Shown here: one piece after another, positions 1 through 61,230 of the stretch
Layout: every line of letters begins with the position of its first letter
Numbering within the stretch: the stretch's first letter is position 1
From: a virus
Virus record (IMG/VR): IMGVR_UViG_3300042887_000389
Coordinates: 1-61,230 of that record
Length of the DNA: 61,230 nucleotides
Reading direction: 5' to 3' (one strand)
Made by a program: the position numbers and the translations under genes
Notes under the pieces: generated by a model
The model's input: only the letters and a program-made list of their open reading frames with translations
Told to the model about the DNA's origin: nothing
The model's database searches: none

Positions 1-127
1 TATTTTTAAAATGATTAACTGTGTAGTCCTTCTTCTTTATCACTGTCTTGTACACGTCATGCTCAATGCCTCCCTTACTGAAGACCCAGTACACATGGTT
101 GAACGAACGATCCTTTGTTGTCATCCT
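1..127. repeat. Left copy of exact 127-bp terminal direct repeat
   Basis: Bases 1-127 are identical to 61104-61230, seen directly. The repeat lies inside the helicase coding sequence, whose reading frame stays open through the junction and closes with a stop only if the ends are joined. This fits a circular assembly with a k-mer-sized overlap rather than a biological terminal repeat (inference). The unique genome length is then 61,103 bp. Confidence 0.95.
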
Positions 128-1363
128 GTCCCTGCTCTGCCAGTAACTAGTAGCACTGAAGTCAATGTTGTAGTACACCAAGTACTTGGCATGCCTGAGG
201 CTTATCCCCTCCCTGCCACTAACTATCTGAAGAGCAATGCTTTTATCTGTACTCTCAAATATACTAAGCTCAGTTGTAAGTTCATCACCAAACACATCCT
301 TCAGGGCAGACAACTCTTCCTTAAATTTATAGAAGATGCCTATCTTACTTCCTTGAAATTTTTGTTTAATGAACTCAGCCTTGGTGGTGTCAAGCACCAT
401 GCTGTTACCGCTCTCAAACTTAATCGTACCGCTGCACAACTGGTGTACCTTCATCATTAACTTTGCTGCCGTGTCCGCCAATATCACCTCAGTCTTACCC
501 TCAATCACTAGGTCCCTCTCCAACTTCTTTATAAGTTGCATGGTAGACTCCTTCATCTCAACCTCTAGTATCTCCTCAGTAACTGATGACACGAAGCCTG
601 CCTCCTTCTGTGAGAAACTTATCATGTATGGCTTCATCTCATCTATGATGCTGTCCATCCCACCGCTGTAGTCATTAATGAATAGCCCATTGATGTTCTT
701 CTGCTTGACCTTCACGTGCACCTCAGCAAACTTATAGAAGTTAACGAACCGCTTGAATGGGTTTCCAGGTATGCCGTACACCTGGTGGTACATCTGTGAG
801 TAACTCTCTGGTGTTGGTGTCCCTGACATGAGTATCACCTTAGGTCTATACTTAGAGATGGCGTGTCGGATCATTACAGCCCGATTGCTGGGCTTTGGGA
901 ACGCACCTATACTATGTGCCTCATCGATAATTATTAGGTCAAATTTGAGGCTGTCTACCACGTGGTGGAGGCTCTCATAGTTGACCACCTTTATCTGGTA
1001 ACTAGGCTGTAGCAAATCATAGTCCTTCTCGATACTGCCGATGGCCTTCTTCTTTGTCACGAACAGCACAGACTTTGCTCCGCACTCACTGGCTATGCCA
1101 AGGCTGGTCAAGGTCTTGCCTGTCCGTACCTCCATCGCTAGGTACACGAAGCCATGTTCTTGTATGGCTTGTGCCCCCTGCGATATTATGTCCCTCTGGT
1201 ATGGTCTAAACTCCATGCTTCTTGTTCCGTAATGAGATAGGCAATTCTTTATATTAGTTACTACATCTGGGTCGGCAGACTTGTCCTTCGATACAACATT
1301 GTAAAGTATACCGCAGTAGCGTAGCATCTGCTCATCCGAATAGCCGGGTACTCTCTCAATCAT
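1..1363 (-). CDS. SF2 (SNF2/DEAH-type) DNA helicase, C-terminus continues across the circular junction
   Basis: Superfamily 2 ATPase expected to act on phage DNA during replication, recombination or repair. Visible motifs: a Walker A variant EVRTGKT at about residues 78-84, DEAH at 147-150 within a hydrophobic strand, SGTP at 180-183 (motif III), GREGISL near the C-terminus (motif V) and QSRDRMTTKDR (motif VI). The ATG at 1363 overlaps the TGA of the upstream primase gene (1358-1356), which suggests translational coupling. The frame is open to base 1. After circular closure it ends with two more codons and a TAG at 61101-61099, giving about 455 residues. Fold and ATPase class are clear; the precise role is inferred from position at the end of the replication operon. 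Confidence 0.9.
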   Translation of the reverse strand, partial: MIERVPGYSDEQMLRYCGILYNVVSKDKSADPDVVTNIKNCLSHYGTRSMEFRPYQRDIISQGAQAIQEHGFVYLAMEVRTGKTLTSLGIASECGAKSVLFVTKKKAIGSIEKDYDLLQPSYQIKVVNYESLHHVVDSLKFDLIIIDEAHSIGAFPKPSNRAVMIRHAISKYRPKVILMSGTPTPESYSQMYHQVYGIPGNPFKRFVNFYKFAEVHVKVKQKNINGLFINDYSGGMDSIIDEMKPYMISFSQKEAGFVSSVTEEILEVEMKESTMQLIKKLERDLVIEGKTEVILADTAAKLMMKVHQLCSGTIKFESGNSMVLDTTKAEFIKQKFQGSKIGIFYKFKEELSALKDVFGDELTTELSIFESTDKSIALQIVSGREGISLRHAKYLVYYNIDFSATSYWQSRDRMTTKDRSFNHVYWVFSKGGIEHDVYKTVIKKKDYTVNHFKN

Positions 1364-3746
1364 TTGAATGAATTATGATCCACCTACCCATCATGTCACG
1401 TCCCTCCTCAGGAGCAACGCCATACTTGAACATTCCGTACGATACCAGCCACTTGTAGAACTTGGTTCTGCTGATGGTCATCTTAGACTTTGGTCCGTAG
1501 TCAGGGTACTCGTTGACGAAGTCATTGTACAGGTCATTCTTGTACAGCCTTACCTCTGGCTCTAGCGTATTGTTCTTAGGCTGACCCTCCACCAGACCAC
1601 ACCACTCGATGAAGTCATGAGCTGTCTCCGCAGACAATTGTCTAATCTTTAGGTTGACAAACTTACTTCTCACTAGACCAGTGCTCAAGTAGTTAGCCAA
1701 GCATCTGATCATGTAGTTGTCAAACTCACACCAATCATCATCGTTCCAATCACCGAACATCAACTTACCAAACTCATCCAAAGGAGTGAATGTCTTGGAG
1801 TAGTACTGGTGTAACTCAAGCTCCCACTTACGTCTAGCAAATGAGTTGCCCGATCCCTTGATGGCATAGTTGGTAGTGATTGCAATCTTAGGAGACTTGC
1901 TGAATGGTATCTTGATTGCATCCTTGTTCTTCTTCTCTAGCGTTAGCCCCTCAGTTACTACACTGAATAGTCTCTCGAAGTCAAAGTACTTCTTCACGTC
2001 ATCGAACACTAGGATCTGCGTATCGGCAGACACAAGTTGGTAGGCGAAGCTCCGCTCAAAGGTGAATGACTTGCCATCAATAGTTACCACCTTCTTCATT
2101 CTACTTAATGCGTTCATGAACAGACCCTTACCTGTGCCACCCTCAGGGTTGTCGCTTATCACCTCATCGTTGAGGATCACAGCAGGACAGAATGAAAGGT
2201 TCTTGTATCCATGTAGTAGGAACCCAATGGTGCTCTCCATCGCCTCGACTCTACCATCATCATCCCCACAGATGTTGCGTATAAACTTCCTGTAACTGCA
2301 CGCATCTGTCACATCACACATGTTAAAGTTGCGGTCAATCACGTGGTCATTCCACACGTATCCACCTAGGTCTAGGTAGTCAATAGGCTTCACCTGATCC
2401 TTTGTCACCTGCACAGCACAGTTCTTGTAGTACAGGTAGGATGTGTCCTTGGTATCCTCGATGAAGAAGATGTCTATGGTTGATAGCATGGACAGGAACT
2501 CCTCCTTAAAGAACCTAGTCTGGTCAGCGAAGTAGTTGTACACCATGATGTCATCCAACTCAAGTAGATGGTTCAGCACGTAGTCCTTTATCTCCTTCTC
2601 AGATGTATGGTCAATCAAGTTATTTGTAACCTTCACAAACACGTAGTTCTTACCACCCTCTGGGCAGTACTTGTAGAACCCATTGTCCTCAAGGAACTGC
2701 TTGAACTGAATATGTACTATTCGAATGACTCCCTTCTCGCTCTTTTCCCAGAATGTTTTCTTTGCGTTCTCCTCCTCCACCTTGGTCAAGACTGCTTCGA
2801 TAGTATCCGTATCCAGTTGGGAGTCCTGTAGTTGGATACGTATCTCTTTTTTTGATACACCCCTCCTAAGTTTAGCCTTGATGGAGTTAATCTTCTCTTC
2901 ATCCTCGTAGTACTTGGTACCAAAGTTGGTGGTGTTCCGATAGGCTGAGTCAATTGTTGTTGCTATCTCACGTACAGAGAAGTCATCTGTGGCGTACTGG
3001 TTGAGCACGTAGGATGCAAGGCTCTTGTTGATGCCGAAGTCATTGAACGCCATCGCTAGGATGTACACGTTATGGTTCCGCTGTCCCTCCATCATTGGGT
3101 ACTTCTTCACCCACCACTTGACTAATATGTCAACCACCTTGTTCTCATCAGTGATAGGTATGGTTGGCTTGTCCTTGAACTTACTCACCTCTGTGTACTC
3201 TGGCTCCTCCAATACGTCCCATACAGATGAGTTCTCATTCACATGGATGAGTGGATCATAAGACTCGTAGCATACACGTGATACGTTCTTGCTAGTCTTG
3301 TCAAAGTATGGGCTCTTGAAGTACTTCTCTAGGCTGTTGAAGTAGTTGATGTGGTTGTCTTGGTCTGCTGGTATCTTTACCAATACCTTTAGCCCGTTCC
3401 CGGACGGGCTAATGAATACTGAGTAGACGTACTTGTTCTTAGACAAGTTCTCCTTGTCCTGTAGCAAGTCCTTCTGGTTCTGATACCCATCAAAGTCCAG
3501 ACATATCAGACCACTATGCTCCGTGATGGAGGCATCGGATCGCTTGGTGAACTTACCGCTGAAGCATATCGCTGGCAACTGCTTCTTTAGTTCTTGTCGC
3601 TCAGGCTTCCGCTTCTCTGCCCTGATCTTCTTGACCAGTTCCTTAGATGACCCAGACTTAATTCGCTCTAGGATTACGCCAACATTCCTGTGGAACGGAG
3701 CACTTGTCTCCTTAATACTCTGGAATATTGTTACTTGATATGTCAT
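1356..3746 (-). CDS. Primase-helicase: BT4734-like N-terminus plus SF3/D5-like helicase
   Basis: A 796-residue replication protein. Residues 1 to about 190 resemble the BT4734/VirE-N domain common in Bacteroidota mobile elements, with LDFDGYQ and a SPSGNGLKVLVKI segment typical of primase-polymerase-like modules. The C-terminal half is an SF3/DUF5906-type helicase: Walker A PEGGTGKG at about 534-541, Walker B ILVFDDVKK at about 577-585, and a sensor segment KIAITTNY at about 618-626. It would unwind and prime phage DNA for a host polymerase, since none is encoded here. It is the first gene after an AT-rich repeat (3771-3900) and overlaps the downstream helicase by 8 nt. Domain calls come from motif recognition; primase activity itself is inferred. 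Confidence 0.87.
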   Translation of the reverse strand: MTYQVTIFQSIKETSAPFHRNVGVILERIKSGSSKELVKKIRAEKRKPERQELKKQLPAICFSGKFTKRSDASITEHSGLICLDFDGYQNQKDLLQDKENLSKNKYVYSVFISPSGNGLKVLVKIPADQDNHINYFNSLEKYFKSPYFDKTSKNVSRVCYESYDPLIHVNENSSVWDVLEEPEYTEVSKFKDKPTIPITDENKVVDILVKWWVKKYPMMEGQRNHNVYILAMAFNDFGINKSLASYVLNQYATDDFSVREIATTIDSAYRNTTNFGTKYYEDEEKINSIKAKLRRGVSKKEIRIQLQDSQLDTDTIEAVLTKVEEENAKKTFWEKSEKGVIRIVHIQFKQFLEDNGFYKYCPEGGKNYVFVKVTNNLIDHTSEKEIKDYVLNHLLELDDIMVYNYFADQTRFFKEEFLSMLSTIDIFFIEDTKDTSYLYYKNCAVQVTKDQVKPIDYLDLGGYVWNDHVIDRNFNMCDVTDACSYRKFIRNICGDDDGRVEAMESTIGFLLHGYKNLSFCPAVILNDEVISDNPEGGTGKGLFMNALSRMKKVVTIDGKSFTFERSFAYQLVSADTQILVFDDVKKYFDFERLFSVVTEGLTLEKKNKDAIKIPFSKSPKIAITTNYAIKGSGNSFARRKWELELHQYYSKTFTPLDEFGKLMFGDWNDDDWCEFDNYMIRCLANYLSTGLVRSKFVNLKIRQLSAETAHDFIEWCGLVEGQPKNNTLEPEVRLYKNDLYNDFVNEYPDYGPKSKMTISRTKFYKWLVSYGMFKYGVAPEEGRDMMGRWIIIHSND

Positions 3747-3770
3747 AAATGTCAGATGAATGTTGTAATT

Positions 3771-3900
3771 ATGCCGTGTAACTTACTGATAATTAACTCT
3801 ATGTCGATTATGTCAATTTAAAAACCTTTCTAGATTCAAAGAAATAATAATAATATATAGAGAATATATATATATATAGGGAAAAGTAAAAATGACATGG
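3771..3900. repeat. AT-rich dispersed repeat, copy A
   Basis: This 130-bp stretch aligns nearly without gaps to 13257-13388 in the same orientation. Shared landmarks in order are CGTGTAACT, GATTATGTC, AATAATAATATATA, a TATATATATATAGGGAA run, and TGACATGG at the right end. It lies upstream of the primase start at 3746 and just left of a terminator. Possible roles are replication origin (unwinding element) or promoter/regulatory region for leftward genes; neither is proven by sequence. Confidence 0.8.
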
Positions 3901-3907
3901 ACTAGAG

Positions 3908-3934
3908 AAAAAAAAGAGGGGGAGTTACCCCCTC
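3908..3934 (-). terminator. Intrinsic terminator ending the 12.5-3.9 kb leftward operon
   Basis: On the minus strand a 7-bp perfect GC-rich stem (GAGGGGG at 3916-3922 with CCCCCTC at 3928-3934, 5-nt loop) is followed by eight T residues (A run at 3908-3915 on the plus strand). It lies just downstream of the stop at 3941 and separates the early operon from the primase-helicase transcription unit. Confidence 0.88.
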
Positions 3935-3940
3935 AGATTT

Positions 3941-4192
3941 TTAGAATGGAGACTCCCATTTATTCTCATCTACCTTCTTGCTTACTTGGTAGGTGTTGAG
4001 AGTTACGTTAAACTTGTCGGCAGTCTTGCCCTTCTTGATTTCAAGGTTGACCCATCCATCCTTTGTATTCTTATTGATGAAGTCAACTGCCTCGTCTGCT
4101 TTGATTGATAGTCTTACAACGATGAACTCTGGATCCTTTTCAGTTCTCTTTGCGATGAATCCGTTTGCGTAAATTGTTTCTTTCTTTTCCAT
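3941..4192 (-). CDS. Small conserved phage protein, possible ssDNA-binding accessory
   Basis: An 83-residue protein with alternating charged and hydrophobic strands. I chose the ATG at 4192 over one 18 nt upstream because it carries the leader TTTAATCAAATG seen before other genes of this genome. It is the last gene before the terminator, directly downstream of the exonuclease and the annealing protein. That context and the beta-rich look suggest a small nucleic-acid-binding protein of the recombination module, but no diagnostic OB-fold motif is visible, so the function is unknown. Confidence 0.7.
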   Translation of the reverse strand: MEKKETIYANGFIAKRTEKDPEFIVVRLSIKADEAVDFINKNTKDGWVNLEIKKGKTADKFNVTLNTYQVSKKVDENKWESPF

Positions 4193-4196
4193 TTGA

Positions 4197-4928
4197 TTAA
4201 AGGGTTTCATTTATAAAGTAATTGTCAATATCATCTGTTGGGTTTGGTCCGAAGTACCTGTAGTACACCTCCATTGCTCGCTCTACCTTGGCTTCTCCGC
4301 CCTTCACGAACTCTTCGGATGGTCTGAACAGACCGAGCTGCTCAGATTCCTTGTCAATAACGTAAAAGTATAGAGGCTTTCCAAATAATTGCTGGTAAAT
4401 GTAGCACTGAGAGTCATAGTTGTAACTCTTTGCAGACCACCTGAACTTGTTGATGTCTGATGTAGTCTTCAGATCAATGATTGAATCAGCAGTGACGATG
4501 TCAGCCTTCGCTTTCCATTGCAGTCCCTTAATCTCACCAATGGTTGGCTCCTCGTATAGGTTGCCATCCCTGTAGATGTCATCGTAGAACTGGAGGTTGG
4601 ACTTCATTACACTAGCAAGACGAACAATCTCATCGTACTCCTTGGTCAACATGGCGAACTCAAGACCAGAATCTTCAAGGTACTTCTTGTACTCCTTTGT
4701 ATTGCGTGTACTGACATCCACCTGTGGCACGTTTACAGCCTTCTCAGGCTCTAGAATTAGTTGATGGAATAGTCTTCCCTCATGAAAGTGTTTTGAGTCC
4801 TCTGAGCGGGCTCTAAATCGCTTGGGATTTGTGAGCAATGCATAGATGTCTGAGTTGGATAGGTAGTACTTACCCTTACCATTGTAGTACTCATCATCAT
4901 CCCTGAGTTCATCGATTATTGTATTCAT
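4197..4928 (-). CDS. PD-(D/E)XK exonuclease, RecB/RecE (ExoVIII)-like
   Basis: A 243-residue nuclease of the PDDEXK superfamily, probably degrading one strand of DNA ends to feed the phage annealing protein. Visible motifs: GRLFHQLIL at about 51-59 (family motif I, His55), Asp143 in KADIV, the catalytic IDLKTT at 151-156 (Asp152, Lys154), and a YDSQCYIYQQ helix at 171-180 that matches the C-terminal Q/Y motif. It starts inside the end of the methyltransferase gene (overlap 4909-4928), so the two are coupled. With the annealing protein at 5813-6433 it forms a RecE/RecT-like pair. Confidence 0.85.
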   Translation of the reverse strand: MNTIIDELRDDDEYYNGKGKYYLSNSDIYALLTNPKRFRARSEDSKHFHEGRLFHQLILEPEKAVNVPQVDVSTRNTKEYKKYLEDSGLEFAMLTKEYDEIVRLASVMKSNLQFYDDIYRDGNLYEEPTIGEIKGLQWKAKADIVTADSIIDLKTTSDINKFRWSAKSYNYDSQCYIYQQLFGKPLYFYVIDKESEQLGLFRPSEEFVKGGEAKVERAMEVYYRYFGPNPTDDIDNYFINETL

Positions 4929-5820
4929 ATTGTTCTATAGTTTTAAATATTTGATAGACTACCTGTGGTACTATGGCATTTCCTCCTGCCATGATTGATT
5001 CTTTTCTCCATTTAGAAAAGGTAATAGCGTCCAGTCTACTGGAAAGCCCATCATCTCCATCACAAATTGGGGGGACAGATGGGAACATTTCGAAGTCTGC
5101 TCTTGGTAATTTATTGCATCCTTCAAGCTGTTTGTCATCGGGTTGTGACCCTCCCTCGGAGCGTTCCCTCTCCTTCCTGCATTCTTGTCCGATGATACTG
5201 GAGTCGGAAGCATTCCCATTGATGCCATTTGCTTCAAAGGATTCTGAACATTTACTCCCTTCAGTGCATGTCTTTCCTTTGCTTTCTGAAATGTCTCCGG
5301 TTTCTTTGGACTGTTCCAATCGTACGCACATGGAGTGGGCAACGAACCATACCCTTTGCCTGAGATGGGGAGCGTTGACGCTTGCAGCTGGAAGTATAAA
5401 CGGTTGGACTTCGTACCCTTCAGATTCCAGGTCAGCTTGCACCTCTTCGAATACCATCCCTCCATTCCAACTAATAAGCCCACGAACGTTTTCGCCCACA
5501 ACCCAGCGTGGTTTGATTTCTCGAATTGCTCTAAGCATTTCAGGCCAGAGATGTCTGTTATCCTCCTTGCCGAGTCGCTTCCCTGCTGTTGAGTAGGGCT
5601 GACATGGGAATCCTCCTGTGATGATGTCAATTTCTCCTCTGTAAATAGAGAAGTCTGTCTTGGTAATGTCATTGTGTGATATTGAATTAGGCCAATAATA
5701 TTTTAAGACTCTCTGACCGAATGGATTCCATTCACAATGGAATACGTTCTCCCATCCCATCCAATCGGAGGCCAAATCAAAGCCCCCGATTCCACTGAAT
5801 AGTGATCCATGTCTAAGCAT
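4909..5820 (-). CDS. dcm: DNA (cytosine-5) methyltransferase
   Basis: A 303-residue C5 methyltransferase that moves a methyl group from S-adenosylmethionine to cytosine. Motif I FSGIGGFDLA is at 8-17, the catalytic PCQ loop GGFPCQPYS at 69-77 (Cys73), motif VI ENVRGL near 111-116, motif VIII LRQRVWFVA near 153-161, and motifs IX/X end with GGNAIVPQVVYQIF. It probably protects phage DNA from host restriction. Its ATG overlaps the stop of the annealing gene and it runs into the exonuclease start. The segment between motifs VIII and IX is unusually Ser/Glu/Gly-rich, exactly where a second ORF (4971-5672) lies in another frame. Confidence 0.93.
   Translation of the reverse strand: MLRHGSLFSGIGGFDLASDWMGWENVFHCEWNPFGQRVLKYYWPNSISHNDITKTDFSIYRGEIDIITGGFPCQPYSTAGKRLGKEDNRHLWPEMLRAIREIKPRWVVGENVRGLISWNGGMVFEEVQADLESEGYEVQPFILPAASVNAPHLRQRVWFVAHSMCVRLEQSKETGDISESKGKTCTEGSKCSESFEANGINGNASDSSIIGQECRKERERSEGGSQPDDKQLEGCNKLPRADFEMFPSVPPICDGDDGLSSRLDAITFSKWRKESIMAGGNAIVPQVVYQIFKTIEQYEYNNR
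4971..5672 (-). CDS. Overprinted ORF wholly inside the methyltransferase gene, methyltransferase-associated protein
   Basis: A 233-codon ORF on the same strand as the methyltransferase but in a different frame, and entirely inside it. It is not random: it carries an LPTP...D pattern twice, a GLWAKTFVGLLVGMEGWYS segment and LSPQFVMEMMGFPVDW near the end. I recognise these as signatures of proteins found beside or inside phage and Bacteroidota cytosine methyltransferases. The ATG at 5672 has no obvious ribosome-binding site. A start that depends on coupling, or a frameshift giving a fused product, is possible. Function is unknown; it could complete the target-recognition part of the methyltransferase. 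Coding status rests on motif conservation recalled from the family. Confidence 0.6.
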   Translation of the reverse strand: MTLPRQTSLFTEEKLTSSQEDSHVSPTQQQGSDSARRITDISGLKCLEQFEKSNHAGLWAKTFVGLLVGMEGWYSKRCKLTWNLKGTKSNRLYFQLQASTLPISGKGYGSLPTPCAYDWNSPKKPETFQKAKERHALKGVNVQNPLKQMASMGMLPTPVSSDKNAGRRGNAPREGHNPMTNSLKDAINYQEQTSKCSHLSPQFVMEMMGFPVDWTLLPFLNGEKNQSWQEEMP

Positions 5821-6433
5821 TAACCAAGTCGGCTATTTCTTTCTTGAGTTCTACAGACATGTCATACTTGGTGGTCAACTGCTTGCCAATGAATGCAAGA
5901 CCCTTGCTCTTGTTCTCAGCCACATACTTTAGCACCTTCTTCCAATCATCACTACCCTTCACCAAGTTAACTAGTGCTGTAGGTCTGCTCTCCTCCACCA
6001 CCTTTGGCTCACTCTCTGGCAAATCTTCACCAGCGTAGATGTAGATGCCCAATCCAAACATGGCTAGGTTCTTAACCAAGCATCGCATCATTGTCTTGTT
6101 GATGTCAAACGTGGTGGCTGCATCCACCTGCTTGTCTCCGTACTTGGTAGCGTAGGAGTAAGGCTTCTTCTTCATGCTCTTGTTCTTGCCATCCATGACA
6201 GGCAACCACATCTCAAGTGTCTGACCCTCAATAGTTACCTCACTATGGCACATGAATCCAAGGTCATCATCGTACTCCGTAGGCAGGATCTTATAGGATG
6301 CATCTGGGCACTCCTTCTTAGTCACAGACCATGCCCATGCCCATGATAGGTAGGTGAGGTTGTCCTTCTTCTCAACATGCTCGTTCACATTGATGGCTGA
6401 GAGTCTCTCGAATACTGATTTTTCTGATTTCAT
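5813..6433 (-). CDS. Single-strand annealing protein, DUF1071/Sak3-like
   Basis: A 206-residue protein with the YLSWAWAW signature at about 28-35 that marks the DUF1071 (Sak3) family of phage annealing proteins, which pair complementary single strands during recombination-dependent replication. The C-terminal third is charged and probably flexible. Its ATG overlaps the stop of the upstream DnaA-like gene (ATGA at 6433-6430) and its stop overlaps the methyltransferase start. With the exonuclease two genes downstream it forms a phage recombination module, interrupted by the methyltransferase. Confidence 0.85.
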   Translation of the reverse strand: MKSEKSVFERLSAINVNEHVEKKDNLTYLSWAWAWSVTKKECPDASYKILPTEYDDDLGFMCHSEVTIEGQTLEMWLPVMDGKNKSMKKKPYSYATKYGDKQVDAATTFDINKTMMRCLVKNLAMFGLGIYIYAGEDLPESEPKVVEESRPTALVNLVKGSDDWKKVLKYVAENKSKGLAFIGKQLTTKYDMSVELKKEIADLVNA

Positions 6434-6720
6434 TTTTCTAGATTTTTAATTAGTTGTTTGTAGTCTGTGTCTGCTTGTACTTTACTATCGATTGATTTGA
6501 TCCCATGAATAATGGATGAGTGACCTATCACATACCCATTCATGTCCATGTACCTCTGGATGTAACTCACCGGTATGTTTCTCTTTGAGCATAGGTAGTA
6601 CAGCATGTGTCTTGCATCTACCACCTCCATCTTTTTATTCTTTGAGAAAATCCAATCCTTTGGGATGGAGTAACGCTTGATAATGTTTTCTAAATAGTTA
6701 TTAAAGATTTCGATTTTCAT
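6430..6720 (-). CDS. Small protein resembling DnaA domain IV (DNA-binding domain only)
   Basis: A 96-residue protein whose second half, including DARHMLYYLC and GHSSIIHGIKSI, matches the helix-turn-helix layout of DnaA domain IV (ARxxxxYL ... DHSTVxHAxxxI). There is no AAA+ ATPase part. In host DnaA this domain binds DnaA boxes, so the phage protein may bind an origin-like site or compete with host DnaA. It is coupled by ATGA overlaps to both neighbours (6720-6717 and 6433-6430). The family call comes from the motif pattern; its target is unknown. Confidence 0.78.
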   Translation of the reverse strand: MKIEIFNNYLENIIKRYSIPKDWIFSKNKKMEVVDARHMLYYLCSKRNIPVSYIQRYMDMNGYVIGHSSIIHGIKSIDSKVQADTDYKQLIKNLEK

Positions 6721-6896
6721 GATATTAGAATTATATAAATAATAAATGATACTATAAGCAGTCCAAGACTTGCCACCTCAATTAGAATCTGATGCCTACT
6801 ACTAGAGTCATCACTCTTTCTAATCATCCTTGATACGGTAAAGTTTGCCAGCACAACCAGTAGTCCAGCTGTGAACATGACATCTAACTCGCTCAT
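6717..6896 (-). CDS. Small membrane protein (59 aa)
   Basis: This frame gives 59 residues with two hydrophobic stretches: about 8-18 (FTAGLLVVLA) and a stronger C-terminal segment of about 17 residues ending in IIYIILIS. A charged region (RMIRKSDDSSSRHQ) lies between them. Start and stop overlap both neighbours as ATGA (6896-6893 and 6720-6717), the pattern used by proven genes of this operon, which supports it being real. Probably an inner-membrane protein; function unknown. Confidence 0.7.
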   Translation of the reverse strand: MSELDVMFTAGLLVVLANFTVSRMIRKSDDSSSRHQILIEVASLGLLIVSFIIYIILIS

Positions 6897-7150
6897 AAAC
6901 TTTTCATTATGTGTTCTACTAGACCATACATATGATCACTAGTTGGCGTGATGTTAAACCAATCATCACCATCATGCTCGCATAGGCGAAGGGTTGAAAG
7001 GATATTAATCTCAGTCTCACTCATGCCCATGCAATCCCAAGTAGATTCCTCACCAAACTGGTGAACCTCGTAACTTCCTACCCACAGGTAGTCCTTGTCA
7101 TCAATGCTGAACTCAACTTCCTCATTGATAAATACTTCGCTTTCATCCAT
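6893..7150 (-). CDS. Acidic hypothetical protein (85 aa)
   Basis: A strongly acidic 85-residue protein, with FINEEVEFSIDDKDYLWVGSYEV at the N-terminus suggesting a small beta sheet. The leader AAATTTAAATCAAATCTACT before the ATG at 7150 resembles the A/T-rich start context used elsewhere here. Its stop overlaps the next gene as ATGA. Acidic early phage proteins are sometimes DNA mimics or inhibitors of host DNA-binding proteins, but nothing specific shows that here. Confidence 0.65.
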   Translation of the reverse strand: MDESEVFINEEVEFSIDDKDYLWVGSYEVHQFGEESTWDCMGMSETEINILSTLRLCEHDGDDWFNITPTSDHMYGLVEHIMKSL

Positions 7151-7162
7151 AGTAGATTTGAT

Positions 7163-7332
7163 TTAAATTTGATACAATATAAGACAATAAATAAACAATG
7201 TCAATCTTTTTTTGCATAAACTTTGCTTCTGTTCAGCCAGTAATGCTCATTGCAGATCCTATCGATAGCCTCCCACTTGGTGGTAGAAATTATCCTTGCG
7301 TATAGACTACCGCAGTAGTACACATTAAACAT
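7163..7332 (-). CDS. Short hypothetical protein (56 aa)
   Basis: An ORF of 56 residues, starting at an ATG at 7332 that overlaps the upstream stop and ending at a TAA at 7163-7165. The N-terminal part is ordinary globular sequence with Cys, Tyr and Trp. The last 16 residues (RLTLFIYCLILYQI) are hydrophobic and coincide with an AT-rich leader for the next gene, so the tail may be incidental. I support it by overlap and by the lack of any other gene here. Confidence 0.5.
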
Positions 7333-7519
7333 TCGCTTCGCTTCCATCCTTTATCTTGGCTTCTGATCCATACCTAACCTCTCTAGGGCATGGATACGTG
7401 GTGAACAATGAGTCAATTGCTTTGATGAACTTTGCCTTGCTCTTCTCATCCAAGTAAAGCAGTCTGTCATTCATGCCATGTACCATCTGGTACATCTGTA
7501 GTCTTTCTTCTAGTGTCAT
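7325..7519 (-). CDS. Hypothetical protein (64 aa)
   Basis: A 64-residue helical, charged protein with no recognised motif. The start ATG at 7519 overlaps the stop of the upstream 145-residue gene (ATGA), so it is likely translated by re-initiation. The C-terminus contains a near duplication, GSEAKIK followed by GSEANV. Function unknown. Confidence 0.6.
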   Translation of the reverse strand: MTLEERLQMYQMVHGMNDRLLYLDEKSKAKFIKAIDSLFTTYPCPREVRYGSEAKIKDGSEANV

Positions 7520-7953
7520 TGTAGTTTTAGATTTGTGAATTCAATAATTTTATCAATCCAGTCCCCATCCCATTCCCTATCCTTGTAGGTGTTGCAGAAA
7601 TCTGTGGTCAATTCAATGCCTAGGTCGTATAGCCCTGCAAATCCTTCAGTATCTAGAATTTTTTGTATCCTCTTGGGGATTGTATCGTTGTCAATAAATG
7701 CATGGATGGTACAGACCATCTCATGGTGGGTCTCTACCCAGTCTCTGAAGCCATTGGGTAATAACTGCTTGACCTTCTTTGATGCAAGCTGATTTAGGAT
7801 TGATGCCACCAAAACCTGCTCATCCTTAGTCACATTGTGTGGTACATACTTACCTGAAAACAGATCACCATTAGCCAACGCATCTGTTACTGACTGGTAC
7901 GCATGGTCGAGATCCAATCCCTCTGGTACATTTACTTCGATTGTAATTTTCAT
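7516..7953 (-). CDS. Hypothetical protein (145 aa)
   Basis: A 145-residue protein with a beta-strand start (MKITIEVNVPEG) followed by a mostly helical body. It is joined by ATGA overlaps on both sides (7953-7950 and 7519-7516). No enzyme motif, signal peptide or membrane segment is visible. It is one of the larger members of the early small-gene run, and the body gives no clue to function. Confidence 0.7.
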   Translation of the reverse strand: MKITIEVNVPEGLDLDHAYQSVTDALANGDLFSGKYVPHNVTKDEQVLVASILNQLASKKVKQLLPNGFRDWVETHHEMVCTIHAFIDNDTIPKRIQKILDTEGFAGLYDLGIELTTDFCNTYKDREWDGDWIDKIIEFTNLKLQ

Positions 7954-8171
7954 AGTTGTATGGGTGTTTGATAACTGAAATTTGATAAGATTAATTTCTT
8001 TGGATATGCATCCTCCAATGCTACGATGTAGTCCTCGATGAAATAGTTCATCTCCTCATGTTGCTTTGCCATTGGCTCTACAATCTTCCTTACATTCTCC
8101 TCTGTCAAGGTGGTGTACAATGTACACTGATCCCCATCCCAATTGCCGATTTTTAATTTGAATACATTCAT
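7950..8171 (-). CDS. Hypothetical protein (73 aa)
   Basis: A 73-residue soluble protein with an N-terminal beta hairpin pattern (VFKLKIGNWDGDQCTLYTTL) and a helical acidic middle. It overlaps the upstream stop and the downstream start as ATGA, so it belongs to the coupled early operon. No family recognised. Confidence 0.65.
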   Translation of the reverse strand: MNVFKLKIGNWDGDQCTLYTTLTEENVRKIVEPMAKQHEEMNYFIEDYIVALEDAYPKKLILSNFSYQTPIQL

Positions 8172-8323
8172 TGTTCTATTAAGTTTGAGAATTGTGCTAC
8201 AATAAACTGCTCGTAGGTAAATAGCCTATCTTTTTTGGGTACACTTTTATAAGTCTTCTTTAAGTCCTTATCGAACCTCGTAACGAATTCATACATCAAC
8301 TTTAGGATGTCATCTTCTTTCAT
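8168..8323 (-). CDS. Small hypothetical protein (51 aa)
   Basis: An ORF of 51 codons from the ATG at 8323, which overlaps the upstream stop as ATGA; the same ATGA overlap occurs at its own stop (8171-8168). In-frame ATGs at 8329 and 8341 would add two or six residues. The sequence is charged and helical with Lys-rich KDLKKTYKSVPKKDR. It is not a shadow of another gene, as the opposite frames are broken. Function unknown. Confidence 0.6.
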   Translation of the reverse strand: MKEDDILKLMYEFVTRFDKDLKKTYKSVPKKDRLFTYEQFIVAQFSNLIEQ

Positions 8324-8526
8324 TTGCATTTTCTTTTCCATTCTGCTACAATTTTAGTTGCCTCGTATAATGCATCGGCACATTCACCCATGCCCATGTC
8401 CTCGTTGGACATTATCCATTGGTAGATATCATCCACCAACATCTGCTCCTGATCCTCTCGGATTTCCTTGAGCCTCTTGATTTCACTTCTGAGAAAGTCA
8501 TTCTCTAATCCTTCAATCGTTCTCAT
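8320..8526 (-). CDS. Hypothetical helical protein (68 aa)
   Basis: A 68-residue, mostly alpha-helical acidic protein with a Met-rich centre (WIMSNEDMGMGE) and a basic end. It is coupled by ATGA overlaps to both neighbours. No motif that names a function. Confidence 0.62.
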   Translation of the reverse strand: MRTIEGLENDFLRSEIKRLKEIREDQEQMLVDDIYQWIMSNEDMGMGECADALYEATKIVAEWKRKCK

Positions 8527-8798
8527 ATTTGTTCTAAGTTTAATTGTTCTGATGCCATGTGAATTGCTTCTCTAATCACTGACTTGATGTAGGCATCTGA
8601 TAATACCATTCTAAGTACCTCATACGCTTCCTCATCCGTACATTTGTAGTGGTCAGTCACATCTTCAATGCTCCACAATACATCTGTGTAGTACCCTAAG
8701 TCTGCTAAGAATTGCATTGCATCCTTCTTAGTCATTTGTGTTTTTGCGTACTCCAAGACTTCTTGTCTGGCAGTATCGCTTGTTGGATTAAATTTCAT
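8523..8798 (-). CDS. Small conserved phage protein with a CTDEEA motif
   Basis: A 91-residue helical protein. The segment VTDHYKCTDEEAYEVL is a pattern I recognise from many small phage proteins of unknown role, in which a short helix-turn-helix-like unit senses or binds something near the C-terminal helix. Its start overlaps the upstream gene by 11 nt, and its stop forms ATGA with the next start. Function unknown; a regulatory helix-turn-helix is a possibility only. Confidence 0.66.
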   Translation of the reverse strand: MKFNPTSDTARQEVLEYAKTQMTKKDAMQFLADLGYYTDVLWSIEDVTDHYKCTDEEAYEVLRMVLSDAYIKSVIREAIHMASEQLNLEQI

Positions 8799-9351
8799 TT
8801 TCTTTAAATATTTTAATTAGTTCTTTCTTGTCATAAGTAGGTAAGTAGTCATAATCTTCTAGGAATTCCTCCACCGATTGCCCATCCTCTTTTGCGTACT
8901 CTATGTAGGACTCAATCTCTACCCAGAAATAGTCTGCATCAAAATTGTAGAGTCCCTCCATGTATCCATAGTCCTCCTCTGTATATGTCCCATCTGAGTT
9001 GATAGATGTCTTGCCACAGAAATCCATGCCCGACTCATGGTAGTACATCTCCACTTCTACACCATACTTCTTTGCTAGGTTTACACCAAACTCAATCGGT
9101 GGTGACCATGCAGTATTGGGCATTAGCACCAATCCTCCATCAAATTCTTGGGGATCACATTCGTAGTAAGATACATCCCACTTTGTACCAAAGTACTTTA
9201 GATTTGTGTTGTACCAATCCTCATCTTGTGGGACATCAATTAATGTCTTGAATACATTATTCTCTTGCTTACTTTCAATAGACTCCAAAGCCTCTACAAT
9301 CCTTGTAACGTCTCCGGAAATTGTGATTTCATTTGAACACCAATTAGGCAT
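8788..9351 (-). CDS. DUF1281/YubB-like (Api92-type) ferredoxin-fold protein
   Basis: A 187-residue acidic protein starting MPNWCSNEITISG, the hallmark of the DUF1281 (YubB, Api92-like) family, found on plasmids and phages and predicted to have a ferredoxin-like fold. The middle has WSPPIEFGVNLAKKYGV and a Tyr/Asp/Glu-rich region, both as in the family. Biochemical role is not established. It lies in the early operon beside small unknown genes, so a host-takeover or anti-defence function is possible but unproven. Confidence 0.8.
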   Translation of the reverse strand: MPNWCSNEITISGDVTRIVEALESIESKQENNVFKTLIDVPQDEDWYNTNLKYFGTKWDVSYYECDPQEFDGGLVLMPNTAWSPPIEFGVNLAKKYGVEVEMYYHESGMDFCGKTSINSDGTYTEEDYGYMEGLYNFDADYFWVEIESYIEYAKEDGQSVEEFLEDYDYLPTYDKKELIKIFKENEI

Positions 9352-9358
9352 AGTTATT

Positions 9359-9553
9359 TTATTTTAAGTCCTCATTATATACCCAATCACCTGTCTTCAA
9401 GGCATTGGCAATCTCTTCTGCATACATATACTCGTAGGTCTGCTTACCTACCTTTACGTGGTAGGTCTTGCGACCATCCACATCACCTGCTTTCTCAATT
9501 TTAATTTTGTCATCGCATCCCCATAGGCATAGGGCAATTAGTAGTGCTTTCAT
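9359..9553 (-). CDS. Small putative lipoprotein (64 aa)
   Basis: The N-terminus MKALLIALCLWGCDDK is a short lipoprotein signal peptide: one Lys, a hydrophobic stretch, and a lipobox LWGC with Cys13 as the predicted lipidated residue. The mature part is about 52 residues, soluble, with two beta-strand-like stretches. It is likely exported and anchored in a host membrane. An early-expressed phage lipoprotein suggests superinfection exclusion, but that is inference. Its start overlaps the upstream stop as ATGA. Confidence 0.68.
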   Translation of the reverse strand: MKALLIALCLWGCDDKIKIEKAGDVDGRKTYHVKVGKQTYEYMYAEEIANALKTGDWVYNEDLK

Positions 9554-9795
9554 TTTTCTAATATTAGTAGTCCAATTTTGTGGTGTGAGTTGCTGATGTC
9601 ATTGTCTAGCAATACATTGTCTTCTTCATTCTCAACCTCAAAAACTGAGGCAACCATGTACCCATTGTCCAAATAATATTTGGCAATTTGTTTCTCCTCG
9701 GGGTAGTACAGCATGTAGTCCCCAGTACTAGCATCATCTTGGTTAACTTTTACCAACAGATGACCATATCTTTTAAAGAATTCTGTTTTGTTCAT
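9550..9795 (-). CDS. Hypothetical protein (81 aa)
   Basis: An 81-residue acidic soluble protein, with Tyr-rich YMLYYPEEKQIAKYY and alternating strands suggesting a small mixed fold. It overlaps the lipoprotein start as ATGA. No family recognised. Confidence 0.62.
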   Translation of the reverse strand: MNKTEFFKRYGHLLVKVNQDDASTGDYMLYYPEEKQIAKYYLDNGYMVASVFEVENEEDNVLLDNDISNSHHKIGLLILEK

Positions 9796-9799
9796 GTTA

Positions 9800-9994
9800 T
9801 TAATGTGTATCTAGTATAAGTCCTCCTATTAATTCTCTATGTGGCGTACTATCTTTTACAACATAGTACTCGCCTAATGCATCATCATCATCTGGATATT
9901 CGCAATACAGAAAGTCCCATGCATCCTCATAACTTTTAAATTTTTTGTTGGAGTAACACCTTGTGCTTGTCCAATCTACAATTATCCATTTCAT
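9800..9994 (-). CDS. Hypothetical acidic protein (64 aa)
   Basis: A 64-residue protein with the pattern MKWIIVDWTSTRCYSNKKF at the N-terminus, then SYEDAWDFLY and an acidic stretch DDDDALGEYYVV. The layout (strand, helix containing AWDF, strand) recurs in small phage proteins, but I cannot name a function. It is separated from its neighbours by only a few bases. Confidence 0.6.
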   Translation of the reverse strand: MKWIIVDWTSTRCYSNKKFKSYEDAWDFLYCEYPDDDDALGEYYVVKDSTPHRELIGGLILDTH

Positions 9995-9996
9995 AG

Positions 9997-10311
9997 TTAT
10001 ATTAAATTAATTTTTAAAATTGTTTCTGCAATCTCTTCTGTTAGTGGTTCTAGTATATACATTATACCACCATAGTTATCATATGACTTCCTATCTATAC
10101 TACTTTCTTTTATACAATTAGATAGTATCAATTGCTTTCTATCGGGTAGATTAAAGTTTAGTCTTACTTCTCTTGAACTAGCATTGCATGAGTACATTTT
10201 GCAATTCTCCCATTCAGATATTACAACAGGATCACTTGAATGTATATACAATACATTGCCATCCCAACTCCTATCAGATATTTTTTTATGTAATTTTTCA
10301 ATAGATTTCAT
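9997..10311 (-). CDS. Hypothetical protein (104 aa)
   Basis: A 104-residue soluble protein with four Cys and mixed strands and helices; no motif recognised. The start ATG at 10311 forms an ATGA overlap with the upstream 49-residue gene, which supports the start choice. It ends two bases before the next start. Confidence 0.63.
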   Translation of the reverse strand: MKSIEKLHKKISDRSWDGNVLYIHSSDPVVISEWENCKMYSCNASSREVRLNFNLPDRKQLILSNCIKESSIDRKSYDNYGGIMYILEPLTEEIAETILKINLI

Positions 10312-10457
10312 AGTATTTTTGTTCCGATTATTTTAACTCGATTCTGATTTTTGTCCATCCAGGTCAACCAATTTTCTAGATGTTTATCATCTTTGAACTC
10401 CTTGACTTGGGTGAAATACGTTCCGTAGATACCTTTCATTTCAATTACTGCTTTCAT
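10308..10457 (-). CDS. Small hypothetical protein (49 aa)
   Basis: A 49-residue ORF joined to both neighbours by ATGA overlaps (10457-10454 and 10311-10308). The protein is charged and soluble with several aromatic residues (IYGTYF, NWLTWMD). The double overlap and the lack of another frame make it credible. Function unknown. Confidence 0.62.
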   Translation of the reverse strand: MKAVIEMKGIYGTYFTQVKEFKDDKHLENWLTWMDKNQNRVKIIGTKIL

Positions 10458-11200
10458 ATATCCTCTATTTTTCTGATTACAAATCCACCATTATCTTTGA
10501 TTGCTTTACCTTTTGCTTTTAATGCCACAATACTATTTGGCATATCCAGAAATCTTAGGTCAGTCTCATCCCCATCGATGACATTCACTTCTCTATTGTT
10601 GTACACTATCTTACCCATCTTCACCAACTTCTCGTGCAGTTCCTTAGAGAATACCATTGCGACATTTTTCCCCTCGTTTAATACATTGCGAGAGTACTCA
10701 ATATTTAACTTGGTCTCTGCCCTAGAAAAAGTTAGGTAGTAGTTAGCAATTTTATTGGTCATTGCCCTACGAGGATTCTTTGTGTAGTCATAGAACTGTA
10801 CATTTGGAAACGCCTCGAAGATGTTTGAATAGTACCTATCTTCTAGTACTACCTTGATATTCTCGAATGGCAAATCAGATGTACCATTCAATCGGATTAC
10901 TAAAGAATTGCCATATTTCTTTTGTAGTTTTACAATCTCTTTGTAGATATTGACCATGAATTCTTTCGGATTCTCTAAGAACTCTAATGTCTTATTTACT
11001 CTCGCAGTTTGTACACTATTCATCGCTCCCCTGCCGGCTGAATTTAGGCATGCATCTATGCATCTTGGAGTCGCATCCCCACATACATTTGTTTTGCCAT
11101 TAGCCATCTTATGTGGAGATAGGTACATGATTCCCGTAAAGTAACCTAATTTTTGGCCTTTACTTGTTTTGGCATCTGAGTTTACTGCAATTAGTCCCAT
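10454..11200 (-). CDS. Conserved phage protein with Cys cluster (GP88/DUF7227-like)
   Basis: A 248-residue protein. Conserved-looking segments are a Cys cluster CGDATPRCIDAC (Cys40, Cys47, Cys51), TARVNKTLEFLENP, RLNGTSDLPFENI, FYDYTKNPRRAM and VIDGDETDLRFLD. I recognise this pattern from phage proteins of the GP88/DUF7227 type found across actinobacterial and Bacteroidota phages; no activity is established. The order RLNGTSD ... YDYTKN ... DGDETDLRF looks like a barrel-type enzyme active site, and the Cys cluster could bind a metal. That reading is inference. It is the largest gene of the early small-gene operon. Confidence 0.68.
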   Translation of the reverse strand: MGLIAVNSDAKTSKGQKLGYFTGIMYLSPHKMANGKTNVCGDATPRCIDACLNSAGRGAMNSVQTARVNKTLEFLENPKEFMVNIYKEIVKLQKKYGNSLVIRLNGTSDLPFENIKVVLEDRYYSNIFEAFPNVQFYDYTKNPRRAMTNKIANYYLTFSRAETKLNIEYSRNVLNEGKNVAMVFSKELHEKLVKMGKIVYNNREVNVIDGDETDLRFLDMPNSIVALKAKGKAIKDNGGFVIRKIEDI

Positions 11201-11237
11201 AGTTAGATAGATTAGATTAGGGTTAAATTTTTAGATA

Positions 11238-11396
11238 TTACTTCCAAATTTTAGTTGATATTACGATTGATAACGCGATGTAAATTTTCATTAGAGGCAG
11301 TACTACGGGATCGTTTATTGATACTATCCATAATGCTCCCATTACCCATAGGTAAGCCATTAAAAATTTTGCTAGGTAACTGTATGCCTTTGTCAT
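11238..11396 (-). CDS. Small membrane protein (52 aa)
   Basis: A 52-residue ORF with two hydrophobic spans (LAKFLMAYLWVMGALWIV and LPLMKIYIALSIVIS) separated by a short loop, a hairpin membrane protein. Its ATG at 11396 lies just past the stop of the upstream 32-residue membrane peptide (AAAATGAC context). One of a cluster of tiny membrane genes; function unknown. Confidence 0.58.
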   Translation of the reverse strand: MTKAYSYLAKFLMAYLWVMGALWIVSINDPVVLPLMKIYIALSIVISTKIWK

Positions 11397-11397
11397 T

Positions 11398-11496
11398 TTA
11401 TAGTAGTTTAAGTCCTAGCATGTATCCAAGTATAAAAATTGGAATGAATGCAATTATTGTGTAGATAATGTCGAGTACTGTTGTTTTCTTTTTCAT
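11398..11496 (-). CDS. Single-span membrane peptide (32 aa)
   Basis: A 32-codon ORF with a basic N-terminus (MKKKTTV) and one membrane span (IIYTIIAFIPIFILGYMLG). The leader AATAATCAAATG before the ATG at 11496 matches the recurrent start context here, and the ATG overlaps the upstream TGA. Predicted topology is N-in. Function unknown. Confidence 0.58.
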   Translation of the reverse strand: MKKKTTVLDIIYTIIAFIPIFILGYMLGLKLL

Positions 11497-11660
11497 TTGA
11501 TTATTTGTTCTTCGATTGATTCCCAATTTTCTGAGTAATATTCCTCAGCTGCTTCTGAGGAAAAGTAGAATGGTTCAAATCCATCCTTTGTGATGATTCC
11601 AGATATTTCAAAGTCTAAGACAGTTATCACCACTTCCTTTTTTTCAATTTCAATTACCAT
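11493..11660 (-). CDS. Small acidic protein (55 aa)
   Basis: A 55-residue soluble ORF: an N-terminal strand pair (VIEIEKKEVVITVLDFEI), then an acidic C-terminal helix (SSEAAEEYYSENWESIEEQ). Its ATG at 11660 overlaps the end of the upstream membrane peptide, and its stop overlaps the next start as ATGA. No family recognised. Confidence 0.6.
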   Translation of the reverse strand: MVIEIEKKEVVITVLDFEISGIITKDGFEPFYFSSEAAEEYYSENWESIEEQIIK

Positions 11661-11758
11661 ATTGTTTTTTCAAGTTCAAGTCCAAAGAAATGTCCAATTG
11701 TGATTGCTACTGCTAAGATTGCTATGGCAATTAGCCATGATTTTTTGTTGTCGCTCAT
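11654..11758 (-). CDS. Single-span membrane peptide (34 aa)
   Basis: A 34-codon ORF with a hydrophilic N-terminus (MSDNKKSW) followed by one membrane span (LIAIAILAVAITIGHFFG). Its stop overlaps the next gene start (TGGTAA over ATGG). Part of the early cluster of tiny membrane genes; function unknown. Confidence 0.52.
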   Translation of the reverse strand: MSDNKKSWLIAIAILAVAITIGHFFGLELEKTIW

Positions 11759-11836
11759 TTTGTTAGTTATTTAAGTTAAAGTTTGTTCCATGTTGCAATC
11801 GAATGCCACATCCTAGATGCATGGAATGTATTTTAC

Positions 11837-12181
11837 TCAGTTACAATTTTTATATCTAGATTCCCACAATCCAGCTCGATATGCTATTTCTGAATCAGAT
11901 AACTCCATGTAATATTCAACACCATTACTTGCAGTAATTATGGCTAACTTCAGTCCATAAGATGTCTTAATACCTTTTGATTCAAACCAGAGAATTGCTT
12001 TTTCCTCAGTGGTTAATTCATTTTCGACATCGATTTTTTCTTCTACTACATTACATTGTTCCATTTCTATTTCGTAGATGTTTACATCTTTTAACTTGTT
12101 TAATGCATCTTCAGTACTTTCCGCAGTTAACTGAACTTGTGTTGAATAAGTACGATTGATTGTGATGTTGTAAGTTTTCAT
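11837..12181 (-). CDS. Hypothetical protein (114 aa)
   Basis: A 114-residue protein. The N-terminus MKTYNITINRTYSTQVQLTAES with DALNKLKD is a beta-alpha pattern typical of small phage proteins; the C-terminal half has two helices. It follows the 62-residue gene by two bases. Function unknown. Confidence 0.62.
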   Translation of the reverse strand: MKTYNITINRTYSTQVQLTAESTEDALNKLKDVNIYEIEMEQCNVVEEKIDVENELTTEEKAILWFESKGIKTSYGLKLAIITASNGVEYYMELSDSEIAYRAGLWESRYKNCN

Positions 12182-12183
12182 AG

Positions 12184-12372
12184 TTAATTGTGATTAGTGA
12201 TAAATTTTTTAACTCTATTTTTTAATTCATTAATTGTTTTCGCTTCCATGTATTCGTCAAAAAAGAAGCATTCATACATCCCATCTTCATTCAAGTCTAT
12301 GTACAAATCAAAGTACATTTCATGAAATTTCACGATGTAGTTTTTTTCCATTACTTTTTGAATAGTTACCAT
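12184..12372 (-). CDS. Hypothetical protein (62 aa)
   Basis: A 62-residue protein with aromatic strands (YFDLYIDLNEDGMYECFFF) and a basic C-terminal helix (INELKNRVKKFI). It sits second in the leftward operon, five bases after the first gene. No motif known to me. Confidence 0.6.
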   Translation of the reverse strand: MVTIQKVMEKNYIVKFHEMYFDLYIDLNEDGMYECFFFDEYMEAKTINELKNRVKKFITNHN

Positions 12373-12376
12373 AGTT

Positions 12377-12475
12377 TTATTTTTTCTCTTGGTTTTGATA
12401 TGCTGCCCAAAATGTCAAAAATCCGTAGACTAAAATTGTTGTTCCGAAAATTAATGCTCCTAGTAAAGTCTCCAT
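12377..12475 (-). CDS. Single-span membrane peptide (32 aa), first gene of the leftward operon
   Basis: A 32-codon ORF with one membrane span (LLGALIFGTTILVYGFLTFW) and a charged tail NQEKK. It is the first coding frame downstream of the 12.5-12.9 kb regulatory region and precedes the 62-residue gene by five bases. Short, so modest confidence. Confidence 0.52.
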   Translation of the reverse strand: METLLGALIFGTTILVYGFLTFWAAYQNQEKK

Positions 12476-12699
12476 GCGTTTGTTTGTTTGTCGTTGTTTG
12501 ATGATGTAATATTAGTTTGTTTTTAGTTCATAAACTAATTCTCGTTCATTTTTTTTTAGGTGTTTAGTAATGTTTTGTGTAACTGCTTGATAATCAGAGA
12601 GATTATTTTTGTTCAGATTGATAAAAAAATTTAGATGTAGAATCCAGCTGTGAGATATAAAGCAAAGAATCATCTTATCTTCTTTGTGCATTCTCTTTG

Positions 12700-12714
12700 T
12701 TGACCGAGAGTCAG
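12700..12714. promoter_or_regulatory. Operator-like palindrome 1
   Basis: Sequence TTGACCGAGAGTCAG, an imperfect inverted repeat of TTGAC and GTCAA half-sites around a 5-bp centre. It shares the longer CTTTGTTGACCGnGAGTCA context with copy 2, 24 bp away. Confidence 0.65.
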
Positions 12715-12723
12715 ATCCCTTTG

Positions 12724-12738
12724 TTGACCGCGAGTCAA
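12724..12738. promoter_or_regulatory. Operator-like palindrome 2
   Basis: Sequence TTGACCGCGAGTCAA: perfect TTGAC/GTCAA half-sites around CGCGA. Second of three copies; its 24-bp spacing from copy 1 is a little over two helical turns. Confidence 0.7.
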
Positions 12739-12810
12739 TTGTGGGGACTAGGGTAGCAGATCTCCAACGTATGGGATGGGGATGCGTAAAGTCTAGGCAT
12801 GTGCATGCGG

Positions 12811-12825
12811 TTGACCGCTAGTCAA
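12811..12825. promoter_or_regulatory. Operator-like palindrome 3
   Basis: Sequence TTGACCGCTAGTCAA, again with perfect TTGAC/GTCAA half-sites. It lies 87 bp from copy 2, closer to the rightward gene. The three conserved copies suggest binding sites for a dimeric regulator. Confidence 0.7.
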
Positions 12826-12953
12826 AAAGCCAAAAAATCCTAGCAAGCCTGAGGGACTGCCTACCCCCCTGTGCGAAAAAAAATCAGTTTCGGTTCGGGG
12901 TCGGCTGTCGTAATTTGGTGGTATTACCCAAACACTACTATCATCTAAATGAT

Positions 12954-12961
12954 TATATTTG
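12954..12961 (+). promoter_or_regulatory. Putative -7 promoter element TATATTTG
   Basis: Matches the Bacteroidota TAnnTTTG element. I see no TTTG at the expected -33 position. It is only three bases before the ATG at 12965, so a transcript from it would be essentially leaderless, or translation begins further in. Confidence 0.5.
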
Positions 12962-12964
12962 TGC

Positions 12965-13162
12965 ATGTACGATGGACTAACAGTTAAGAATGGTCGTTTG
13001 ATAAATGACCGTCCTAATGGAATCACTGGTATTCAGGAGGCTCTTAATATTAAGAAGACCTTGAAGCGAGCTGAGAAACTTCAGATGTATTCTGAGGCTG
13101 TATCACTAGGTGTCCAGAAAGCGCAGAATGTCGAAAATATTAAGGAGATGTTCTTGAAGTAA
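12965..13162 (+). CDS. Hypothetical basic protein (65 aa)
   Basis: A 65-residue basic helical protein starting MYDGLTVKNGR. I preferred the ATG at 12965 to a TTG six bases upstream. It is the only gene between the control region and a strong terminator, so it forms its own unit; that, and its place beside the operators, makes it a candidate regulator. No DNA-binding motif is clear. Confidence 0.6.
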   Translation: MYDGLTVKNGRLINDRPNGITGIQEALNIKKTLKRAEKLQMYSEAVSLGVQKAQNVENIKEMFLK

Positions 13163-13181
13163 TTGCTTTTTGGGTTTATTG

Positions 13182-13217
13182 AAGAGAGGGACTTTTAGGG
13201 GTCCCTTTCTTTTTTCC
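13182..13217 (+). terminator. Intrinsic terminator
   Basis: A stem of about 11 bp (AAGAGAGGGAC pairing with GTCCCTTTCTT, some G-T pairs) with a TTTTAGGG loop, followed by a T-rich run. It lies 20 bases after the stop at 13162. The A-rich left side may let it work in both directions. Confidence 0.8.
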
Positions 13218-13256
13218 TGTTCATGCTAGATAATCTGTCATAGCATGTACGAAAAT

Positions 13257-13388
13257 ATGTCGTGTAACTAACTGAATATCAATCTACTGATAGATTATGT
13301 CGATTTTTAAACTGATTTGAAATTAAAAAAAATAATAATATATAAATAAGTATATATATATATATAGGGAAGGAGAACTTTGACATGG
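13257..13388. repeat. AT-rich dispersed repeat, copy B
   Basis: The counterpart of 3771-3900, in the same orientation, with CGTGTAACT, GATTATGTC, AATAATAATATATA, a TATATATATATAGGGAA run and TGACATGG in the same order. It lies between a terminator and the promoter of the 96-residue gene. Possible origin or regulatory element. Confidence 0.8.
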
Positions 13389-13410
13389 AATCGGGTTTCA
13401 ATTTTTTCAT

Positions 13411-13418
13411 TATCTTTG
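13411..13418 (+). promoter_or_regulatory. Putative -7 promoter element TATCTTTG
   Basis: Matches TAnnTTTG and lies 24 bases before the ATG at 13443, the same distance seen for other promoters of this genome. No clear TTTG at -33. Confidence 0.6.
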
Positions 13419-13442
13419 TGTACACTAAAACCAAAAAACAAG

Positions 13443-13733
13443 ATGGAGAAATTTTTAAGTATCCCAGTAACAGACCAGCAGAATCAATTGCTTTCTGCAA
13501 CAGGTATTGTATTAATTACGCAAGCGTCAACAACTACTGTGACTGTAAACTACAAGTCAAGCACAGGGACTGATGTTGTGACAATTACTCATGCTACAGC
13601 TGGCGCTGGTGATGAGTCTATGCGTGATGCTATTCAGGCTGCTGTTGTGAGTGCATTGGCTACATCATGGACGTATGTAGCGTTCCAGGTTGAGAACCTA
13701 CCGTTTGCTGTATCAGGTATTGCAATTGCGTAA
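13443..13733 (+). CDS. Small probable virion protein (96 aa), single-gene unit
   Basis: A 96-residue protein rich in Thr, Val and Ala with alternating strands (ASTTTVTVNYKSSTGTDVVTITHA) and one helix (DESMRDAIQAAVVSAL). I recognise a similar small protein from other marine and freshwater phages, where it accompanies structural genes. The ATG at 13443 is preferred to an upstream non-ATG start because it follows a TATCTTTG promoter by a normal leader. It has its own promoter and terminator, suggesting strong separate expression. Role in the particle is inferred. Confidence 0.68.
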   Translation: MEKFLSIPVTDQQNQLLSATGIVLITQASTTTVTVNYKSSTGTDVVTITHATAGAGDESMRDAIQAAVVSALATSWTYVAFQVENLPFAVSGIAIA

Positions 13734-13753
13734 TATCCCTGATTAATTAAGAG

Positions 13754-13780
13754 AGCCATTCTTCGGGATGGCTTTTTTTG
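13754..13780 (+). terminator. Intrinsic terminator with TTCG tetraloop
   Basis: An 8-bp stem (AGCCATTC at 13754-13761 with GGATGGCT at 13766-13773, one G-T pair) closes a TTCG loop and is followed by seven T residues. It ends the 96-residue gene unit and isolates groEL. Confidence 0.9.
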
Positions 13781-13822
13781 TTTTATATAAAAATTCTTTA
13801 GATTTGGTAAAATTTAAATCAA

Positions 13823-15412
13823 ATGGAACCTAAGGATTTATTCTTTGCCCAGGAGGGCAGACTCAAATTAATCTCTGGCATCAAGAAGATGGCTGGAGCG
13901 GTGAAGAGTACGTTGGGGCCTTATGGCAACACGGTGCTTATTGAGAGTCCTAATCACACGCATGGCATTACTGTAACAAAGGATGGGGTGACTGTCGCTA
14001 AGTCAGTTGACTTGATTGACCCTGTTGAGAACCTTGCGGTGAGGATGATGAAGGAGGCTGCTGATAGAACGGCTACCTCTGCTGGTGATGGCACGACTAC
14101 TGCCATAGTGTTGACTGAGGGGTTGGTGTTAGGAGGGTTGGAGCACATTAAAGATGACATGAGTCGCACTGAGGTGTTGAGGCACATTGGTGAGTTGAGT
14201 GGGCATGTGATAGATGGGTTGAAGAAGAAGGCCAAGAGGGTGAGCACAAACATGCTGCTTGATGTGGCGACTATAAGTGCTAACAATGACCGTGAGACCG
14301 GGAAGATTATTGCTGACGTGTACAAGGCTGTCGGCAAGACTGGCATAGTAACGGTGGAGCGGAGCCAGACAAGTGAGACCTATGCTGAGACCACGCAGGG
14401 GCTAAAGATTGACAGGGGGTACACAAGCCCACTGTTCATTAATGATCAGAGCCGAGATGAGTGCGTGTTTGAGGACGTGCATGTGCTGGTGGCTGACATT
14501 GAGATAGGTAACATCTTGCAGATTGAGAACGTGCTGAAGCCAATCATTACTGATGGGAAGAAGCTACTCATTGTGGCACCGTGCCACGTGAACGTGGTGA
14601 ACACACTTGCTGCAAACGTGATGAAGAACAATCTAAAGATGTGCGTGGTACAACCACCCAGCTTTGGGTACAAGCAGCATGAGCTGATGCAAGACCTGGC
14701 GGTGAGTGTCGGAGCGACATACTTCAGCGAGAAGACAGGCGATGACCTGAGTCAGATTACTATTGATGACCTGGGGCATGCATCCAGAGTGGTGGTGAGC
14801 AAGGACAAGACCATCATCCTTAAGAGTAACTTAAGGATAGATGAGGTGAAGGTCGAGGAGCGAGTAGCACAACTATGGCAGGCACATAAGGTCGCTAAGC
14901 GTAAGGCTGACAAGGACCACCTGCTTGAGCGCATTGCCTCACTAACCGGTGGCATTGGTGTGATATACGTGGGTGGGCAGACTGACCTGGAGCAGAAAGA
15001 GTTATACGACCGGGTTGACGATGCGGTGTGTGCTGTGAGGAGCGCATTGGAGGAGGGCATCCTACCGGGTGCTGGCAAGGCGTTGCTAGATGAGACTGCT
15101 GTGATTAGAAAGGAGCTATTCTTTAACTTAAGCAAGGAGCGTGAGGCTGCCATTGAGATACTATCAAATGCGATGATGGCACCATTCCAGCAAATCCTAG
15201 CGAACGCTGGGCTCAAGCCAAGTGACGTGTACAAGGAGGGCGTGGCTGTGGGGCATGGGTACAACCTGAAGACTGCTCAGACAGGTGACCTCATTAAGAT
15301 GGGTGTGATTGACCCACTGAAGGTGACTCGAAGCGCATTGCAGAACGCTGTGAGCGTAGCGACAACTATTCTAAGTACCAATGCTATCATAACAATTGCT
15401 AGACCATACTAA
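13823..15412 (+). CDS. groEL: Phage-encoded chaperonin GroEL (Cpn60)
   Basis: A 529-residue group I chaperonin subunit, close to the usual 540-550. It keeps LGPYGNTVLI (31-40), DGVTVAKSVDL (54-64), the ATP-binding AGDGTTTA (87-94), NDRETGKI, and the catalytic Asp near 398 in VDDAVCAVRSALEEGILPGAG. The C-terminal Gly/Met-rich tail of cellular GroEL is absent, the chain ending IARPY. It would form a folding ring, probably for virion proteins. The leader TTTAAATCAAATG precedes the ATG. Base composition is richer in G+C than the early operon (for example 32 of 60 bases at 14701-14760). GroES lies 3 kb away in another unit. Confidence 0.97.
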   Translation: MEPKDLFFAQEGRLKLISGIKKMAGAVKSTLGPYGNTVLIESPNHTHGITVTKDGVTVAKSVDLIDPVENLAVRMMKEAADRTATSAGDGTTTAIVLTEGLVLGGLEHIKDDMSRTEVLRHIGELSGHVIDGLKKKAKRVSTNMLLDVATISANNDRETGKIIADVYKAVGKTGIVTVERSQTSETYAETTQGLKIDRGYTSPLFINDQSRDECVFEDVHVLVADIEIGNILQIENVLKPIITDGKKLLIVAPCHVNVVNTLAANVMKNNLKMCVVQPPSFGYKQHELMQDLAVSVGATYFSEKTGDDLSQITIDDLGHASRVVVSKDKTIILKSNLRIDEVKVEERVAQLWQAHKVAKRKADKDHLLERIASLTGGIGVIYVGGQTDLEQKELYDRVDDAVCAVRSALEEGILPGAGKALLDETAVIRKELFFNLSKEREAAIEILSNAMMAPFQQILANAGLKPSDVYKEGVAVGHGYNLKTAQTGDLIKMGVIDPLKVTRSALQNAVSVATTILSTNAIITIARPY

Positions 15413-15414
15413 CT

Positions 15415-15648
15415 ATGGAGACAATACTTAACCCATTTGGCCACGGACAGGCGACAAAAGTCGTTGACGAGAACCGTAAGGCATGGCCTGAGTACCTACA
15501 GACTGCTGTGGTGCATGATGAGAATGAGTTCTATGTGCTGTTCGAGGATGGGCTGCTTGTAAAGAAGGGCCGCTCTAAGTTCCGCACAAGTCAATACATT
15601 AATGGTGAGAGGTTCAAGACGTTCAGAGAGCACTATGAGAACGCTTAA
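15415..15648 (+). CDS. Hypothetical protein (77 aa) after groEL
   Basis: A 77-residue protein starting two bases after the groEL stop, so co-transcribed and probably coupled. It has a strand-rich middle (HDENEFYVLFEDGLLVKKG) and a basic Tyr/Arg-rich C-terminus that looks like a small SH3-like fold. No family recognised. Confidence 0.7.
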   Translation: METILNPFGHGQATKVVDENRKAWPEYLQTAVVHDENEFYVLFEDGLLVKKGRSKFRTSQYINGERFKTFREHYENA

Positions 15649-15727
15649 GTCATGGGTCATTGTGGTGGGGCTGGCTGTGGTGTTTGCACTGCTGGTCATA
15701 TGGTGGCACGAGTTCCTGACAATGTGA
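15635..15727 (+). CDS. Single-span membrane peptide (30 aa)
   Basis: A 30-codon ORF overlapping the end of the 77-residue gene, with a basic start (MRTLKSW) and one strong membrane span (VIVVGLAVVFALLVIWW). It ends TGATG, sharing bases with the start at 15727, a standard coupling overlap. The alternative frame through the same bases would give an implausible Gly/Cys-rich N-terminal extension to the next protein. Confidence 0.6.
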   Translation: MRTLKSWVIVVGLAVVFALLVIWWHEFLTM

Positions 15728-16044
15728 TGGAGGCACCATTTGCAATTAAGGTAGGTGAGGTGCTTGAGCAGATTGAGCGCATGCTCATTGAGAAGAACCG
15801 GAAGTACGGCAACTCAGCCCTTGAGCCTATTGGTGTGTTCAGTAAGCTCTCCCCTAGGGAGGGCCTACTGATACGCATCGATGACAAACTAAAGCGAATT
15901 AAGAACGGCAGCCTAGATAAGGATGACGAAGACGTTGTGAATGACCTGATTGGGTACCTAGTCTTGTTAAAAATTCATGCAAAAAATACTGTGCCCGTTA
16001 TTGATTTGAGGACTGACCCATTCTTTAATCAGCACATAACGTAA
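15727..16044 (+). CDS. DUF1599-like nucleotide-modification-associated domain protein
   Basis: A 105-residue protein with KNRKYGNSALEP, GVFSKLSPREGLLIRIDDKLKRIKNG and EDVVNDLIGYLVLLKI, the signature of the DUF1599/Nmad family (MazG-like helical fold) found with phage nucleotide-metabolism genes. I place the start at 15727, where ATG overlaps the TGA of the preceding membrane peptide. A start at 15652 would add 25 residues antithetical to the family. Role in handling nucleotides is inferred from the family. Confidence 0.78.
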   Translation: MEAPFAIKVGEVLEQIERMLIEKNRKYGNSALEPIGVFSKLSPREGLLIRIDDKLKRIKNGSLDKDDEDVVNDLIGYLVLLKIHAKNTVPVIDLRTDPFFNQHIT

Positions 16045-16360
16045 ACTTTAGTTTACAAATGACTGACATATCATTCATTGTGGTTTACATTATGGGTTAA
16101 TGTAGTAGATATACTACCATAAGCTGCCAAACGTCTCCATTTTGTCTACATTTGGAGACTAATGTTGTCGATTTTTGGGACGAACATGTCTAGTTTATTA
16201 TACAAAATACTACACTATACTGTGATTTATCTGTATAATGTAAACCACAGCTTACATTATGACGCAAAATGTGTATTATAATGCACATTATGGGTAAGGA
16301 ATTCGGAATAATTCCGAATAAAAACCTATAGGTTCACAGATTGGGAACTTTTGTTAACCT
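16045..16360. other. Palindrome-rich non-coding region between convergent genes
   Basis: No gene is supported in these 316 bp. They contain perfect or near-perfect inverted repeats: GTAAACT/AGTTTAC (16041-16056), GTAGT/ACTAC (16102-16117), GTCTCCA/TGGAGAC (16133-16159), ATAATGTAA/TTACATTAT (16235-16260), ATAATG/CATTAT (16278-16291), ATTCGGAAT/ATTCCGAAT (16301-16319) and AACCTATAGGTT (16323-16334). The word ACATTATG recurs at about 16087, 16254 and 16285, and inverted near 16236. Possible origin, packaging or regulatory region; no T-tailed terminator stands out. Confidence 0.75.
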
Positions 16361-16897
16361 TTAAAATAACTTCTTGCTCACTCCAATCTGGTGAATACGC
16401 TGCAATGGCTGGTACTGGTACTGGAACAAGTACTTGTTGTCCAAGTAGGAAACAGATGCGCTAGGTTGGAGTAATGAGTTGACTCCTAAACCCAAGTAAA
16501 TACCCTTAGGCTTCTGTACAATTGTGCGAGTTTCTGTGTTGGTGACCGTGTTAGTTACCACCGGTATTTTAAAATCGTTCGTAACGCTCATTTTAAGGAC
16601 CTCTCCGAGGACTTCCCCGCTCACGTAGGTGTTACCATACTCAAAAGGAGTTGTCGTGCTGAAGGCCTTAATAATGGGCTTGTGGTCAACTAGGACTGTG
16701 TCCCTAAGAACTGTCTGTTTTATCTTTGTTTTAGGTACATATACCGTGTCTTTGACTTCAACTATCAGAGTGTCTGTTTCAGTTACGGTGGTAAACTTAT
16801 AAATCTCCTCTGCTTCAGGCTTAGGGTAGATAATAAAGGTCAGAACCACACCAATTAAAAAAGAGATGATTGCTATTTGTATTCTTTTATCTTCCAT
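16361..16897 (-). CDS. Membrane-anchored protein with beta-rich C-terminus (DUF6808-like)
   Basis: A 178-residue protein: an N-terminal membrane anchor at about 7-24 (IQIAIISFLIGVVLTFII), a periplasmic Thr/Val-rich region with repeated DT-V pairs (ETDTLIVEVKDTVYVP), and a C-terminal part of amphipathic strands that ends with KKLF, like a small outer-membrane barrel. The pattern resembles Bacteroidota phage proteins sometimes linked to lysis (DUF6808-like). It could span the envelope. Function is not established. Its ATG shares a base with the upstream TAA (TAATG). Confidence 0.65.
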   Translation of the reverse strand: MEDKRIQIAIISFLIGVVLTFIIYPKPEAEEIYKFTTVTETDTLIVEVKDTVYVPKTKIKQTVLRDTVLVDHKPIIKAFSTTTPFEYGNTYVSGEVLGEVLKMSVTNDFKIPVVTNTVTNTETRTIVQKPKGIYLGLGVNSLLQPSASVSYLDNKYLFQYQYQPLQRIHQIGVSKKLF

Positions 16898-17118
16898 TAT
16901 TGCTCGATAAATAAATTGTCTTCTGCTAATATTTTTCTTAACTCCTCACGGCACCATTTATAAGCCTGATAGGTCTCATCAGATAATTCTTTGTACTTCA
17001 TTTCAGAACGAAGCAACTGGTCAAAGTCCCAGATGGCATCTTTATAATTATGACCATTGATAGCGGCTTGGAAGTCCTTGTTGTCTTCAGGCAAATTAAA
17101 TTCTAGTACTGCTTTCAT
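16897..17118 (-). CDS. Conserved small phage protein (73 aa)
   Basis: A 73-residue helical protein starting MKAVLEFNLPEDNKDFQAAI, with AIWDFDQLLRSEMKYKELS. I recognise this N-terminal pattern from widely distributed phage proteins of unknown function. It is coupled to both neighbours: ATGA overlap upstream and TAATG downstream. Confidence 0.72.
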   Translation of the reverse strand: MKAVLEFNLPEDNKDFQAAINGHNYKDAIWDFDQLLRSEMKYKELSDETYQAYKWCREELRKILAEDNLFIEQ

Positions 17119-17996
17119 AGTGGGAACTTACAACTGTCTACTAATAATTCACAAGACCTGACTTCTTTTGTGTTTATTTCCTTACCAGATAGAGTAAGTA
17201 TTCTTCCACCTGTAGGTTTTATAGGGGCACCACGCTCAACATGCCAGCCAAATGCTCCATCTTGGTACTCTTCCTTGTAAGATCCGGTTATGGCTAGGTG
17301 AATCTGCTTGTGAACAATTTCATGCACATGCTTTCCTGGGTTATAAGAAATAGCATCACGTACATCATTACGGCTAGAGTTCTCATGTATGTGACCCATG
17401 ACAAAGATGTCCATGTTCTCGTACATTTCTAGGGCTCTTGTCAAGTTAATAGCTCCCTTTGTAACTATTCCTCCACCACCTGACCCATGGAAGTACTTTA
17501 AATTTTTTGAGAGTATAGTGTTGCCATTTAGATTATACTTAATAACTAACCATCCACCATATCCACCAGTATAAACGCTTGTCTTGTTGGTGTAGTTTAG
17601 CAAATCAACGAATCGTTGTAGCGGATCGGTCTCTAAGTTCTTTATGATTGCAGTCTCATGGTTACCATATCCAATTACTGTGAGAAGATGGGCGTATGGA
17701 GACCACCAATCTACAGCATCTTCAATGACTGCATCGATATAGTTGGCCTTGTTATGCTCAGGCAGAATATCCTTCTTGTTTCTTCTTGGATCATATTTTC
17801 CTTGCATGAGGCATAGGAAATCTCCGTTGATAAAGATGGGTATATTTTGTTTTTTGCAGTACTCTAAATGATCCTTTAGTTTTTCTCTATCACATTTTGG
17901 GTTATCCCAGTGTAAGTCTGATAGTAGTGCTAATTTTGTCTCTTCTCTTTTAAGTTCAAGGACGTGAACATTTCTGTTAACCTTTTTTAGATTCAT
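17115..17996 (-). CDS. Calcineurin-like metallophosphoesterase
   Basis: A 293-residue phosphoesterase with the metal-binding set: SDLHWD at 26-31 (Asp27, His29), NGDF at 57-60 (Asp59), GNHE at 111-114 (Asn112, His113), and GHIHE at 201-205 (His202, His204). It hydrolyses phosphate mono- or diesters; the substrate (nucleotide, DNA end or capped RNA) is not shown. First gene of a three-gene leftward unit divergent from the GroES operon. A TAACTTTA element upstream (near 18018-18025) is a possible promoter. Confidence 0.9.
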   Translation of the reverse strand: MNLKKVNRNVHVLELKREETKLALLSDLHWDNPKCDREKLKDHLEYCKKQNIPIFINGDFLCLMQGKYDPRRNKKDILPEHNKANYIDAVIEDAVDWWSPYAHLLTVIGYGNHETAIIKNLETDPLQRFVDLLNYTNKTSVYTGGYGGWLVIKYNLNGNTILSKNLKYFHGSGGGGIVTKGAINLTRALEMYENMDIFVMGHIHENSSRNDVRDAISYNPGKHVHEIVHKQIHLAITGSYKEEYQDGAFGWHVERGAPIKPTGGRILTLSGKEINTKEVRSCELLVDSCKFPL

Positions 17997-18082
17997 CAGA
18001 AGCTTATTTGTTGTCCATAAAGTTACTATTTTTTTTTATTTTCCAAATTCCTTTGCTATATTAGAAACATAAAAATAATACT

Positions 18083-18187
18083 ATGGCACTAAATCAAAGA
18101 GATTATCGCAACTTCATAGATGGACTTTTAGTAGGGCTTGTATTCGGGGTGGTTGTGTCCACTATCCTATTCTTAGTCTTTACATGA
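18083..18187 (+). CDS. Single-span membrane peptide (34 aa)
   Basis: A 34-codon ORF with a soluble N-terminus (MALNQRDYRNFIDG) and one membrane span (LLVGLVFGVVVSTILFLVF). It forms an ATGA overlap with the next gene and is the first gene of the GroES operon. A TATATTAG sequence at 18057-18064 may be its promoter. Confidence 0.6.
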   Translation: MALNQRDYRNFIDGLLVGLVFGVVVSTILFLVFT

Positions 18188-18432
18188 CCATAGTCGAACA
18201 GATTATGATTGACTACCCAGAGGAGACATTCTATATCATCTATGGGTTTGATGATGCAATTATAGGGTTTGATGAGTCGGATAGAAGATTGGTATACGAC
18301 ATCGACAAGGTAATAGATATCCTTGTTCTTGATGGGATGACTTATGATGATGCTGTAAAATTTTATGATTTTGAAATACTAGATGCTTACTTTGGAGAAG
18401 GAACTCCTATCTTTGTAAAAAATTATACATGA
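18184..18432 (+). CDS. Acidic hypothetical protein (82 aa)
   Basis: An 82-residue very acidic protein with many Asp and Tyr (GFDDAIIGFDESDRRLVYDI), coupled by ATGA overlaps to the membrane peptide before it and to groES after it. No family recognised. Confidence 0.65.
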   Translation: MTIVEQIMIDYPEETFYIIYGFDDAIIGFDESDRRLVYDIDKVIDILVLDGMTYDDAVKFYDFEILDAYFGEGTPIFVKNYT

Positions 18433-18686
18433 AAGCAATAGGAAAAAACATTGTAATCAAATCTATTGACGAGGAAGTTAAGACTTCTTCAGGACTATTA
18501 CTATCAGGTGAGGACACCAATCAATTACGCTACAAGCGTGGAGTAGTAATCAACTCGGGCACAGACGTTCAAAACATCAAGGCTGGAGATGAGGTGTACT
18601 ACGACAAGTCAAATAGTTATGTGATGATCATCAATGATGAGCACTGCGTAATTATTCAGGAACGTGACGTAGTTCTTGTCCTGTAA
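18429..18686 (+). CDS. groES: Phage-encoded co-chaperonin GroES (Cpn10)
   Basis: An 85-residue Cpn10 homologue, slightly shorter than the usual 95-100. The mobile-loop region is EEVKTSSGLLLSGEDTN (about 15-31). It is followed by the GroES pattern RGVVINSG ... IKAGDEVYYDKSN and the C-terminal strand ERDVVLVL. It would cap the phage or host GroEL ring. It ends a short operon and its 3-prime end overlaps the convergent wHTH gene by 35 bp. Confidence 0.88.
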   Translation: MKAIGKNIVIKSIDEEVKTSSGLLLSGEDTNQLRYKRGVVINSGTDVQNIKAGDEVYYDKSNSYVMIINDEHCVIIQERDVVLVL

Positions 18687-19128
18687 GTTTATTCTGCCTT
18701 AGTTCCTCATTCATAGTAATAATCATATTCCTGTAGACTTTGTCTGAGAACCTTACGTTCTTCTTGAACATGGGATTGTTGCACATTGTCTCAGGGATTT
18801 CTTCTCCCTCTAACTTTTTGTAGATTGAGTTAATCATTCGCTTTGCTTTATAGGACAGGCAGTATAGTGCCTTAGATCTCATGGCAGGTCTACCCTTCTG
18901 CTTGCTTGCGAATAGTTCAATCCAACCTTCATGTATTAGGCGATAGAATCTATGTTTATCCCAACCAAATATATTTTCATACTCCCTGAATGTACTGACA
19001 TTAAAGTATCGTTCTGAGTAGAGGTAGAGCAGCATATCTAAATCTGCTTGGCTGAGATTGTGCCTTACCTTAAAATATTCACGGATTACTTTCCAGAATT
19101 TCAGGTAGTCTCTTTTATTTGATTTCAT
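18652..19128 (-). CDS. Winged-helix DNA-binding protein, candidate late regulator
   Basis: A 158-residue protein with a winged-helix layout: NLSQADLDMLLYLYSE, then a recognition-like helix GWDKHRFYRLIHEGWI and a wing FASKQKGRPAM. I place the start at the ATG at 19128 (leader AATAATAAAAATG), not 60 bases upstream. A TACCTTTG promoter element lies 20 bases upstream. It is divergent from the start of the late region (19227 onward), which makes it a plausible transcription regulator. Its 3-prime end overlaps groES on the other strand. Confidence 0.72.
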   Translation of the reverse strand: MKSNKRDYLKFWKVIREYFKVRHNLSQADLDMLLYLYSERYFNVSTFREYENIFGWDKHRFYRLIHEGWIELFASKQKGRPAMRSKALYCLSYKAKRMINSIYKKLEGEEIPETMCNNPMFKKNVRFSDKVYRNMIITMNEELRQNKLTGQELRHVPE

Positions 19129-19149
19129 TTTTATTATTACATTTGTAAA

Positions 19150-19157
19150 CAAAGGTA
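19150..19157 (-). promoter_or_regulatory. Putative -7 promoter element TACCTTTG
   Basis: Reads TACCTTTG on the minus strand, matching TAnnTTTG, about 20 bases before the wHTH ATG at 19128. No clear -33 TTTG at the expected distance. Confidence 0.6.
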
Positions 19158-19226
19158 AACATAAAAAGACATGAAACCCTGCACACAAAAAGTTAAAACC
19201 GCAACCTCTTACAAACCAAAGAAGAA

Positions 19227-19364
19227 ATGAAAGGAGATCAAATGATGGCTATGGGTATGCCCAAGGCCGCTGTCCTAGGTGGACCAAAGAAAGCAATTGC
19301 TAAGAAAGCTGTTAAGGATGTAGTAAAAAAGGCTGTAGCTAAGAAGCTAGGCAAGAAGAAGTAA
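19227..19364 (+). CDS. Very basic Lys/Ala-rich small protein (45 aa), histone-like
   Basis: A 45-codon ORF. After a Met-rich start (MKGDQMMAMGMP) it is mostly Lys, Ala and Val in KKAVKD/KKAVAKK units, like a histone H1 tail. It precedes the DUF5754-like gene by two bases. It may neutralise packaged DNA or bind nucleic acid; this is inferred from composition. Confidence 0.62.
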   Translation: MKGDQMMAMGMPKAAVLGGPKKAIAKKAVKDVVKKAVAKKLGKKK

Positions 19365-19366
19365 TT

Positions 19367-19657
19367 ATGGCTGAAAAGTCTAAGATGAAATGTAACCGTG
19401 TCGTTGCTTCTGACAGACCCGGCAAGAAGAGAATGGTCAAGGCTTGTGCTAATGGACAAGAAAAACTAATTCACTTTGGTGCCGAGGGTTATGGTCATAA
19501 CTATTCAGCAGCGGCACGGTCTTCATTTAAGGCTCGTCATAAATGCGATACTGCAAATGATAAGTTATCTGCTAGGTACTGGGCATGCAAGAATTTGTGG
19601 GCTGGACCTGGAGGATCTAAGCAATCATCACCTAAAAGCAAGAGAGGAAAATATTAA
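19367..19657 (+). CDS. DUF5754-like basic protein
   Basis: A 96-residue basic protein with MVKACANGQEKLIHFGAEGYG, SSFKARHKCD and KLSARYWACKNLW. I recognise this pattern (VKAC.NG.EK.I.FG ... FKARH ... SA.YWA...LW) as the DUF5754 family, known from large DNA viruses of algae and from phages. Basic tail GSKQSSPKSKRGKY. Likely a virion-associated or nucleic-acid-binding protein; no function is established. Confidence 0.72.
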   Translation: MAEKSKMKCNRVVASDRPGKKRMVKACANGQEKLIHFGAEGYGHNYSAAARSSFKARHKCDTANDKLSARYWACKNLWAGPGGSKQSSPKSKRGKY

Positions 19658-19667
19658 ATAGACTAAT

Positions 19668-19853
19668 ATGAAACCACCAAAAAATAAAAGAAGACCTGAT
19701 ATTCCATTGGCGGCTACTCCTACAGTTAAGTGGGAGGATGATATTTATAATCCTAAAAACAAAGAATACGTTTTGGAGGTGGCTTTTAATAAAAGAAAAA
19801 GTCCTAACAGAGTAACTCAGAAGGAGTTTAACAAAAGGTACGATATAAAATAA
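19668..19853 (+). CDS. Basic hypothetical protein (61 aa)
   Basis: A 61-residue Lys/Pro/Asn-rich protein starting MKPPKNKRRPDIPLAATPTVKWEDD. The composition fits its very basic neighbours. No family recognised. Confidence 0.6.
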   Translation: MKPPKNKRRPDIPLAATPTVKWEDDIYNPKNKEYVLEVAFNKRKSPNRVTQKEFNKRYDIK

Positions 19854-19866
19854 TAGCAAAAATAAA

Positions 19867-20205
19867 ATGCCTAAGGACGCTTGCTACAAAAAGGTAAAGG
19901 CATCGTATGATGTGTTCCCTTCTGCTAGGGCATCTCAGGCTATTGCTAAGTGTCGTAAGGCATCTGGCAGTGTTACTAAATCTGAGAAGGGTTCTAGTCT
20001 TAAAAGATGGGAAGCAGAGAAGTGGCAAGACACCAAGACTGGTAAGGCATGTGGTGCAGGTGGTCGTAATGAGTATTGCCGACCGACTAAGAGAATATCA
20101 TCAGAGACACCAAAGACTAAGAGTGAAATAAGTCCAGCAAAGCTTGCTGCAAAGAAGGCAGAGAAAAGTAGAGTTGGCATGGGTAAAAGAATTTCCAAAG
20201 TTTAA
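19867..20205 (+). CDS. DUF5872-like basic Cys-containing protein
   Basis: A 112-residue basic protein: CYKKVKASYDVFPSARAS, AIAKCRK, SLKRWEAEKWQDTKTGKACG and YCRPTKRISSETPKT. This order matches the DUF5872-type small proteins (CY.KVK..Y.V.PSA.AS ... CR ... RW..EKW.D..TGK.CG ... CRP..R...TP.T) known from phages and giant viruses. Conserved Cys may bind a metal. Probably packaged or nucleic-acid binding; unproven. Confidence 0.7.
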   Translation: MPKDACYKKVKASYDVFPSARASQAIAKCRKASGSVTKSEKGSSLKRWEAEKWQDTKTGKACGAGGRNEYCRPTKRISSETPKTKSEISPAKLAAKKAEKSRVGMGKRISKV

Positions 20206-20206
20206 C

Positions 20207-20214
20207 TATATTTG
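20207..20214 (+). promoter_or_regulatory. Putative -7 promoter element TATATTTG
   Basis: Exact TATATTTG, 23 bases before the ATG at 20238, whose leader is AAAAATCAAATCAAATG. No TTTG at -33. Confidence 0.62.
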
Positions 20215-20237
20215 TTCATCATTAAAAATCAAATCAA

Positions 20238-20639
20238 ATGGCACAGAAAGTAACAAAGACAAACGCTGAATTGCTAGAGTTAGTAAGAGCGTTGAACGTA
20301 ACCCCTACTGAGAAAGGCAGTAAGGCAGAGGCAAAGATTAAGAAGATTGTAGACAAGATTAAGCCTCTATTTGACGAGTACAACGAGAAGCGTGAAGACA
20401 TTCGTCTTGACCATGCTCACACTGAATCTAACGGTGTGTTGGAGTTGAATGAGAAGGGTGAATATAAGTTCACTAAGGATGGAATCAAGGCTATGGCCAA
20501 GGACATGAAAGCATTGCTTGATGAGACATTTGAGTTCTATCAGTTTACTTTCTCAAGTGAAGGTATTGAGAACTTTAAGTTCTTAGCAGGATGGGTTGAA
20601 AGCATTGAGGCTGAGCAATCTGCTGAAGAGGTTGAATAA
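20238..20639 (+). CDS. Hypothetical helical protein (133 aa)
   Basis: A 133-residue charged, helical protein with a Lys-rich first half (KAEAKIKKIVDKIKPLFDEY) and an acidic end. It follows a TATATTTG promoter. No domain recognised; similar proteins sit near structural genes in Bacteroidota phages, by my recollection. Confidence 0.65.
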   Translation: MAQKVTKTNAELLELVRALNVTPTEKGSKAEAKIKKIVDKIKPLFDEYNEKREDIRLDHAHTESNGVLELNEKGEYKFTKDGIKAMAKDMKALLDETFEFYQFTFSSEGIENFKFLAGWVESIEAEQSAEEVE

Positions 20640-20659
20640 ATTATTCATCTAATAACAGT

Positions 20660-20697
20660 AAGAACGGCATCAGTCTTAATTGGTTGGTGCCATTCTT
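20660..20697 (+). terminator. Terminator-like hairpin
   Basis: AAGAACGGCATCA at 20660-20672 pairs with TGGTGCCATTCTT at 20685-20697, 13 positions with one mismatch and one G-T pair, followed by TCTTATAA. It sits between the stop at 20639 and the ATG at 20711 and may attenuate or end transcription. The T-run is weak. Confidence 0.55.
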
Positions 20698-20710
20698 TCT
20701 TATAAAGAAT

Positions 20711-20869
20711 ATGAAAAGCAAAGGACTAGGAGATACTATCGAGAAAGTAACTAAGGCCACTGGAATTAAGAAGGTGGTTGAGACTGTTGCAAAGGCAGCA
20801 GGAAAAGATTGTGGCTGTGGAAAAAGAAGAGATACACTTAATAGGTTATTACCATACAATGAAGATTAA
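20711..20869 (+). CDS. Small conserved protein with CGCGKRRDTLN motif (52 aa)
   Basis: A 52-residue protein. A helix GLGDTIEKVTKATGIKKVV is followed by the Cys motif DCGCGKRRDTLNRLLPY, a pattern I recognise from other Bacteroidota phages. The ATG at 20711 is preferred over one 27 bases upstream because the upstream part lies in the hairpin. Function unknown. Confidence 0.68.
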   Translation: MKSKGLGDTIEKVTKATGIKKVVETVAKAAGKDCGCGKRRDTLNRLLPYNED

Positions 20870-20880
20870 TTAATAAGATC

Positions 20881-21138
20881 ATGGCATATCAGAAATTACA
20901 ACAATCAAGAGCAGCAGTAGTAACGAAGAGCGATACTGTTGACATTCCTAATCCTGGAAACGGAGCAGTAGAGGGCTGTGTATTGTACGTAGGAACAGGA
21001 GGAATCCTTCGAGTACTAACAGCAGGAGGGGATGACATTACATTTACAAATATCCCAAATGGATTTCTAACTACATTTCAAGTAATTAGAGTATTCGCCA
21101 GTGATACAACAGCTAACAACATTGTAGCTCTTTGGTAA
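20881..21138 (+). CDS. Small probable virion protein (85 aa)
   Basis: An 85-residue beta-rich protein starting MAYQKLQQSRAAVV, with TKSDTVDIPNPGNGAVEGCVLYVGTGG. That start and the SDTxDIPNP pattern recur in small phage structural proteins, possibly decoration or tail-spike-associated. It ends immediately before the next start. Confidence 0.62.
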   Translation: MAYQKLQQSRAAVVTKSDTVDIPNPGNGAVEGCVLYVGTGGILRVLTAGGDDITFTNIPNGFLTTFQVIRVFASDTTANNIVALW

Positions 21139-21423
21139 ATGAATCCTCAAGAAAATAGTAGGCTTGATTATATGGCAGCTGAATTGGATGCGTTAAAAAA
21201 TGACGTAGCTGAGGTTAAGGCTATTGTTAAAGACATGCATACTTTACTTTCAGGTAATCCTATTGACAGGGACTCCAATGGAATGATTGGAGACTTGAGG
21301 ACAATGAAGAAAGAGGTGTATGAATTAAAGTCTGAATTAAAGAAATACAAGAATTATTTTTATGCGCTTGTCACACTTGTTGGACTTGGTGCATTAAAAG
21401 TTATTGTTGAAATAATAAAATAG
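21139..21423 (+). CDS. Coiled-coil protein with C-terminal anchor, hemolysin XhlA-like
   Basis: A 94-residue protein: an acidic coiled coil (LDALKNDVAEVKAIVKDMH ... KKEVYELKSELKK) followed by one C-terminal membrane span (YFYALVTLVGLGALKVIVEI). That layout is the XhlA-type hemolysin/holin accessory protein. It heads the lysis cassette. Membrane-topology role is inferred from family layout. Confidence 0.68.
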   Translation: MNPQENSRLDYMAAELDALKNDVAEVKAIVKDMHTLLSGNPIDRDSNGMIGDLRTMKKEVYELKSELKKYKNYFYALVTLVGLGALKVIVEIIK

Positions 21424-21424
21424 A

Positions 21425-21547
21425 ATGGCAAAGGCAGTTGCAAGTGCAAGAAAAATTAGCTTCGGTAAAAGAAGAACAGGTGTGGCTAAGAAGTCATACG
21501 GTAAGTATAATCCAAAACCAAAAAAATATAGAGGACAAGGACGATGA
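21425..21547 (+). CDS. Very basic peptide (40 aa) with KKYRGQGR end
   Basis: A 40-codon ORF rich in Lys and Arg (ISFGKRRTGVAKKSYGKYN, then PKPKKYRGQGR), a pattern seen in small phage proteins of this kind. It overlaps the holin start as ATGA. Possibly nucleic-acid binding; function unknown. Confidence 0.6.
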   Translation: MAKAVASARKISFGKRRTGVAKKSYGKYNPKPKKYRGQGR

Positions 21548-21789
21548 AAAAGTTTTTTGAGTGGTCATCAGGATTTCTTTCCGAGAATGGACAAGCATCT
21601 AGCAAAAGATTTGTCGGTGTGTTTTCAGCAGTAGCATTGTGCTATACTTTATATGCCAACCATGATTCAGTTAATGAGCCATCAGAAGCACTTGTTTATT
21701 CGGTAGCTGCTTTGTCAGCTGCTGCTTTAGGAATTAGTGCGGCTGAAAAGATATTTAAGAACCCAATTAAAAAAGAAGAAAATGAGTGA
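21544..21789 (+). CDS. Putative holin (81 aa)
   Basis: An 81-residue protein with two hydrophobic spans (FVGVFSAVALCYTLYA and ALVYSVAALSAAALGIS) and a short charged C-terminal tail, the usual layout of a class II-like holin that forms pores in the inner membrane. It sits between an XhlA-like protein and the endolysin group. It overlaps its neighbours. Confidence 0.68.
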   Translation: MKKFFEWSSGFLSENGQASSKRFVGVFSAVALCYTLYANHDSVNEPSEALVYSVAALSAAALGISAAEKIFKNPIKKEENE

Positions 21790-22072
21790 GGAAAAAAAAG
21801 AAATTAAGGCAAACCCGTTACCAATTAGTTTTGCTGAATTTGCAAAAGAGCCTGTAAAAGGAATGTTATTCCTTGTGATTATTGCAATTGGATATCTGTA
21901 CATTGATGGAAAAATTAATTACACAAGCCAAATCGAAAAGCAAGGTGTGAAAATTGATGCTTTGGAGTTAAAGATTGACGCAGCAACAATTAATTTAAAA
22001 AGGTCTGATAGCTTATTGTCTGCTTCACTTGCTAAATTAACTACTTTGCAGGAGCTAGGTAAAATTAAATAA
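21782..22072 (+). CDS. Putative inner-membrane spanin-like protein (96 aa)
   Basis: From the ATG at 21782, 96 residues: a short cytosolic start, one membrane span (GMLFLVIIAIGYLYI) and a periplasmic coiled coil (KQGVKIDALELKIDAAT ... SDSLLSASLAKL). The layout fits an i-spanin, the next gene being a lipoprotein (o-spanin). An upstream ATG at 21737 would add a Lys-rich extension inside the holin frame, so I reject it. Confidence 0.62.
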   Translation: MSEEKKEIKANPLPISFAEFAKEPVKGMLFLVIIAIGYLYIDGKINYTSQIEKQGVKIDALELKIDAATINLKRSDSLLSASLAKLTTLQELGKIK

Positions 22073-22074
22073 CC

Positions 22075-22434
22075 ATGAAATACTTGTTGATTTTATCATT
22101 GCTTGTTTTGGCTTCTTGTGGTAAAGAAGAAGTTTTGGAAGAAGTCCAAGTAACGGATAGTTTGTTTGTTAAAAGCGATAGCTTATTTAAGCAAGCTACT
22201 ATTACATTGCCAAAGTCAGACAAGCAGTTTACAAAGTTAGTAGAGAAAGTAGACAGGAAAATTGAAACTCTAAAAACTGAGGTTATTGTAGCAAAGAAAG
22301 CAGTTGAGTTGGCTAAGGCTGAAAAAACAATTGTTTATATTAGAGATACTATTTTCATTAAAGAGGAAAAGAATTTTTGGGGAAAGAAGAAAGTGACAAT
22401 AGATTCTACTGGATTAGATTCACTTAACAACTAA
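22075..22434 (+). CDS. Putative outer-membrane spanin lipoprotein (119 aa)
   Basis: The signal peptide MKYLLILSLLVLASCGKEE ends in a lipobox LASC (Cys15), then a charged coiled-coil region and the sequence IVYIRDTIFIK. It follows the spanin-like protein by two bases and precedes the peptidase. Together they would join and disrupt inner and outer membranes after murein cleavage. The role is inferred from context and layout. Confidence 0.66.
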   Translation: MKYLLILSLLVLASCGKEEVLEEVQVTDSLFVKSDSLFKQATITLPKSDKQFTKLVEKVDRKIETLKTEVIVAKKAVELAKAEKTIVYIRDTIFIKEEKNFWGKKKVTIDSTGLDSLNN

Positions 22435-22439
22435 ATCAA

Positions 22440-22901
22440 ATGAAAATTAGTCAACACTTAAATCTATCAGAGCTTACTAGAAGTGACTCTGCGAAACGTA
22501 ACGGCATTGATAATAATCCTACTGCCGAGCACTTAGAGAACTTTAAGTTGCTTGCAGAGAAAGTATTCGAGCCTATCCGATTGCACTTTGGAGTTCCTAT
22601 TCATATCAGTTCTGGGTACAGATCAGAGGCTCTTAATAAATTCATTAAGGGTAGTTCATCATCTCAGCATTGTAAGGGTCAAGCGATTGACATCGATATG
22701 GATGGAAGCAGCAGTGGCGTTACTAATGCTGACGTTTATAATTTTATTAAGGACAATCTTAATTTCGACCAACTAATTTGGGAGTTTGGGACTGACAAAA
22801 ATCCTGATTGGGTGCACGTATCTTATACTAAAGACAAAAACAGAAAGCAAAAGTTAAAAGCTGTTCGTAGTAATGGTAAGACTTCTTACCTTAATCTTTA
22901 G
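22440..22901 (+). CDS. Endolysin, peptidase M15 family
   Basis: A 153-residue zinc peptidase that cuts the peptide bridges of peptidoglycan. Conserved motifs: SSGYRS (57-62), QHCKGQAIDID (His77, Asp84) and DWVHVSY (His126, with Asp123 as probable catalytic residue). The leader AAATCAAATG precedes the ATG. It lacks a signal peptide and depends on the holin. Confidence 0.9.
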   Translation: MKISQHLNLSELTRSDSAKRNGIDNNPTAEHLENFKLLAEKVFEPIRLHFGVPIHISSGYRSEALNKFIKGSSSSQHCKGQAIDIDMDGSSSGVTNADVYNFIKDNLNFDQLIWEFGTDKNPDWVHVSYTKDKNRKQKLKAVRSNGKTSYLNL

Positions 22902-22909
22902 TATATTTG
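22902..22909 (+). promoter_or_regulatory. Putative -7 promoter element TATATTTG
   Basis: Exact TATATTTG immediately after the endolysin stop and 19 bases before the fibre ATG at 22929. A -33 element is not obvious. It probably drives the fibre gene. Confidence 0.62.
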
Positions 22910-22928
22910 TTTAATTACTTAATAGATA

Positions 22929-25900
22929 ATGGCAAAGATAAGTACATACCCCATTCTTTCTACACCTACCCTCAATGACCTGCTCATAGGTACAGATGTA
23001 GAAAACTTAAATATCACCAAAAACTTTTCTATTGGAGATATTGCTAGCTTTATTGTTGGTGGTAGTTATGTTCCATACGTTGGTGCAACTGGTAATGTAA
23101 ATCTAGGCGCATTTAATATTACCTCCTCATCATTTATTGTTGGTGGAGGATTAGCAACGCAGTTCTTAAAGGCTAACGGCACGCTTGACTCAACAGTCTA
23201 TCAGCCTGCTGGTAACTATATTACTCAATTATCAGGTGAGGCAACTGCTTCAGGTCCTGGTAATGCTAGTGTTACCTTAAGTAATAGTGCTGTAATTAAC
23301 AAAGTTTTAACAGGTCTTACTATTACAGGAAGTGTAATTGTTGCAACTGATAGCATACTTACTGCATTTGGTAAGGTCCAGAATCAAATCAACACTCTTG
23401 TTGGTGGTGTTCAGTATCAGGGCACGTGGAATGCTGCTACTAACACTCCAACATTAACAAGTTCAGTTGGTGTTCAGGGTCATTACTACGTAGTAAGTGT
23501 ACCAGGAAGCACAAATCTTAATGGGATTACTGACTGGAAGCTTGGCGACTGGGCAATTTATAACGGAACTGCTTGGGACAAGATTGACAATACAGATGCT
23601 GTTATAAGTGTAAATGGGGAAGTTGGAGCTGTTGTTCTTACAACAACTAATATTAGTGAAGGAACCAATTTGTACTTTACTAATTCACGTGCTAGGACTG
23701 CAATAAACTTAACTACCACTGGTAACAGTGGAGCAGCAACTTACAATAATACTAATGGATTCTTTAATATCCCTGAGTATACATTATCAGGTCTTGGTGG
23801 AGTCCCTTTAACAAGACAGCTAACTATTAATGGTACAGCATTTGACTTATCAGCAAATAGAAGTTGGAACGTAGGGACTGTAACAAGTGTAGGGACTAAT
23901 GCTCCATTGACAGGTGGTACTATTACAGGGTCTGGAACGATAGGCATTACGCAGGCAGGAGCAAGTTCAGATGGATATCTGTCTAGTACTGATTGGACTA
24001 CATTTAACAGTAAGCAGAATGTTATTACTAATCCTGTAACAGGGACTGGTACGGCATTCTTTTTGCCTATGTGGGCAAGTGCTAGTAGCCTTATTAATAG
24101 CCCCCTTTCTTATGCTTCGGATGCGTTTACCTTTGGGTATAATAGCGCAACTGGGGGTACTGTAAACTTCACAAATAGTGGATTAACTCCTTACACGTAT
24201 TCAATTCAGATGAATAACTTCGGGTCACCGAGATCAACTATTCATAGTTATACTGATGGGGTAGTAGTACAATCTATTGGTGGCACTCAGGTGTCTAGGA
24301 TTTTTGCTAATGGAAACACTGTTTTGGGGATTGGTATTGTTGATAATGGGAATAAACTTGAGATAGAGGGTAGTCTAAAGGTTAACACAATTGATAATGC
24401 TACTACTGATACGGATAGATTTCTAGTATCAGACTTAGGGGTTATCAAATATAGGACAGGCACTGAGTTGCGTTCAGATATTGGCGCAGGCGTTGGTTCT
24501 GTTACAAGTGTGGGCCTTACTATGCCTTCAGCATTTAGTGTCGCTAACAGCCCTGTAACAGGCTCAGGGACGCTTGCTGTAACAGGAGCAGGTAGTGCAT
24601 CTCAGTACGTTAGAGGGGATGGAACATTGGCTGACTTTCCTACAACTACAGGAGGAGGCTCTTCAGTTAGCTACTACTTGAATGGTTCAGTAAGTCAGGG
24701 TACTATTGGTGGGGTTGCTTATAGAGAACTAAGCGAGATTCCTATTTTTGGAGCAGGAACAGATATAAGTATTGCTGCTGATGGTTACATTGCTTCTTTT
24801 ATTACTGATGCTGGTGACCCTTCTTTGCTTAATATTCCTGCCGGTAACTGGAACTTTGAAACATACTTTAGCGCATCTAGTGGTGGGGGAACACCTACAT
24901 TCTATGTTGAGTTATATAGATATGACGGCACTACTTTTACTCTTATAGCTTCAAGTAGTGGCACTCCTGAGTTAATTTCTTTTGGGACAAATATACAGCC
25001 ATACTTTTCTACTCTTGCTGTTCCTCAAACTGCATTAGCATTAACAGATAGGCTTGCTATTAGATACTATGTAGCAACATCAGGTAGAACTATTACACTT
25101 CATACTGAAGACAATCACCTTTGCCAAGTTATTACCACGTTCTCCAATGGGTTAACTGCATTGAATGGATTAACAGAGCAGGTTCAATATTTTCAAGTTG
25201 GAACTTCAGGAACCGACTTTAATATAGTAAGTTCAGTTGCTACCCACACCTTTAATCTTCCAGATGCCTCTACTTCGAATAGAGGGGTAGTAACTACAGG
25301 CACCCAAACCTTTGCAGGTTATAAAATATTTAACGGCACAATAGGTGCAAATGTAGACATCCAACTAGCAACACAAGGAACTGCCCTAAATACCTTTATC
25401 AAAAACATCAATGCTACAGGGCAGACTTCCATAGGGTCAAACGGATTCGGCTTTAATAACGCTAACAATATTTACTTCTCAGGGTCAAGTAAAGGAGGAG
25501 GTATCATTGCATTCAATAACACAGGGAATCAAACCTATACCCTTCAGAATGCTTCAGGTACTCTTGCTTTCACTTCGGATCTAGGTGGCTATTTACCTTT
25601 AACAGGTGGTACTTTGACCGGTGCTTTGAATGGAACTAGTGCAAATTTCACAGGAAATCTTGGATCAGATACTTCAGTTTTTGCAAATCAGGCTTTCAGG
25701 TCATTGCATTCAGGTTCTGTATCTACTATAAATGGTTATAATTCAATTCAAGGAGATGCAAATGGATTTATAGTAGCAAATACTACAAAAGGATTCAGAA
25801 TTAATTTTCCATCAAATTCTAGTTTTACACAAACTTTGCCTGATGCATCAGGTACTATAGCCTTGACTAGCAACCTATCTGCTTACTTACCTTTGGCAGG

Positions 25901-27893
25901 TGGTACTTTGACAGGTGCTTTGAACGGGACTAGTGCTAGTTTTAGTTCTACAATTACTGCACAAAGTAGCGGTGGTAGTGGATTAAGAGTGTATGGTGGT
26001 AGTGGAACTAATCAATGGGATATTTATTTAAACAGCACTAATCTAAGATTCTCAGATAATACAGGTACAGGTTCTATAGTTTTTGACAGGCCTTTGAACG
26101 GGACTAGTGCTAGTTTTACGGGGGATGTTTCATTATCGGGGGCACAAAATGTAAGATGGGGTTTAGATGATGGCTCTGCAAATGCTAGATCATGGGGAAT
26201 AAGAAACGGATATAATGCTTCAGGTGATTTTGTAATTCTTTCATCTTCTACAAATAATACAACCTTAAATACAGTACAATTACAAATAGCAAGAACAGGC
26301 GCGGCTACCTTTTCAGGTGCTTTGAACGGGACTAGTGCTAGTTTTACGGGTACTGTTATAACTCCTTTTATTAATGTAAATTCAGCAAGTGGTCAAATAG
26401 GTAGTTTTAGAAGCACTAGCGTTAATGGTGGTTATGTTACTTGGGAATCTAGTACAGGCACGATTGCGGATATTGGGACAGTTCAGCAAATTTTTGGAAC
26501 AGGAGGTAATGACACTTTTGGCATAAATGCAAGAGGTGCTAGATCTTTAATATTTGGAACAAACAATACTGCAAGATTCACCCTAGCCTCCACAGGTGCG
26601 GCTACCTTCTCAAGTAGCGTGACGGCAACAAGCGGTTCTTTGTTTAACAATAATTCGGGAGTATTAACTCAAGACATTTTAACAATTAGAGGCGGGGGTT
26701 CAAGCGGTGCCTTTGGGTTTAGAGTTGAGGCAAATAATGGTGAATCTATTTTTAGAACTAGTAATTTTACATATAATGTTTTAATGTGTGAAAACGCAGG
26801 AAATGTAGGCATAGGCACGGCTAGTCCTTCAGGCAAATTACATATTGTAACACCCGCGGGGGCTGATTTTCAAACCGCAATTAATTTAGAAAAAGCAGGT
26901 GGATTTGGAAATGTAAATTTGCAATCTTATTATATTGATGTACCTAATTATGGATTAGCAGTAAAGGTTGGAAATGTTACGGGAATGGTTGTCAATGGTG
27001 CCGGTCAAGTAGGCATCGGTACTACTACTCCTCAAGCGACTTTAGATGTTGCAGGAAACATAAGAGTAGGTAATCAATTAGATAGCACTTCAAGATATGT
27101 AGGCAAGATAGGTACTGGCGGTAGTATTAGAAATGCCATAGGATTTATTAGCAGTTCTACAGAAGATTATGTGATGATTAATACTCACCTCTCAGGTCAA
27201 AGAAGTGGTGAATGCGCACGATTTACTGGTGCAGGATACTTGAAGGCTAGTCCTACGGGAACATATACTTACGGAAACAATGTTTATACTTTTCATAGTA
27301 TTGAAAATAATGTAGCAGATTGGGCAGCAGGAATAGTTAATAATTCAGCATCAAATAATTATGGACTTTTAATTACATATCCTAACAATGCTCCAAATGG
27401 CGGAGATAATTGGTTTATATTTTGTTCAGATTTGCAGAATGCTAGATTTAGAGTTGCATCAAATGGAAACGTAACCAACACAAACGGATCTTATGGTTCT
27501 ATTTCAGATATTAAACTAAAAGAGAATATCACAGATGCTACCCCTAAATTAGAAGACCTTCTAAAAGTCAAGATTAGAAACTACAATTTGATAGGGGAAG
27601 AGACCAAGCAAATAGGGGTAATTGCTCAAGAACTTGAGGAAGTATTCCCTGCAATGATTGACGAATCCGAAGACTTTGAAGAGGTAGAAGTACCACAACT
27701 TGATGAGGAAGGAAACGAGATGCTAAATGAGGAAGGCGAAGTAGTAACTACCAAGCAAAGAGTAAGCAAAGGTACTACCACCAAGTCTGTTAAATATTCA
27801 GTATTCGTACCTATGTTGATCAAGGCTATCCAAGAACAGCAGGAGATTATAAATGAAATGAGAGCAGAAATAGATTCACTTAAAACCAAATAA
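22929..27893 (+). CDS. Long tail fibre with C-terminal S74 chaperone domain
   Basis: A 1654-residue Gly/Ser/Thr/Asn-rich protein, the probable receptor-binding fibre. The N-terminal anchor contains LIGTDVENLNITKNFSIGD; the shaft has many repeats such as LTGGTLTGALNGTSASF and collagen-like segments. The C-terminus (about 1524 on) has SDIKLKENI with Ser1526, then a Lys/Glu/Leu-rich domain typical of Peptidase_S74 intramolecular chaperones, which fold the trimer and then cut themselves off. It is followed by a tiny ORF and a short paralogue that has the same N-terminal anchor motif. Confidence 0.88.
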   Translation: MAKISTYPILSTPTLNDLLIGTDVENLNITKNFSIGDIASFIVGGSYVPYVGATGNVNLGAFNITSSSFIVGGGLATQFLKANGTLDSTVYQPAGNYITQLSGEATASGPGNASVTLSNSAVINKVLTGLTITGSVIVATDSILTAFGKVQNQINTLVGGVQYQGTWNAATNTPTLTSSVGVQGHYYVVSVPGSTNLNGITDWKLGDWAIYNGTAWDKIDNTDAVISVNGEVGAVVLTTTNISEGTNLYFTNSRARTAINLTTTGNSGAATYNNTNGFFNIPEYTLSGLGGVPLTRQLTINGTAFDLSANRSWNVGTVTSVGTNAPLTGGTITGSGTIGITQAGASSDGYLSSTDWTTFNSKQNVITNPVTGTGTAFFLPMWASASSLINSPLSYASDAFTFGYNSATGGTVNFTNSGLTPYTYSIQMNNFGSPRSTIHSYTDGVVVQSIGGTQVSRIFANGNTVLGIGIVDNGNKLEIEGSLKVNTIDNATTDTDRFLVSDLGVIKYRTGTELRSDIGAGVGSVTSVGLTMPSAFSVANSPVTGSGTLAVTGAGSASQYVRGDGTLADFPTTTGGGSSVSYYLNGSVSQGTIGGVAYRELSEIPIFGAGTDISIAADGYIASFITDAGDPSLLNIPAGNWNFETYFSASSGGGTPTFYVELYRYDGTTFTLIASSSGTPELISFGTNIQPYFSTLAVPQTALALTDRLAIRYYVATSGRTITLHTEDNHLCQVITTFSNGLTALNGLTEQVQYFQVGTSGTDFNIVSSVATHTFNLPDASTSNRGVVTTGTQTFAGYKIFNGTIGANVDIQLATQGTALNTFIKNINATGQTSIGSNGFGFNNANNIYFSGSSKGGGIIAFNNTGNQTYTLQNASGTLAFTSDLGGYLPLTGGTLTGALNGTSANFTGNLGSDTSVFANQAFRSLHSGSVSTINGYNSIQGDANGFIVANTTKGFRINFPSNSSFTQTLPDASGTIALTSNLSAYLPLAGGTLTGALNGTSASFSSTITAQSSGGSGLRVYGGSGTNQWDIYLNSTNLRFSDNTGTGSIVFDRPLNGTSASFTGDVSLSGAQNVRWGLDDGSANARSWGIRNGYNASGDFVILSSSTNNTTLNTVQLQIARTGAATFSGALNGTSASFTGTVITPFINVNSASGQIGSFRSTSVNGGYVTWESSTGTIADIGTVQQIFGTGGNDTFGINARGARSLIFGTNNTARFTLASTGAATFSSSVTATSGSLFNNNSGVLTQDILTIRGGGSSGAFGFRVEANNGESIFRTSNFTYNVLMCENAGNVGIGTASPSGKLHIVTPAGADFQTAINLEKAGGFGNVNLQSYYIDVPNYGLAVKVGNVTGMVVNGAGQVGIGTTTPQATLDVAGNIRVGNQLDSTSRYVGKIGTGGSIRNAIGFISSSTEDYVMINTHLSGQRSGECARFTGAGYLKASPTGTYTYGNNVYTFHSIENNVADWAAGIVNNSASNNYGLLITYPNNAPNGGDNWFIFCSDLQNARFRVASNGNVTNTNGSYGSISDIKLKENITDATPKLEDLLKVKIRNYNLIGEETKQIGVIAQELEEVFPAMIDESEDFEEVEVPQLDEEGNEMLNEEGEVVTTKQRVSKGTTTKSVKYSVFVPMLIKAIQEQQEIINEMRAEIDSLKTK
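25919..26346 (+). repeat. Three identical 26-bp repeats in the fibre gene
   Basis: The 26-bp word beginning TTTGAACGGGACTAG recurs exactly at 25919-25944, 26093-26118 and 26321-26346; a diverged copy is at about 25624. They encode the LNGTSASF unit of the shaft and could support recombination that changes fibre length. Confidence 0.85.
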
Positions 27894-27900
27894 AAACAAA

Positions 27901-27969
27901 ATGAAAATCACGCTTAACGAAGACCAAATCAAAATGCTAGAAGCATGGGCCGGGATGTCCTTCATTTAA
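27901..27969 (+). CDS. Possible tiny peptide (22 aa) after the fibre
   Basis: An ORF of 22 codons (MKITLNEDQIKMLEAWAGM, then SFI) with an ATG 7 bases after the fibre stop and a stop 13 bases before the next ATG. Amphipathic helix. It could be a translated peptide or a remnant; no family known. Confidence 0.35.
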   Translation: MKITLNEDQIKMLEAWAGMSFI

Positions 27970-27982
27970 ATAAAAATATACC

Positions 27983-28225
27983 ATGTCAACTATTAATTCA
28001 TACGCTAACGATACCACTCCATCTTACACTGATAAGTTGATTGGAACAGATGCACAGGATAGCAACAAGACTAAGAACTTTACTATCGGAACAATTCTAT
28101 CAATGCCTCTACCATCTGTACCTGTATACGCTAACAATACAGCGGCACTAGCAGGTGGTCTTGTGGCAGGCAACGTGTACCGAATCACAGGGACAGGACA
28201 ACTAGGAGTGGTATATACTCCATAA
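27983..28225 (+). CDS. Short fibre-like protein sharing the fibre anchor (80 aa)
   Basis: An 80-residue protein whose first half, KLIGTDAQDSNKTKNFTIGT, matches the fibre N-terminal anchor LIGTDVENLNITKNFSIGD. The rest is a compact beta-rich end (LVAGNVYRITGTGQLGVVY). It is either a short accessory fibre or an anchor module cassette. Confidence 0.68.
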   Translation: MSTINSYANDTTPSYTDKLIGTDAQDSNKTKNFTIGTILSMPLPSVPVYANNTAALAGGLVAGNVYRITGTGQLGVVYTP

Positions 28226-28249
28226 TCCTGCCTAATAAAATTTAATCTA

Positions 28250-28477
28250 ATGGACATAAGAAAAATATCAGTAGGACCAGACTATAAGGGTAGCTCCATG
28301 CACTACATCGTAGGGCAGAAGGTACTTGGTGATAGTCATGAGATTCATCTCATTAAGTTCACCATAGACACAGGAGCAATTAGAATTTATATTATCAACG
28401 AGAAGCAGGAGGTAGTTCTTTGGAAGGAGTTCAACTACACTATGCCTGTTGCAATTGAATACAATATAAACTACTAA
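28250..28477 (+). CDS. Hypothetical beta-rich protein (75 aa)
   Basis: A 75-residue protein composed mostly of alternating strands (HEIHLIKFTIDTGAIRIYII). Its stop and the next ATG overlap by one base. Placed between fibre-related genes and the terminase; no family recognised. Confidence 0.6.
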   Translation: MDIRKISVGPDYKGSSMHYIVGQKVLGDSHEIHLIKFTIDTGAIRIYIINEKQEVVLWKEFNYTMPVAIEYNINY

Positions 28478-29040
28478 TGCAGTCCCCATTTGATTTTATC
28501 GTGAAGCCAATAAATGGTGAGCGATACAACAACACCAAGGACATTGGTGGCATTGAGTTTATTGTCAACACATCAGAGGAGGACCACAAGTTCTCCAACA
28601 GATATGCTGAGGTGATCGAGGTGCCCTATGGATACGATGGTCCTGTGCAGCAGGGTGATACACTATTGGTACACCATAATGCATTTAAGTTCTACAATGA
28701 CATTAGAGGTAGACGTAAGAGTGGTCGGTCATTTTTTAGAGACGATAAGTTCTTCATAGAGCCTGACCAGTTCTACCTATATCGCAGAGGCGATATTTGG
28801 TACACCTATGACCGCTACTGCTTTGTTAAGCCTATCCCAGCAATTGATAGTTACATTAAGAAGCCATTCACTCACGAGCCACTCATGGGAGAGATGGTTT
28901 ACCCTAATGCCTATCTCCTATCTCAAGGTATTCGTACAGGTGACAAGATATGCTTCAAGCCAGACAGTGAGTATGAGTTTGATGTGGATGGGGAGAAGTT
29001 GTATAGGATGTTTGACCATCAGATAACTATCAAGCTATGA
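28477..29040 (+). CDS. Hypothetical protein (187 aa), possible Cpn10-like fold
   Basis: A 187-residue protein. The segment AEVIEVPYGYDGPVQQGDTL followed by LLVHHNAFKFY and a late strand RYCFVKPI recall the GroES layout (glycine turn, GDTV strand, C-terminal strand). No mobile-loop motif is visible, so it remains hypothetical. It ends in an ATGA overlap with the terminase-adjacent gene. Confidence 0.55.
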   Translation: MQSPFDFIVKPINGERYNNTKDIGGIEFIVNTSEEDHKFSNRYAEVIEVPYGYDGPVQQGDTLLVHHNAFKFYNDIRGRRKSGRSFFRDDKFFIEPDQFYLYRRGDIWYTYDRYCFVKPIPAIDSYIKKPFTHEPLMGEMVYPNAYLLSQGIRTGDKICFKPDSEYEFDVDGEKLYRMFDHQITIKL

Positions 29041-29330
29041 GAGACCCTAAAGAAATTAAGTTAAAGATAATTGAGGCAGGGCACCAGGCTGTAGAGCAAC
29101 TAATTAAGGTCGCCAAGGAGGCCATCATTAAGCATGAGGATGACGATGAGTTGTCTGCTGACAGATTAAAGAATGCCGCAGCGACAAAGAAGTTAGCCAT
29201 CTTTGATGCGTTTGAGATTCTCAACAGAATAGAGGCTGAGCGTGAAGCTCTTGAGATGTTGGACAAGGGAGTGAACAGAACAGAAACTAAACAAGGATTT
29301 GCAGAGCGAAGGTCTATATCGAATCGTTAA
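29037..29330 (+). CDS. Candidate small terminase subunit (97 aa)
   Basis: A 97-residue helical, charged protein directly upstream of and overlapping the large terminase gene. Position and helical composition suit a small terminase that recognises packaging DNA, but no helix-turn-helix signature is clear. It overlaps terL by 32 bp. Confidence 0.5.
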   Translation: MRDPKEIKLKIIEAGHQAVEQLIKVAKEAIIKHEDDDELSADRLKNAAATKKLAIFDAFEILNRIEAEREALEMLDKGVNRTETKQGFAERRSISNR

Positions 29331-31536
29331 GGATCACGTCCCACAGAACTCTTTAAATAAAAAGAATAGTGGAAGGACATGGATGTACGGCTACAATGAG
29401 CAGTACGACATGGTGGTTATATCTAGGACTGGAGAGATAGGTGATATCATAAATATCTCAGGGCTGAATATTGCCCTGCCTAAGGCACCTAAAGATTGCT
29501 ATCGCAGGAGTGACTCTCCTGCAAAGCAGTACTGGGAGAGGCAAGATTTGCCAAAGGAGTTGTCAAAGATACAGTCAATCTTTCACTGGAATGAGATGCC
29601 TGCTGAGTTTAAGGACAGGTGGGTGGACTACATTGAGACAGAGTTTGATAGGCGTGAGGAGGGTATGTGGTTCATGAACAATGGTGAGCCAACATACATC
29701 ACAGGGTCTCACTACATGTACTTGCAGTGGTCCAGCATTGACGTAGGATACGCAGACTATCGTGAGGCTAACCGCATATTCTTTATATTCTGGGAGGCAT
29801 GCAGAGCAGACACTAGGGCATTTGGTATGATATACCTAAAGATTAGACGCTCAGGGTTCTCATTCATGTCATCATCAGAGTGCGTGAACATAGCCACTCT
29901 TGCTCGTGACTCTCGTGTTGGTATCCTATCTAAGACAGGTGCTGATGCTAAGAAGATGTTCACTGACAAGGTGGTCCCAATAAATAGCAGGCTACCATTC
30001 TTCTTCAGACCTATCATGGATGGTATGGACAAGCCAAAGACTGAGCTTGCGTACCGGGTACCTGCTTCTAAGATTACTAAGAAGAACATGGCGAATGCCT
30101 CTGACACTGAAGTGATTGGTCTTGACACCACCATTGACTGGAAGAACACGGAGGAGAACTCTTACGATGGTGAGAAGTTATTATTTTTGGCACATGATGA
30201 GAGTGCTAAGTGGACCAAGCCAAACAACATTCTCAACAACTGGCGAGTAACTAAGACCTGTCTCAGGGTGGGTAGCAAGATTATTGGCAAGTGCATGATG
30301 GGGTCTACATCAAATGCGTTGAGCAAGGGTGGAGACAACTATAAGAAACTATACGATGACTCAAATGTATTAACTAGAAATGCAAATGGACAAACTAAGA
30401 GCGGTCTATACTCATTGTTTATACCAATGGAGTGGAACATGGAGGGATTCATTGATAGGTATGGCATGCCTGTACTTAGAAAGCCTTCTGCTCCTATCCT
30501 TGGTGTTGACAACCAGATGATACGTAATGGTGCCATAGACTATTGGGAGGCTGAGGTGGACTCATTGAAGAATGATGCCGATGCACTCAACGAGTTCTAT
30601 CGCCAGTTCCCTCGCACGGAGAGCCATGCGTTCAGGGACGAGAGCAAGTCATCTATCTTTAACTTGACTAAAATCTATCAGCAGATAGACTACAATGACT
30701 CAATGATTGAGGGGCAGATGGTCACACGTGGGTCCTTTCATTGGAAGGATGGTGAGAAGGATGGCAAGGTTATATGGACACCTGACCAGCGTGGCAGGTT
30801 CTTAATTAGTTGGGTCCCTCCTACTAACATGCAGAACAATGTGGTGAATAGGAACGGAATGAAGTATCCTGGCAACGAGCACCTTGGCTCATTTGGCTGT
30901 GACCCATATGATATCTCTGCCGTAGTAGGTGGGAGAGGATCTAATGGTGCGTTGCATGGGATGACTAAGTACCACATGGACGATGCTCCTGCAAACCAGT
31001 TCTTCTTAGAGTACATTGCTAGACCACAGACTGCTGAGATATTCTTCGAAGATGTGCTGATGGCCTGTGTGTTCTATGGGATGCCAATGCTTGCGGAGAA
31101 TAACAAGGCACGTATACTGTACCACTTTAAGAACAGGGGCTACAGAGCGTTCTCATTGAACAGACCTGACAGGGTGCTGAACAAGTTGAGCAAGACAGAG
31201 CGTGAGTTGGGTGGCATACCTAACTCAAGTGAAGAAGTGAAGCAGGCACACGCCTCTGCTATTGAGTCGTATATTGAGAAGTTCATTGGGTTTGATATGA
31301 CATCTACCTACCGACCAGCGGATGAGATAGGCACAATGCCATTCATTAGAACGCTTGAGGACTGGGCTAAGTTTGATATTAATGACCGAACAAAGCACGA
31401 TGCATCAATCAGTTCTGGATTAGCTATAATGGCAAATCAAAAACATGTATATTTACCAGATAAAAAAGAGTCGAAAATTAGTGTTAATTTCGCAAAGTAC
31501 GCTAACACTGGAAATCAAAGTAAAATTATTAGATGA
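29299..31536 (+). CDS. terL: Terminase large subunit
   Basis: Up to 745 residues, the DNA-packaging ATPase-nuclease. Walker A is deviant (KIRRSGFSF, about 182-190) as in many Bacteroidota phages; Walker B LLFLAHDESAKW is near 294-305 (Asp-Glu). The nuclease half has GCDPYDIS near 533-540. The frame lacks an early ATG: it opens after a TGA near 29272, the best start in overlap with the upstream gene is TTG at 29299, and the first in-frame ATG is at 29383. It overlaps the portal gene as ATGA. Confidence 0.9.
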   Translation: MQSEGLYRIVKDHVPQNSLNKKNSGRTWMYGYNEQYDMVVISRTGEIGDIINISGLNIALPKAPKDCYRRSDSPAKQYWERQDLPKELSKIQSIFHWNEMPAEFKDRWVDYIETEFDRREEGMWFMNNGEPTYITGSHYMYLQWSSIDVGYADYREANRIFFIFWEACRADTRAFGMIYLKIRRSGFSFMSSSECVNIATLARDSRVGILSKTGADAKKMFTDKVVPINSRLPFFFRPIMDGMDKPKTELAYRVPASKITKKNMANASDTEVIGLDTTIDWKNTEENSYDGEKLLFLAHDESAKWTKPNNILNNWRVTKTCLRVGSKIIGKCMMGSTSNALSKGGDNYKKLYDDSNVLTRNANGQTKSGLYSLFIPMEWNMEGFIDRYGMPVLRKPSAPILGVDNQMIRNGAIDYWEAEVDSLKNDADALNEFYRQFPRTESHAFRDESKSSIFNLTKIYQQIDYNDSMIEGQMVTRGSFHWKDGEKDGKVIWTPDQRGRFLISWVPPTNMQNNVVNRNGMKYPGNEHLGSFGCDPYDISAVVGGRGSNGALHGMTKYHMDDAPANQFFLEYIARPQTAEIFFEDVLMACVFYGMPMLAENNKARILYHFKNRGYRAFSLNRPDRVLNKLSKTERELGGIPNSSEEVKQAHASAIESYIEKFIGFDMTSTYRPADEIGTMPFIRTLEDWAKFDINDRTKHDASISSGLAIMANQKHVYLPDKKESKISVNFAKYANTGNQSKIIR

Positions 31537-33968
31537 AAGATGTCGTAGTCAATATATCTTCAACAGCATTTCCAAGCCAGTTTGTTTCTGATTCGGAGAA
31601 AGCAACACCTGAGTTTGGTCTTCAGGTGGGACAAGCCATTCAGTATGAGTGGTTTAGAAAAGATGGAAGTCAATGCAGATATTACAATCAGTGGGCTGAG
31701 TTTAATCGCTTGCGTTTATACGCACGTGGTGAGCAGTCCATTCAGAAATATAAGAATGAGTTAGCCATTGATGGTGACTTATCTTACCTAAACCTTGACT
31801 GGACTCCAGTTCCTATTCTCCCTAAGTTTGTTGACATTGTTGTTAACGGCATGGGAGATAGACTCTTTAAGGTTAAGGCATACGCACAGGATGCGATGTC
31901 TCAGGCTAAGAGGAGTAAGTATCAGGACATGATTGAGAGCCAGATGCTTTCTAAGGATTTGCTTCTAAAGATACAGGGCGAGACTGGCGTTAATCCATTT
32001 GTTACTAACCCGGAGGAGTTGCCTCAGACTGATGAGGAACTATCTCTATACATGCAGCTTAAGTATAAGCCTGCGATTGAGATTGCTGAAGAGGAGGCTA
32101 TTAATACCATTCTTGATGAGAATCACTACCAAGATACACGCAAGCGTATTGACTACGACTTAACGGTACTAGGAATTGGCATTGCTAAGCATGAGTTCTT
32201 ACCAGGGTCTGGCGTTGAGGTGTCCTATGTTGACCCTGCCAATGTTGTGTACAGTTACACTGAGGACCCATTCTTTAAGGACTGCTTCTATTGGGGAGAG
32301 ATTAAGACTCTTCCTATGACTGAGTTGCTTAAGATTGACCCGACTCTTACACGTGAGCAGTTGGAAGAGATATCCAAATACTCTCAGAGTTGGTATGACT
32401 ACTACAATGTTGCTCGATTCTACGAGAACAGCATGTTCTATCGTGATACCTGCACCTTGCTTTACTTCAACTATAAGACCACCAAGAAGATGGTCTACAA
32501 GAAGAAGATTCTTGAAGGTGGTGGTACTCGTGTTATAGAGAAGGATGACAAGTTTAATCCTCCTGTAGAGATGATGGAGGAAGGTCGATTCGAGAAGATT
32601 GAGAAGACCATTGACGTGTGGTATGATGGTGTCATGGTGATGGGTACCAACTTCTTGTTGAAGTGGGAACTATCTGAGAACATGGTAAGACCAAAGTCTG
32701 CATCTCAGCATGCTATACCAAACTATGTGGCATGTGCACCACGCATGTACAAGGGTGCTATTGAGTCGTTGGTGAGAAGGATGATACCTTTTGCTGACTT
32801 GATTCAGTTGACTCACTTAAAGTTACAGCAGGTCATTGCACGTACGGTGCCTGATGGTGTGTTCATTGATGCGGATGGATTGAATGAGGTTGATTTGGGA
32901 ACAGGTGCAGCATACAACCCTGAGGATGCGTTGAGACTATACTTCCAGACTGGTAGTGTTATTGGGCGTAGTTACACTCAGGATGGTGACTTTAACAATG
33001 CACGAGTTCCTATTCAGCAGCTTACATCTAACTCAGGTGCGGCTAAGACTCAGATGTTGATTGCTAACTACAATCACTATCTAGACATGATCCGTTCTGT
33101 GACTGGTCTTAATGAGGCTAGAGATGGATCTACTCCAGATCCTAACGCATTGGTTGGTGTACAGAAACTTGCAGCACTTAATTCAAACACAGCAACTAGA
33201 CACATCCTTGAGAGTGGTCTATTTATTTATCGTACAATTGCTGAGGCACTTACGTATCGTGTTGCTGACATTCTTCAGTACGCTGACTTCAAGGATGACT
33301 TTGCTAATAAGATTGGCAAGTACAACGTGTCTATCTTGAATGACATTAAGGACCTTTACATCTACGACTTTGGTATCTTCATTGAGATTTCTCCAGACGA
33401 GGAGCAGAAGGCACAACTTGAGCAGAACATTCAGGTTGCTCTAGCCAAGGGTGATATTAATCTTGAGGATGCTATTGACATTAGAGAGATTAAGAATCTT
33501 AAACTTGCTAACCAGTTATTGAAACTCAAGAGAGTGAAGAAGCAGGAGCGTGAGGAGAAGATGGCTATGCAGAAGCAGGAGATGATGGCTCAGCAGCAGT
33601 TGCAATCTCAAGAATTTGCAGCGCAGACTGCTATGCAGAACATACAGTTAGAGGCTCAAGCCAAGATGCAATTGAAGCAGGCTGAGGTGGCGTTTGACAT
33701 TGAGAAGTTGAAGGCAGAGGCTGAGCTTAAGAGAATGTTGATGGCTGAAGAGTTTAACTATCAGATGCAGATTTCTGGTGCTAAAGAATCATTGCTCGCA
33801 GATAGAGACATGATGAAGGAAGAATCTAAAGCCAAGAGAATTAGTCAGCAGAACACTGAGCAGTCTAAGTTGATTAATCAGAGGAAGAATAACTTACCTC
33901 CGTTAAACTTTGAATCCAATGAGGATACGCTTGATGGGTTCGATATGGCAGAGTTTGAGCCACGTTAA
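31533..33968 (+). CDS. Portal protein
   Basis: An 811-residue protein between the large terminase and the scaffold/capsid genes. The segment IQYEWFRKDGSQCRYY ... RLYARGEQSI with the following helices resembles portals of crAss-like and other Bacteroidota podoviruses. The C-terminal 200 residues are a Gln/Glu/Met-rich coiled coil (barrel-like). It forms the ring through which DNA passes. Confidence 0.85.
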   Translation: MKDVVVNISSTAFPSQFVSDSEKATPEFGLQVGQAIQYEWFRKDGSQCRYYNQWAEFNRLRLYARGEQSIQKYKNELAIDGDLSYLNLDWTPVPILPKFVDIVVNGMGDRLFKVKAYAQDAMSQAKRSKYQDMIESQMLSKDLLLKIQGETGVNPFVTNPEELPQTDEELSLYMQLKYKPAIEIAEEEAINTILDENHYQDTRKRIDYDLTVLGIGIAKHEFLPGSGVEVSYVDPANVVYSYTEDPFFKDCFYWGEIKTLPMTELLKIDPTLTREQLEEISKYSQSWYDYYNVARFYENSMFYRDTCTLLYFNYKTTKKMVYKKKILEGGGTRVIEKDDKFNPPVEMMEEGRFEKIEKTIDVWYDGVMVMGTNFLLKWELSENMVRPKSASQHAIPNYVACAPRMYKGAIESLVRRMIPFADLIQLTHLKLQQVIARTVPDGVFIDADGLNEVDLGTGAAYNPEDALRLYFQTGSVIGRSYTQDGDFNNARVPIQQLTSNSGAAKTQMLIANYNHYLDMIRSVTGLNEARDGSTPDPNALVGVQKLAALNSNTATRHILESGLFIYRTIAEALTYRVADILQYADFKDDFANKIGKYNVSILNDIKDLYIYDFGIFIEISPDEEQKAQLEQNIQVALAKGDINLEDAIDIREIKNLKLANQLLKLKRVKKQEREEKMAMQKQEMMAQQQLQSQEFAAQTAMQNIQLEAQAKMQLKQAEVAFDIEKLKAEAELKRMLMAEEFNYQMQISGAKESLLADRDMMKEESKAKRISQQNTEQSKLINQRKNNLPPLNFESNEDTLDGFDMAEFEPR

Positions 33969-33985
33969 AAAAAAATATATATTTG
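33954..33985 (+). promoter_or_regulatory. Promoter TTTG-N20-TATATTTG for scaffold and capsid genes
   Basis: TTTG at 33954-33957 and TATATTTG at 33978-33985, 20 bp apart, match the Bacteroidota -33/-7 promoter exactly. It lies 20 bases before the scaffold ATG at 34005. Clearest promoter in the genome; it would boost capsid expression. Confidence 0.82.
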
Positions 33986-34004
33986 TAACATAAAATCTAA
34001 TTAA

Positions 34005-35102
34005 ATGGAAATCAAAGTAAGATCACTAGATGCAGTTGAGCCAAAAAGTATTCAGGAAGTTGAACAAGAACTTCTCGAAAAGCATGAAAAGGAAATCAAC
34101 GGTGAGGTATCAATTGGTTTGGATACTTCTAGTATTGACAATGGAGTTCAAGATACTCCTCCACAAGAGGAGGAATTATCTGAAGAAAAAGTTCTTTCAT
34201 ATATTGGAAAGAGATACAATAAGCAAATCAATTCATTCGATGAGTTGATGGATCAGAGACAGGTAAATGAAGAATTACCTGAGGATGTTTCAGCTTATTT
34301 AAATTATAAGAAGGATACTGGTCGTGGCTTCGATGACTTCCTAAAGCTTAGGAAAGATTACGATGCTATGGACCCTGATAACCTTCTTAGAGAGTACCTT
34401 GCAGATACGCAACAGAATCTTGATTCTGAGGATATCGATGTCTTAATGGAGGAGTATACCTACGATGAGGACCTAGATGAGGAATCAAAGATTAAGCGTA
34501 CAAAGATTGCAAGAAAGAAAGCTATTGCCGAGGCGAAGAACTACTTCAACTCTCAGAAAGAGAAATATAAGTTTCCGCTTGAGTCAAGTGGTATGGGCTT
34601 ATCTCAGGAAGAGAAGGAGGAGTTTGATGCTTATCGTCAGTATACAAAACAGTCAAAGAGTATAGAGGAGGAAAGTAATCGGAAGCGTAAGTGGTTTGAC
34701 CAAAAGACAGATGAGGTCTTTAGTAAAGACTTCAAAGGATTTGAGTTCGACATTAACGATAAGAAGATTCTATTTACTCCGGCATCTGCTTCAGAATTAA
34801 AGAGTGCTCAGTCAAGTCCATTAAACTTTGTTAATAAGTTCTTGGATGAGAGTGGACTAATTAAGGATGCTGCTGGATACCACAAGTCTTTGTCTATCGC
34901 AATGAATCCTGAGAAGTTTGCCAAGTTCTTTTATGAGCAAGGGCAGGCGGATGCTACCGATGACGTTTTACGTAAGACCAAAAATATAAATATGTCTGAG
35001 CGTAGAGCTCCTGAGGTTGTTAATAAGGGTGGAATGCAGGTGAAGGCGGTTGCGCCAGACTCTGGAAGGGGTCTAAAAATCCGCAGTATTAAAAAAATCT
35101 AA
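34005..35102 (+). CDS. Probable capsid scaffold protein
   Basis: A 365-residue acidic, Lys/Glu-rich protein with long predicted helices, an N-terminal Glu-rich part and a basic C-terminus (GRGLKIRSIKKI). Position between portal and major capsid protein and this composition fit a scaffold. It has its own promoter. Confidence 0.75.
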   Translation: MEIKVRSLDAVEPKSIQEVEQELLEKHEKEINGEVSIGLDTSSIDNGVQDTPPQEEELSEEKVLSYIGKRYNKQINSFDELMDQRQVNEELPEDVSAYLNYKKDTGRGFDDFLKLRKDYDAMDPDNLLREYLADTQQNLDSEDIDVLMEEYTYDEDLDEESKIKRTKIARKKAIAEAKNYFNSQKEKYKFPLESSGMGLSQEEKEEFDAYRQYTKQSKSIEEESNRKRKWFDQKTDEVFSKDFKGFEFDINDKKILFTPASASELKSAQSSPLNFVNKFLDESGLIKDAAGYHKSLSIAMNPEKFAKFFYEQGQADATDDVLRKTKNINMSERRAPEVVNKGGMQVKAVAPDSGRGLKIRSIKKI

Positions 35103-35121
35103 CAACTAAAAAAACAAAACA

Positions 35122-36543
35122 ATGCCAGTATTAAACACCCCTGGGTTCCAGTTGCAGCCAAGTGCTGAGCAGGTGCCTTTATCAACTAACTACATTACCA
35201 ACTTTGACTTCTTGAACCAGTATCTTCCTGATACCTACGAGAAAGAATTCGAGCGTTATGGTAACCGTACCGTGGCTTCCTTCCTAAGAATGGTTGGAGC
35301 TGAAATGCCATCCAACTCTGACATGATCAAGTGGGCTGAGCAAGGTCGTTTGCATACTAAGTATGTGAACTGCGATTCTTCTGCTGCTGCTGGAGCAGAC
35401 TCTGCAACTATCACTGTTGCTGATGCTAACGTAACTGCAATTGCTATCCGTGCTGGACAGACTGTATTTATCTCTGATAATGCTACAGGTCTTTCTAACA
35501 AGGGTATCGTTACTGCTGTTAACACATCTGCTGATACTTTCGATGTTGCTTACTACGAAGGTGCTGGACAGACTTTCTCTGGAACTGCTGTACTTTCTGT
35601 ATGGATTTATGGTTCTGAATTTAAGAAAGGAACTGTTGGTATGATTGGTTCTTTGGAAGCTGAAGACGAAATCTTCGACAACTCTCCAATCATCATCAAA
35701 GACAAGTATGCTGTATCTGGTTCTGACATGGCTCAGATTGGATGGGTAGAAGTAACTACCGAGAATGGTGCAACTGGATACCTTTGGTATTTGAAGTCTG
35801 AGCACGAGACTCGTCTACGTTTCGAAGACTACCTTGAGACTGCAATGATTGAAGCAGTTCCTGCTGAGACTGGTTCTGGTGTGGCTAACGCTTCTTTGAA
35901 CCCATTGTATGGTAACAAAGGTTCTGAGGGTATCTTCTACGTGGTTAACAACCGTGGTAACGTATGGGGTGGTGGTAACCCAACTACTCTATCTGACTTT
36001 GATAGCATCATCTCTCGTCTTGACAAGCAGGGATCTATTGAAGAGAACGTAATCTTCGTTAACAGAGCATTCAGCTTTGACATCGATGATATGTTGGCAG
36101 CTCAGAACAGCTACGGTGCTGGAGGTACTTCTTATGGTCTATTCGACAACGATGAGAAGATGGCCTTGAATCTTGGATTCACTGGCTTCCGTAGAGGTTA
36201 TGACTTCTACAAGTCTGACTGGAAGTACTTGAACGATCCTACCATGCGTGGTGGCTTGCCTACTAGTTCTACTGCAACTGGTACTGTAACTGGTCTATTG
36301 GTACCTGCTGGTTCTACCACTGTGTACGATCAGATTCTTGGTAAGAACGCTAAGAGACCATTCTTGCACGTTCGTTACAGAGCTTCTGAGACTGAAGATC
36401 GTAGATACAAGACTTGGATCACTGGTTCTGCTGGTGGTGCACAGACTAGCGATCTAGATGCAATGGAGGTTAACTTCTTGTCTGAGCGTTGTGTATGTAC
36501 CTTGGGTGCAAACAACTTCGTGTTGTTCAGATACGGAGCCTAA
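35122..36543 (+). CDS. Major capsid protein (HK97-fold)
   Basis: A 473-residue protein. Its order (scaffold before, head completion genes after), strong promoter upstream and terminator downstream, and sequence traits (NYITNFDFLNQYLPD, DMIKWAEQGRLHTKY, a Gly/Thr-rich insert, RYRASETEDRRYKTW) mark the capsid protein of crAss-like/Bacteroidota podoviruses. Codon use is regular with many favoured codons, as expected for high expression. Confidence 0.88.
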   Translation: MPVLNTPGFQLQPSAEQVPLSTNYITNFDFLNQYLPDTYEKEFERYGNRTVASFLRMVGAEMPSNSDMIKWAEQGRLHTKYVNCDSSAAAGADSATITVADANVTAIAIRAGQTVFISDNATGLSNKGIVTAVNTSADTFDVAYYEGAGQTFSGTAVLSVWIYGSEFKKGTVGMIGSLEAEDEIFDNSPIIIKDKYAVSGSDMAQIGWVEVTTENGATGYLWYLKSEHETRLRFEDYLETAMIEAVPAETGSGVANASLNPLYGNKGSEGIFYVVNNRGNVWGGGNPTTLSDFDSIISRLDKQGSIEENVIFVNRAFSFDIDDMLAAQNSYGAGGTSYGLFDNDEKMALNLGFTGFRRGYDFYKSDWKYLNDPTMRGGLPTSSTATGTVTGLLVPAGSTTVYDQILGKNAKRPFLHVRYRASETEDRRYKTWITGSAGGAQTSDLDAMEVNFLSERCVCTLGANNFVLFRYGA

Positions 36544-36554
36544 TTGTAAATAAT

Positions 36555-36580
36555 GGAGGGGCCAATTGGCTCCTCCTTTA
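36555..36580 (+). terminator. Intrinsic terminator after the capsid gene
   Basis: A 9-bp stem (GGAGGGGCC with GGCTCCTCC, one G-T pair) with an AATT loop, followed by TTTAATCTTT. It lies 12 bases after the capsid stop. Confidence 0.8.
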
Positions 36581-36600
36581 ATCTTTAAATAAACAAGACA

Positions 36601-36885
36601 ATGGCAAAGAAAGTAACTGGACCTGGTCCTAAGAAAGGCACGCCTGTAAAGGGGCCTATTTATAATGCAACTAAAAGAGCTCCATTGATGGAGGTTGGTG
36701 TAGGTAAAGGACAAAAAATGTCTGTGGATACCACTAGCATGAGCAAGCCTGACCCTAAAACATTTAACTTTACTATCACTGGTCCTGATGGATCTGTTGT
36801 AAGAAAGGGTAACTTGAGTCAAGGAATTGGCAAGATGGCTGCTCAAGATTTAGTAAACAAGCTTAAACTTAAGAAGGGTAAGTAA
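36601..36885 (+). CDS. Small basic protein (94 aa) after the capsid gene
   Basis: A 94-residue Lys/Gly/Pro-rich protein (GPGPKKGTPVKGP, KLKLKKGK end). It lies between two terminators, so it is expressed with or apart from the capsid. May bind DNA or decorate the head; unproven. Confidence 0.65.
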   Translation: MAKKVTGPGPKKGTPVKGPIYNATKRAPLMEVGVGKGQKMSVDTTSMSKPDPKTFNFTITGPDGSVVRKGNLSQGIGKMAAQDLVNKLKLKKGK

Positions 36886-36894
36886 TAATTAACT

Positions 36895-36922
36895 GAGGGG
36901 GTCGCTGTGGCTCCCTCTATTT
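36895..36922 (+). terminator. Terminator-like hairpin
   Basis: GAGGGGGTC pairs with GGCTCCCTC (9 bp with G-T pairs) around a GCTGT loop, followed by TATTTTAAATCTTT. After the 94-residue gene. Confidence 0.65.
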
Positions 36923-36943
36923 TAAATCTTTAAATTTAATCAA

Positions 36944-37693
36944 ATGAAAAAATCAGCAACAAGTTCTGACAAAGTCTACAAACTTAAGGGAGAGTCTGCT
37001 CCTTTATCTTTTACTCTACCATCAAGAAATACTAGGAGATATCCTCTACTTTACTTTGATGAAGAGAATAATGTTAACAGACCACTAAGGTATGCCATCA
37101 ATCAGAAGTCTCCCTTTGAGGACGAGCAGGATGGCAATGCAATTGTAGAGCCAATCATCTTTGAGAATGGCTTCCTATCAGTTCCAAGAAACAACCCAGT
37201 ACTACAGCAGTTCCTTCACTACCATCCACTAAATGGCTTGGCATTCATCCAGGTTGATTATGAGAGAGATGCGGCTAAGGAAGTAGAGCAACTTACATCT
37301 GAGGTAGATGCATTGATTGAAGCACGTCAACTTAGTGTTGATCAGCTTGAGACAATTGCTAGAGTATTGTTCAGTAAGGACCCTAATAAGTTCACAACAT
37401 CTGAACTTAAGCGTGATATCTTAATCTATGCAAAGAGAGATCCAAAAGGATTCTTGAATATCCTACGTGACCCAATGCTAAAACTTCAAGCAAATATTCA
37501 CGTGTTCTTTGAGAACAAGTTATTGGCATTCAGAAACAATAACAAGGAGGTGTGGTTTAATACCCCATCAGTGAAGAAAAAAATGCTTACTGTATCCTAT
37601 GGTGATGACCCATACTTTGCCGTGGCTCAATTCCTAAAGACAGATGATGGCATTGATGCTTTGAAAATGTTAGAAAATAATTTAGATTTGTAA
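36944..37693 (+). CDS. Probable structural/head-associated protein (249 aa)
   Basis: A 249-residue protein with leader TTTAATCAAATG before the ATG. Contains LKLQANIHVFFENKLLAFRNNNKEVWF and VSYGDDPYFAVAQFLKTDDG. It lies between the capsid and connector genes and is closed off by a terminator. I recall similar proteins in Bacteroidota phages without a known function. Confidence 0.65.
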   Translation: MKKSATSSDKVYKLKGESAPLSFTLPSRNTRRYPLLYFDEENNVNRPLRYAINQKSPFEDEQDGNAIVEPIIFENGFLSVPRNNPVLQQFLHYHPLNGLAFIQVDYERDAAKEVEQLTSEVDALIEARQLSVDQLETIARVLFSKDPNKFTTSELKRDILIYAKRDPKGFLNILRDPMLKLQANIHVFFENKLLAFRNNNKEVWFNTPSVKKKMLTVSYGDDPYFAVAQFLKTDDGIDALKMLENNLDL

Positions 37694-37721
37694 CAGAGTT
37701 TATAGTTTGATGGTTAAAAAT

Positions 37722-37750
37722 GGGGGTGTAATAACACCCTCTTTTTTTTT
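37722..37750 (+). terminator. Intrinsic terminator
   Basis: An 8-bp stem (GGGGTGT-type arm with ACACCCTC) around a short AATA loop and a run of T residues up to 37750. It ends the head-gene unit. Confidence 0.87.
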
Positions 37751-37753
37751 GTT

Positions 37754-37761
37754 TATATTTG
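37754..37761 (+). promoter_or_regulatory. Putative -7 promoter element TATATTTG
   Basis: Exact TATATTTG directly after the terminator and 13 bases before the ATG at 37775. It starts the tail and internal protein unit. Confidence 0.7.
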
Positions 37762-37774
37762 TAAAAAGACTAGA

Positions 37775-38518
37775 ATGATCAACTCAGTTAGAAATACCGT
37801 ATTGGCAATTCTGAACAAGAATAACTACGGATACATCTCACCTTCTGACTTCAACCTGTTTGCCAAGCAGGCACAGCTAGAAATCTATGAAGAGTACTTT
37901 TCTGGGTATAATGACTTAGTTAATAAGGAGAATGCCCGTGTCGCTGGAACAGATTACGCTGATCAGAAGAAGGCTTTAGAGGAAGCAATAGAACTATTTG
38001 CAGTTACATCAACGCTTACTCAGGTAACTGCGGCTTCGAATAGATACTACCTACCATCGGTAACTACCACTGGGTTTGATTACTTTATGATCAACAAGGT
38101 TTTGTGCTACGATGCTTCAGGTGCTACTAGGGTATTCAAAGCAGAGGCAGAGAAGGTTACTCATGGAAAGATTACCATGCTAGTGAACTCTAACTTGACT
38201 GCTCCTACTGAAAACTTCCCAGCGTATACGCAGGAGGGTAGCATACTAACGGTATACCCATCAACGATTAATCTTCCTAACGAGGTGGATGCTAATTACT
38301 TTAGATATCCTAAGGACCCTAAGTGGACATTCACTACACTAACTAATGGTGAGCCAGTGTTCAACCAATCTCCTGGTTTAGGATACCAAGACTTTGAGTT
38401 GCCTATCGAGGATGAAATAAAATTAGTTTCAAAGATTCTTCAGTACGCTGGAATGTCTATTCGTGAGATTCAGGCAGTTCAGTTCGGTGGTGCTGAGGAA
38501 CAAAAACAATCACAATAA
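37775..38518 (+). CDS. Head-tail connector/ring protein (247 aa)
   Basis: A 247-residue protein beginning MINSVRNTVLAILNKNNYGYISP and containing FAKQAQLEIYEEYFSGYN, a pattern I recognise from connector (ring-type) proteins of Bacteroidota podoviruses. Located first after the head genes, which fits a protein that sits under the portal. It is followed closely by the next connector gene. Confidence 0.7.
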   Translation: MINSVRNTVLAILNKNNYGYISPSDFNLFAKQAQLEIYEEYFSGYNDLVNKENARVAGTDYADQKKALEEAIELFAVTSTLTQVTAASNRYYLPSVTTTGFDYFMINKVLCYDASGATRVFKAEAEKVTHGKITMLVNSNLTAPTENFPAYTQEGSILTVYPSTINLPNEVDANYFRYPKDPKWTFTTLTNGEPVFNQSPGLGYQDFELPIEDEIKLVSKILQYAGMSIREIQAVQFGGAEEQKQSQ

Positions 38519-38520
38519 TC

Positions 38521-39444
38521 ATGGCATACATCACTCAAGAGAAATACTACGAAAATAATGGGGTTGCTCCTATAGATGCAAACTGGGGATCATATCAGTA
38601 TGTTAGTCTACAGGACATTGTCAACAATTTCTTGTTGATGTATTCAGGCAATCACTCATTAGTAAATAATGAAGAGCGATATAAAATTTTGTTTCATGCC
38701 AAGAGAGCAATACAAGAACTAAACTATGATGCGTTTAAGCAAATAAAAGTTCTTGAGCTTACTGTGGACGATACGCTTAAGTACATTCTACCGTCAGACT
38801 ATGTGAACTGGGTTAGGGTAAACCTATACAAGGATGGATACCTAAGACCATTGACTGAGAACATTCAGGTGCTTTCTGCTAAGGCGTACTTGCAGGACAA
38901 CACCGGTAAGATACTATTTGATAATCAGGGCAATGCATTGTCTCCTGAGTTTTCTGAGATTGACTTGCAGAGATTAGAGGGTGTTAAGAAGAGTATTTAC
39001 TTGAACCCTCAGAGTGCTTATGATGGTCAGGAGGGTTGGAACCTAGATGGCAACTGGTATTTTGAATATGGCATTGGTGCTAGATATGGTCTTAATAATG
39101 AGACTGCTAACTTCAACCCTACATTTAATATTGATGCTAAGAGTGGTGTAATTAACTTTAACTCAGGCATGTATGGCCAGTCAGTGATATTGGAGTACAT
39201 ATCAGATGGCATGGAGAATGGTGATGATTTAAGTATTAGCGTAAATAAATTGTTTGAAAAGTTTATTTATTCGTACATTACGTATGAGATTCTAAATGCT
39301 AAACTTGGAGTTCAGGAATATATTGTGAACCGTGCAAGAAAAGAGAAGACTGCTCTTTTGAGAAACTCTAAAATCAGATTAAGCAACATTCATCCAGGTA
39401 GACTATTGATGAACCTACGTGGTATGGACAAGTGGTTGAAATAA
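38521..39444 (+). CDS. Tail tubular/adaptor-type structural protein (307 aa)
   Basis: A 307-residue protein starting MAYITQEKYYENNGV, with RYKILFHAKRAIQELNYDAF and LPSDYVNWVRVNLYKDG, like the adaptor (ring) proteins that follow the portal-linked connector. It starts two bases after the upstream stop. Role inferred from sequence resemblance and position. Confidence 0.7.
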   Translation: MAYITQEKYYENNGVAPIDANWGSYQYVSLQDIVNNFLLMYSGNHSLVNNEERYKILFHAKRAIQELNYDAFKQIKVLELTVDDTLKYILPSDYVNWVRVNLYKDGYLRPLTENIQVLSAKAYLQDNTGKILFDNQGNALSPEFSEIDLQRLEGVKKSIYLNPQSAYDGQEGWNLDGNWYFEYGIGARYGLNNETANFNPTFNIDAKSGVINFNSGMYGQSVILEYISDGMENGDDLSISVNKLFEKFIYSYITYEILNAKLGVQEYIVNRARKEKTALLRNSKIRLSNIHPGRLLMNLRGMDKWLK

Positions 39445-39445
39445 T

Positions 39446-42400
39446 ATGGCGAATATCACAAGGAACTTCATAGCTGGTAGAATGAATAAAGTCGTTGATG
39501 AACGACTTATTCCTGATGGAGAGTATATTGATGCTCTTAATGTTCGCATGGGTTCTACTGAGAACTCAGAGATTGGTGTTATTGAGAACACTAAAGGGAA
39601 CACCAAACTAACCACGCTAAAGTACATTAATGGAACAGCACTTAGCGCATCTGCTAGATGTATAGGTACTATAACTGACAATACAAACGAAACTATCTAT
39701 TGGTTTATTCATGACTCAAACTTTCCTGTAGGTGCTACAGGCAAGCTTGACATGATTGTGTCGTTCAATGTGTACAACAACATATTGACATACCACTTGA
39801 TTAGCATCAACGATGGTGGAGGAGTTAATACCACGCTAAACTTTAACCCCGGATATCTTATTACAGGGGTAAATATTATTGACAACTTATTATTTTTTAC
39901 AGACGATTACAATCCACCTAGGGTAATTAACTTAGATAAGAACTATCCTGATCCTGTGGGAAACATAGACCAGTTTAGTGCTGAGTCTATTCTTGTTATT
40001 AAGAAGCCGCCAGTAGAGTCTCCTAGTGTAGAACTTATAAATACTGGGGATCAGGAGAACTTCTTGGAGAGCAGGTTCATTTGCTTTGCTTACCGATATC
40101 AGTATGAGGATGGCGAGTATTCGGCTACATCTCAGTGGTCTGACCCTGCGTTTCAACCTAAGCCATTTAGTTTTAGCATTAACAGCTATCTAAATGATGG
40201 TATGCAGAACCAGTACAACACTGCAATCGTAACTTACAATACTGGTGGTCCGCTTGTTAAAGGCATTGACTTGCTATTTAAGGAGACCACAAGCAATGTA
40301 ATTAAGGTCATTGAAAAGATAAATAAAGCTGTTGCTGGCTTATCTGACAATGTTGATGAAGAATTTACGTTTACAAACAGCAAGATATTTACAATACTCC
40401 CTGAGAGCGAGCTGTCTAGACTATTCGACAATGTTCCACTTCTAGCTAAGGCTCAAACTATTATGGGCAATAGACTGATGTATGGAAACTACGTTGAGGG
40501 GTATGACATGATAGATGATGATGGTAACCCAGTTGAGTTGGGGTACTCTACTACATTGCTATCTGAAGAGATAAATAACATTGAGATTAATGATTCATTT
40601 GATTTTGGATTATATAATTTTGGTGCTATTCCTCCTGTATTTTTTGAGACGATTCCTGACTCTGTGGTATATTTGGAACTTGATGGTCTTGAACTTGTTG
40701 AAGGTGCCTCTATTACAGTGGATATGACTTTTGATCATTATTCTTTTACTGGATTTGTACCATCATTCCCTACGGAAACCAATGACAATATATCCCTTAC
40801 ATTCTCATTTATTTTACCTAAGTCTTACAGCTCAGTATATGAGATGGCTTTTAGTCTAGAGTTTAAAGATGCTATCGGTTATCTAGGAATCACTAGTAAT
40901 ATTGAGCCTGTTGTTGATGCATGTGATGGTACTACTTTTACTGATCAGTTCAATTGTGCGCTTTCAACTAATCTAGGCGTATTAACTAAAACTGACAGTG
41001 GTATTAATGTTCCTGGTCAAGGTATTGGTATAATTACAACACCTGATAGTACACAGATTGGATTGCAATTGCTTACCATGAGGTATGTTGATAACACAGT
41101 TTCACCTAGTCCAAGCGTATGGGAGTATTACTCATACAGCTTTGTTGAGGCATTTTATCAAAAGATAAATACACCTAGAAGTTTACATAGCAATAGAGGA
41201 TATGAGATTGGCATTGTTTACATGGATGATTTTAACAGATCAACCACTGCATTAGTAAGTCCAAACAATACGGTTCACGTACCATGTTCTGCATCTGATA
41301 ATAAAAACTCTATTCAGGTAACTATCCCTACTGCACAGAAGCCACCATACTGGGCTACAAGATACAAGTTTGTTATCAAGCCAGACGAGGACACGTACGA
41401 TACTATTTATAGCAGCATATTCTTCAATGATCCATCAACTAATAATACTTACTTCTTACTTGAAGGCGAGAATGCTAGGAAGGTTCAAGCTGGAGATAGG
41501 CTTATAGTAAAAGCAGATACGAATGGTGCTACTAACAGATGTGTATACGCTACTGTGCTTGAAAAAGAATCTCAAGTAGCAGGATTTGTTGAGATACCAA
41601 GCCCTACTGATCCAACTGTGGATATAGCTGTTCCGGCTGGCGTATACATAAAGATTAATCCAAATAACTTTTCTACTGTAACTGATTACAATTCTATTGT
41701 ATCAGCTGGAACAATTGAGGTAGATCAAAATATACAGGGAGGATACCCTAAGTTAGCCTACCCAATGAACATAAAAAAGGAGGCTGGGTATGATCCTTCT
41801 AACCCTACATGGGAGTATGAGGATTATACTGTTCCTGCTGGTAGTAGAATACAGATAAACCTTAAGTTCCAAAGACTTGGTGTTGGCAAAGGTAATGGGT
41901 CTTGTGAAACTAGGATATATACCCTAGAGAAAACCATGATTGCATCCGCAAACTATGACAACATGTTGGAATGGTTTAATGGAGACAATGTTCAGATTAT
42001 TCTTGATCAAGGTATTCAAGATGTAGGTGGAACTGGATGTGAGATTGAGAATGAGTATCTTGGAACTGAATTAGGGGTTTATAATTATACTACAGGACCA
42101 GCAACAAGTGCTATTGCAACTCCTTTAACATGTACTAATAAGTATCGATTCGCTAGAAACACAGTGACTAATGAGTTGACACTAGTTATGTCTGGAACAG
42201 TTAGATGTAATGGTGAGTTCTATAGAGAAGGAAGGAGATCTAGTATAATTGCTACTATTGATGTATTTAGAGCTGATAATATAATCATATTTGAGACTGA
42301 GCCAATAGATGCATCTCCAGATATTTTCTTTGAGAATGAGTTATCTCTACCTATTGTAAATGGGTTTCATACTGGGAACATACAGAATCAAACATCTTCT

Positions 42401-43912
42401 GTACCAGCTATAATTGATACCAAATTCTTTAACTGCTTTACATTTGGTAACGGAGCGGAGAGTTATAAGATTCTTGACTCAATCATTGGTAGGACACTAT
42501 CTCTTGGTAATAGAGTTACAGCAGTCGCTGCTCAAGACTACCAGAGAGTTAGAAGGTTTGCTGATATCACCTATAGCGGTGTCTATAACTTTGAGTCCAA
42601 TGTTAATAAGTTAAATGAGTTTAACCTTGGTCTACTTAACTATAAGTACCTTGAGGTGGCATTTGGCCCTATCTACATTCTAGATAGTAGTGAGACTAAT
42701 GTGCTTGTACTACAGGAGGATAAGATATCTTATGTGCTTGCTAGTAAGAACTTGATTTCAGATTCTTCTGGTGGGGGTACAATCGCTTCAATACCACAGA
42801 TACTTGGTACTCAGATTGCTAGAACAGAAGAGTATGGAATTAGCTTCCACCCAGAGAGTTATGTGCAGTGGGGACCTGACAAGTTCTTTACAGATGTAAA
42901 GCGTGGTGCTGTGCTTAATTTAAAGGGAGACCAACTTATTGTGATATCAGATTTTGGAATGAGGACTTGGTTTAGAGATGAGTTTATTGAATCATTTAAT
43001 ACTCAGAAACTAGGTGGCTATGATCCGTATCTAAATGAATACGTTTTGACTACGAACTCTGAGGAGTTACCTATACCAATTGATTGCATAGCTTGCGGAG
43101 TATCTCAGACATTTACTATACCAACTGGAAACACGTTTTCTTACTGCGTTGACCTTGGTCAACCTGTTGGTGTAACAAATATCAACTATAGTGTCCCTGC
43201 TGGATCTGCATCTAACTTTACCATATCTGTAACTTACGATGGTAATGTTGTAACATCTGGACTTGTATCTACATCTGGAAGTTTACAATTTGAAAAGGAT
43301 AAGAACAATGTGAATGTAGCGACTGTAACTATTGTTGCTAGTGGTCCACTTGAGATTACTGTAGTTCCTAACTGCCCTATTCAGGAGACTTTAACTATTG
43401 TAAAAGTTACATTGACTAGCGTGGTGGATGCAGGCAAGTTTATACATAATGAGTACAGATATACTGATGGAACTTATGTATCACCATTGCAATCTACTTT
43501 TGTTACCTTTGCTGTAGATGATTCAAGTCCTGTGGTTTCGCAGTATGAAATAATATCTGGTCCTCAAGGGTTTGGAGGGATACCAACAAATGGTTCAAAC
43601 TTACAGATTATATCGAATAAGATTGTTCCAGATACATTTGATTTTGTTTTAGGTCAAGATAAGTTTAGATATTTGCGTAGCAATACCTTATATCCAAATA
43701 CTTCTGTTGGCATTTCAGGATTACTAGCAGCATCTACGGTTGTTAGTCCGATAACAGGAAGTGCAGGATTTTATTCAGGAACTTTCAGTGTGCCTATCAG
43801 TGGAAATTATCTTTATCTAATTTGGGATTATAGAAATTCATTGTCTGTAAATCTTTGCTACTCTAATACAACTACTCAAGACGCATGCTGCGGCTGCGAA
43901 GAACCAACTTAA
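39446..43912 (+). CDS. Tail stabilisation/needle-complex protein (1488 aa)
   Basis: A 1488-residue beta-rich protein starting MANITRNFIAGRMNKVVDERLIPDGEYIDALN, with IDNLLFFTDDYNPPRVINL, a pattern I recall from the large tail stabilisation protein of crAss-like phages (P22 gp10-like propeller). C-terminal part is Ig-like with clustered Cys (IDCIACGVS and DACCGCEE at the end). It links portal-connector and tail. Confidence 0.75.
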   Translation: MANITRNFIAGRMNKVVDERLIPDGEYIDALNVRMGSTENSEIGVIENTKGNTKLTTLKYINGTALSASARCIGTITDNTNETIYWFIHDSNFPVGATGKLDMIVSFNVYNNILTYHLISINDGGGVNTTLNFNPGYLITGVNIIDNLLFFTDDYNPPRVINLDKNYPDPVGNIDQFSAESILVIKKPPVESPSVELINTGDQENFLESRFICFAYRYQYEDGEYSATSQWSDPAFQPKPFSFSINSYLNDGMQNQYNTAIVTYNTGGPLVKGIDLLFKETTSNVIKVIEKINKAVAGLSDNVDEEFTFTNSKIFTILPESELSRLFDNVPLLAKAQTIMGNRLMYGNYVEGYDMIDDDGNPVELGYSTTLLSEEINNIEINDSFDFGLYNFGAIPPVFFETIPDSVVYLELDGLELVEGASITVDMTFDHYSFTGFVPSFPTETNDNISLTFSFILPKSYSSVYEMAFSLEFKDAIGYLGITSNIEPVVDACDGTTFTDQFNCALSTNLGVLTKTDSGINVPGQGIGIITTPDSTQIGLQLLTMRYVDNTVSPSPSVWEYYSYSFVEAFYQKINTPRSLHSNRGYEIGIVYMDDFNRSTTALVSPNNTVHVPCSASDNKNSIQVTIPTAQKPPYWATRYKFVIKPDEDTYDTIYSSIFFNDPSTNNTYFLLEGENARKVQAGDRLIVKADTNGATNRCVYATVLEKESQVAGFVEIPSPTDPTVDIAVPAGVYIKINPNNFSTVTDYNSIVSAGTIEVDQNIQGGYPKLAYPMNIKKEAGYDPSNPTWEYEDYTVPAGSRIQINLKFQRLGVGKGNGSCETRIYTLEKTMIASANYDNMLEWFNGDNVQIILDQGIQDVGGTGCEIENEYLGTELGVYNYTTGPATSAIATPLTCTNKYRFARNTVTNELTLVMSGTVRCNGEFYREGRRSSIIATIDVFRADNIIIFETEPIDASPDIFFENELSLPIVNGFHTGNIQNQTSSVPAIIDTKFFNCFTFGNGAESYKILDSIIGRTLSLGNRVTAVAAQDYQRVRRFADITYSGVYNFESNVNKLNEFNLGLLNYKYLEVAFGPIYILDSSETNVLVLQEDKISYVLASKNLISDSSGGGTIASIPQILGTQIARTEEYGISFHPESYVQWGPDKFFTDVKRGAVLNLKGDQLIVISDFGMRTWFRDEFIESFNTQKLGGYDPYLNEYVLTTNSEELPIPIDCIACGVSQTFTIPTGNTFSYCVDLGQPVGVTNINYSVPAGSASNFTISVTYDGNVVTSGLVSTSGSLQFEKDKNNVNVATVTIVASGPLEITVVPNCPIQETLTIVKVTLTSVVDAGKFIHNEYRYTDGTYVSPLQSTFVTFAVDDSSPVVSQYEIISGPQGFGGIPTNGSNLQIISNKIVPDTFDFVLGQDKFRYLRSNTLYPNTSVGISGLLAASTVVSPITGSAGFYSGTFSVPISGNYLYLIWDYRNSLSVNLCYSNTTTQDACCGCEEPT

Positions 43913-43913
43913 T

Positions 43914-45125
43914 ATGGCAACATCAGGAACATATTATTTAGATGCCCCATCACTTAGCAGTGCTACCGTGGTATATTCAAATGCTGCTCTAACTACAGTT
44001 GCTGCAAATGGATTTTATTCTGATGGTGCTATTGTTAGGGAGCAAGTATCAGGAGTGTTATTGCCTCAGCAAAATTGTCTTGCTTGTTCAATTCCATGTG
44101 GAGGTACTACAATAACTGCTAATGGTGGACAGGGTATATACTACTTGAATACTGAATTAGGTACAAATACTGGAGCGGTAGTAATTGAGTTTGATGCGCT
44201 ATCTGTTCCAAAGGGAATAGTAGCAGTATACAATAGCACTATTTATAATGGGGTATCTTCTCCTAACTACGGATGGTTACAAGGTACAGCAGGAATAGCC
44301 ACATACATTGGAGCTACAGGTTCTGATTGTGGGATAGTCGCAAACTCACCATTTACTTTAAATGAATTCCAGTATGATGGATCTATTTTTGTTTCTCTTG
44401 GTACTACAGAGGTTGTTACCATAACTTCAGGTCAGACAGAATTAACTGCATCTGCACCTGGAAGTACAATAATGGTTATACCAAAGACTGCTGCAAGCCC
44501 ATCAATATTAAACTTAAGTTTTATTGGACCATGCGTAAGTACTTCGTTCAGTGTATCAGTATCATGTCCAGCGGCATTGCCATCATTCGCTTCTAGCACA
44601 GTAAATGCAGGAAGTGCTACAGCATGTTCTGACACTATTGATCAAACTTATTATGTGGCTTATGTCAATGGAGGTGCTGGTGTACTTGGGTTATATGACT
44701 TAGTATTTAGTGATGCTAATGGTCAATCTAAGCTTAGTGCAGGATACTATAAGACCACTGCTGCTGGCGCAAACAATTGGTTTCAAGTAGATGCCAATGG
44801 TGTAATTATTGCATTTGGTAATTGTTCATCTAATACATTCACAGTATATTTTGATGTGACTACAAATCCAAATACTTACGGATGGGGTAGTTCATCTGCT
44901 GCTTGTGCAGGAACTGGTACACCTTTGACAGTGTACATCACTGGAACAGAACCATCACTATACGATGTGTTTCTTGCAGGTAAGGTTCTATACACAAACG
45001 TAGGGCTTACTACACCATTGAATGGTAACAATACACACTATAAGACTGTATCAGCTCCTGCTTCAGGAGAGACATTATTAATCGATGGAGTTGGGGTAAT
45101 TTCAACTTGGGGAGGACCTTGTTAA
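43914..45125 (+). CDS. Repetitive Cys-containing tail/surface protein (403 aa)
   Basis: A 403-residue Ser/Thr/Gly-rich beta protein. A repeated unit, roughly a strand, LTT or similar, a Tyr, a strand and GV[IL] followed by a Cys, occurs three times: near residues 20-55 (VVYSNAALTTVAANGFYSD), near 260-300, and near 345-403 (VLYTNVGLTTPLNGN, ending GGPC). Other Cys are at CLACSIPC. Likely tail spike or adhesion protein. Directly after the stabilisation protein. Confidence 0.68.
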   Translation: MATSGTYYLDAPSLSSATVVYSNAALTTVAANGFYSDGAIVREQVSGVLLPQQNCLACSIPCGGTTITANGGQGIYYLNTELGTNTGAVVIEFDALSVPKGIVAVYNSTIYNGVSSPNYGWLQGTAGIATYIGATGSDCGIVANSPFTLNEFQYDGSIFVSLGTTEVVTITSGQTELTASAPGSTIMVIPKTAASPSILNLSFIGPCVSTSFSVSVSCPAALPSFASSTVNAGSATACSDTIDQTYYVAYVNGGAGVLGLYDLVFSDANGQSKLSAGYYKTTAAGANNWFQVDANGVIIAFGNCSSNTFTVYFDVTTNPNTYGWGSSSAACAGTGTPLTVYITGTEPSLYDVFLAGKVLYTNVGLTTPLNGNNTHYKTVSAPASGETLLIDGVGVISTWGGPC

Positions 45126-45128
45126 ACT

Positions 45129-45935
45129 ATGGCAAATTATACACTATCATATAGCGAATCATCACAGGGGTGGCCTTCATTCTACTCCTTCATTCCGGAC
45201 TACATGGTCGGGATGAACAACTACTTCTATACTTTCAAGGGAGGGAACTTGTATCGTCACAATGTGAATGAGACTAGAAATAATTTCTATGGTACTCAGT
45301 ACACTTCTAGAATACAGAGTGTGTTTAACACATCTCCTCTTGAGAATAAGATATTCAAGACCATAAATCTTGAGGGTAATCATAGTTGGGCAACACTAGC
45401 TGAGACCGATATACAGACCTCTGGCTTCATCGAATCAGCATGGTATGAGAAGAAGGAGGCATCATGGTTTGCGTTCGTTAGAAACGCTGGAACAGTGCCA
45501 GCGCAGCCATCAGAGTATGCGCTTAGATCAGTGAATGGTATTGGGCTAAGTCAGAATGTGACTGGTGCTGCATCAGCATTGAACGTATCGTTTCCTATAT
45601 CACCTGACCTAACTGAGATTGGTAGCATTGTTAGTGTTGGCGATTACTTGTATTATAGCCTACCTCCTAATTACAGTACTCCTGTGTTATGTGGGCAGAT
45701 TACAAGTATTGTAGTTGACTATCCAGCAGGAAATAATAGGATTGTAGTGAATGCATCAATAGCAGGTGGTAGTGTACCAGGTATAACTAACCCATTCTTT
45801 ATGTATATTAAGGGGTCCGTAGCGGAGTCTCATGGTGTGCTAGGACACTATTGCGTATTCACATTAGAGAACAATAGAGTGGATAAGGTGGAGCTATTTG
45901 CAGTTGAGTCTGAAGTAATGAAAAGTTATCCTTAA
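45129..45935 (+). CDS. Structural tail protein (268 aa)
   Basis: A 268-residue protein with QGWPSFYSFIPDYMVGMNNYFYTFKGG and SVFNTSPLENKIFKTINLEGN, a pattern I recall from tail structural proteins of short-tailed phages of aquatic bacteria. It lies within the tail operon. Exact site in the tail unknown. Confidence 0.7.
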   Translation: MANYTLSYSESSQGWPSFYSFIPDYMVGMNNYFYTFKGGNLYRHNVNETRNNFYGTQYTSRIQSVFNTSPLENKIFKTINLEGNHSWATLAETDIQTSGFIESAWYEKKEASWFAFVRNAGTVPAQPSEYALRSVNGIGLSQNVTGAASALNVSFPISPDLTEIGSIVSVGDYLYYSLPPNYSTPVLCGQITSIVVDYPAGNNRIVVNASIAGGSVPGITNPFFMYIKGSVAESHGVLGHYCVFTLENNRVDKVELFAVESEVMKSYP

Positions 45936-45939
45936 ATTT

Positions 45940-46350
45940 ATGGGAATATTATTAAGGCAACTAAATGCAAATGACTACGATGACATCCTAGTGGGATGGT
46001 GGAAGGATTGGGGATTGGACGCACCTAGTAGAGACTTCTTGCCTGATGATGGTACTAGTGGATTGATTGTGTTTGATGGTGATGAACCAGTATGTGCTGG
46101 GTTTATGTATACCATGAATGCAAAGGTTGCTTGGGTTGAGTGGATAGTATCTAGCAAGACCTATAGAAAGAAGCCAGCCAGAAAGGAGTGTATAGATTTA
46201 TTGATTTACACCCTTACTCAGGTTTGCAAAAGTAAAGGAGCTAAGTATGTGTTCTCAAACAATAACAATAAGCATTTGATTGATAGCTTCATTAATAGTG
46301 GGTATGTCAAGGGATGTACAAATTCAACAGAGTTAATAAAAATATTATAA
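45940..46350 (+). CDS. GNAT-type N-acetyltransferase-like protein
   Basis: A 136-residue protein with the GNAT-like arrangement: strand LIVFDGDEPVCAGFMYTM, helix after WVEWIVSS, acceptor-binding part KECIDLLIYTLTQV, and a C-terminal strand. Such proteins occur in tail operons of T7-like and Bacteroidota phages. Substrate unknown. It ends 1 base before the internal protein gene. Confidence 0.7.
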   Translation: MGILLRQLNANDYDDILVGWWKDWGLDAPSRDFLPDDGTSGLIVFDGDEPVCAGFMYTMNAKVAWVEWIVSSKTYRKKPARKECIDLLIYTLTQVCKSKGAKYVFSNNNNKHLIDSFINSGYVKGCTNSTELIKIL

Positions 46351-46351
46351 C

Positions 46352-47263
46352 ATGGGACTAGAAACAGCAGCCATAATAGGTATATCAACAGCAATAGCAA
46401 GTGCAGGAGCATCTGCTGGACAGGCTGTAAGCGCAGGTCAAGCAGCTAGAAAAGCATCAAGAACTGCTGAAGACGCATTTAATAAGGCGATGAATGAGTT
46501 GAGTGCAAATAGAATTGCAGGGCTCAGCCTACCAAGAGAAGCAATGGAGCGTCAGATTGAGGCTAACCTATCGGCAGGAGCAGACATTACTCAAGCAGGA
46601 AGAGAAAGTGAGAGAGGTGCTGCGGCTATTGCAGGACAGGTATACAGAGGACAGACTGAGGCTCAGAGAGAAATAGCTGGAGATATTGGCAAACAACTAA
46701 TGGGTCTTGAAGCTGCAACTGCTGAGGAGGAGACAAGACTTGCTGGAGCTAGAGCTAATCTAAACTTGGCTGAGGCACAGGGAGCTCAACAAGCTGCTGC
46801 TCAGGCTGGTGCTCAGAGTGCTGCTGCTGTTAAAGGAATATTTACAGGGCTTGAATCAGCAGGTCAGCAATACCTAGAAGCAAGTGAGTTATATAAATCT
46901 AGCGAGGGCGTTAAGCAATATGATAATTTGCTTAAGCAGTACGAGAAAGCCGCAGCAGATAAAACATTAAACAAACAATTTCTAGATCCTACTACAAATC
47001 AGCCTTTGCCATTTAATATGGTCATATCAAAACTAACAGGTAATAGAGATATCGCCAATAAGATAGGGTCAATGGATGCGTTGAATGCTAAAGATTATTT
47101 AATTAAAAGCCCGAACATAATTAATTCAATATCAGGAGATGTATTCTCAAGAGGATATGACCCGGGTATGGACATCTTAGCACCTAAAAGAAATTTGTCA
47201 AGTTCTTTAAATGCATTTTCAAATCCTTCTTTAGGATTTAATACAAACCCATTTGGAAATTAA
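46352..47263 (+). CDS. Ala-rich internal virion protein (303 aa)
   Basis: A 303-residue protein with an N-terminal Ala/Gly-rich hydrophobic segment (AIIGISTAIASAGASAGQ), then long Ala/Gln/Glu-rich helices. This is the layout of T7 gp14-like internal proteins that enter the host with the DNA. It precedes the other two internal protein genes. Confidence 0.72.
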   Translation: MGLETAAIIGISTAIASAGASAGQAVSAGQAARKASRTAEDAFNKAMNELSANRIAGLSLPREAMERQIEANLSAGADITQAGRESERGAAAIAGQVYRGQTEAQREIAGDIGKQLMGLEAATAEEETRLAGARANLNLAEAQGAQQAAAQAGAQSAAAVKGIFTGLESAGQQYLEASELYKSSEGVKQYDNLLKQYEKAAADKTLNKQFLDPTTNQPLPFNMVISKLTGNRDIANKIGSMDALNAKDYLIKSPNIINSISGDVFSRGYDPGMDILAPKRNLSSSLNAFSNPSLGFNTNPFGN

Positions 47264-47266
47264 GGA

Positions 47267-48736
47267 ATGGCTACATACTATAAATTTGCAGAAAGAGAAG
47301 CTGACAGTTTTGTAAACTGGGCAGAGATTGGTAAGGGCCTTACCGACATGCTTCAAGAGCAGATGAAAATCCGTGAGGATAAAAGAACTGCTATTGATAA
47401 GGTCACTAGAGAGAACCTAAAGAGTTTGTCTGAGGCACCTACTGGAGACCATACTAATCTAAATACTTGGACTCTTGATTATGCGGACAATGCAAGACAG
47501 GCTATCCTGTTACAGGATAGACTACTAAAGTCTGGTGCTCTTAAATTAAAAGACTACACTATCATGAGACAGAACCTAAACGATGGTACTGATGAGTTGT
47601 TTAGTGTGATTAAAAACTTTCAAACTGCATTCAAAGAGAAGAGAGACAGGATGATAAGTAATGACCCTGCTAATAAATCTCAAGCGTTTGAGATGGACTT
47701 GATGGCTTATACTGAGCAGTTTGGGGACTTCTCTAAATCAAAGGCTATGATTGATCCAAATAACTTTATGGTTAATATTGGTATCATGGAGCCTGACCCT
47801 GAAAACAAGGGGGTAATGAAGGTTGGTAAGCAGATTGCTCCATCTGGATTCCTAAAGAAGATTCAGAATACCAAGGTTGATTACTTTGATTCTAATGGTG
47901 CGGCTGAGGCTGCAAGTAAAAGTTTTGGTGGGTTTACTGAATCTACTATACAAAGTCTGAACAGACTACAGGGTAAGGTTGTAACGATTGATGATGTAAG
48001 GAAGAGACCTGGATACGAGGAGGCTCTTAATGAAGAGATTAATTCATTCTTCTCTAATCCATTTAACATCACATCTGTACTTACTAACGACCTTGTTAAG
48101 GACAAGAATGGTAAGGCATACGTGTCAAATATATCAGGCAAGGAAGGCAATGTTATTGAGTATGTGTTTGACCCTAAGACAAACTTTTATACGCCAAGGC
48201 TAACAGCGGAGCAAGAGCAGGCTGCTAGAGATTACATGAGACGTAAGATTGAGAGCAGACTTGATATAAAACTTAAGGAGGACCCATTCAATAAGCCACA
48301 GCCTGACATAAAAAAGTCTGAGGAACCATCTGCTGGTGGTAACTATTCAGAAAGTGTTAATCAATTTAAGACCAAATTAAAACAAGTTAAACCGAAAAGA
48401 GATAACTATATATTCACTGGTACTGGAGACGTAACAGTTGAAAACCTTCAAAATCTTTTGAGTTCTGATCCAGCATTAATAGGTAAGTTTAAAGTATCAT
48501 CAGTAGATGATGTGGTAACAGTTACTGATAATGATGATGTTCTAATTGGTTCTTATGACTTGTCGAAAACAGATGCACGAAATAAAGGAACTGATTTTTT
48601 TAAGCAAAGAGAAAGATATCTAGATGACTTAATTAATCGAGTAACAAATTATTCAATCTCTAAGGACCCAACAATTATTGGTGTATCTTTGATGACAGGA
48701 CAACAGACAGGAGGGGCTTCACGATTTAATCCTTAA
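47267..48736 (+). CDS. Internal/ejected virion protein candidate (489 aa)
   Basis: A 489-residue charged, helical protein (MATYYKFAEREADSFVNWA ...) between the Ala-rich internal protein and the giant protein. No enzymatic motif. By position it is probably an internal virion protein or cargo of the capsid. Confidence 0.65.
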   Translation: MATYYKFAEREADSFVNWAEIGKGLTDMLQEQMKIREDKRTAIDKVTRENLKSLSEAPTGDHTNLNTWTLDYADNARQAILLQDRLLKSGALKLKDYTIMRQNLNDGTDELFSVIKNFQTAFKEKRDRMISNDPANKSQAFEMDLMAYTEQFGDFSKSKAMIDPNNFMVNIGIMEPDPENKGVMKVGKQIAPSGFLKKIQNTKVDYFDSNGAAEAASKSFGGFTESTIQSLNRLQGKVVTIDDVRKRPGYEEALNEEINSFFSNPFNITSVLTNDLVKDKNGKAYVSNISGKEGNVIEYVFDPKTNFYTPRLTAEQEQAARDYMRRKIESRLDIKLKEDPFNKPQPDIKKSEEPSAGGNYSESVNQFKTKLKQVKPKRDNYIFTGTGDVTVENLQNLLSSDPALIGKFKVSSVDDVVTVTDNDDVLIGSYDLSKTDARNKGTDFFKQRERYLDDLINRVTNYSISKDPTIIGVSLMTGQQTGGASRFNP

Positions 48737-48738
48737 AA

Positions 48739-51700
48739 ATGAACGAACAGGCTTTAAATTATTCGTATGAACTATTCAAGAAAGATGGGTATACCGGAAC
48801 ACTTGATCAATACAAACAACTTATAAGTTCAGACAAACAAGCTCTTGATTATTCATATAATCTTTTTAAGAATGATGGATACTCTGGCAGCGTAAATGAT
48901 TTCAACCAACTGATTAGCCCTATGGCTGAAAAGCTAGTGGCATCTGAGCCTGTTGAGCCAGTAAAAAAAAAAGATACGGTATCACCATTTGTGGATGGTG
49001 GTTCGGGGCTTACAAACTTTGACCCACGTACTGGTCAAGTTGTACAGGAGACTCCTGCCTTTGCACAAAAGCAACCTGAGGTAAAGTTACCTAAGCAGAA
49101 ACTACCTGCACGTACTGAATTTCAATTTCAACCAGGGAAGGGATTGCCTGAACAGAAAACCGCTCCACTTCCTAAGTTTGTTGAGGAGCAGTTATCTGCT
49201 GTTAAACCAGAACTTATAGGTAAGACTGAGGAGAATGTTGTACCACAACTTAAGTATCAATTCGGTCCACTAGGATTTAAGTTTGAAGAAACTGGTGCTG
49301 GTGATTTTATGAAAGCCACATCTCCATCAGGAGAGTCTATTGAAATATCTTTGGATATAATTGACCCTGCTGATAGAGAAGTAGAAGCCAATAAACTAAA
49401 CGCATTTTTAAGAAAGGGCACCACCGCTGTAAAGAACTTATCCACTTTACAGAAGCAGTACACAGACGCTAATAAAAAGATTGTATCTCAGAAGGAACTT
49501 GATGAGTCTCTGGCAAGCATCAATGCAGAAGAGACAAAAATCTTGGCAAGAAATGCTGAGTTCGTTAAGACTCAGAATAAACTAGAGGCAGAGAAAGCAC
49601 AACTAGAAAGTGTTCCTGTACAGCAAAGAAACAATCCGGAGTACATTGCTAGAGTAGATGACTTCATATCAAGAGCAGATCAGTTCAGTGGTGAATTCCA
49701 ATCCTTTATAAAGGATGCTCAGGATTTGTCAAAGAGAGGTCAGCAATTGAACAGGTCCATAGGCAAGTACACTGAGATGAAAGCTCAGCAGGGTACATGG
49801 TATGGTGCTGCTTTAAATGCCGTTGCTAATAAGTCAATCTACAATATGGCTAAAGGATTCTCTGGGCTTGCTATTGATTTCTTGGGAGAAGTAATACCAA
49901 CTCAGGCTATAATGAGTCAGGATGATTACGAGAAAAACTTCATAGAGCAGGCTAAGAAAGAGGGTGTAGATATTGCTGAAGGAGAAGACTTCATATCAAT
50001 CACTAGTAGACTAAGCCCTGAAACTATTGCTAATATAGAGAATAGGGTACGAGATGTAGCAAAGAAAAGTGTAAAGGGAGAGATTATAGGTGGTTTAGAT
50101 AAGGCTTCTAAGACGATTATGGAATCATCAGGGGTTTCTCCTGAGTATTACAGGTCAATTGAAGAGACATTTGTTGGAGGCGCATTGCTTGGTGCATTGA
50201 CATCTATACCGGCTATGGCTGGTGGACCAATCGCACGTACAGTATTGATGAGTTCTCAGGTATTGGCAGGACTGGATGATGAGATGGCTAATGATCCTGC
50301 ATTTGCAGATGTGTCAGAGAATGAGAAGTTACTAGTTAAGGCTCCAATTGCAGTAGCTGTAGGTATACTTGAAAGTGTTGGTCTAAGTAACTTATTAAAG
50401 CAAAAAGGTTTCTTGAATGGATTAGTGCTTAAGGCATTAGGAAAGGTTGGGACAGGTGCTAGTTACAAGACATTTGGAGAAGTAATTAAGAATGAGATTG
50501 ATAGCGCTATAGGCAGAGGAGCTTTAACTTTAGGGGCTGGTGTTTTAGCAGAAGTTGAAACAGGCGCATTACAAGAAGTTGCTGATATCACTGCCAAAGA
50601 AATTTACAACATGGCTAAGGAGAAGAAGATGTTTGATACTCCTGACTCTGTGGTACAATTTATTGAGCAAGTAGGTAAGGCTGGTCTACAGGAAGGTATT
50701 GGAGCAGGAGTACTTGCTGTACCTGGATCTATATCTGCCGCCTACAGAGGCAAGGGATTCTTAGGAATGGATGATGCTCAGTTTGCTATGTTCGAGAAGA
50801 TGGCAAATGACTCAAACATTCAGAAGGGATTTATTGCTAGGCTTAAGTCTAGAATTAATGCTGGAGAGATTACTTCTGCTGAAGGTAAAGACATCTTAAA
50901 TAACTATAGAAACTCTATTAGTTTATTCAACTCGTTGCCTGATAACCTTGACATGAAAGGTAAGAAGGAGGCGATGAACTTGCTAAAGGAGAAGCGTGAA
51001 TTGGAGCGTCAGATTGATGGCAAGGATCAAGCATTGACAGTTCCTCAAAGAAATAGAGTAAACGAAATAAATCAACAACTTACTAAACTATCAGAAGATG
51101 CCGTTCAAAAGCAAGCAGCAGGTGAAGTACCTGTACAGCCAGGAACCAGAGTTAGCCAAGAAATGGCGCAAGGAGAACCCCAAGCAGAACCTCAAGGCGT
51201 TACCCAAGAAGGTCAAGAAAAAATAAATGAGATTGAGAGAAGAAGACAAGAGGAACTGAGCACTTACGATGAAGAAGGTCTTAATGAAGTTTATGAAGTA
51301 GGTAGCGATCAAACTGTAGGAGAGTTTATAAATGCCAAGTATGATGCGGAACTAGCAGCATTAGAACAACCTACTCAGGAGGTAGATGTAGAAGGAGAAG
51401 TATCAAGACTTGAGCAACTATTTGCAGAGCAAGAGACTGCTCCTACCGTATCTGCTGGTATATCAATATCAAATGATGCTGATGTAGAGGAGTTAAGAAA
51501 TAGAACTAAGTCAAAATCTCAGCAGGCCACAACACAAGAAGAGAAAGAATCTTCTAGCACAAGATTAAAGATTATTGACACAGCGAAGAAGGCTATCAAA
51601 ACATTGAAGTCTGTATTCCCTGATATTGATATTGTAATCCATGATGATGAGGGTAGTTATAATGCTGCAATGGCAGACATGGATGGAGCATCTGGAACTA

Positions 51701-54700
51701 GAGGCAACTTCTCTTATGAGACTACTCCTGATGGTAAGACAACAGGAAGGATTGACATAAATCTATCCAGAGCTAACTCTAGAACAGTAGCTCATGAGGT
51801 TGCTCATGGTATACTATTTAAGACATTTGGAGAGAACGTAAACTTATTCAATGACTTTAGAACAAGACTATCCAAGGTACTTAAGGGTGATGCAAATAAG
51901 AAACTAAATGATTTTGCTGCTAAGTATGTTGACCCTGTTACAGGACAACTACTAGATGTAAACCATGAGGAGTTCTTGGCTGAGTTAACTGGTATGTTAG
52001 AGCAGCAGGAGACAAGCGTATCTGTAAGTACAATGCAGAAAGTTGCTGCGTTGATTAATGAGTTTGTGTCTAAGATTACAGGTGGCAAGTTCAAACCATT
52101 TGAGGATACTAAGAATACCAAGGACGTAGTTGACTTCTTCAATACTATCTCTGGTGCTATCAGAGAGGGCAGTGAGATACAGCAACTAAATAGTCAAGAG
52201 CCATACTCTTCAGGTGTAGCAATACCTGTAAGTAATCCTCAAGAATTTGTTGGTAAGAAGTTTAAATCTCAGGTTGATATAGGTGATTATAAATTCCCAT
52301 CTGGAATAGATATCCTAACAATAGCAGACTTACCTATAAAGACTTTAACTGAATTAGTTAGACAGTATGAAGGCAGAGTATTAATCATTACAAGTGATGC
52401 CACTGGGTATGGTGTAGATAAGAATGGAGACGCAATCCTTGGTGGTTTTGGGTTTGCTTCAAACAAAAAGAATGTTGATGATGGTATTGGATTTGCAAGT
52501 GTTAGTACTGGAACAGTAAGAGGAACTTATACAGCAGCTGAGAAAGCATATGGTACAGGGAAGACTCTTGTGCTAGTAATGATTCAGCCTCCACATACTA
52601 CTATCAATAACTCTTATGGTGCTAAGTACATTATCAGAGGGCTAAAAGAAATAGCCGCATCTTCTAAGGAAGAGTTAGCAAAAACTAAGGATGCCATTAA
52701 GAGTTTTATAAAAGGCTCTAAGGCTATTCAAAATGAATTGAAGAATGATCAGGCTGCTTTGAAGAGAGGATCAGAGAAGAGATTATTTGACTTGATTGAT
52801 AGCATAGATGAGAATACCAATTTAGAAGAAGCAGTTAAAGAGTTTCTTAATGACACTACTTTTACAATAAGAAAGGAACTTGGTAAAGGTATAATCCTTG
52901 AGAATAAAAATATAAGAACAAACAAGTCTACTAACTATAGTAAGATTGCACTTAACAATGTTGGGTACAACATATATGATTTCCTTAAGGAGTACGGAGA
53001 CAATACATTCTTGACAGATGATTTAATTCTAAATAATACTGGAGGGTATGTGGTTGGTGGATTTGAATTAGATGTACTTCCAAAAGAACAGAGAGAGACT
53101 TTAATAAATGACATACAAGGAAGTGGTATAGTACATCCATTGTTTAATGCAAAACTTCCTGGAACAAATCATTTTAGACTTGATGGCCTATACGATGTTC
53201 AAGAAAACTTTTCTGAATATGCTAAGCCTGACACAGAAATTTCTTTATCAAAAGAAGAAAGAGATGCTTTGGTAAGAGAGATTTACAAGGATGATAAGTT
53301 TTATAAGGCAGAGGCTAGATTAATTCCTTTAGATAAAAGATCATATACCAATCTAACTGTTCCAGCTAAGACTGAATTTAAGGATAAGTATTTAAAACAA
53401 AGAGGGTTACTTACAGAGGCCACACCAAATGTGCCTACTAAAGTTGCCAAAGGAGAAGGGTTTATCCCTAGAGAAGGTGCCGCTGAACAAATGGCGAAGA
53501 GAGACTTTGTAAGCAGAACTCAGGATGAAGCTACGCCAAAATCTAAAAGGGTATCTAAGTCTCAGATAATTGGAGAGAATGCTCAACTTGAAGCTGTAGT
53601 AAGACATGATTTAGGTGTTGCTAAAATTCTATCTAGAGAAGGATTGCTACCACAAAGAACTAAACTCATTACTGGATGGGAGTTGGGATCTGATGGTAAG
53701 TGGAGATATGAAATACCAGATGGTAAGTTCAAAGAGAATATTGATATAAGTTCTCCTTCTAAACTATCAGATATATTTGATGCACCTGATTTGTATAAGG
53801 CATATCCTGAAGCAAGGAACATAGAGGTTGAGTTTAAATTGTTGCCAGAAAAAGAGTTTGGTAATTTTAGTCCAGACACAGGGGCAATTATAATAAACAG
53901 ATCAAAATATAAGAATGATAGAGCGGCTGCTGAGCTGACTATGCTTCATGAAATCCAGCACTGGATACAAGTAAAAGAGATATTTCAAGGAGGGTCAAGT
54001 GTTGTACAGGCAGAATTCAAGATGAAAAAAATTGTTGACTACTTTGAAAAGTTAGTCAAGAAGAGAGAGAGTATATATGATTCAGCAAGATTATTTTATT
54101 CAGACAATCAAGAGGTAGTTAAGGAAGCAAAAGAACTTCTAGACTTTGCTAAAAGCCAATACGATATAGTTAAAGAATTAACATTTGAAAAAGGCACTAA
54201 GGAAGAGAAGGCAAAAGCCACTGAGATGATAAAAAATCTCAGCGAATATGCAAAGAGAGGAATCCCATCTGCTCAGAATCTTATTGATGAATTGTCTAAG
54301 AAGAATCCTGCCGAAGCATTTAATCTTTACTATCGAGTAGCAGGAGAGGTTGAGGCAAGAAATGTAGAGTACAGAAATAAATTGACCAAAAGTCAAAAAA
54401 GAAATATCCTACTTTCTGATACTGAGAATATAGACAGAGATGATCAAATCATGATTGACTCATTTAACTTTATATTTCAGGCTGATGAAATGAAGAATGA
54501 GTTCAGAGTTTCAAAGTCTCAACTAGATGATCAGGATAGAATAAATAAATTAATCAATGATGCAAGGGCTCAGGGTTTCTCTGAGGAGGCTATCATATTA
54601 TTCTTACAGCGTAAGGGTCTGACTGATAAGGTCATAGATACTGCAATGGCTAAGGCTGAGCCTGCTGCCAAGAAGGTTGAGGTGACTGAGGAGTTTGCTC

Positions 54701-57700
54701 CTGGGTATGACAGAGTTCTCAACAACATGTTTGGGAAAGATGGTGTAGTCGCCAAGTCACGTAGACGTGGTGTATCTGAGGAAGGTACAATTGAGAATGC
54801 CATCAAATATCTACGTGGTACAAAGGTATATGAGAACGCTACTGACGTACAGCGTGAGGCTATGGAACGCAATGTGAACAAGGAGTTCAAGAAGCGTGAG
54901 AAGCGTGCTCCTAGTGCTGAGAAGGTAGTAGGTAAGCCAAAGAAGAAGGAGGTTACTGTCGATGAGATGGCAGCATTGAAGGACCAGATAAAGCTTGAAG
55001 CAAGAGCAGCAAGAGAAGCCAAGGGAGATCTTAATACCAAGCGAAAAGCATTGGCTGCTAGAATTATTGCTGCTAGAAGGAAGGGAACCATTACTGCTGC
55101 ACAAGCTAGGGCTTTAGTAAATAGAATTAGCAAAGTCAATCTTGATAATCCTATCATGGTAGATAGATTGATTGAATATACTGATAAGGTATTCGATGAT
55201 GCCAACTATGCTGCTGACATGGCTGAGTTAAGAAAACTACAGAAGCAGGCTAAATCAAGGAAACATACATCAATGAGTAATCTTGTTGATAGATTCACAT
55301 CTATTAACCCAGAACTTATACCACTAGATAAAATACAGGAATATAAGGAGGCACTTGACTTCTTGAATAATAGAACTCCTTCTTATTCCAAAATGAATGA
55401 GATGCTTTCTGAAATTGAATCTTATCAGGTTGACGATCAGTTCGATGCAGTTAAGACAAAGGATGGTCTTATAGATAAGTTCAATAGTATACTATCCAAT
55501 AAAGTTGAAAGTGTAGAGGATTATATTGCATTAATAAAAGACATCAATTCATTCAAGAGAAAGGCATACCAGTTACTACAGAACGAAGTTATTACCCAGG
55601 AAGAGTATGAGGATTTAATTGATGGAGCTGGAAAGAACCAGGCTACTATTGAGAAGAAGTTTGCAGAACAAATCAAAAAGATAAAGAGCGATTTAATATC
55701 TGAGATAAAGACGCAGCGACCAAAGACTAATCCTGAATTCACCAAGGAAGAGAATGATTTAATCAAGGAGTACCTAGAACTTAGCGATGCTGACCTTGAG
55801 AGTCTATCCCCTGAGGAACTATTCATTTTAAATGACTTACTAGAAAACATTAGCAATGGAGAGATAGATGTATTTAGATTTGGAAACATCGTATCTAAAG
55901 CATCTAAAAATAAAGAGGGTGTTGCTGTTGGTAAGCAACTAAAAGGATCTAAGTTAAGCCTTGGTTCAGCAGAACTAAGAAAGAAGATGGCTCAGTTTGA
56001 AAGTTCATTCTGGGAGGGGCTTCTTGGGTTAGGCAGAGCCACATCAGGGCCATTACAAAAGTTTATTATATCTCCATTCAATAGAGCAATTGGTTCTTAT
56101 GAGAAGTTCTTAAGAGATGGATACAATGATTTCTTAAAGCTTAAGAAAAAGTATAAGATTGATGATTCTAAGTTAATAAAAAGTACTAAGCAAATGACTA
56201 AAATAGGTATGCTAACCACATATCTACAGGAGTATATGGCTCAGTTTGATCCTAATAATAAGGGTGTTGATAATATCGGAAAGCGTGATTGGTTCAAGGA
56301 AATCTTGGCTAGTGAAACCATGAGAGATGACTACTCTCCTGAAGAGTTAAAGATTATTGAAGAGGTATATAAGAGTCTACCTAAGGACAAGGATGGTAAT
56401 GTAGATCCAAAGGCGGTGTACGATAGCTACATGGCTAATGATGGTAAGTTCTTTACTGAAAATGAGAAGGGATTCTTTGATGAGGTAATGGAGTGGAAGA
56501 AGAAAAATTCAACATCAAAGCAGAAGGCCGCTAATGAGATGAATGGTAATCCATTCAAGGAGATTCCTTTCCACATGCTTAGATCAAGGTACGGAAGTTC
56601 AGCTCCTCAAATTGCACCAAGTACATCTGGTGACAATGGAATGGTACGAATCAAGGCTGGTACCGGTAAGGAAAGAGTTAGTGAAGCAGTAGGTGCAATC
56701 AATACAAACTTTGAGAAGTTATTCATCAAAGGACTTGAGCAGACTGGTAGAGATTACTTCTTATCCAAGGCATTAAAGGATATCAACAACGTGTTGGCAT
56801 CTGCTAAGAAAGAACTTGCTGGAGATAAAGATCCGCTAGTTAAGGCTATATCTTATACGCTATCTGATGCATTGGCTTATGAGTTCAGTGATACCGCTAG
56901 TCAGAACATATTGAAGAGATTGGTTCAGGCTAGAGCTGCAATGACATTGTTTGATCCTATCAGAGCAGGAGTAGAATTTACATCTACCCTACTATCATTT
57001 GGTCTTAGAGCTAGAACATTATCTGGATATAAGAACTTGTTTGGTAGTCAGGGAGATATGAAAAATCTACTTGAATTTACTAATAGCCCTCTAAGACTAC
57101 GTCAGAATATCAATAATGCAATTGATATCAATGATGGTAGGATAGAACCACAGGGTATGTTTATGAAGTGGACCACATTCCTATCTGGTCTACCAGAAAG
57201 AACGATGATGGTTACCTCATGGATGCCAACATTCACTAATGAGTTTCAGAATATCACAGGTGAGAAGTTTGACATGAAGAAGTTCAATGATAGCGAAGCA
57301 TATAGAGAGAAGTATGGTAAGGCTATTAAGGATGCTTCTGCTGTCGCTGATGCACAGACTGAAAAGATTATTGGTCCAACTACAAAGGCTGGTCAGAGAA
57401 GAGACATTATAATTTTCCCTGGAAAAACTGTTGGTAGAGATACAGTGTCTGGTCAGATACTTGGCTTCTTTAGTAACTATCCTTACCGAGAAATAACTGA
57501 ATTCTTTAATGGATTTAGGGAGGCGTTAGAAGTATTGAAGAAGGGTGATACAGTAGATTCATTAAGCAAATTGCAGAAGCCTCTTGGTATTGCTTTGAAC
57601 GTGGCTGCTTACGGATTCTTGTCATCAGTAGTGTACGCTTCTAGATTGATTCTTTTTGGAGATGATGAAGAGGAAGAGAGAGGAGAAAAGTTATTGGAAG

Positions 57701-58443
57701 AGTTGATGACTACTAAAGGATTTATTGAGGAGACCGCAGCAAACGCAGCAGCATTAGCAGCAAGCAAGTATGCAGGCGGTGGTAGAGCAATTCTACAATT
57801 ACTTGGTACACTTGGAATGATGCTTACTGACAATGAGGAAACAAAGGCTACAATTAAAAAGATGCTAAAGGGTAGTGTCTATGTAGATCCTCTTCCTACT
57901 CAGAAGTTAAGTGGATATGGTACCGCTGATAAAGTAAATTCAGCAATAATAAAATACATTCCTCAGTTTGTGGTGCTTAGTAATTTAATTCTAGATGGAA
58001 TGGGTGCAGTTAATGAATTCAAAACCATAATTGATAAGGTTCAAAATAAAGGTGTAGAAGAATTAACAGAAGATGAGGAACTAAAAGTACTAGCATTAAG
58101 CGTTATGTTTACTGCGACTCAATTATTCCTAAATTATAGAGGAACATCTTTACCATCTTACAACAACTTGAAGGCAGGAATGAAGGCAGTAAAAGAAGAA
58201 GCCGGAGTTGCTGATATAGCAGCAGGTAATGAACCTACTAAGAAGAAGTCATCTGGTGGTGGAAGTAGCAGAGGTGGAGGGATGAATAAGACCGACATGA
58301 AGAAGTATAACCCTGAGTTATATAACAAGATGTACGGTCCTGGGTCTGCTGCGTATGAAGTAGAGCAAGAGGTTAAAGCCTTCGAGAAGGAGCAGAGAGA
58401 ATTTAAAAAGAAGATGAAGGACCAGATATATGGTGGGGACTAA
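48739..58443 (+). CDS. Giant internal virion protein (3234 aa) with two zinc-protease-like motifs
   Basis: The largest gene, 9.7 kb. N-terminus has two tandem copies of an about 30-residue unit (YELFKKDGYTGTLDQYKQLIS and YNLFKNDGYSGSVNDFNQLIS). A first zincin motif HEVAH lies at about 1019-1023 (TVAHEVAHGILF), a second, HEIQH, at about 1737-1741, with GEVEARN further on, as in LPD23-type large polyvalent proteins. Much of the rest is helical (long coiled coils) and the C-terminal end has hydrophobic helices followed by a Ser/Gly/Lys tail. I see no RNA polymerase signature (no DxDGD). Probably an ejected protein with peptidase activity and DNA translocation function. Confidence 0.78.
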   Translation: MNEQALNYSYELFKKDGYTGTLDQYKQLISSDKQALDYSYNLFKNDGYSGSVNDFNQLISPMAEKLVASEPVEPVKKKDTVSPFVDGGSGLTNFDPRTGQVVQETPAFAQKQPEVKLPKQKLPARTEFQFQPGKGLPEQKTAPLPKFVEEQLSAVKPELIGKTEENVVPQLKYQFGPLGFKFEETGAGDFMKATSPSGESIEISLDIIDPADREVEANKLNAFLRKGTTAVKNLSTLQKQYTDANKKIVSQKELDESLASINAEETKILARNAEFVKTQNKLEAEKAQLESVPVQQRNNPEYIARVDDFISRADQFSGEFQSFIKDAQDLSKRGQQLNRSIGKYTEMKAQQGTWYGAALNAVANKSIYNMAKGFSGLAIDFLGEVIPTQAIMSQDDYEKNFIEQAKKEGVDIAEGEDFISITSRLSPETIANIENRVRDVAKKSVKGEIIGGLDKASKTIMESSGVSPEYYRSIEETFVGGALLGALTSIPAMAGGPIARTVLMSSQVLAGLDDEMANDPAFADVSENEKLLVKAPIAVAVGILESVGLSNLLKQKGFLNGLVLKALGKVGTGASYKTFGEVIKNEIDSAIGRGALTLGAGVLAEVETGALQEVADITAKEIYNMAKEKKMFDTPDSVVQFIEQVGKAGLQEGIGAGVLAVPGSISAAYRGKGFLGMDDAQFAMFEKMANDSNIQKGFIARLKSRINAGEITSAEGKDILNNYRNSISLFNSLPDNLDMKGKKEAMNLLKEKRELERQIDGKDQALTVPQRNRVNEINQQLTKLSEDAVQKQAAGEVPVQPGTRVSQEMAQGEPQAEPQGVTQEGQEKINEIERRRQEELSTYDEEGLNEVYEVGSDQTVGEFINAKYDAELAALEQPTQEVDVEGEVSRLEQLFAEQETAPTVSAGISISNDADVEELRNRTKSKSQQATTQEEKESSSTRLKIIDTAKKAIKTLKSVFPDIDIVIHDDEGSYNAAMADMDGASGTRGNFSYETTPDGKTTGRIDINLSRANSRTVAHEVAHGILFKTFGENVNLFNDFRTRLSKVLKGDANKKLNDFAAKYVDPVTGQLLDVNHEEFLAELTGMLEQQETSVSVSTMQKVAALINEFVSKITGGKFKPFEDTKNTKDVVDFFNTISGAIREGSEIQQLNSQEPYSSGVAIPVSNPQEFVGKKFKSQVDIGDYKFPSGIDILTIADLPIKTLTELVRQYEGRVLIITSDATGYGVDKNGDAILGGFGFASNKKNVDDGIGFASVSTGTVRGTYTAAEKAYGTGKTLVLVMIQPPHTTINNSYGAKYIIRGLKEIAASSKEELAKTKDAIKSFIKGSKAIQNELKNDQAALKRGSEKRLFDLIDSIDENTNLEEAVKEFLNDTTFTIRKELGKGIILENKNIRTNKSTNYSKIALNNVGYNIYDFLKEYGDNTFLTDDLILNNTGGYVVGGFELDVLPKEQRETLINDIQGSGIVHPLFNAKLPGTNHFRLDGLYDVQENFSEYAKPDTEISLSKEERDALVREIYKDDKFYKAEARLIPLDKRSYTNLTVPAKTEFKDKYLKQRGLLTEATPNVPTKVAKGEGFIPREGAAEQMAKRDFVSRTQDEATPKSKRVSKSQIIGENAQLEAVVRHDLGVAKILSREGLLPQRTKLITGWELGSDGKWRYEIPDGKFKENIDISSPSKLSDIFDAPDLYKAYPEARNIEVEFKLLPEKEFGNFSPDTGAIIINRSKYKNDRAAAELTMLHEIQHWIQVKEIFQGGSSVVQAEFKMKKIVDYFEKLVKKRESIYDSARLFYSDNQEVVKEAKELLDFAKSQYDIVKELTFEKGTKEEKAKATEMIKNLSEYAKRGIPSAQNLIDELSKKNPAEAFNLYYRVAGEVEARNVEYRNKLTKSQKRNILLSDTENIDRDDQIMIDSFNFIFQADEMKNEFRVSKSQLDDQDRINKLINDARAQGFSEEAIILFLQRKGLTDKVIDTAMAKAEPAAKKVEVTEEFAPGYDRVLNNMFGKDGVVAKSRRRGVSEEGTIENAIKYLRGTKVYENATDVQREAMERNVNKEFKKREKRAPSAEKVVGKPKKKEVTVDEMAALKDQIKLEARAAREAKGDLNTKRKALAARIIAARRKGTITAAQARALVNRISKVNLDNPIMVDRLIEYTDKVFDDANYAADMAELRKLQKQAKSRKHTSMSNLVDRFTSINPELIPLDKIQEYKEALDFLNNRTPSYSKMNEMLSEIESYQVDDQFDAVKTKDGLIDKFNSILSNKVESVEDYIALIKDINSFKRKAYQLLQNEVITQEEYEDLIDGAGKNQATIEKKFAEQIKKIKSDLISEIKTQRPKTNPEFTKEENDLIKEYLELSDADLESLSPEELFILNDLLENISNGEIDVFRFGNIVSKASKNKEGVAVGKQLKGSKLSLGSAELRKKMAQFESSFWEGLLGLGRATSGPLQKFIISPFNRAIGSYEKFLRDGYNDFLKLKKKYKIDDSKLIKSTKQMTKIGMLTTYLQEYMAQFDPNNKGVDNIGKRDWFKEILASETMRDDYSPEELKIIEEVYKSLPKDKDGNVDPKAVYDSYMANDGKFFTENEKGFFDEVMEWKKKNSTSKQKAANEMNGNPFKEIPFHMLRSRYGSSAPQIAPSTSGDNGMVRIKAGTGKERVSEAVGAINTNFEKLFIKGLEQTGRDYFLSKALKDINNVLASAKKELAGDKDPLVKAISYTLSDALAYEFSDTASQNILKRLVQARAAMTLFDPIRAGVEFTSTLLSFGLRARTLSGYKNLFGSQGDMKNLLEFTNSPLRLRQNINNAIDINDGRIEPQGMFMKWTTFLSGLPERTMMVTSWMPTFTNEFQNITGEKFDMKKFNDSEAYREKYGKAIKDASAVADAQTEKIIGPTTKAGQRRDIIIFPGKTVGRDTVSGQILGFFSNYPYREITEFFNGFREALEVLKKGDTVDSLSKLQKPLGIALNVAAYGFLSSVVYASRLILFGDDEEEERGEKLLEELMTTKGFIEETAANAAALAASKYAGGGRAILQLLGTLGMMLTDNEETKATIKKMLKGSVYVDPLPTQKLSGYGTADKVNSAIIKYIPQFVVLSNLILDGMGAVNEFKTIIDKVQNKGVEELTEDEELKVLALSVMFTATQLFLNYRGTSLPSYNNLKAGMKAVKEEAGVADIAAGNEPTKKKSSGGGSSRGGGMNKTDMKKYNPELYNKMYGPGSAAYEVEQEVKAFEKEQREFKKKMKDQIYGGD

Positions 58444-58637
58444 AAGTCCTCATCATATTCTATTGTCTTGATGATATCCCTAAGATCCTTGATAAGTATC
58501 TTAACGTCATCCTTAACGGATTCGTATTCCCTGTCCACGAGTTTCTCGTAAATCATAGCAACGCTGGCATGGAAGCCTTCGGTAGTGAAGGCTATCCTTG
58601 CTGCTCTATCCCTCTCTTGTTGGAGTCTTCCATCCAT
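58440..58637 (-). CDS. Hypothetical helical protein (65 aa), last gene of the leftward arm
   Basis: A 65-residue acidic helical protein (LVDREYESVKDDVKILIKDLRDIIKTIE). It overlaps the end of the giant protein gene on the other strand by 4 bases and the upstream DnaA-like gene by 46. It closes the leftward transcription unit. A shorter start at the next Met is possible. Confidence 0.58.
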   Translation of the reverse strand: MDGRLQQERDRAARIAFTTEGFHASVAMIYEKLVDREYESVKDDVKILIKDLRDIIKTIEYDEDF

Positions 58638-59053
58638 TCTTTCTCTGTTATAAAATTGTAAATAGGTCTCATTCTTTCTTTGAGTAATCTAAGTTCCTGC
58701 TTAAGTGCCTCATTCTCTTGCACTAATCTACCAACAATATTGTATGAATTCACAGGTTCGTCCTTAAATTTATTCATCACAACCATTTCTTTACACTTAA
58801 GATACAAACTTCTGAATTTTGAATCCAGTTCAACAAGGTCATTGAATCTTTTAAGATAGTACTCAGCAGCGTATCTGCTCTTCTTCATGCTCAGTGCAAT
58901 GCTTTCAACGTGCATGCCTGTGTCCTTTAGTATAGAGGCTAATATCATTCTAGCCTCCACCTCACCACGGTATCTTGTGGTGGACAGGATTCGTTCTCCT
59001 GTTACCATCTCAACTATGTTGCGTATGTTTTCAATCTTTTTCTGATCCTCCAT
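58592..59053 (-). CDS. DnaA domain IV-like DNA-binding protein, second copy
   Basis: A 153-residue protein from the ATG at 59053 (an upstream ATG at 59077 would add 8). It has the DnaA domain IV layout: EVEARMILASILKD, then MHVESIALSM with KSRYAAEYYLKRF and DLVELDSKFRSLYLKC. C-terminal half is an acidic coiled coil (QENEALKQELRLLKERM). It may bind origin DNA or host DnaA sites. Unlike the protein at 6430-6720 it carries the coiled-coil extension. Family call by pattern. Confidence 0.68.
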   Translation of the reverse strand: MEDQKKIENIRNIVEMVTGERILSTTRYRGEVEARMILASILKDTGMHVESIALSMKKSRYAAEYYLKRFNDLVELDSKFRSLYLKCKEMVVMNKFKDEPVNSYNIVGRLVQENEALKQELRLLKERMRPIYNFITEKEWMEDSNKRGIEQQG

Positions 59054-59285
59054 AAAAGAGTTCTGCTTTGATTCCATGTTTCTGTAGTTCTTTGATTCTA
59101 TATTCCTGTAGTTTACTTGGCTTACCTGTGGCTCGCTTCACCTCGTAGAACTCAACGTCAGAGTTCTTGGGGATAGCAATGAGGTCTGGGATACCATTCT
59201 TATTGGTCTTGATTAACTTGATAACGTAGTACCCCTGATCCTCAAGGTCCTTGATAAGCTTAGTCTGTACCTGTTGCTCTGTCAT
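59031..59285 (-). CDS. VRR-NUC domain nuclease
   Basis: An 84-residue standalone VRR-NUC domain (PD-D/EXK fold) from the ATG at 59285. Motifs: GIPD at 31-34 (Asp34), EVK at 48-50 and Gln60. These domains cleave branched or flapped DNA. It starts inside the upstream gene and its 3-prime end overlaps the DnaA-like gene. Confidence 0.85.
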   Translation of the reverse strand: MTEQQVQTKLIKDLEDQGYYVIKLIKTNKNGIPDLIAIPKNSDVEFYEVKRATGKPSKLQEYRIKELQKHGIKAELFYGGSEKD

Positions 59286-59478
59286 AGGGCCTAAAGTTTT
59301 TCTTAGCAATCATCAATGCTTCTGCCTCAGTGTCAGCAACACCTGTGTCGTATGTAAAGCCATCGCTGAACCAGTACAGCCAATCACCACCTATTGATTG
59401 GAACACACCTATTGATCCTACAGGAACCTCTCTCATGTAGAATAACTTCTTTGCTTGGTCTCTTAGATAGATTGTCAT
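59260..59478 (-). CDS. Hypothetical protein (72 aa)
   Basis: From the ATG at 59478, 72 residues: strand-rich YMREVPVGSIGVFQSIGGDWLYWF then a helix ALMIAKKNF. An upstream start at 59517 would run through the previous gene end and is less likely. Function unknown. Confidence 0.6.
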   Translation of the reverse strand: MTIYLRDQAKKLFYMREVPVGSIGVFQSIGGDWLYWFSDGFTYDTGVADTEAEALMIAKKNFRPYDRATGTD

Positions 59479-59489
59479 GATATTATTGT

Positions 59490-60302
59490 TTAGTCTGTAC
59501 AAAATCCTGCTTGACATCCACTCCCAGTTCCAAAGAAGAAGTCTTGTTGTAAACCAATAGTTTTAATTTGCTCGTATCTCATTTCCTTTTTCCAGTTCGC
59601 ATGTGTTTCTTGATCAGCAAACCATTGCATCTTATTGGGTTCGTTGTCCCAATTCTTTCTAAGCTGTTGAACTGGTTTCCAAAAACATCCAACGCAATTG
59701 CTATCTGCCGGGAAAGTAATTCCTATTTTTTGTGACCATTGGTAAATAGGATAGTGAGTTATTTTATCTTCAATTAAAGGGAAGTATCCCTCTCTCCATT
59801 CTAATTCTTCCCATTTATTTCTTGTACCTCTTTTGCCTACAATTCCTTTAAAGGTAGTACTAAATCTTTCTGATCTTTCCTTTTCATCGTATCTAAATCC
59901 GATCCCCATTCTTACTTTCTCATTGATGTTTTTAAACCACCAATCAAAGATAGGTCTGATTTTCATCTCAGTAGTACAGAATCTCCATTGGTTATTTGGC
60001 AAACCTTTGCCTCCAGTTATTTTTCTATTTACCCTTTCAAAAGTATCACCTACAACCCATATAATTTCTTGACCTAGCAACTGCTCAAGGTCTCTCATTG
60101 CATACAGAGTAAGGTCACTCTCTGCTGTAGCAATAAAGTCTTTACCTATTTTTTCAGAAACATATTTAACTATGCTCTCATCTTTAGGCTTACAGTTTAT
60201 GTCATTGATCTGTACCAGGGCAAATAGATTGTAGTCAGCAGGGTAATGCATAGCCATGTAACTTGATGTCTTGCCTCCACTTAAACTATTAATTATTTTC
60301 AT
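59490..60302 (-). CDS. PAPS reductase-like PP-loop ATPase
   Basis: From the ATG at 60302 (ATGA overlap with the upstream gene), 270 residues. PP-loop SLSGGKTSS at 6-14, plus WRFCTTEMKIRPIFDWW, NCVGC and a C-terminal Cys pair (GCQAGFC). These fit the PAPS reductase/DndC-like family that forms adenylated intermediates. It could act in sulfur chemistry, tRNA or DNA modification; substrate not shown. Confidence 0.8.
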   Translation of the reverse strand: MKIINSLSGGKTSSYMAMHYPADYNLFALVQINDINCKPKDESIVKYVSEKIGKDFIATAESDLTLYAMRDLEQLLGQEIIWVVGDTFERVNRKITGGKGLPNNQWRFCTTEMKIRPIFDWWFKNINEKVRMGIGFRYDEKERSERFSTTFKGIVGKRGTRNKWEELEWREGYFPLIEDKITHYPIYQWSQKIGITFPADSNCVGCFWKPVQQLRKNWDNEPNKMQWFADQETHANWKKEMRYEQIKTIGLQQDFFFGTGSGCQAGFCTD

Positions 60303-60493
60303 TTCATTATATCTTTTAATTGGTTCCAAATTTCATGCTGTGTATCACCCCAATAATAATCACACTTACCATCCTTGATTGGTGGCTCCATAAAATAGGA
60401 TTGCCTAAACTCATTTGGAATTGCTGTGAACCTATAGCAGGATTCTTTTGCAGGACAATTAGTCCCCTTGCACATTGTTATGTCTGGACTCAT
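60299..60493 (-). CDS. Small Cys-rich phage protein, zinc-binding candidate (64 aa)
   Basis: A 64-residue protein with MCKGTNCPAKESCYRFTA, then SYFMEPPIKDGKCDYYWG: C-x5-C-x5-C and a last Cys before the aromatic end. I recall the same pattern in other phage genomes as a conserved family of unknown role, probably zinc-binding. It overlaps both neighbours as ATGA. Confidence 0.7.
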   Translation of the reverse strand: MSPDITMCKGTNCPAKESCYRFTAIPNEFRQSYFMEPPIKDGKCDYYWGDTQHEIWNQLKDIMK

Positions 60494-60690
60494 AGTTTCT
60501 CTAGTTCTTGTTTAACTTGATTCCAATATTCCCAATCATAATTTGAATAAATTATTTCAAGTATTTGCTCTACTGCTATCAATGCACATCTTATAGCAGC
60601 GTATATATCTCTGACATCATTGTATCCATCTTGGGACTCACTATGTATGAACTTATTTATTAGTTCTTCTGCTTGTTCTTTAGGTGTCAT
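60490..60690 (-). CDS. Small helical protein (66 aa)
   Basis: From the ATG at 60690 (MTPKEQAEELINKF ...), 66 residues, helical. A longer start 66 bases upstream would lie inside the previous gene. Coupled by ATGA to the next gene. The pattern TPKEQAEELI recalls short helical proteins in many phages; function unknown. Confidence 0.62.
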   Translation of the reverse strand: MTPKEQAEELINKFIHSESQDGYNDVRDIYAAIRCALIAVEQILEIIYSNYDWEYWNQVKQELEKL

Positions 60691-60886
60691 CTCCGTAGGT
60701 TTCGTTGTAGTACTGTTCCATTTTGTATCGATGCAGAATAAGATCAGATGCACCATGTCTATGTGCCGATTCTATTTGCATCTTTTCTCTTTGCTTGGCT
60801 TCTTGTAAGATGCTTTGCCAAGTAAACTTATCTATTGGTGTCTCCCACAATCTGTTGAATAACCAATCTACTGCTGTCTGTTTCAT
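60680..60886 (-). CDS. Conserved small phage protein (68 aa)
   Basis: A 68-residue helical protein starting MKQTAVDWLFNRL with QAKQREKMQIESAHRHG, a pattern I know from many Bacteroidota phages. Both ends overlap the neighbouring genes (ATGA at 60886-60883 and 60690-60680). Function unknown. Confidence 0.68.
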   Translation of the reverse strand: MKQTAVDWLFNRLWETPIDKFTWQSILQEAKQREKMQIESAHRHGASDLILHRYKMEQYYNETYGDDT

Positions 60887-61035
60887 AGCTTATCAATTAA
60901 ATTATTTAAGTTCTCATCTGATAGGAAGTTCTCCTTGTTAGTACTCCAATAGTCTAGGTACCTATCCCTGTGTATAGCGTACCACTTCTGTGTGTATTCA
61001 TTCCAATGAAATACGTAGTTCCAAATATTTTCCAT
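60883..61035 (-). CDS. Small hypothetical protein (50 aa)
   Basis: A 50-residue aromatic protein (NIWNYVFHWNEYTQKWYA). It begins 63 bases after the helicase stop and forms an ATGA overlap with the next gene. A TATGTTTC sequence upstream resembles the -7 element. Function unknown. Confidence 0.6.
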   Translation of the reverse strand: MENIWNYVFHWNEYTQKWYAIHRDRYLDYWSTNKENFLSDENLNNLIDKL

Positions 61036-61098
61036 GTCGTTTGTTGTTAAAGTTTGCTACTGTTGGTAGGCACTAGCGACCGAAACATATAACCCTAT

Positions 61099-61230
61099 CT
61101 ATCTATTTTTAAAATGATTAACTGTGTAGTCCTTCTTCTTTATCACTGTCTTGTACACGTCATGCTCAATGCCTCCCTTACTGAAGACCCAGTACACATG
61201 GTTGAACGAACGATCCTTTGTTGTCATCCT
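61099..61230 (-). CDS. C-terminal end of the same SF2 helicase (duplicate created by linearisation)
   Basis: The last 127 bases repeat the start of the window, so this piece encodes the C-terminal residues of the helicase that begins at 1363. It supplies the missing last codons and the TAG stop at 61101-61099. It should be merged with the feature at 1-1363 in a circular annotation and is not a second gene. Confidence 0.93.
   Translation of the reverse strand, partial: RMTTKDRSFNHVYWVFSKGGIEHDVYKTVIKKKDYTVNHFKNR
61104..61230. repeat. Right copy of exact 127-bp terminal direct repeat
   Basis: Identical to bases 1-127. It lies in the helicase C-terminal coding sequence and reflects circular closure. 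Confidence 0.95.

Follow-up and report, generated by a model that had tools for sequence, protein, structure and literature searches.

Two related AT-rich elements in the genome of an uncultivated phage raise the question of whether they serve as origins of replication or as control sites of another kind, and of which protein reads them. The elements were noticed in IMG/VR record IMGVR_UViG_3300042887_000389, positions 1 to 61,230; this whole stretch of 61,230 nucleotides is called the window here, and element positions are numbered on it.

Genomic setting

The window carries a 127-bp direct terminal repeat (1-127 and 61104-61230) and is therefore probably a complete genome, either circularly permuted or end-repeated. 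Terminase genes (29299-33968) and portal genes are present, and groEL is also encoded. Matches to crAssphage muzzle protein families at 39446-43912 and 45129-45935 point to a crAss-related podovirus. Genes in the early block code for an exonuclease, a Sak-type annealing protein, a methyltransferase, and a primase-helicase of 796 aa. No DNA polymerase family was identified among the large ORFs searched (a set without 36944-37693 and the ORF that crosses the record end), which fits use of the host polymerase. An 89-aa protein encoded just before the first element (3941-4210) ends in DENKWESPF, which resembles the acidic, F-terminated tail of single-strand binding proteins; it produced no Pfam match.

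Two copies of one element

Local alignment pairs positions 3750-3901 (copy 1) with 13236-13389 (copy 2), a longer stretch than first described. The alignment score is 112, compared to a mean of 21.5 (sd 3.0, maximum 32) for 500 dinucleotide-shuffled pairs. The copies are identical in 122 of 159 columns (76.7%, or 83.0% without gapped columns), and identity over the coordinates originally noted (3771-3900 and 13257-13388) is 77.9%, or 84.1% without gapped columns. The repeat pair is real: the same-orientation alignment that had been estimated by eye at 70-75% was confirmed at a slightly higher computed similarity (76.7-84.1%), and all four landmark words were found in both copies in the same order. 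There was no evidence of a third copy in the window. The next-best stretches in the alignment scan score 26-32, and the next match to a covariance model of the element reaches 12 bits, compared to 68.9 and 64.0 for the two copies.

Each copy had also been placed upstream of a major unit. This holds, subject to a qualification. Copy 1 adjoins the start of the minus-strand primase-helicase gene (1356-3746) and is upstream of it, so a plus-strand reading of the copy runs in the direction opposite to the gene. Copy 2 is found at the late-gene edge, between minus-strand early genes and plus-strand late genes. The element is most naturally read on the helicase (minus) strand. Coordinates are collected in Table 1.

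Table 1. Positions of the two elements, their parts, and associated genes in the window
Feature	Position	Strand	Remarks
Element copy 1	3740..3901	-	Between a terminator hairpin (about 3916-3934) and the primase-helicase start codon; upstream position kept in relatives
Copy 1 second iteron pair TGACAT, TGACAT	3740..3754	-	9-bp step; overlaps the start codon
Copy 1 IHF-consensus box TATCAGTAAGTTA (WATCARNNNNTTR)	3779..3791	-	
Copy 1 core iteron pair TGACAT-AAT-CGACAT	3801..3815	-	9-bp step; conserved in alignments
Copy 1 AT tract (AATAATAAT, TATATATATATATA, TAGGGAA)	3818..3883	.	Ranks second in low stability among 60-bp stretches genome-wide
Copy 1 inverted iteron TGACAT	3893..3898	+	Far side of the AT tract
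Element copy 2	13236..13389	-	Between early (minus) and late (plus) blocks; orientation as copy 1; second copy in relatives
Copy 2 variant iteron TGACAG	13235..13240	-	
Copy 2 iteron CGACAT	13257..13262	-	
Copy 2 IHF-like box	13265..13277	-	One mismatch to consensus
Copy 2 core iteron CGACAT	13297..13302	-	Partner degenerate (CTATCAG) in the window
Copy 2 AT tract	13303..13371	.	Ranks first in low stability among 60-bp stretches genome-wide
Copy 2 inverted iteron TGACAT	13381..13386	+	
TATCTTTG, Bacteroidota-type -7 promoter word	13411..13418	+	Faces the late genes beside copy 2; in 22/32 copy-2 flanks
Primase-helicase, 796 aa, proposed initiator	1356..3746	-	BT4734-like_N, weak PriCT_1, DUF5906
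C-terminal winged helix, residues 733-791, proposed iteron reader	1374..1550	-	Co-varying residues 736, 761, 764, 788
DnaA domain IV-like protein, 96 aa	6430..6720	-	Family match just under the Pfam cut-off

Conservation of the pair in relatives

A tblastn search confirmed 317 IMG/VR relatives of the primase-helicase, from which the best 80 loci were kept; the other relative sets likewise comprise the best 80 of 214 and the best 80 of 407, and the relatives are therefore a partial sample. Among the best 80 of the 317, most regions upstream of the primase-helicase align with copy 1. A sequence-only covariance model was constructed from both copies and run on 31 large relative records. Every one of the 31 is matched, 30 of them twice on the same strand at E<=1e-8; in the remaining one (G030) the second match is weak and falls at a contig end. 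Copy-2 rows from six of these records were part of the model, and the model recovered 24 of the other 25 second copies. Twelve further records longer than 50 kb, not searched before, were drawn from 76 stretches that match the DNA pattern of the element. Ten of them contain two copies at E<=1e-5, and 11 encode the primase-helicase, with a 51-kb one-element record as the exception. The same pair had been proposed as something to seek in related phages, and it was found there in both sets. The records in which a single clear copy was seen number three (51-53 kb), and they may be incomplete.

Read along the helicase strand, copy 2 is upstream of copy 1; the median distance in the 31 genomes is 10.1 kb, with a range from 4.3 kb (probably a fragment) to 15.3 kb. 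In one relative (L084) about 1.8 kb separates the element (3407-3570) from the primase-helicase start downstream of it, a gap suggestive of inserted DNA. In a short contig that is perhaps chimeric or circularised (L059), a truncated copy of the gene is followed 2 kb downstream by the element (4309-4478) and another primase-helicase start. Sequences resembling tRNA genes (by look only) are directly beside copy 2 in L401, L402, and G020.

The elements belong to a crAss-related podophage family with relatives from lakes and the sea. The isolated phages nearest by primase N-terminus, Elemovirus (NC_055853), had no element match above 5.2 bits. Among the matches listed in searches of open-licence PubMed Central, none described such an element pair.

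Architecture of the elements

On the helicase strand, the element starts with an inverted iteron or iteron pair, followed by a TCCCTA(T/CT) tract, TTATTATT, and a T-rich stretch. The core pair YGACAT-NNN-YGACAT comes next, then an IHF-consensus box and more GACAT iterons, which in copy 1 reach the start codon. Multiple short direct repeats (iterons) are present at both sites. The density of [CT]GACAT peaks at both elements in the relative MW202828, and in the window the top 200-bp bins are at copy 1, with copy 2 only tying with other bins. Some relatives carry AACAT (A-type) where others have GACAT (G-type), and one (G015) has CGACAG in both copies. The core pair can drift, as seen in MW202828, where it is TAACAT/CAACAT in copy 1 versus TGACAT/CGACAT in copy 2.

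The IHF consensus WATCAANNNNTTR was taken from the portion of PMC10380432 that covers it. Window copy 1 fits only the relaxed form, with the WATCAR box WATCARNNNNTTR, and copy 2 has one mismatch; another IHF-type match near copy 2 (13280-13292) is away from the conserved place. The relaxed box WATCARNNNNTTR was identified in 74 of 104 G-type copy-1 regions (shuffle mean 3.8, maximum 8), 9 of 20 A-type copy-1 regions (shuffle mean 0.8, maximum 3), and 30 of 36 copy-2 regions (shuffle mean 1.8, maximum 4), and the strict form in 40/104, 8/20, and 22/36, respectively. Spacing between the box and the core iteron pair was measurable in 78 of 124 copy-1 and 23 of 36 copy-2 regions, and in all 101 it is 9-10 or 20-21 bp. 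These values step by one helical turn, as a bend facing the iterons would need.

The AT tracts of the two elements rank first and second in low stability in the window at 60, 100, and 130 bp. Copy 1 also ranks first in MW202828, where copy 2 is sixth at 100 bp, third at 130 bp, and outside the eight least stable places at 60 bp. The elements had been likened to origins for combining an AT-rich unwinding sequence with short conserved words, and the parts are indeed arranged as in known iteron origins; what is not supported is the binding by DnaA domain IV-like proteins that had been attached to this likeness.

A different repeat was seen in two relatives. In L003 (43745-49889) the palindrome GTGTCGTTAACGACAC has eleven perfect copies, each of them within the early region, in the first 50 kb, and copies similar to it occur in L004 (MW202828.1). 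Each half of GTGTCGTTAACGACAC contains CGACAC, which resembles the iteron. Annotation places a repressor gene at 40229-40705, and the set may be a stoperator array. The window has no copy of the palindrome within 3 mismatches.

Co-variation of iterons and the primase-helicase

The fraction of A-type hexamers in copy-1 DNA was compared with 471 variable protein columns of the primase-helicase. We used 124 of 130 distinct homologues (104 G-type and 20 A-type), leaving out six for short upstream DNA or short protein. The four columns most strongly associated with the iteron are 761, 764, 736, and 788, and seven of the top eight fall within residues 725-796, a segment that holds 59 of the 471 columns. 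In phylogenetic nulls based on a tree of residues 1-720, seven was reached by none of 300 Mk traits and none of 300 Brownian traits (maximum 6). The co-variation persists when the reading frame is excluded from the DNA.

Two clades, Q761 and I761, carry most of this co-variation. T761 is replaced by Q and Y764 by F, W, or S in the first, and T761 by I and Y764 mostly by N in the second; in both, K736 is mostly replaced by a hydrophobic residue and R788 often by K. K788 occurs in 17 of 20 A-type homologues, compared to 1 of 104 G-type homologues. Besides the two clades, two single lineages (L293 and L297) have K788 as well, the first of which is an A-type genome that keeps T761 and Y764. When the Q761 clade is removed, seven of the top ten columns are still C-terminal, with others intruding and a weaker signal, and when both clades are removed the signal is lost (788 ranks seventh). 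Four I761-clade members score G-type at copy 1, and some A-type totals are small (0G/2A in L280, L281, and L300).

Copy 2 was obtained in five I761-clade records, one of which (G061) has no copy 1 identified beside the gene. Three of the five are clearly A-type (1G/8A, 0/4, and 0/7), and the other two have a mixed total of 2/2, although their core pair is A-type. The mean A fraction in copy 2 of 31 G-type records is 0.09. One search found no second copy in 14 of 19 records, perhaps as a result of a GACAT-trained model and many fragment records; none was found in any Q761-clade record.

The DUF5906 match in the primase-helicase is above the Pfam cut-off, and SF3-like helicase motifs were recognized by eye only. 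No TOPRIM domain occurs among the Pfam hits up to E 0.1, the protein having BT4734-like_N instead. The full-length AlphaFold model has a mean pLDDT of 51.5, and the C-terminus alone was used. Residues 690-796 are modeled with a pLDDT of 82 and a winged-helix topology, in which the predicted recognition helix (760-775) has 761 and 764 in its first part and the wing contains 788. The origin-binding domain of phage P4 (1ka8) matches this model with Z 5.1 over 71 residues; structural matches are weak overall (best Foldseek E 0.15 and none at E<=0.001, every Z under 8), and 1ka8 shares its rank with many other winged helices. Sequence profiles yielded no relative in the PDB. Comparison across the homologues indicates that the iterons and the predicted C-terminal winged helix of the primase-helicase have changed in step.

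Proposed role in replication

A replication origin best accounts for the combination of iterons, a bend site, a melting tract, and a replicative enzyme whose predicted DNA-reading domain tracks the iterons. On sequence grounds, we consider it likely that the two elements act in cis as a pair of replication sites, most probably origins of the iteron type, bound by the primase-helicase. The enzyme would bind the GACAT iterons through its C-terminal winged helix, and a bend at the IHF-consensus box, introduced by a host IHF/HU-type protein, would join the iteron groups that flank the AT tract. The tract would then melt, and the helicase ring would load there and prime synthesis for the host polymerase. 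Copy 1 is in the leader of the initiator gene and so probably lets the initiator restrain its own expression. The two copies may divide the labor: copy 2 could be another origin, or it could serve as a partner site in the way that crr serves ori in phage P4.

GC skew, which had been suggested as a check, singles out neither site, because the cumulative minimum near 11-12 kb, close to copy 2, is confounded by a switch of the coding strand at the same place. After correction for gene strand, skew at 4-fold sites is weak; a plus-strand G excess is found only at 13823-18000, just right of copy 2, where it rests on few sites in genes of both directions.

Comparison with known systems

Iteron plasmid origins such as those of pSC101 and R6K consist of iterons together with an AT-rich unwinding region and an IHF site; they carry DnaA boxes, and the winged-helix Rep proteins that initiate there lack helicase activity. 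The elements share with them the iterons, the IHF-type site, and the AT-rich region, but no DnaA boxes were found here. Phage P4 has crr, a related second cis site some kilobases from ori, and the two related cis sites identified here in 30/31 and 10/12 records resemble that layout. P4 alpha joins a primase and a helicase in one protein whose C-terminal winged helix binds origin repeats, as outlined in part of PMC4234260; the window protein is likewise a primase-helicase with a predicted C-terminal winged helix, and the 1ka8 fold is among its tied matches. The two systems differ in that P4 alpha has a TOPRIM primase (same part of PMC4234260), whereas the window protein has a BT4734-like N-terminus. 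Here the iteron is GACAT, the site includes an IHF-consensus box, and the pair occurs in a 60-kb tailed phage, whereas P4 is a satellite.

The protein of the archaeal plasmid pRN1 also unites an archaeo-eukaryotic primase, an SF3 helicase, and a C-terminal winged helix, and the window protein likewise joins primase, helicase, and a predicted C-terminal winged helix; the pRN1 site, however, is described in the relevant passages of PMC4234260 as a stem-loop and not as iterons. SaPI Rep and SCCmec Cch2 are self-loading initiator helicases whose C-terminal domain reads short iterons beside their own gene (sections of PMC7581432). Iterons are also found beside the gene of the proposed initiator here, and reading by the C-terminal domain is proposed. 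According to the same sections of PMC7581432, SaPI and SCCmec origins are downstream of the gene and occur once per element, whereas here one site is upstream and the second is about 10 kb away. Features of the P4 alpha and SaPI Rep type that were identified include a predicted helicase and winged helix, an AT-rich region beside repeats, and a site by the gene of the proposed initiator.

Alternative explanations

The elements could instead be transcriptional operators with no origin function, through which the primase-helicase or another protein controls its own gene (copy 1) and a late promoter (copy 2). We regard this as unlikely, even though the same protein binding an operator would yield most of the evidence and copy 1 fills the gene leader after a terminator. 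The Bacteroidota -7 promoter consensus is TAnnTTTG, and a word of this type adjoins copy 2 in 22 of 32 regions, where about two are expected; the 32 copy-2 regions used in this and the following word counts include that of G030, which is not a true copy. However, an operator leaves unexplained the long AT tract (the least stable DNA of the genome), the flanking inverted iterons, and the phased IHF box. The apparent reader of the sites is a replicative enzyme, and in the window there is no gene start on the helicase strand just downstream of copy 2.

DnaA-type origins, bound by phage DnaA domain IV-like proteins or by host DnaA, are quite improbable. Two such phage proteins had been named; 6430-6720 has a family match, but 58592-59077 gave none. 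DnaA-C-like proteins (PF08299) are nonetheless encoded in 42 of 43 records, often two per record, and may still have some role; the TTATT repeats resemble TT[A/G]T(T) motifs in the unwinding element of E. coli oriC, as given in part of PMC10380432. Against this, the TTWTNCACA box is absent from both window copies even with one mismatch allowed, and the exact box is present in 0/32 copy-1 and 0/32 copy-2 regions of relatives. A DnaA-dependent oriC was rejected on these counts. Binding by the DnaA-like proteins, as the earlier note had proposed, is thus not supported, and the co-variation of the iterons points to the primase-helicase.

It is highly improbable that the elements are promoters of a T7-like single-subunit RNA polymerase, which might supply an RNA primer: TATAGGGA resembles a T7 start, TATATATATATAGGGAA is in both window copies, and a hairpin is located about 35 bp beyond copy 1, but no such polymerase was identified among the large ORFs searched, and a T7-type promoter identity was rejected because the core TATAGGGA is not conserved (only 6/32 copy-1 and 8/32 copy-2 regions). 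Just as little weight falls on partition or packaging sites (centromere, pac/cos): iteron arrays occur in centromeres too, but neither copy is near the terminase genes (29299-33968), no ParA/ParB family match was found beyond the weak one of 6430-6720, and the co-variation is with the primase-helicase.

Implications for the family

Paired replication sites read by the primase-helicase are thus our preferred reading. A more elaborate form of it, which is tentative and which we think will probably not hold in full, is a two-site origin. The initiator would bridge the copies across about 10 kb, copy 2, located by the late promoter, would be a switch that ties origin firing to late transcription, and copy 1 would shut off the initiator gene. 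At least two retunings of the enzyme-site pair would have taken place in the family, one in the T761Q clade and one in the T761I clade, each matched by changes at both sites.

For most uncultivated aquatic phages no origin is known, and the elements described here would provide a recognizable signature together with a named initiator. The co-variation leads us to propose a residue-level specificity rule, in which residues 736, 761, 764, and 788 correspond to G or A in the iteron. The conserved duplication raises the question of whether two sites are needed for one round of replication in some phages.

Follow-up and report, generated by a model that had tools for sequence, protein, structure and literature searches.

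The 61,230-base IMG/VR virus record analysed here (the window, meaning this whole stretch of DNA) likely encodes a C5 cytosine methyltransferase made of two polypeptides, in which the small DNA-recognition domain would be produced by a gene (beta) lying inside the gene for the catalytic subunit (alpha). Beta is a real overprinted gene, conserved and selected, as evidenced by the openness of its frame, the codon-position pattern, the reduced synonymous divergence, and the conserved start and Shine-Dalgarno sites, in agreement with the overprinting suggested by an earlier note on this DNA. In the proposed enzyme, alpha would make the large domain, which binds SAM and includes the catalytic PCQ loop, motif VIII, and the closing motif X helix, and beta, translated from its own internal ATG in the +1 frame, would make the missing small domain, composed of an N-terminal module, an LPTP-repeat module at the target-recognition position, and motif IX. 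The two chains would assemble into one enzyme, with beta presumably contacting the target DNA, that could methylate the phage DNA, probably as a protection from host restriction. The features concerned are as follows.

4909..5820, minus strand: alpha, C5 cytosine methyltransferase catalytic subunit (303 aa; motifs I-VIII and X, without motif IX)
4971..5672, minus strand: beta, nested gene in the +1 frame of alpha (233 aa)
5670..5672, minus strand: beta start codon ATG, overlapping alpha codons Asn50-Asp51
5590..5619, minus strand: alpha motif IV with the catalytic Cys (GGFPCQPYS), invariant in alpha alignment A4
5373..5576, minus strand: beta N-terminal module, approximately residues 33-100, helices and a beta hairpin in the AlphaFold model
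5332..5373, minus strand: alpha motif VIII region APHLRQRVWFVAHS, from the HhaI alignment and alignment A4
5319..5342, minus strand: beta LPTP unit 1 (LPTPCAYD), from the sequence and alignment A2
5187..5210, minus strand: beta LPTP unit 2 (LPTPVSSD), from the sequence and alignment A2
5086..5328, minus strand: alpha Ser/Glu/Gly-rich linker, the same DNA as the beta LPTP (presumed target-recognition) module
5028..5078, minus strand: beta motif-IX-like segment LSPQFVMEMMGFPVDWT, from hhalign to single-frame relatives
4945..4983, minus strand: alpha motif X GNAIVPQVVYQIF, conserved in alignment A4 and a confident C-terminal helix

Openness, start site, and selection of the nested frame

The beta ORF begins with an ATG, comprises 233 codons, and falls fully within the 303-codon alpha ORF on the minus strand, confirming the claim of the earlier note that an ORF of this length is wholly nested in the methyltransferase gene in another frame of the same strand. 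The motifs that the note had picked out in this frame, namely two LPTP....D units, GLWAKTF...GMEGWYS, and LSPQFVMEMMGFPVDW, were all present. Beta matched the phrog_1008 family (E=2.4e-19, best stretch at residues 12-173), and its homologues were found by tblastn in 70 phage records. Relatives from viral contigs were gathered in two ways, 80 via the alpha protein and 80 via the beta protein, and in all 157 IMG/VR loci examined both ORFs were intact, the homologous beta lying within alpha in its +1 frame.

For the openness test, only alpha-selected, non-redundant loci were used (n=60), with the region set by alpha alone (residues 56-265). The +1 frame was open in 60/60 of these relatives, far above the chance expectation per gene of 0.0125 (mean after shuffling each gene's own synonymous codons) or 0.0006 (pooled codon usage). 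Over the same residues the +2 frame was open in 0/60, and the three antisense frames in 1, 0, and 0 of 60. Across a wider region (alpha 52-282), the +1 frame was open in 20/60 because beta stops before residue 282 in many relatives. An antisense ORF over the same region of the window (4973-5596, plus strand, 207 aa) was rejected as a conserved gene, not being maintained in relatives. The two genes were also tightly linked: a beta-profile search of genome contigs retrieved 80 loci, all with both frames present (77 nested and 3 overlapping), and in 39/40 loci from a phrog_1008 search of genomes the match overlapped a C5 methyltransferase in its +1 frame, the remaining locus (L372) looking rearranged. 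Homologues with a freely broken second frame, which would speak against overprinting, were looked for and not found.

The start of beta was conserved as well. Of the 114 non-redundant loci, 95 had an in-frame ATG at the alpha Asn50/Asp51 junction or a single codon before it, and 97 had one within a few codons of this junction. In Paenibacillus phages, a Shine-Dalgarno-like GGGAGGTG was found about 10 nt upstream of the beta ATG, and in a gut phage (L009) a Shine-Dalgarno-like AAGGAGAG preceded it. No Shine-Dalgarno site was seen at the beta start of the window; missing sites of this kind are common in Bacteroidota, although the host of the window may belong to another group.

Codon-level divergence was analyzed in 54 independent pairs, each sequence being used once. 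Comparing homologues in both frames, as the earlier note had proposed, revealed that the fourfold-degenerate sites of alpha diverged by 0.188 inside the overlap vs 0.350 outside it (Wilcoxon p=3e-8). In the LPTP region, corresponding to the alpha linker, 51/54 pairs were more variable at beta position 3 (alpha position 1) than at beta position 2 (alpha position 3) (p=2e-9). This greater variation at beta position 3 demonstrates that, over the alpha linker and the beta LPTP module, selection sees the nested frame.

Mean pairwise identity on the same bases differed along the overlap, with values for beta and alpha of 0.60 and 0.83 over beta residues 1-105, 0.40 and 0.28 over residues 106-190 (the Ser/Glu/Gly-rich stretch), 0.71 and 0.62 over the motif-IX segment, and 0.73 and 0.90 over residues 216-233. 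The earlier note had placed the Ser/Glu/Gly-rich stretch exactly where the nested frame is most conserved; the absolute peak lies instead in the motif-IX segment and the C-terminus of beta (0.71-0.73), but the nested frame does surpass the methyltransferase frame in this stretch. In addition, the beta repeat LPTPTASD and the alpha linker motif of the ADADSIG type were encoded by the same DNA in two frames at all loci, so that a change in repeat number alters both proteins together.

It is hardly credible that the second frame is open merely as a by-product of the alpha sequence and codon usage, with no second protein being made. Over alpha motifs IV-VIII, beta-frame identity does largely follow from the constraint on alpha, being 0.748 as observed vs 0.744 when synonymous changes were shuffled, and a paired shuffle over alpha 241-282 did not discriminate between observed and shuffled sequences. 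Shuffling alpha-synonymous changes between pairs, however, predicted 32 stops in the beta frame, vs 6 observed. A by-product would, moreover, have to account for the 60 open frames at a null of 0.0125 per gene, the near halving of fourfold divergence within the overlap, the position-3 pattern, the better conservation of beta than alpha in the linker, and the conserved ATG and Shine-Dalgarno sites.

Division of methyltransferase modules between the two frames

Alpha carried the C5 methyltransferase motifs I, IV (PCQ), VI (ENV), VIII, and X, and overall I-VIII and X. Its match to PF00145 (E=2.7e-43) stopped at residue 172 and its alignment to HhaI at residue 162, at motif VIII, and it resembled HhaI and HaeIII over the large domain only. 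The AlphaFold model of alpha comprised a good Rossmann domain to approximately residue 170, a disordered part (180-270), and then the confident motif X helix; Foldseek likewise matched this model to HhaI over the large domain only (E=4.7e-13, 164 columns). The linker at 5086..5328 was predicted to be disordered (pLDDT ~29-52), and on the same bases the beta frame was better conserved. Neither motif IX nor a folded recognition domain was found in alpha by Pfam, the HhaI alignment, the AlphaFold model, or a motif scan. Single-chain Streptococcus phage enzymes (L170, L172, and L175) have motif IX before motif X (RKLTPKECWRLQGFP in L170), a segment of which alpha is devoid. Thus, the claim that the methyltransferase frame keeps motifs I to X held for I-VIII and X, whereas motif IX is missing from it and the nested frame's LSPQFVMEMMGFPVDW is motif-IX-like. 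By the PF00145 criterion, the window alpha does not hold a recognition domain and motif IX within one polypeptide; taken together, the alpha and beta pair does contain motif IX, in beta.

In an alignment of 93 beta sequences, an N-terminal module whose last element is a beta hairpin was followed by LPTP....D repeats, numbering from one to several and spaced by variable sequence, and by the motif-IX-like segment, in which L(N/S)PxFVxxMMGFPxxWT was strongly conserved. The N-terminal module is overprinted on alpha motifs IV-VIII, and S75, L80, and W82 of beta were invariant in alignment A3. The motif-IX segment matched the stretch just before motif X in single-frame relatives (hhalign probability 93.4, E=2.4e-7), albeit over 23 columns only. 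The AlphaFold model of beta was of low confidence (pLDDT 64.6, pTM 0.32), and Foldseek with this model gave no meaningful match and no solved relative. Beta had no match in the PDB, whether searched by sequence or by profile, Pfam and NCBIfam contained no model matching it, and the LPTP module showed no sequence match to a known target-recognition domain. Beta is therefore proposed as the putative small domain on the basis of motif order in relatives and of motif IX, rather than of its fold, and the LPTP module may have a recognition role as judged from its position.

Four layouts of the same modules were identified among relatives. In layout A, that of the window, alpha has I-VIII and X, and beta has the N-terminal module, LPTP, and IX. 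In layout B (Gordonia phage JKSyngboy and most contigs found with it), alpha has I-VIII, IX, and X, and the +1 ORF has the N-terminal module and LPTP only. Layout C (L332 and L334) has I-VIII, LPTP, IX, and X all in one frame, so that the LPTP module follows motif VIII and precedes motif IX, the usual position of a target-recognition domain. In layout D (L335, L336, and mycobacteriophages such as BellusTerra), alpha has I-VIII and the second ORF has LPTP, IX, and X. Motif X is accordingly found in beta in L335 and L336, and also in L168, and in alpha in the window. Across 323 loci, some of them redundant, motif IX was detected in beta only (240), in alpha only (78), in both (1), in the +2 frame (1), or not at all (3), and hence in exactly one of the two frames in 318/323. 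The best argument for the two chains forming one enzyme is that this functional element occurs a single time, whichever chain carries it. The target-recognition partner envisaged by the earlier note is likewise the best-supported function for beta, which holds the modules lying between motifs VIII and X in single-frame relatives and lacking in alpha.

A different role for beta, as a genuine overprinted protein that is not a methyltransferase subunit (e.g., an accessory protein acting on host restriction or replication), is considered unlikely. It would be in line with the lack of a fold match for beta, with the N-terminal module, which has no known function, and with a connection between alpha and beta that is drawn from sequence. 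Such an independent protein would nevertheless be difficult to reconcile with motif IX occurring in exactly one frame at nearly all loci, with an alpha that is devoid of a small domain, with the sharing of one chain by the same modules and alpha in some relatives, and with only 1/40 beta-profile loci being without an overlapping alpha in the same relation.

Judged from frame layout and start sites, ribosomal frameshifting that would yield a fused enzyme, with motifs I-VIII from alpha and with the recognition module and motif IX from beta, is very improbable. Layout D (L335 and L336) would yield a complete enzyme by a single +1 shift after motif VIII. In the window, however, the nested frame stops before motif X, so that a single shift would lose this motif, and the alpha frame has no stop at the junction that would promote or mark a shift; furthermore, beta has its own conserved start in most relatives, with strong Shine-Dalgarno-like sites in Paenibacillus phages. 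The frameshift fusion raised in the earlier note is thus unsupported for the window.

There is about an even chance that the loci represent an ancient overprinted pair that regularly supplies a single enzyme from two reading frames of the same DNA. Under this reading, the frames would have exchanged motif IX, the LPTP module, and motif X in the course of evolution without loss of the complete set, and the target-recognition domain itself would be nested and overprinted.

Several relatives showed further peculiarities of frame length and integrity. The beta ORF covered almost all of the alpha ORF in an Acinetobacter phage (L338, 1077-1971; 298 vs 315 codons) and on a Leptospira plasmid (L341, 1344-2130; 262 vs 284 codons), so that the two genes overlap nearly completely. 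In three Bacteroides-related loci, L226 (2859-3869), L252 (2856-4016; the same in L253), and L008 (291-2459), the alpha frame contained 2, 3, and 4 in-frame stops, respectively. All nine were TGA, several of them at conserved Trp codons (AAE*MGW in all three loci), and beta stayed open, while the longest neighbouring ORFs needed no TGA readthrough. These stops could mean that alpha is decaying while beta is maintained, or that TGA is read through locally.

Distribution and comparison with known split enzymes

Alpha and beta occurred together in phages infecting Bacteroidota, Bacillota, Actinomycetota, and Pseudomonadota, on the Leptospira plasmid, and in bacterial contigs, also including Balneolaceae, Phycisphaerales, Calditrichota, and Parcubacteria bins. 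Counting both phages and genomes, these sequence records place the alpha/beta pair in at least six bacterial phyla. A Roseovarius genome bin (L243-L247) had five copies of one alpha/beta locus with identical scores, perhaps a repeated prophage. In the phylum of this bin, phrog_1008 was detected in 25/399 sampled genomes, and in two other phyla in 4/399 and 2/396, the seed genome being counted in each case. In the window, the pair sits in a module for phage replication and recombination, its neighbours encoding a primase/helicase-like protein (BT4734-like_N), a PDDEXK-like protein (DUF3799), a Sak single-strand annealing protein, and a DnaA-C-like protein. Of the ten window proteins scanned, none was recognised as a partner restriction endonuclease. 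Elsewhere in the window (13823-15412, plus strand), the virus codes for a full-length GroEL-type chaperonin (Cpn60_TCP1, E=4.8e-56).

The catalytic large domain of alpha and its motif order (I-VIII ... X) are shared with M.HhaI, M.HaeIII, and the Streptococcus phage enzymes L170, L172, and L175, but these single-chain C5 enzymes hold the recognition domain and motif IX in the same chain, both of which the window alpha is without. Window beta matches phrog_1008 (329 positions), whose family name, 'DNA methyltransferase', is silent on overprinted partners. Two natural split C5 enzymes have been described, M.AquI and M.EcoHK31I (PMC3404938). In M.EcoHK31I, alpha comprises motifs I-VIII and X and the predicted target-recognition domain, and beta comprises motif IX; in M.AquI, beta comprises part of the variable region and motifs IX and X (PMC3404938).

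Like the window pair, M.AquI (CYCGRG) is a natural two-polypeptide C5 methyltransferase divided after motif VIII, but its motif X is in beta, unlike in the window, where motif X is in alpha; the relatives L335 and L336 have the same division as M.AquI, with overlap. M.EcoHK31I (YGGCCR; isoschizomer M.EaeI) is similar in having two polypeptides, both of which are needed in that enzyme, with I-VIII and X in alpha and IX in beta. Its beta gene reportedly lies within the gene for alpha, in a different frame (Lee, Kam and Shaw 1995), which is also the arrangement of the window. The predicted recognition domain of M.EcoHK31I is, however, assigned to its alpha, whereas the window alpha has a disordered linker and beta appears to fill the recognition-domain position. 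As compared by description, the window would therefore resemble M.EcoHK31I in layout and motif division, and it is not filed as a member. A literature search found no paper on this phage overlap, although subscription papers were mostly outside its reach and the absence is unproven; the breadth of the pair, its near-obligate linkage, and the movement of modules between frames appear to be new.

These findings have consequences for the annotation and use of such enzymes. Many records show one 'DNA methyltransferase' where two proteins exist, and the annotated gene cloned alone, or a codon-optimised copy in which the second frame is destroyed, would probably yield an enzyme without activity. Targeted methylation tools have been built from naturally split C5 methyltransferases (PMC3439449), so that a large collection of natural pairs with recognition on its own chain could be useful. 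A long gene nested within another on the same strand is usually dismissed in bacteria and phages, and one phage annotation protocol explicitly penalises overlaps (PMC6070908); the alpha/beta pair is a conserved case of such nesting, in which the two genes are almost never found apart.

Follow-up and report, generated by a model that had tools for sequence, protein, structure and literature searches.

The window, meaning the whole 61,230-base virus record with its 127-base terminal repeat, carries intact groEL and groES genes, and the balance tips slightly towards their encoding a dedicated phage group I chaperonin: a probable single ring with an open lid that folds virion proteins of about 50 kDa. 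Pairs of phage GroEL and GroES are already known, in Elemovirus and in the phage genome MW202828. The residue changes are the part that looks new against the literature searched, although work on virioplankton chaperonins may already report such pairs or changes.

Organisation of the chaperonin locus

The features considered here are as follows.
13749-13778, plus strand: terminator-like hairpin before groEL, a stem of 13 pairs followed by a run of T (consensus match only)
13777-13806, plus strand: promoter match TTTG-N18-TAnnTTTG, ending 16 nt 5' of the groEL ATG
13823-15412, plus strand: groEL, 529 aa, 57.3 kDa, without a GGM tail
15415-15648, plus strand: cassette gene 1, 77 aa, matched neither in Pfam nor in PHROGs
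15652-16044, plus strand: cassette gene 2, 130 aa, phrog_1485 (function-less label)
16361-16897, minus strand: cassette gene 3, 178 aa, no function assigned
16897-17118, minus strand: cassette gene 4, 73 aa, no function assigned
17115-17996, minus strand: cassette gene 5, 293 aa, calcineurin-like phosphoesterase, phrog_7339, Pfam Metallophos 22.0 bits (cut-off 21.5)
18083-18187, plus strand: hydrophobic peptide, 34 aa, putative membrane location read from its sequence
18184-18432, plus strand: 82-aa gene overlapping the groES start, phrog_13182
18429-18686, plus strand: groES, 85 aa, 9.5 kDa, lacking the roof hairpin
18652-19128, minus strand: convergent gene, sharing 35 nt with the groES 3' end, phrog_17028, winged-helix-like by eye
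35122-36543, plus strand: candidate capsid protein and candidate client, 473 aa, 51.5 kDa, phrog_13704 (virion structural)

Both gene identities given in the original prediction hold, with Pfam and PHROGs scores far above chance. GroEL matches Pfam Cpn60_TCP1 over residues 24-524 at 190.9 bits (cut-off 34.3), is labelled GroEL by PHROGs (429.6 bits) and exceeds the cut-offs of the NCBIfam GroEL subfamilies PRK12849 and PRK00013, but misses the NCBIfam equivalog TIGR02348 (441 vs 582.1). GroES scores 42.9 bits against Pfam Cpn10 (cut-off 21.1) and 53.3 bits under the PHROGs label GroES, while the NCBIfam GroES equivalogs are matched below cut-off (35.9 vs 109). The ATP-site residues D52, D87, T89-T91, D398 and D495 are kept in every family sequence that reaches the site, and the Gly/Met tail is absent from GroEL, as had been read from the sequence. 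A defence role was rejected, as no PADLOC model matched groEL or groES.

The terminator predicted upstream of groEL has its counterpart in the hairpin, although the terminator scan found 5 sites in the stretch covered vs 4.0 expected by chance and on its own is little proof. The adjoining promoter motif, taken here to be the Bacteroidota consensus, occurs 6 times in the window vs 1.89 expected, a count equalled in 1 of 100 shuffles; sigma-70-type promoter-like sites stand at chance level (14 found vs 15.9 expected). The idea that groEL stands on its own was mistaken, since it is followed at gaps of 2 and 3 nt by cassette genes 1 and 2. Meanwhile groES does lie 3 kb away, behind the convergent group (16361-17996) and the hydrophobic peptide, and gene order suggests that groEL and groES would be transcribed in two units. 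The special meaning that the original prediction had supposed for this distance is not supported: it is a five-gene insertion, found in the window and in 18 of 80 related loci (best 80 of 130), and derived within one subclade. The 82-aa gene is matched in part of the phage family. The convergent neighbour of groES is kept in 80/80 related loci (best 80 of 130); it matches nothing in Pfam, NCBIfam or PADLOC, only phrog_17028, a label without a function.

Ring interface, apical groove and lid

Ring number is read from sequence with less than certainty, and new interface pairs may replace old ones. The salt bridges K105-D435 and R452-E461 are both present in 79 of the 80 GroELs from bacteria (best 80 of at least 592, from genomes holding one of two peptide patterns) vs 0 of 81 family members (the window and the best 80 of 130 loci); 5/81 have either bridge alone. 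With identities of 71-97% to the window, the family sequences are related rather than independent samples. All four SR1 sites are kept in 78 of the 80 bacteria (best 80 of at least 592), whereas in 79 of the 81 family members at most one is left; V464 is replaced by D in 69 of the 81 and by E in 7. Across eight interface positions, a list taken here to include A108, A109 and E434, variability in the family exceeded that of matched positions in all 20,000 draws. These changes point to a phage GroEL whose working form is probably a single ring, or else a double ring that is weak and transient. Human mitochondrial Hsp60/Hsp10, which is not a phage system, is described in the available parts of PMC5575113 as mainly single-ring, working with a lid and lacking the same two salt bridges, and a single-ring ancestral chaperonin is described in those of PMC12696368 as having SR1-like changes including V464E.

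The GroES/substrate groove, as judged from its residues, is remodelled and less hydrophobic. Its hydrophobic positions are presumably Y203, L234, L237, L259, V263 and V264. In the same 81 members (window and best 80 of 130), L234 has become E (79) or D (2) throughout, V263 is A in 78 and V264 is A in all, while L237 and F204 are kept. The original prediction had named the ATP and GroES contact residues as the ones whose loss would matter; the former are intact and the latter partly replaced, and the loss of ring-ring contacts goes beyond what it considered.

The Cpn10 fold and the mobile loop are both present in the phage GroES, by profile and by predicted structure, but its roof has been lost, as in T4 gp31. 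The roof segment is 6-7 residues long in the family, compared with 8 in gp31, 10 in Bacteroidota, 15 in E. coli and 14-19 in other non-Bacteroidota bacteria, and the predicted structure (pLDDT 89.1) has no strand at the roof position. The Bacteroidota roof is already short, so the step is from 10 to 6-7 rather than from 15 to 6. Absence of the roof is a variant feature and no bar to Cpn10 membership, since gp31 also lacks it. As in gp31, the mobile loop is longer: its segment has 26 residues in 81/81 family members vs 24 in 71 of 75 bacterial GroES proteins, these having been found in 75 of the 80 genomes (best 80 of at least 592). The predicted GroES structure shares its fold with gp31 (1g31, Z 8.6, rmsd 4.5, 82 residues aligned; 2cgt, Z 8.6, rmsd 1.4, 64 residues aligned), but in sequence the phage GroES is nearer to bacterial Cpn10 (1wnr, Z 10.7). 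Mobile-loop position 25 is L in 67/81 family members and I or M in the other 14, vs 69 I and 6 L among the 75 bacteria. GroES I25L and I25F are apparently functional with a single-ring mutant, as far as the available text of PMC5575113 goes. Leucine at this position is not diagnostic, as gp31 has it and works with double-ring GroEL.

The scheme proposed from these features has a putative heptamer, single ring, lid cycle and client. Phage GroEL would form an ATP-driven heptameric ring capped by phage GroES, as family membership and the intact active-site residues suggest, and decay of the ring-ring contacts would leave a single ring or a weak, transient double ring. The less hydrophobic groove, together with mostly Leu25 in the lid loop, would weaken the grip on the lid. 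When E. coli GroEL is engineered to a single ring, the lid can come off without help from a second ring if it is gripped less tightly, and the groove and Leu25 changes could for that reason keep a one-ring cycle turning. The roofless lid, with a mobile loop two residues longer, may make for a more open cage, as with gp31. In its fullest form, a natural and self-contained single-ring GroEL/GroES machine with a weak grip, a roofless, open-topped cage and one specialised client, the proposal is tentative and falls a little short of an even chance.

An ordinary double-ring GroEL/GroES, phage-owned and host-like in mechanism with its ring contacts rebuilt from other residues, is unlikely but has to be taken seriously. 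It would accommodate the kept overall fold and ATP residues, the E. coli-like length and unbroken core alignment of GroEL, and the charge-swapped 105-434 pair seen in 14/81 family members, the window included. However, the interface positions vary freely, unlike a maintained contact and to a degree that 0/20,000 matched draws reached, and R452-E461 is charge-swapped in only 3/81 and canonical in 2/81. Improbable is a gp31-like arrangement in which phage GroES serves as lid to the host GroEL, leaving phage GroEL to act by itself or with host GroES: the roofless lid resembles gp31, the two genes stand apart in the window and some phages have a groEL with no annotated groES beside it within the stretch viewed, but in 80/80 related loci (best 80 of 130) groEL has groES downstream of it on its own strand, and GroEL and GroES distances correlate at a Pearson coefficient of 0.92-0.95, a value partly expected from shared descent.

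Client and ancestry of the pair

Folding of phage virion proteins appears to be the most likely use, and to this extent the suggestion that the phage folds its own large virion proteins survives. The 3234-residue protein put forward as one such client was rejected, since at 359.8 kDa it far exceeds the roughly 56-60 kDa that a chaperonin cage takes; its N-terminal 667 aa had no solved relative at E < 0.067. A guess at the likeliest clients would be one or a few of the abundant virion proteins near 50 kDa, and the 473-aa capsid candidate before any other. Its gene lies downstream of the portal gene with one gene between, and the protein is 75-100% identical across 80 loci. Its AF2 model was poor (mean pLDDT 39.2), comparison with the crAss001 major head protein gave no match (probability 0.4%), and the search of solved structures returned only an unrelated kinase (E 0.15). 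Capsid-candidate and GroEL distances correlate at 0.73-0.76 (Pearson), more weakly than those of GroEL and GroES. A slightly smaller chance still than that of the gp31-like arrangement is given to an auxiliary gene that aids the infected cell, helping enzymes of host or phage to fold under stress instead of serving particle assembly. The position of the chaperonin genes in the early/accessory region, away from the block of virion genes, and the want of a known client would suit such a role, but fixed presence in near-complete relatives and the remodelled groove argue for a specialised client.

The supposed rarity of phage chaperonins is true of the collection as a whole, where 247 of 50,697 phage records match the window GroEL, but not of the lineage, in which the pair looks universal. 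Among records of at least 55 kb picked by portal or capsid-candidate similarity, groEL is present in 13/13 and groES in all 12 of these that were tested. One groEL search covered 19 longer records and another added mostly shorter portal-selected fragments; five shorter records without groEL end or break at the chaperonin locus, and groEL is absent from 11 portal-selected fragments of 22-40 kb. The best reading is of a core phage chaperonin, vertically inherited. Both proteins are under purifying selection, with dN/dS of 0.08-0.13 for groEL (5 comparisons, two of seven pairs being skipped for unequal length) and 0.04-0.28 for groES (7 comparisons; one record gave no groES in its short locus). 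The lineage, one of small aquatic phages, probably consists of podovirus-like phages of about 60 kb that infect Flavobacteriia.

As for origin, the higher G+C of groEL (0.51 vs 0.40 for the window) might suggest that host DNA contaminates the record or that a host operon was recently captured, but it is a standing trait of the lineage, since groEL exceeds its own locus in 80/80 relatives (best 80 of 130). In a tree of 19 of the 81 family members, 37 of the 80 bacteria and E. coli, the family groups with MW202828 in a single clade, which has full support and lies outside all bacteria; the order groEL-groES is the reverse of that in E. coli. With conserved viral loci, near-complete relatives and a nearest bacterial GroEL only about 40% identical among the matches listed, contamination or recent capture is ruled out, and the phylogeny on which the original prediction had staked phage ownership bears it out.

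Known systems and implications

Such a pair is not unusual in a podovirus-like phage of about 60 kb, contrary to the original prediction. The nearest named relative, MW202828 (Caudoviricetes sp., Podoviridae isolate ctfjg026, Manatee Spring, 60,850 bp), is already annotated with groEL and a chaperonin 10 kd subunit. Its proteins are 59.5% (GroEL) and 62.4% (GroES) identical to those of the window, and it shares the convergent neighbour, the lost ring salt bridges and the lost roof; unlike in the window, groEL and groES are adjacent, without the five-gene insertion. Adjacent groEL and groES are likewise annotated in Elemovirus (Flavobacterium phages vB_FspP_elemo, podoviruses of about 60 kb), with a roofless GroES and the same convergent neighbour at 29% identity. 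However, Elemovirus GroEL is 36% identical to that of the window, keeps Leu at 234 and, unlike the window family, has a ring interface changed only in part. With TerL at 45% and the capsid candidate at 46.5-47.6%, the window phage is related to Elemovirus but, on sequence similarity set against the genus-level criterion for membership, not of the same genus.

More distant systems each share part of these features. T4 gp31 works with host GroEL, whereas the window phage brings its own, and gp31 is described in the available part of PMC6318259 as enlarging the cage for the 56-kDa capsid protein gp23. The GroEL-type proteins of phiEL and OBP (PMC5934643, PMC7185714) and the AR9 phage chaperonin act through single rings too, but these are jumbo phages described without a co-chaperonin, while the window encodes GroES. 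Nishimura 2017 (PMC5332604), which also treats MGII archaeal viruses, reports, for Flavobacteriaceae phage group 2, to which phi38:1 belongs, 36 environmental genomes with GroEL; GroES has 0 occurrences in the available text, unlike the pair in the window.

It has long been asked if one ring is enough for a group I chaperonin to cycle, and the answer has depended on engineered GroEL mutants and mitochondrial Hsp60. If the proposed reading is true, the family would, as far as is known, provide a co-chaperonin-dependent single ring outside mitochondria, together with a further, independent case of a gp31-like loss of the roof, here paired with its cognate barrel. It would also offer dozens of natural sequence variants of a system that is small, self-standing and dependent on its lid, allowing separate tests of ring loss, of the grip on the lid and of the shape of the cage. 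Furthermore, it would supply a second model of phage capsid folding beside T4 gp31, one in which barrel and lid are both phage-encoded.

A phage-owned chaperonin pair

Bases 1-127 of the 61,230-base virus record recur exactly at 61104-61230, and this 127-base terminal repeat makes it likely that the genome is complete. Alongside plain phage genes (large terminase, portal, virion structural proteins, tail fibres and endolysin) and a Sak-like annealing protein, it encodes the following:

13823-15412, + strand: groEL, intact; Cpn60 match well over the curated cut-off; PHROG family GroEL
18429-18686, + strand: groES, intact; Cpn10 match well over the curated cut-off; PHROG family GroES
18652-19128, - strand: winged-helix-like gene, overlapping the groES 3' end by 35 nt

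GroEL passes two NCBIfam GroEL subfamily models and falls below the GroEL equivalog cut-off (441 vs 582.1 bits), while GroES reaches the cut-off of no NCBIfam GroES equivalog; since the equivalog models are missed, both are divergent. The G+C content of groEL is 0.51 (third positions 0.60) vs 0.40 for the window, and exceeds that of its own locus in 80/80 relatives (best 80 of 130), perhaps reflecting codon choice for high expression. A GP88-family protein (10454-11200, -; 129.3 bits) has a match in only a few of the related loci, within the stretches compared.

The GroEL alignment was scanned against 84,980 species genomes and the best 80 of 592 matches were kept, among which no bacterial GroEL was nearer than about 40% identity. 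In a maximum-likelihood tree of 66 GroELs, the 19 family members included and MW202828 (Podoviridae isolate ctfjg026) form one fully supported clade outside all 38 bacteria, adjoining Elemovirus and Maribacter phage Panino; long branches make the exact places of other phages unsure. This clade and the distance of the nearest bacterial GroEL among the matches kept rule out host DNA as the source of groEL, the gene for which the check for contaminating sequence was run. Both chaperonin genes are real and phage-owned, as originally predicted.

Searching viral contigs with the window GroEL yielded 130 matches; the top 80, at 71-97% identity, were retained. In all 80, groES lies downstream of groEL on the same strand and is followed by a convergent gene. 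In loci with stops placed, these two genes share 4-41 nt at the 3' end, most often 35 or 4. The nearest named phage, MW202828 (GroEL 59.5% and GroES 62.4% identical to the window's), also has this convergent neighbour, there named repressor, and the next-nearest, Elemovirus (GroES 34.5%), likewise keeps it. Both carry groEL and groES adjacent to one another, so the combination of GroEL and GroES in a phage of 60 kb was already on record in GenBank and is known, not new; GroEL is also described from 36 environmental genomes belonging to a group of Flavobacteriaceae phages (Nishimura 2017, PMC5332604). The original prediction that phage chaperonin genes are rare holds for phages at large, as 247 of 50,697 records in a phage collection match the window GroEL, but not for this lineage, where the pair looks universal.

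To assess presence or absence, records were selected with two baits other than GroEL, namely portal and the 473-aa virion protein, and groEL comes out as a core gene. All 13 bait-selected records of at least 55 kb carry it, and groES was present in 12/12 tested, the thirteenth being the record of locus L016, where groES is known. Among seven records of 40-55 kb, groEL was found in two; contigs of the other five end or break between the lysis-side and recombination genes, so none shows an intact groEL-free region. In 11 fragments of 22-40 kb groEL was not found, which is uninformative either way. Pairwise dN/dS was 0.08-0.13 for groEL (5/7 comparisons usable) and 0.04-0.28 for groES (7/7).

Separation of the two genes and the predicted host

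The genes are split in the window, as first proposed, but the two predicted transcription units are a derived state. Between groEL and groES, the window and 18 of the best 80 of 130 loci carry a block of five genes: two encoding 77 aa and 130 aa, followed on the opposite strand by two encoding 178 aa and 73 aa and by one for a calcineurin-like phosphoesterase. In 61 of the 80 the block is absent, leaving 17-1884 bp (median 255) between groEL and groES; the one remaining locus has only a stray match. Carriers are the closest GroEL relatives of the window (78-97%). Those included in the tree cluster with one another, and the non-carrier locus L019 falls outside them (support 93/99). Because most loci lack the block and its carriers group together, the sequences indicate a derived insertion, after which groES presumably gained its own transcription start.

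An exact match to TTTG-N18-TAnnTTTG, the promoter kind used by Bacteroidota, lies just 5' of groEL. Matches to the relaxed consensus number six vs 1.89 expected on both strands, with 1/100 shuffles as high:

8157, 10779, 13777, 19118, 33954 and 37660, all + strand: TTTG-N16-20-TAnnTTTG matches

The nearest terminases belong to phages of Flavobacterium, Cellulophaga and Tenacibaculum, and with the promoter kind this points to Flavobacteriia as the predicted host.

Changes in the GroEL ring, groove and cavity

GroEL residues were compared between 81 family members (best 80 of 130 plus the window), two of them truncated at the start, and 80 bacteria (best 80 of 592). T30, G32, P33, D52, G53, D87, T89-T91, D398 and D495 are invariant in members reaching the site, and K51 is present in 78/79. 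In the apical groove F204, L237, N265 and Y199 are kept, while L234 is replaced by E (79) or D (2), E238 by K (80/81), V263 by A (78) or S (3), V264 by A (81) and Y203 by L (52) or M (29); position 234 is also polar in two remoter members (N in G042, E in G046). Thus, of the contact residues whose loss had been raised as an objection, the ATP-site residues are intact but groove residues L234, V263, V264 and Y203 are replaced, and the groove change is fixed in the family. The Gly/Met tail, predicted to be lacking in the window, is absent from all 81 members vs present in 67/80 bacteria. Over six cavity-wall positions, each subunit carries a net charge of -0.99 in the family, against -6 in E. 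coli and a bacterial mean of -5.95.

The contacts between rings are also altered. K105-D435 is found in 79/80 bacteria vs 3/81 family members, R452-E461 in 79/80 vs 2/81, and both salt bridges together in 79/80 vs 0/81 (samples as before: best 80 of 592; best 80 of 130 plus the window). Position 105 is mostly E in the family, opposite E435, and V464 is D in 69/81. Mean entropy at eight interface positions, four of them taken as interface sites from general background, is 1.80 bits in the family vs 0.52 at control positions equally conserved in bacteria; 0/20,000 draws reach the interface value, which is not a probability, given this choice of sites and the relatedness of the sequences. One or both bridges are missing in 8/9 other phage GroELs examined, Bacteroides phage DAC19 alone having both, so the loss may be a wider phage trend. 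Mitochondrial Hsp60 lacks the same salt bridges, which published work connects with its single ring (PMC5575113), and the single-ring mutant SR1 is altered at R452, E461, S463 and V464 (PMC12696368, PMC5575113).

A roofless lid and its candidate client

The roof stretch of GroES is 6-7 residues in 81/81 family members (best 80 of 130 plus the window), as in MW202828 and Elemovirus, vs 8 in T4 gp31, 10 in 20/20 Bacteroidota and 14-19 in 55/55 other bacteria. The roof of the predicted host phylum was therefore already short, and the phage removed the remainder. Y71 is likewise replaced in 81/81, the mobile-loop segment spans 26 residues in 81/81 vs 24 in 71/75 bacteria, and position 25 is Leu 67, Ile 9 and Met 5 in the family vs Ile 69 and Leu 6 in bacteria. 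The AlphaFold GroES model (pLDDT 89.1) has a coil at the roof position and matches Cpn10 structures (1wnr, Z 10.7; gp31 1g31, Z 8.6). For gp31, roof loss and longer loops are thought to allow folding of the 56-kDa capsid protein gp23 (PMC6318259).

The 3234-aa protein (48739-58443) closes the virion gene block, and a family match was sought for it with none beyond one weak PHROG match. At 359.8 kDa it does not fit the cage, which removes it as one of the folding clients first suggested. The 473-aa virion protein (35122-36543, +), a putative capsid protein, is encoded downstream of the portal and is 75-100% conserved in 80 loci. GroEL and GroES distances correlate strongly (Pearson 0.92-0.95); those of this capsid candidate correlate less (0.73-0.79).

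The single-ring, open-lid reading is new within the literature searched, where coverage of virioplankton chaperonin work is incomplete. An unfolded phage protein would be bound by the GroEL ring, which the phage GroES would then cap in a cycle driven by ATP. In E. coli GroEL without a second ring the lid is not released and weaker lid contact restores function (PMC5575113). The family combines both halves: ring contacts are lost, and the groove is less hydrophobic while the lid has mostly Leu25. The cage would be more open under the roofless lid, and the 473-aa virion protein (51.5 kDa) is a candidate client that would fit it.
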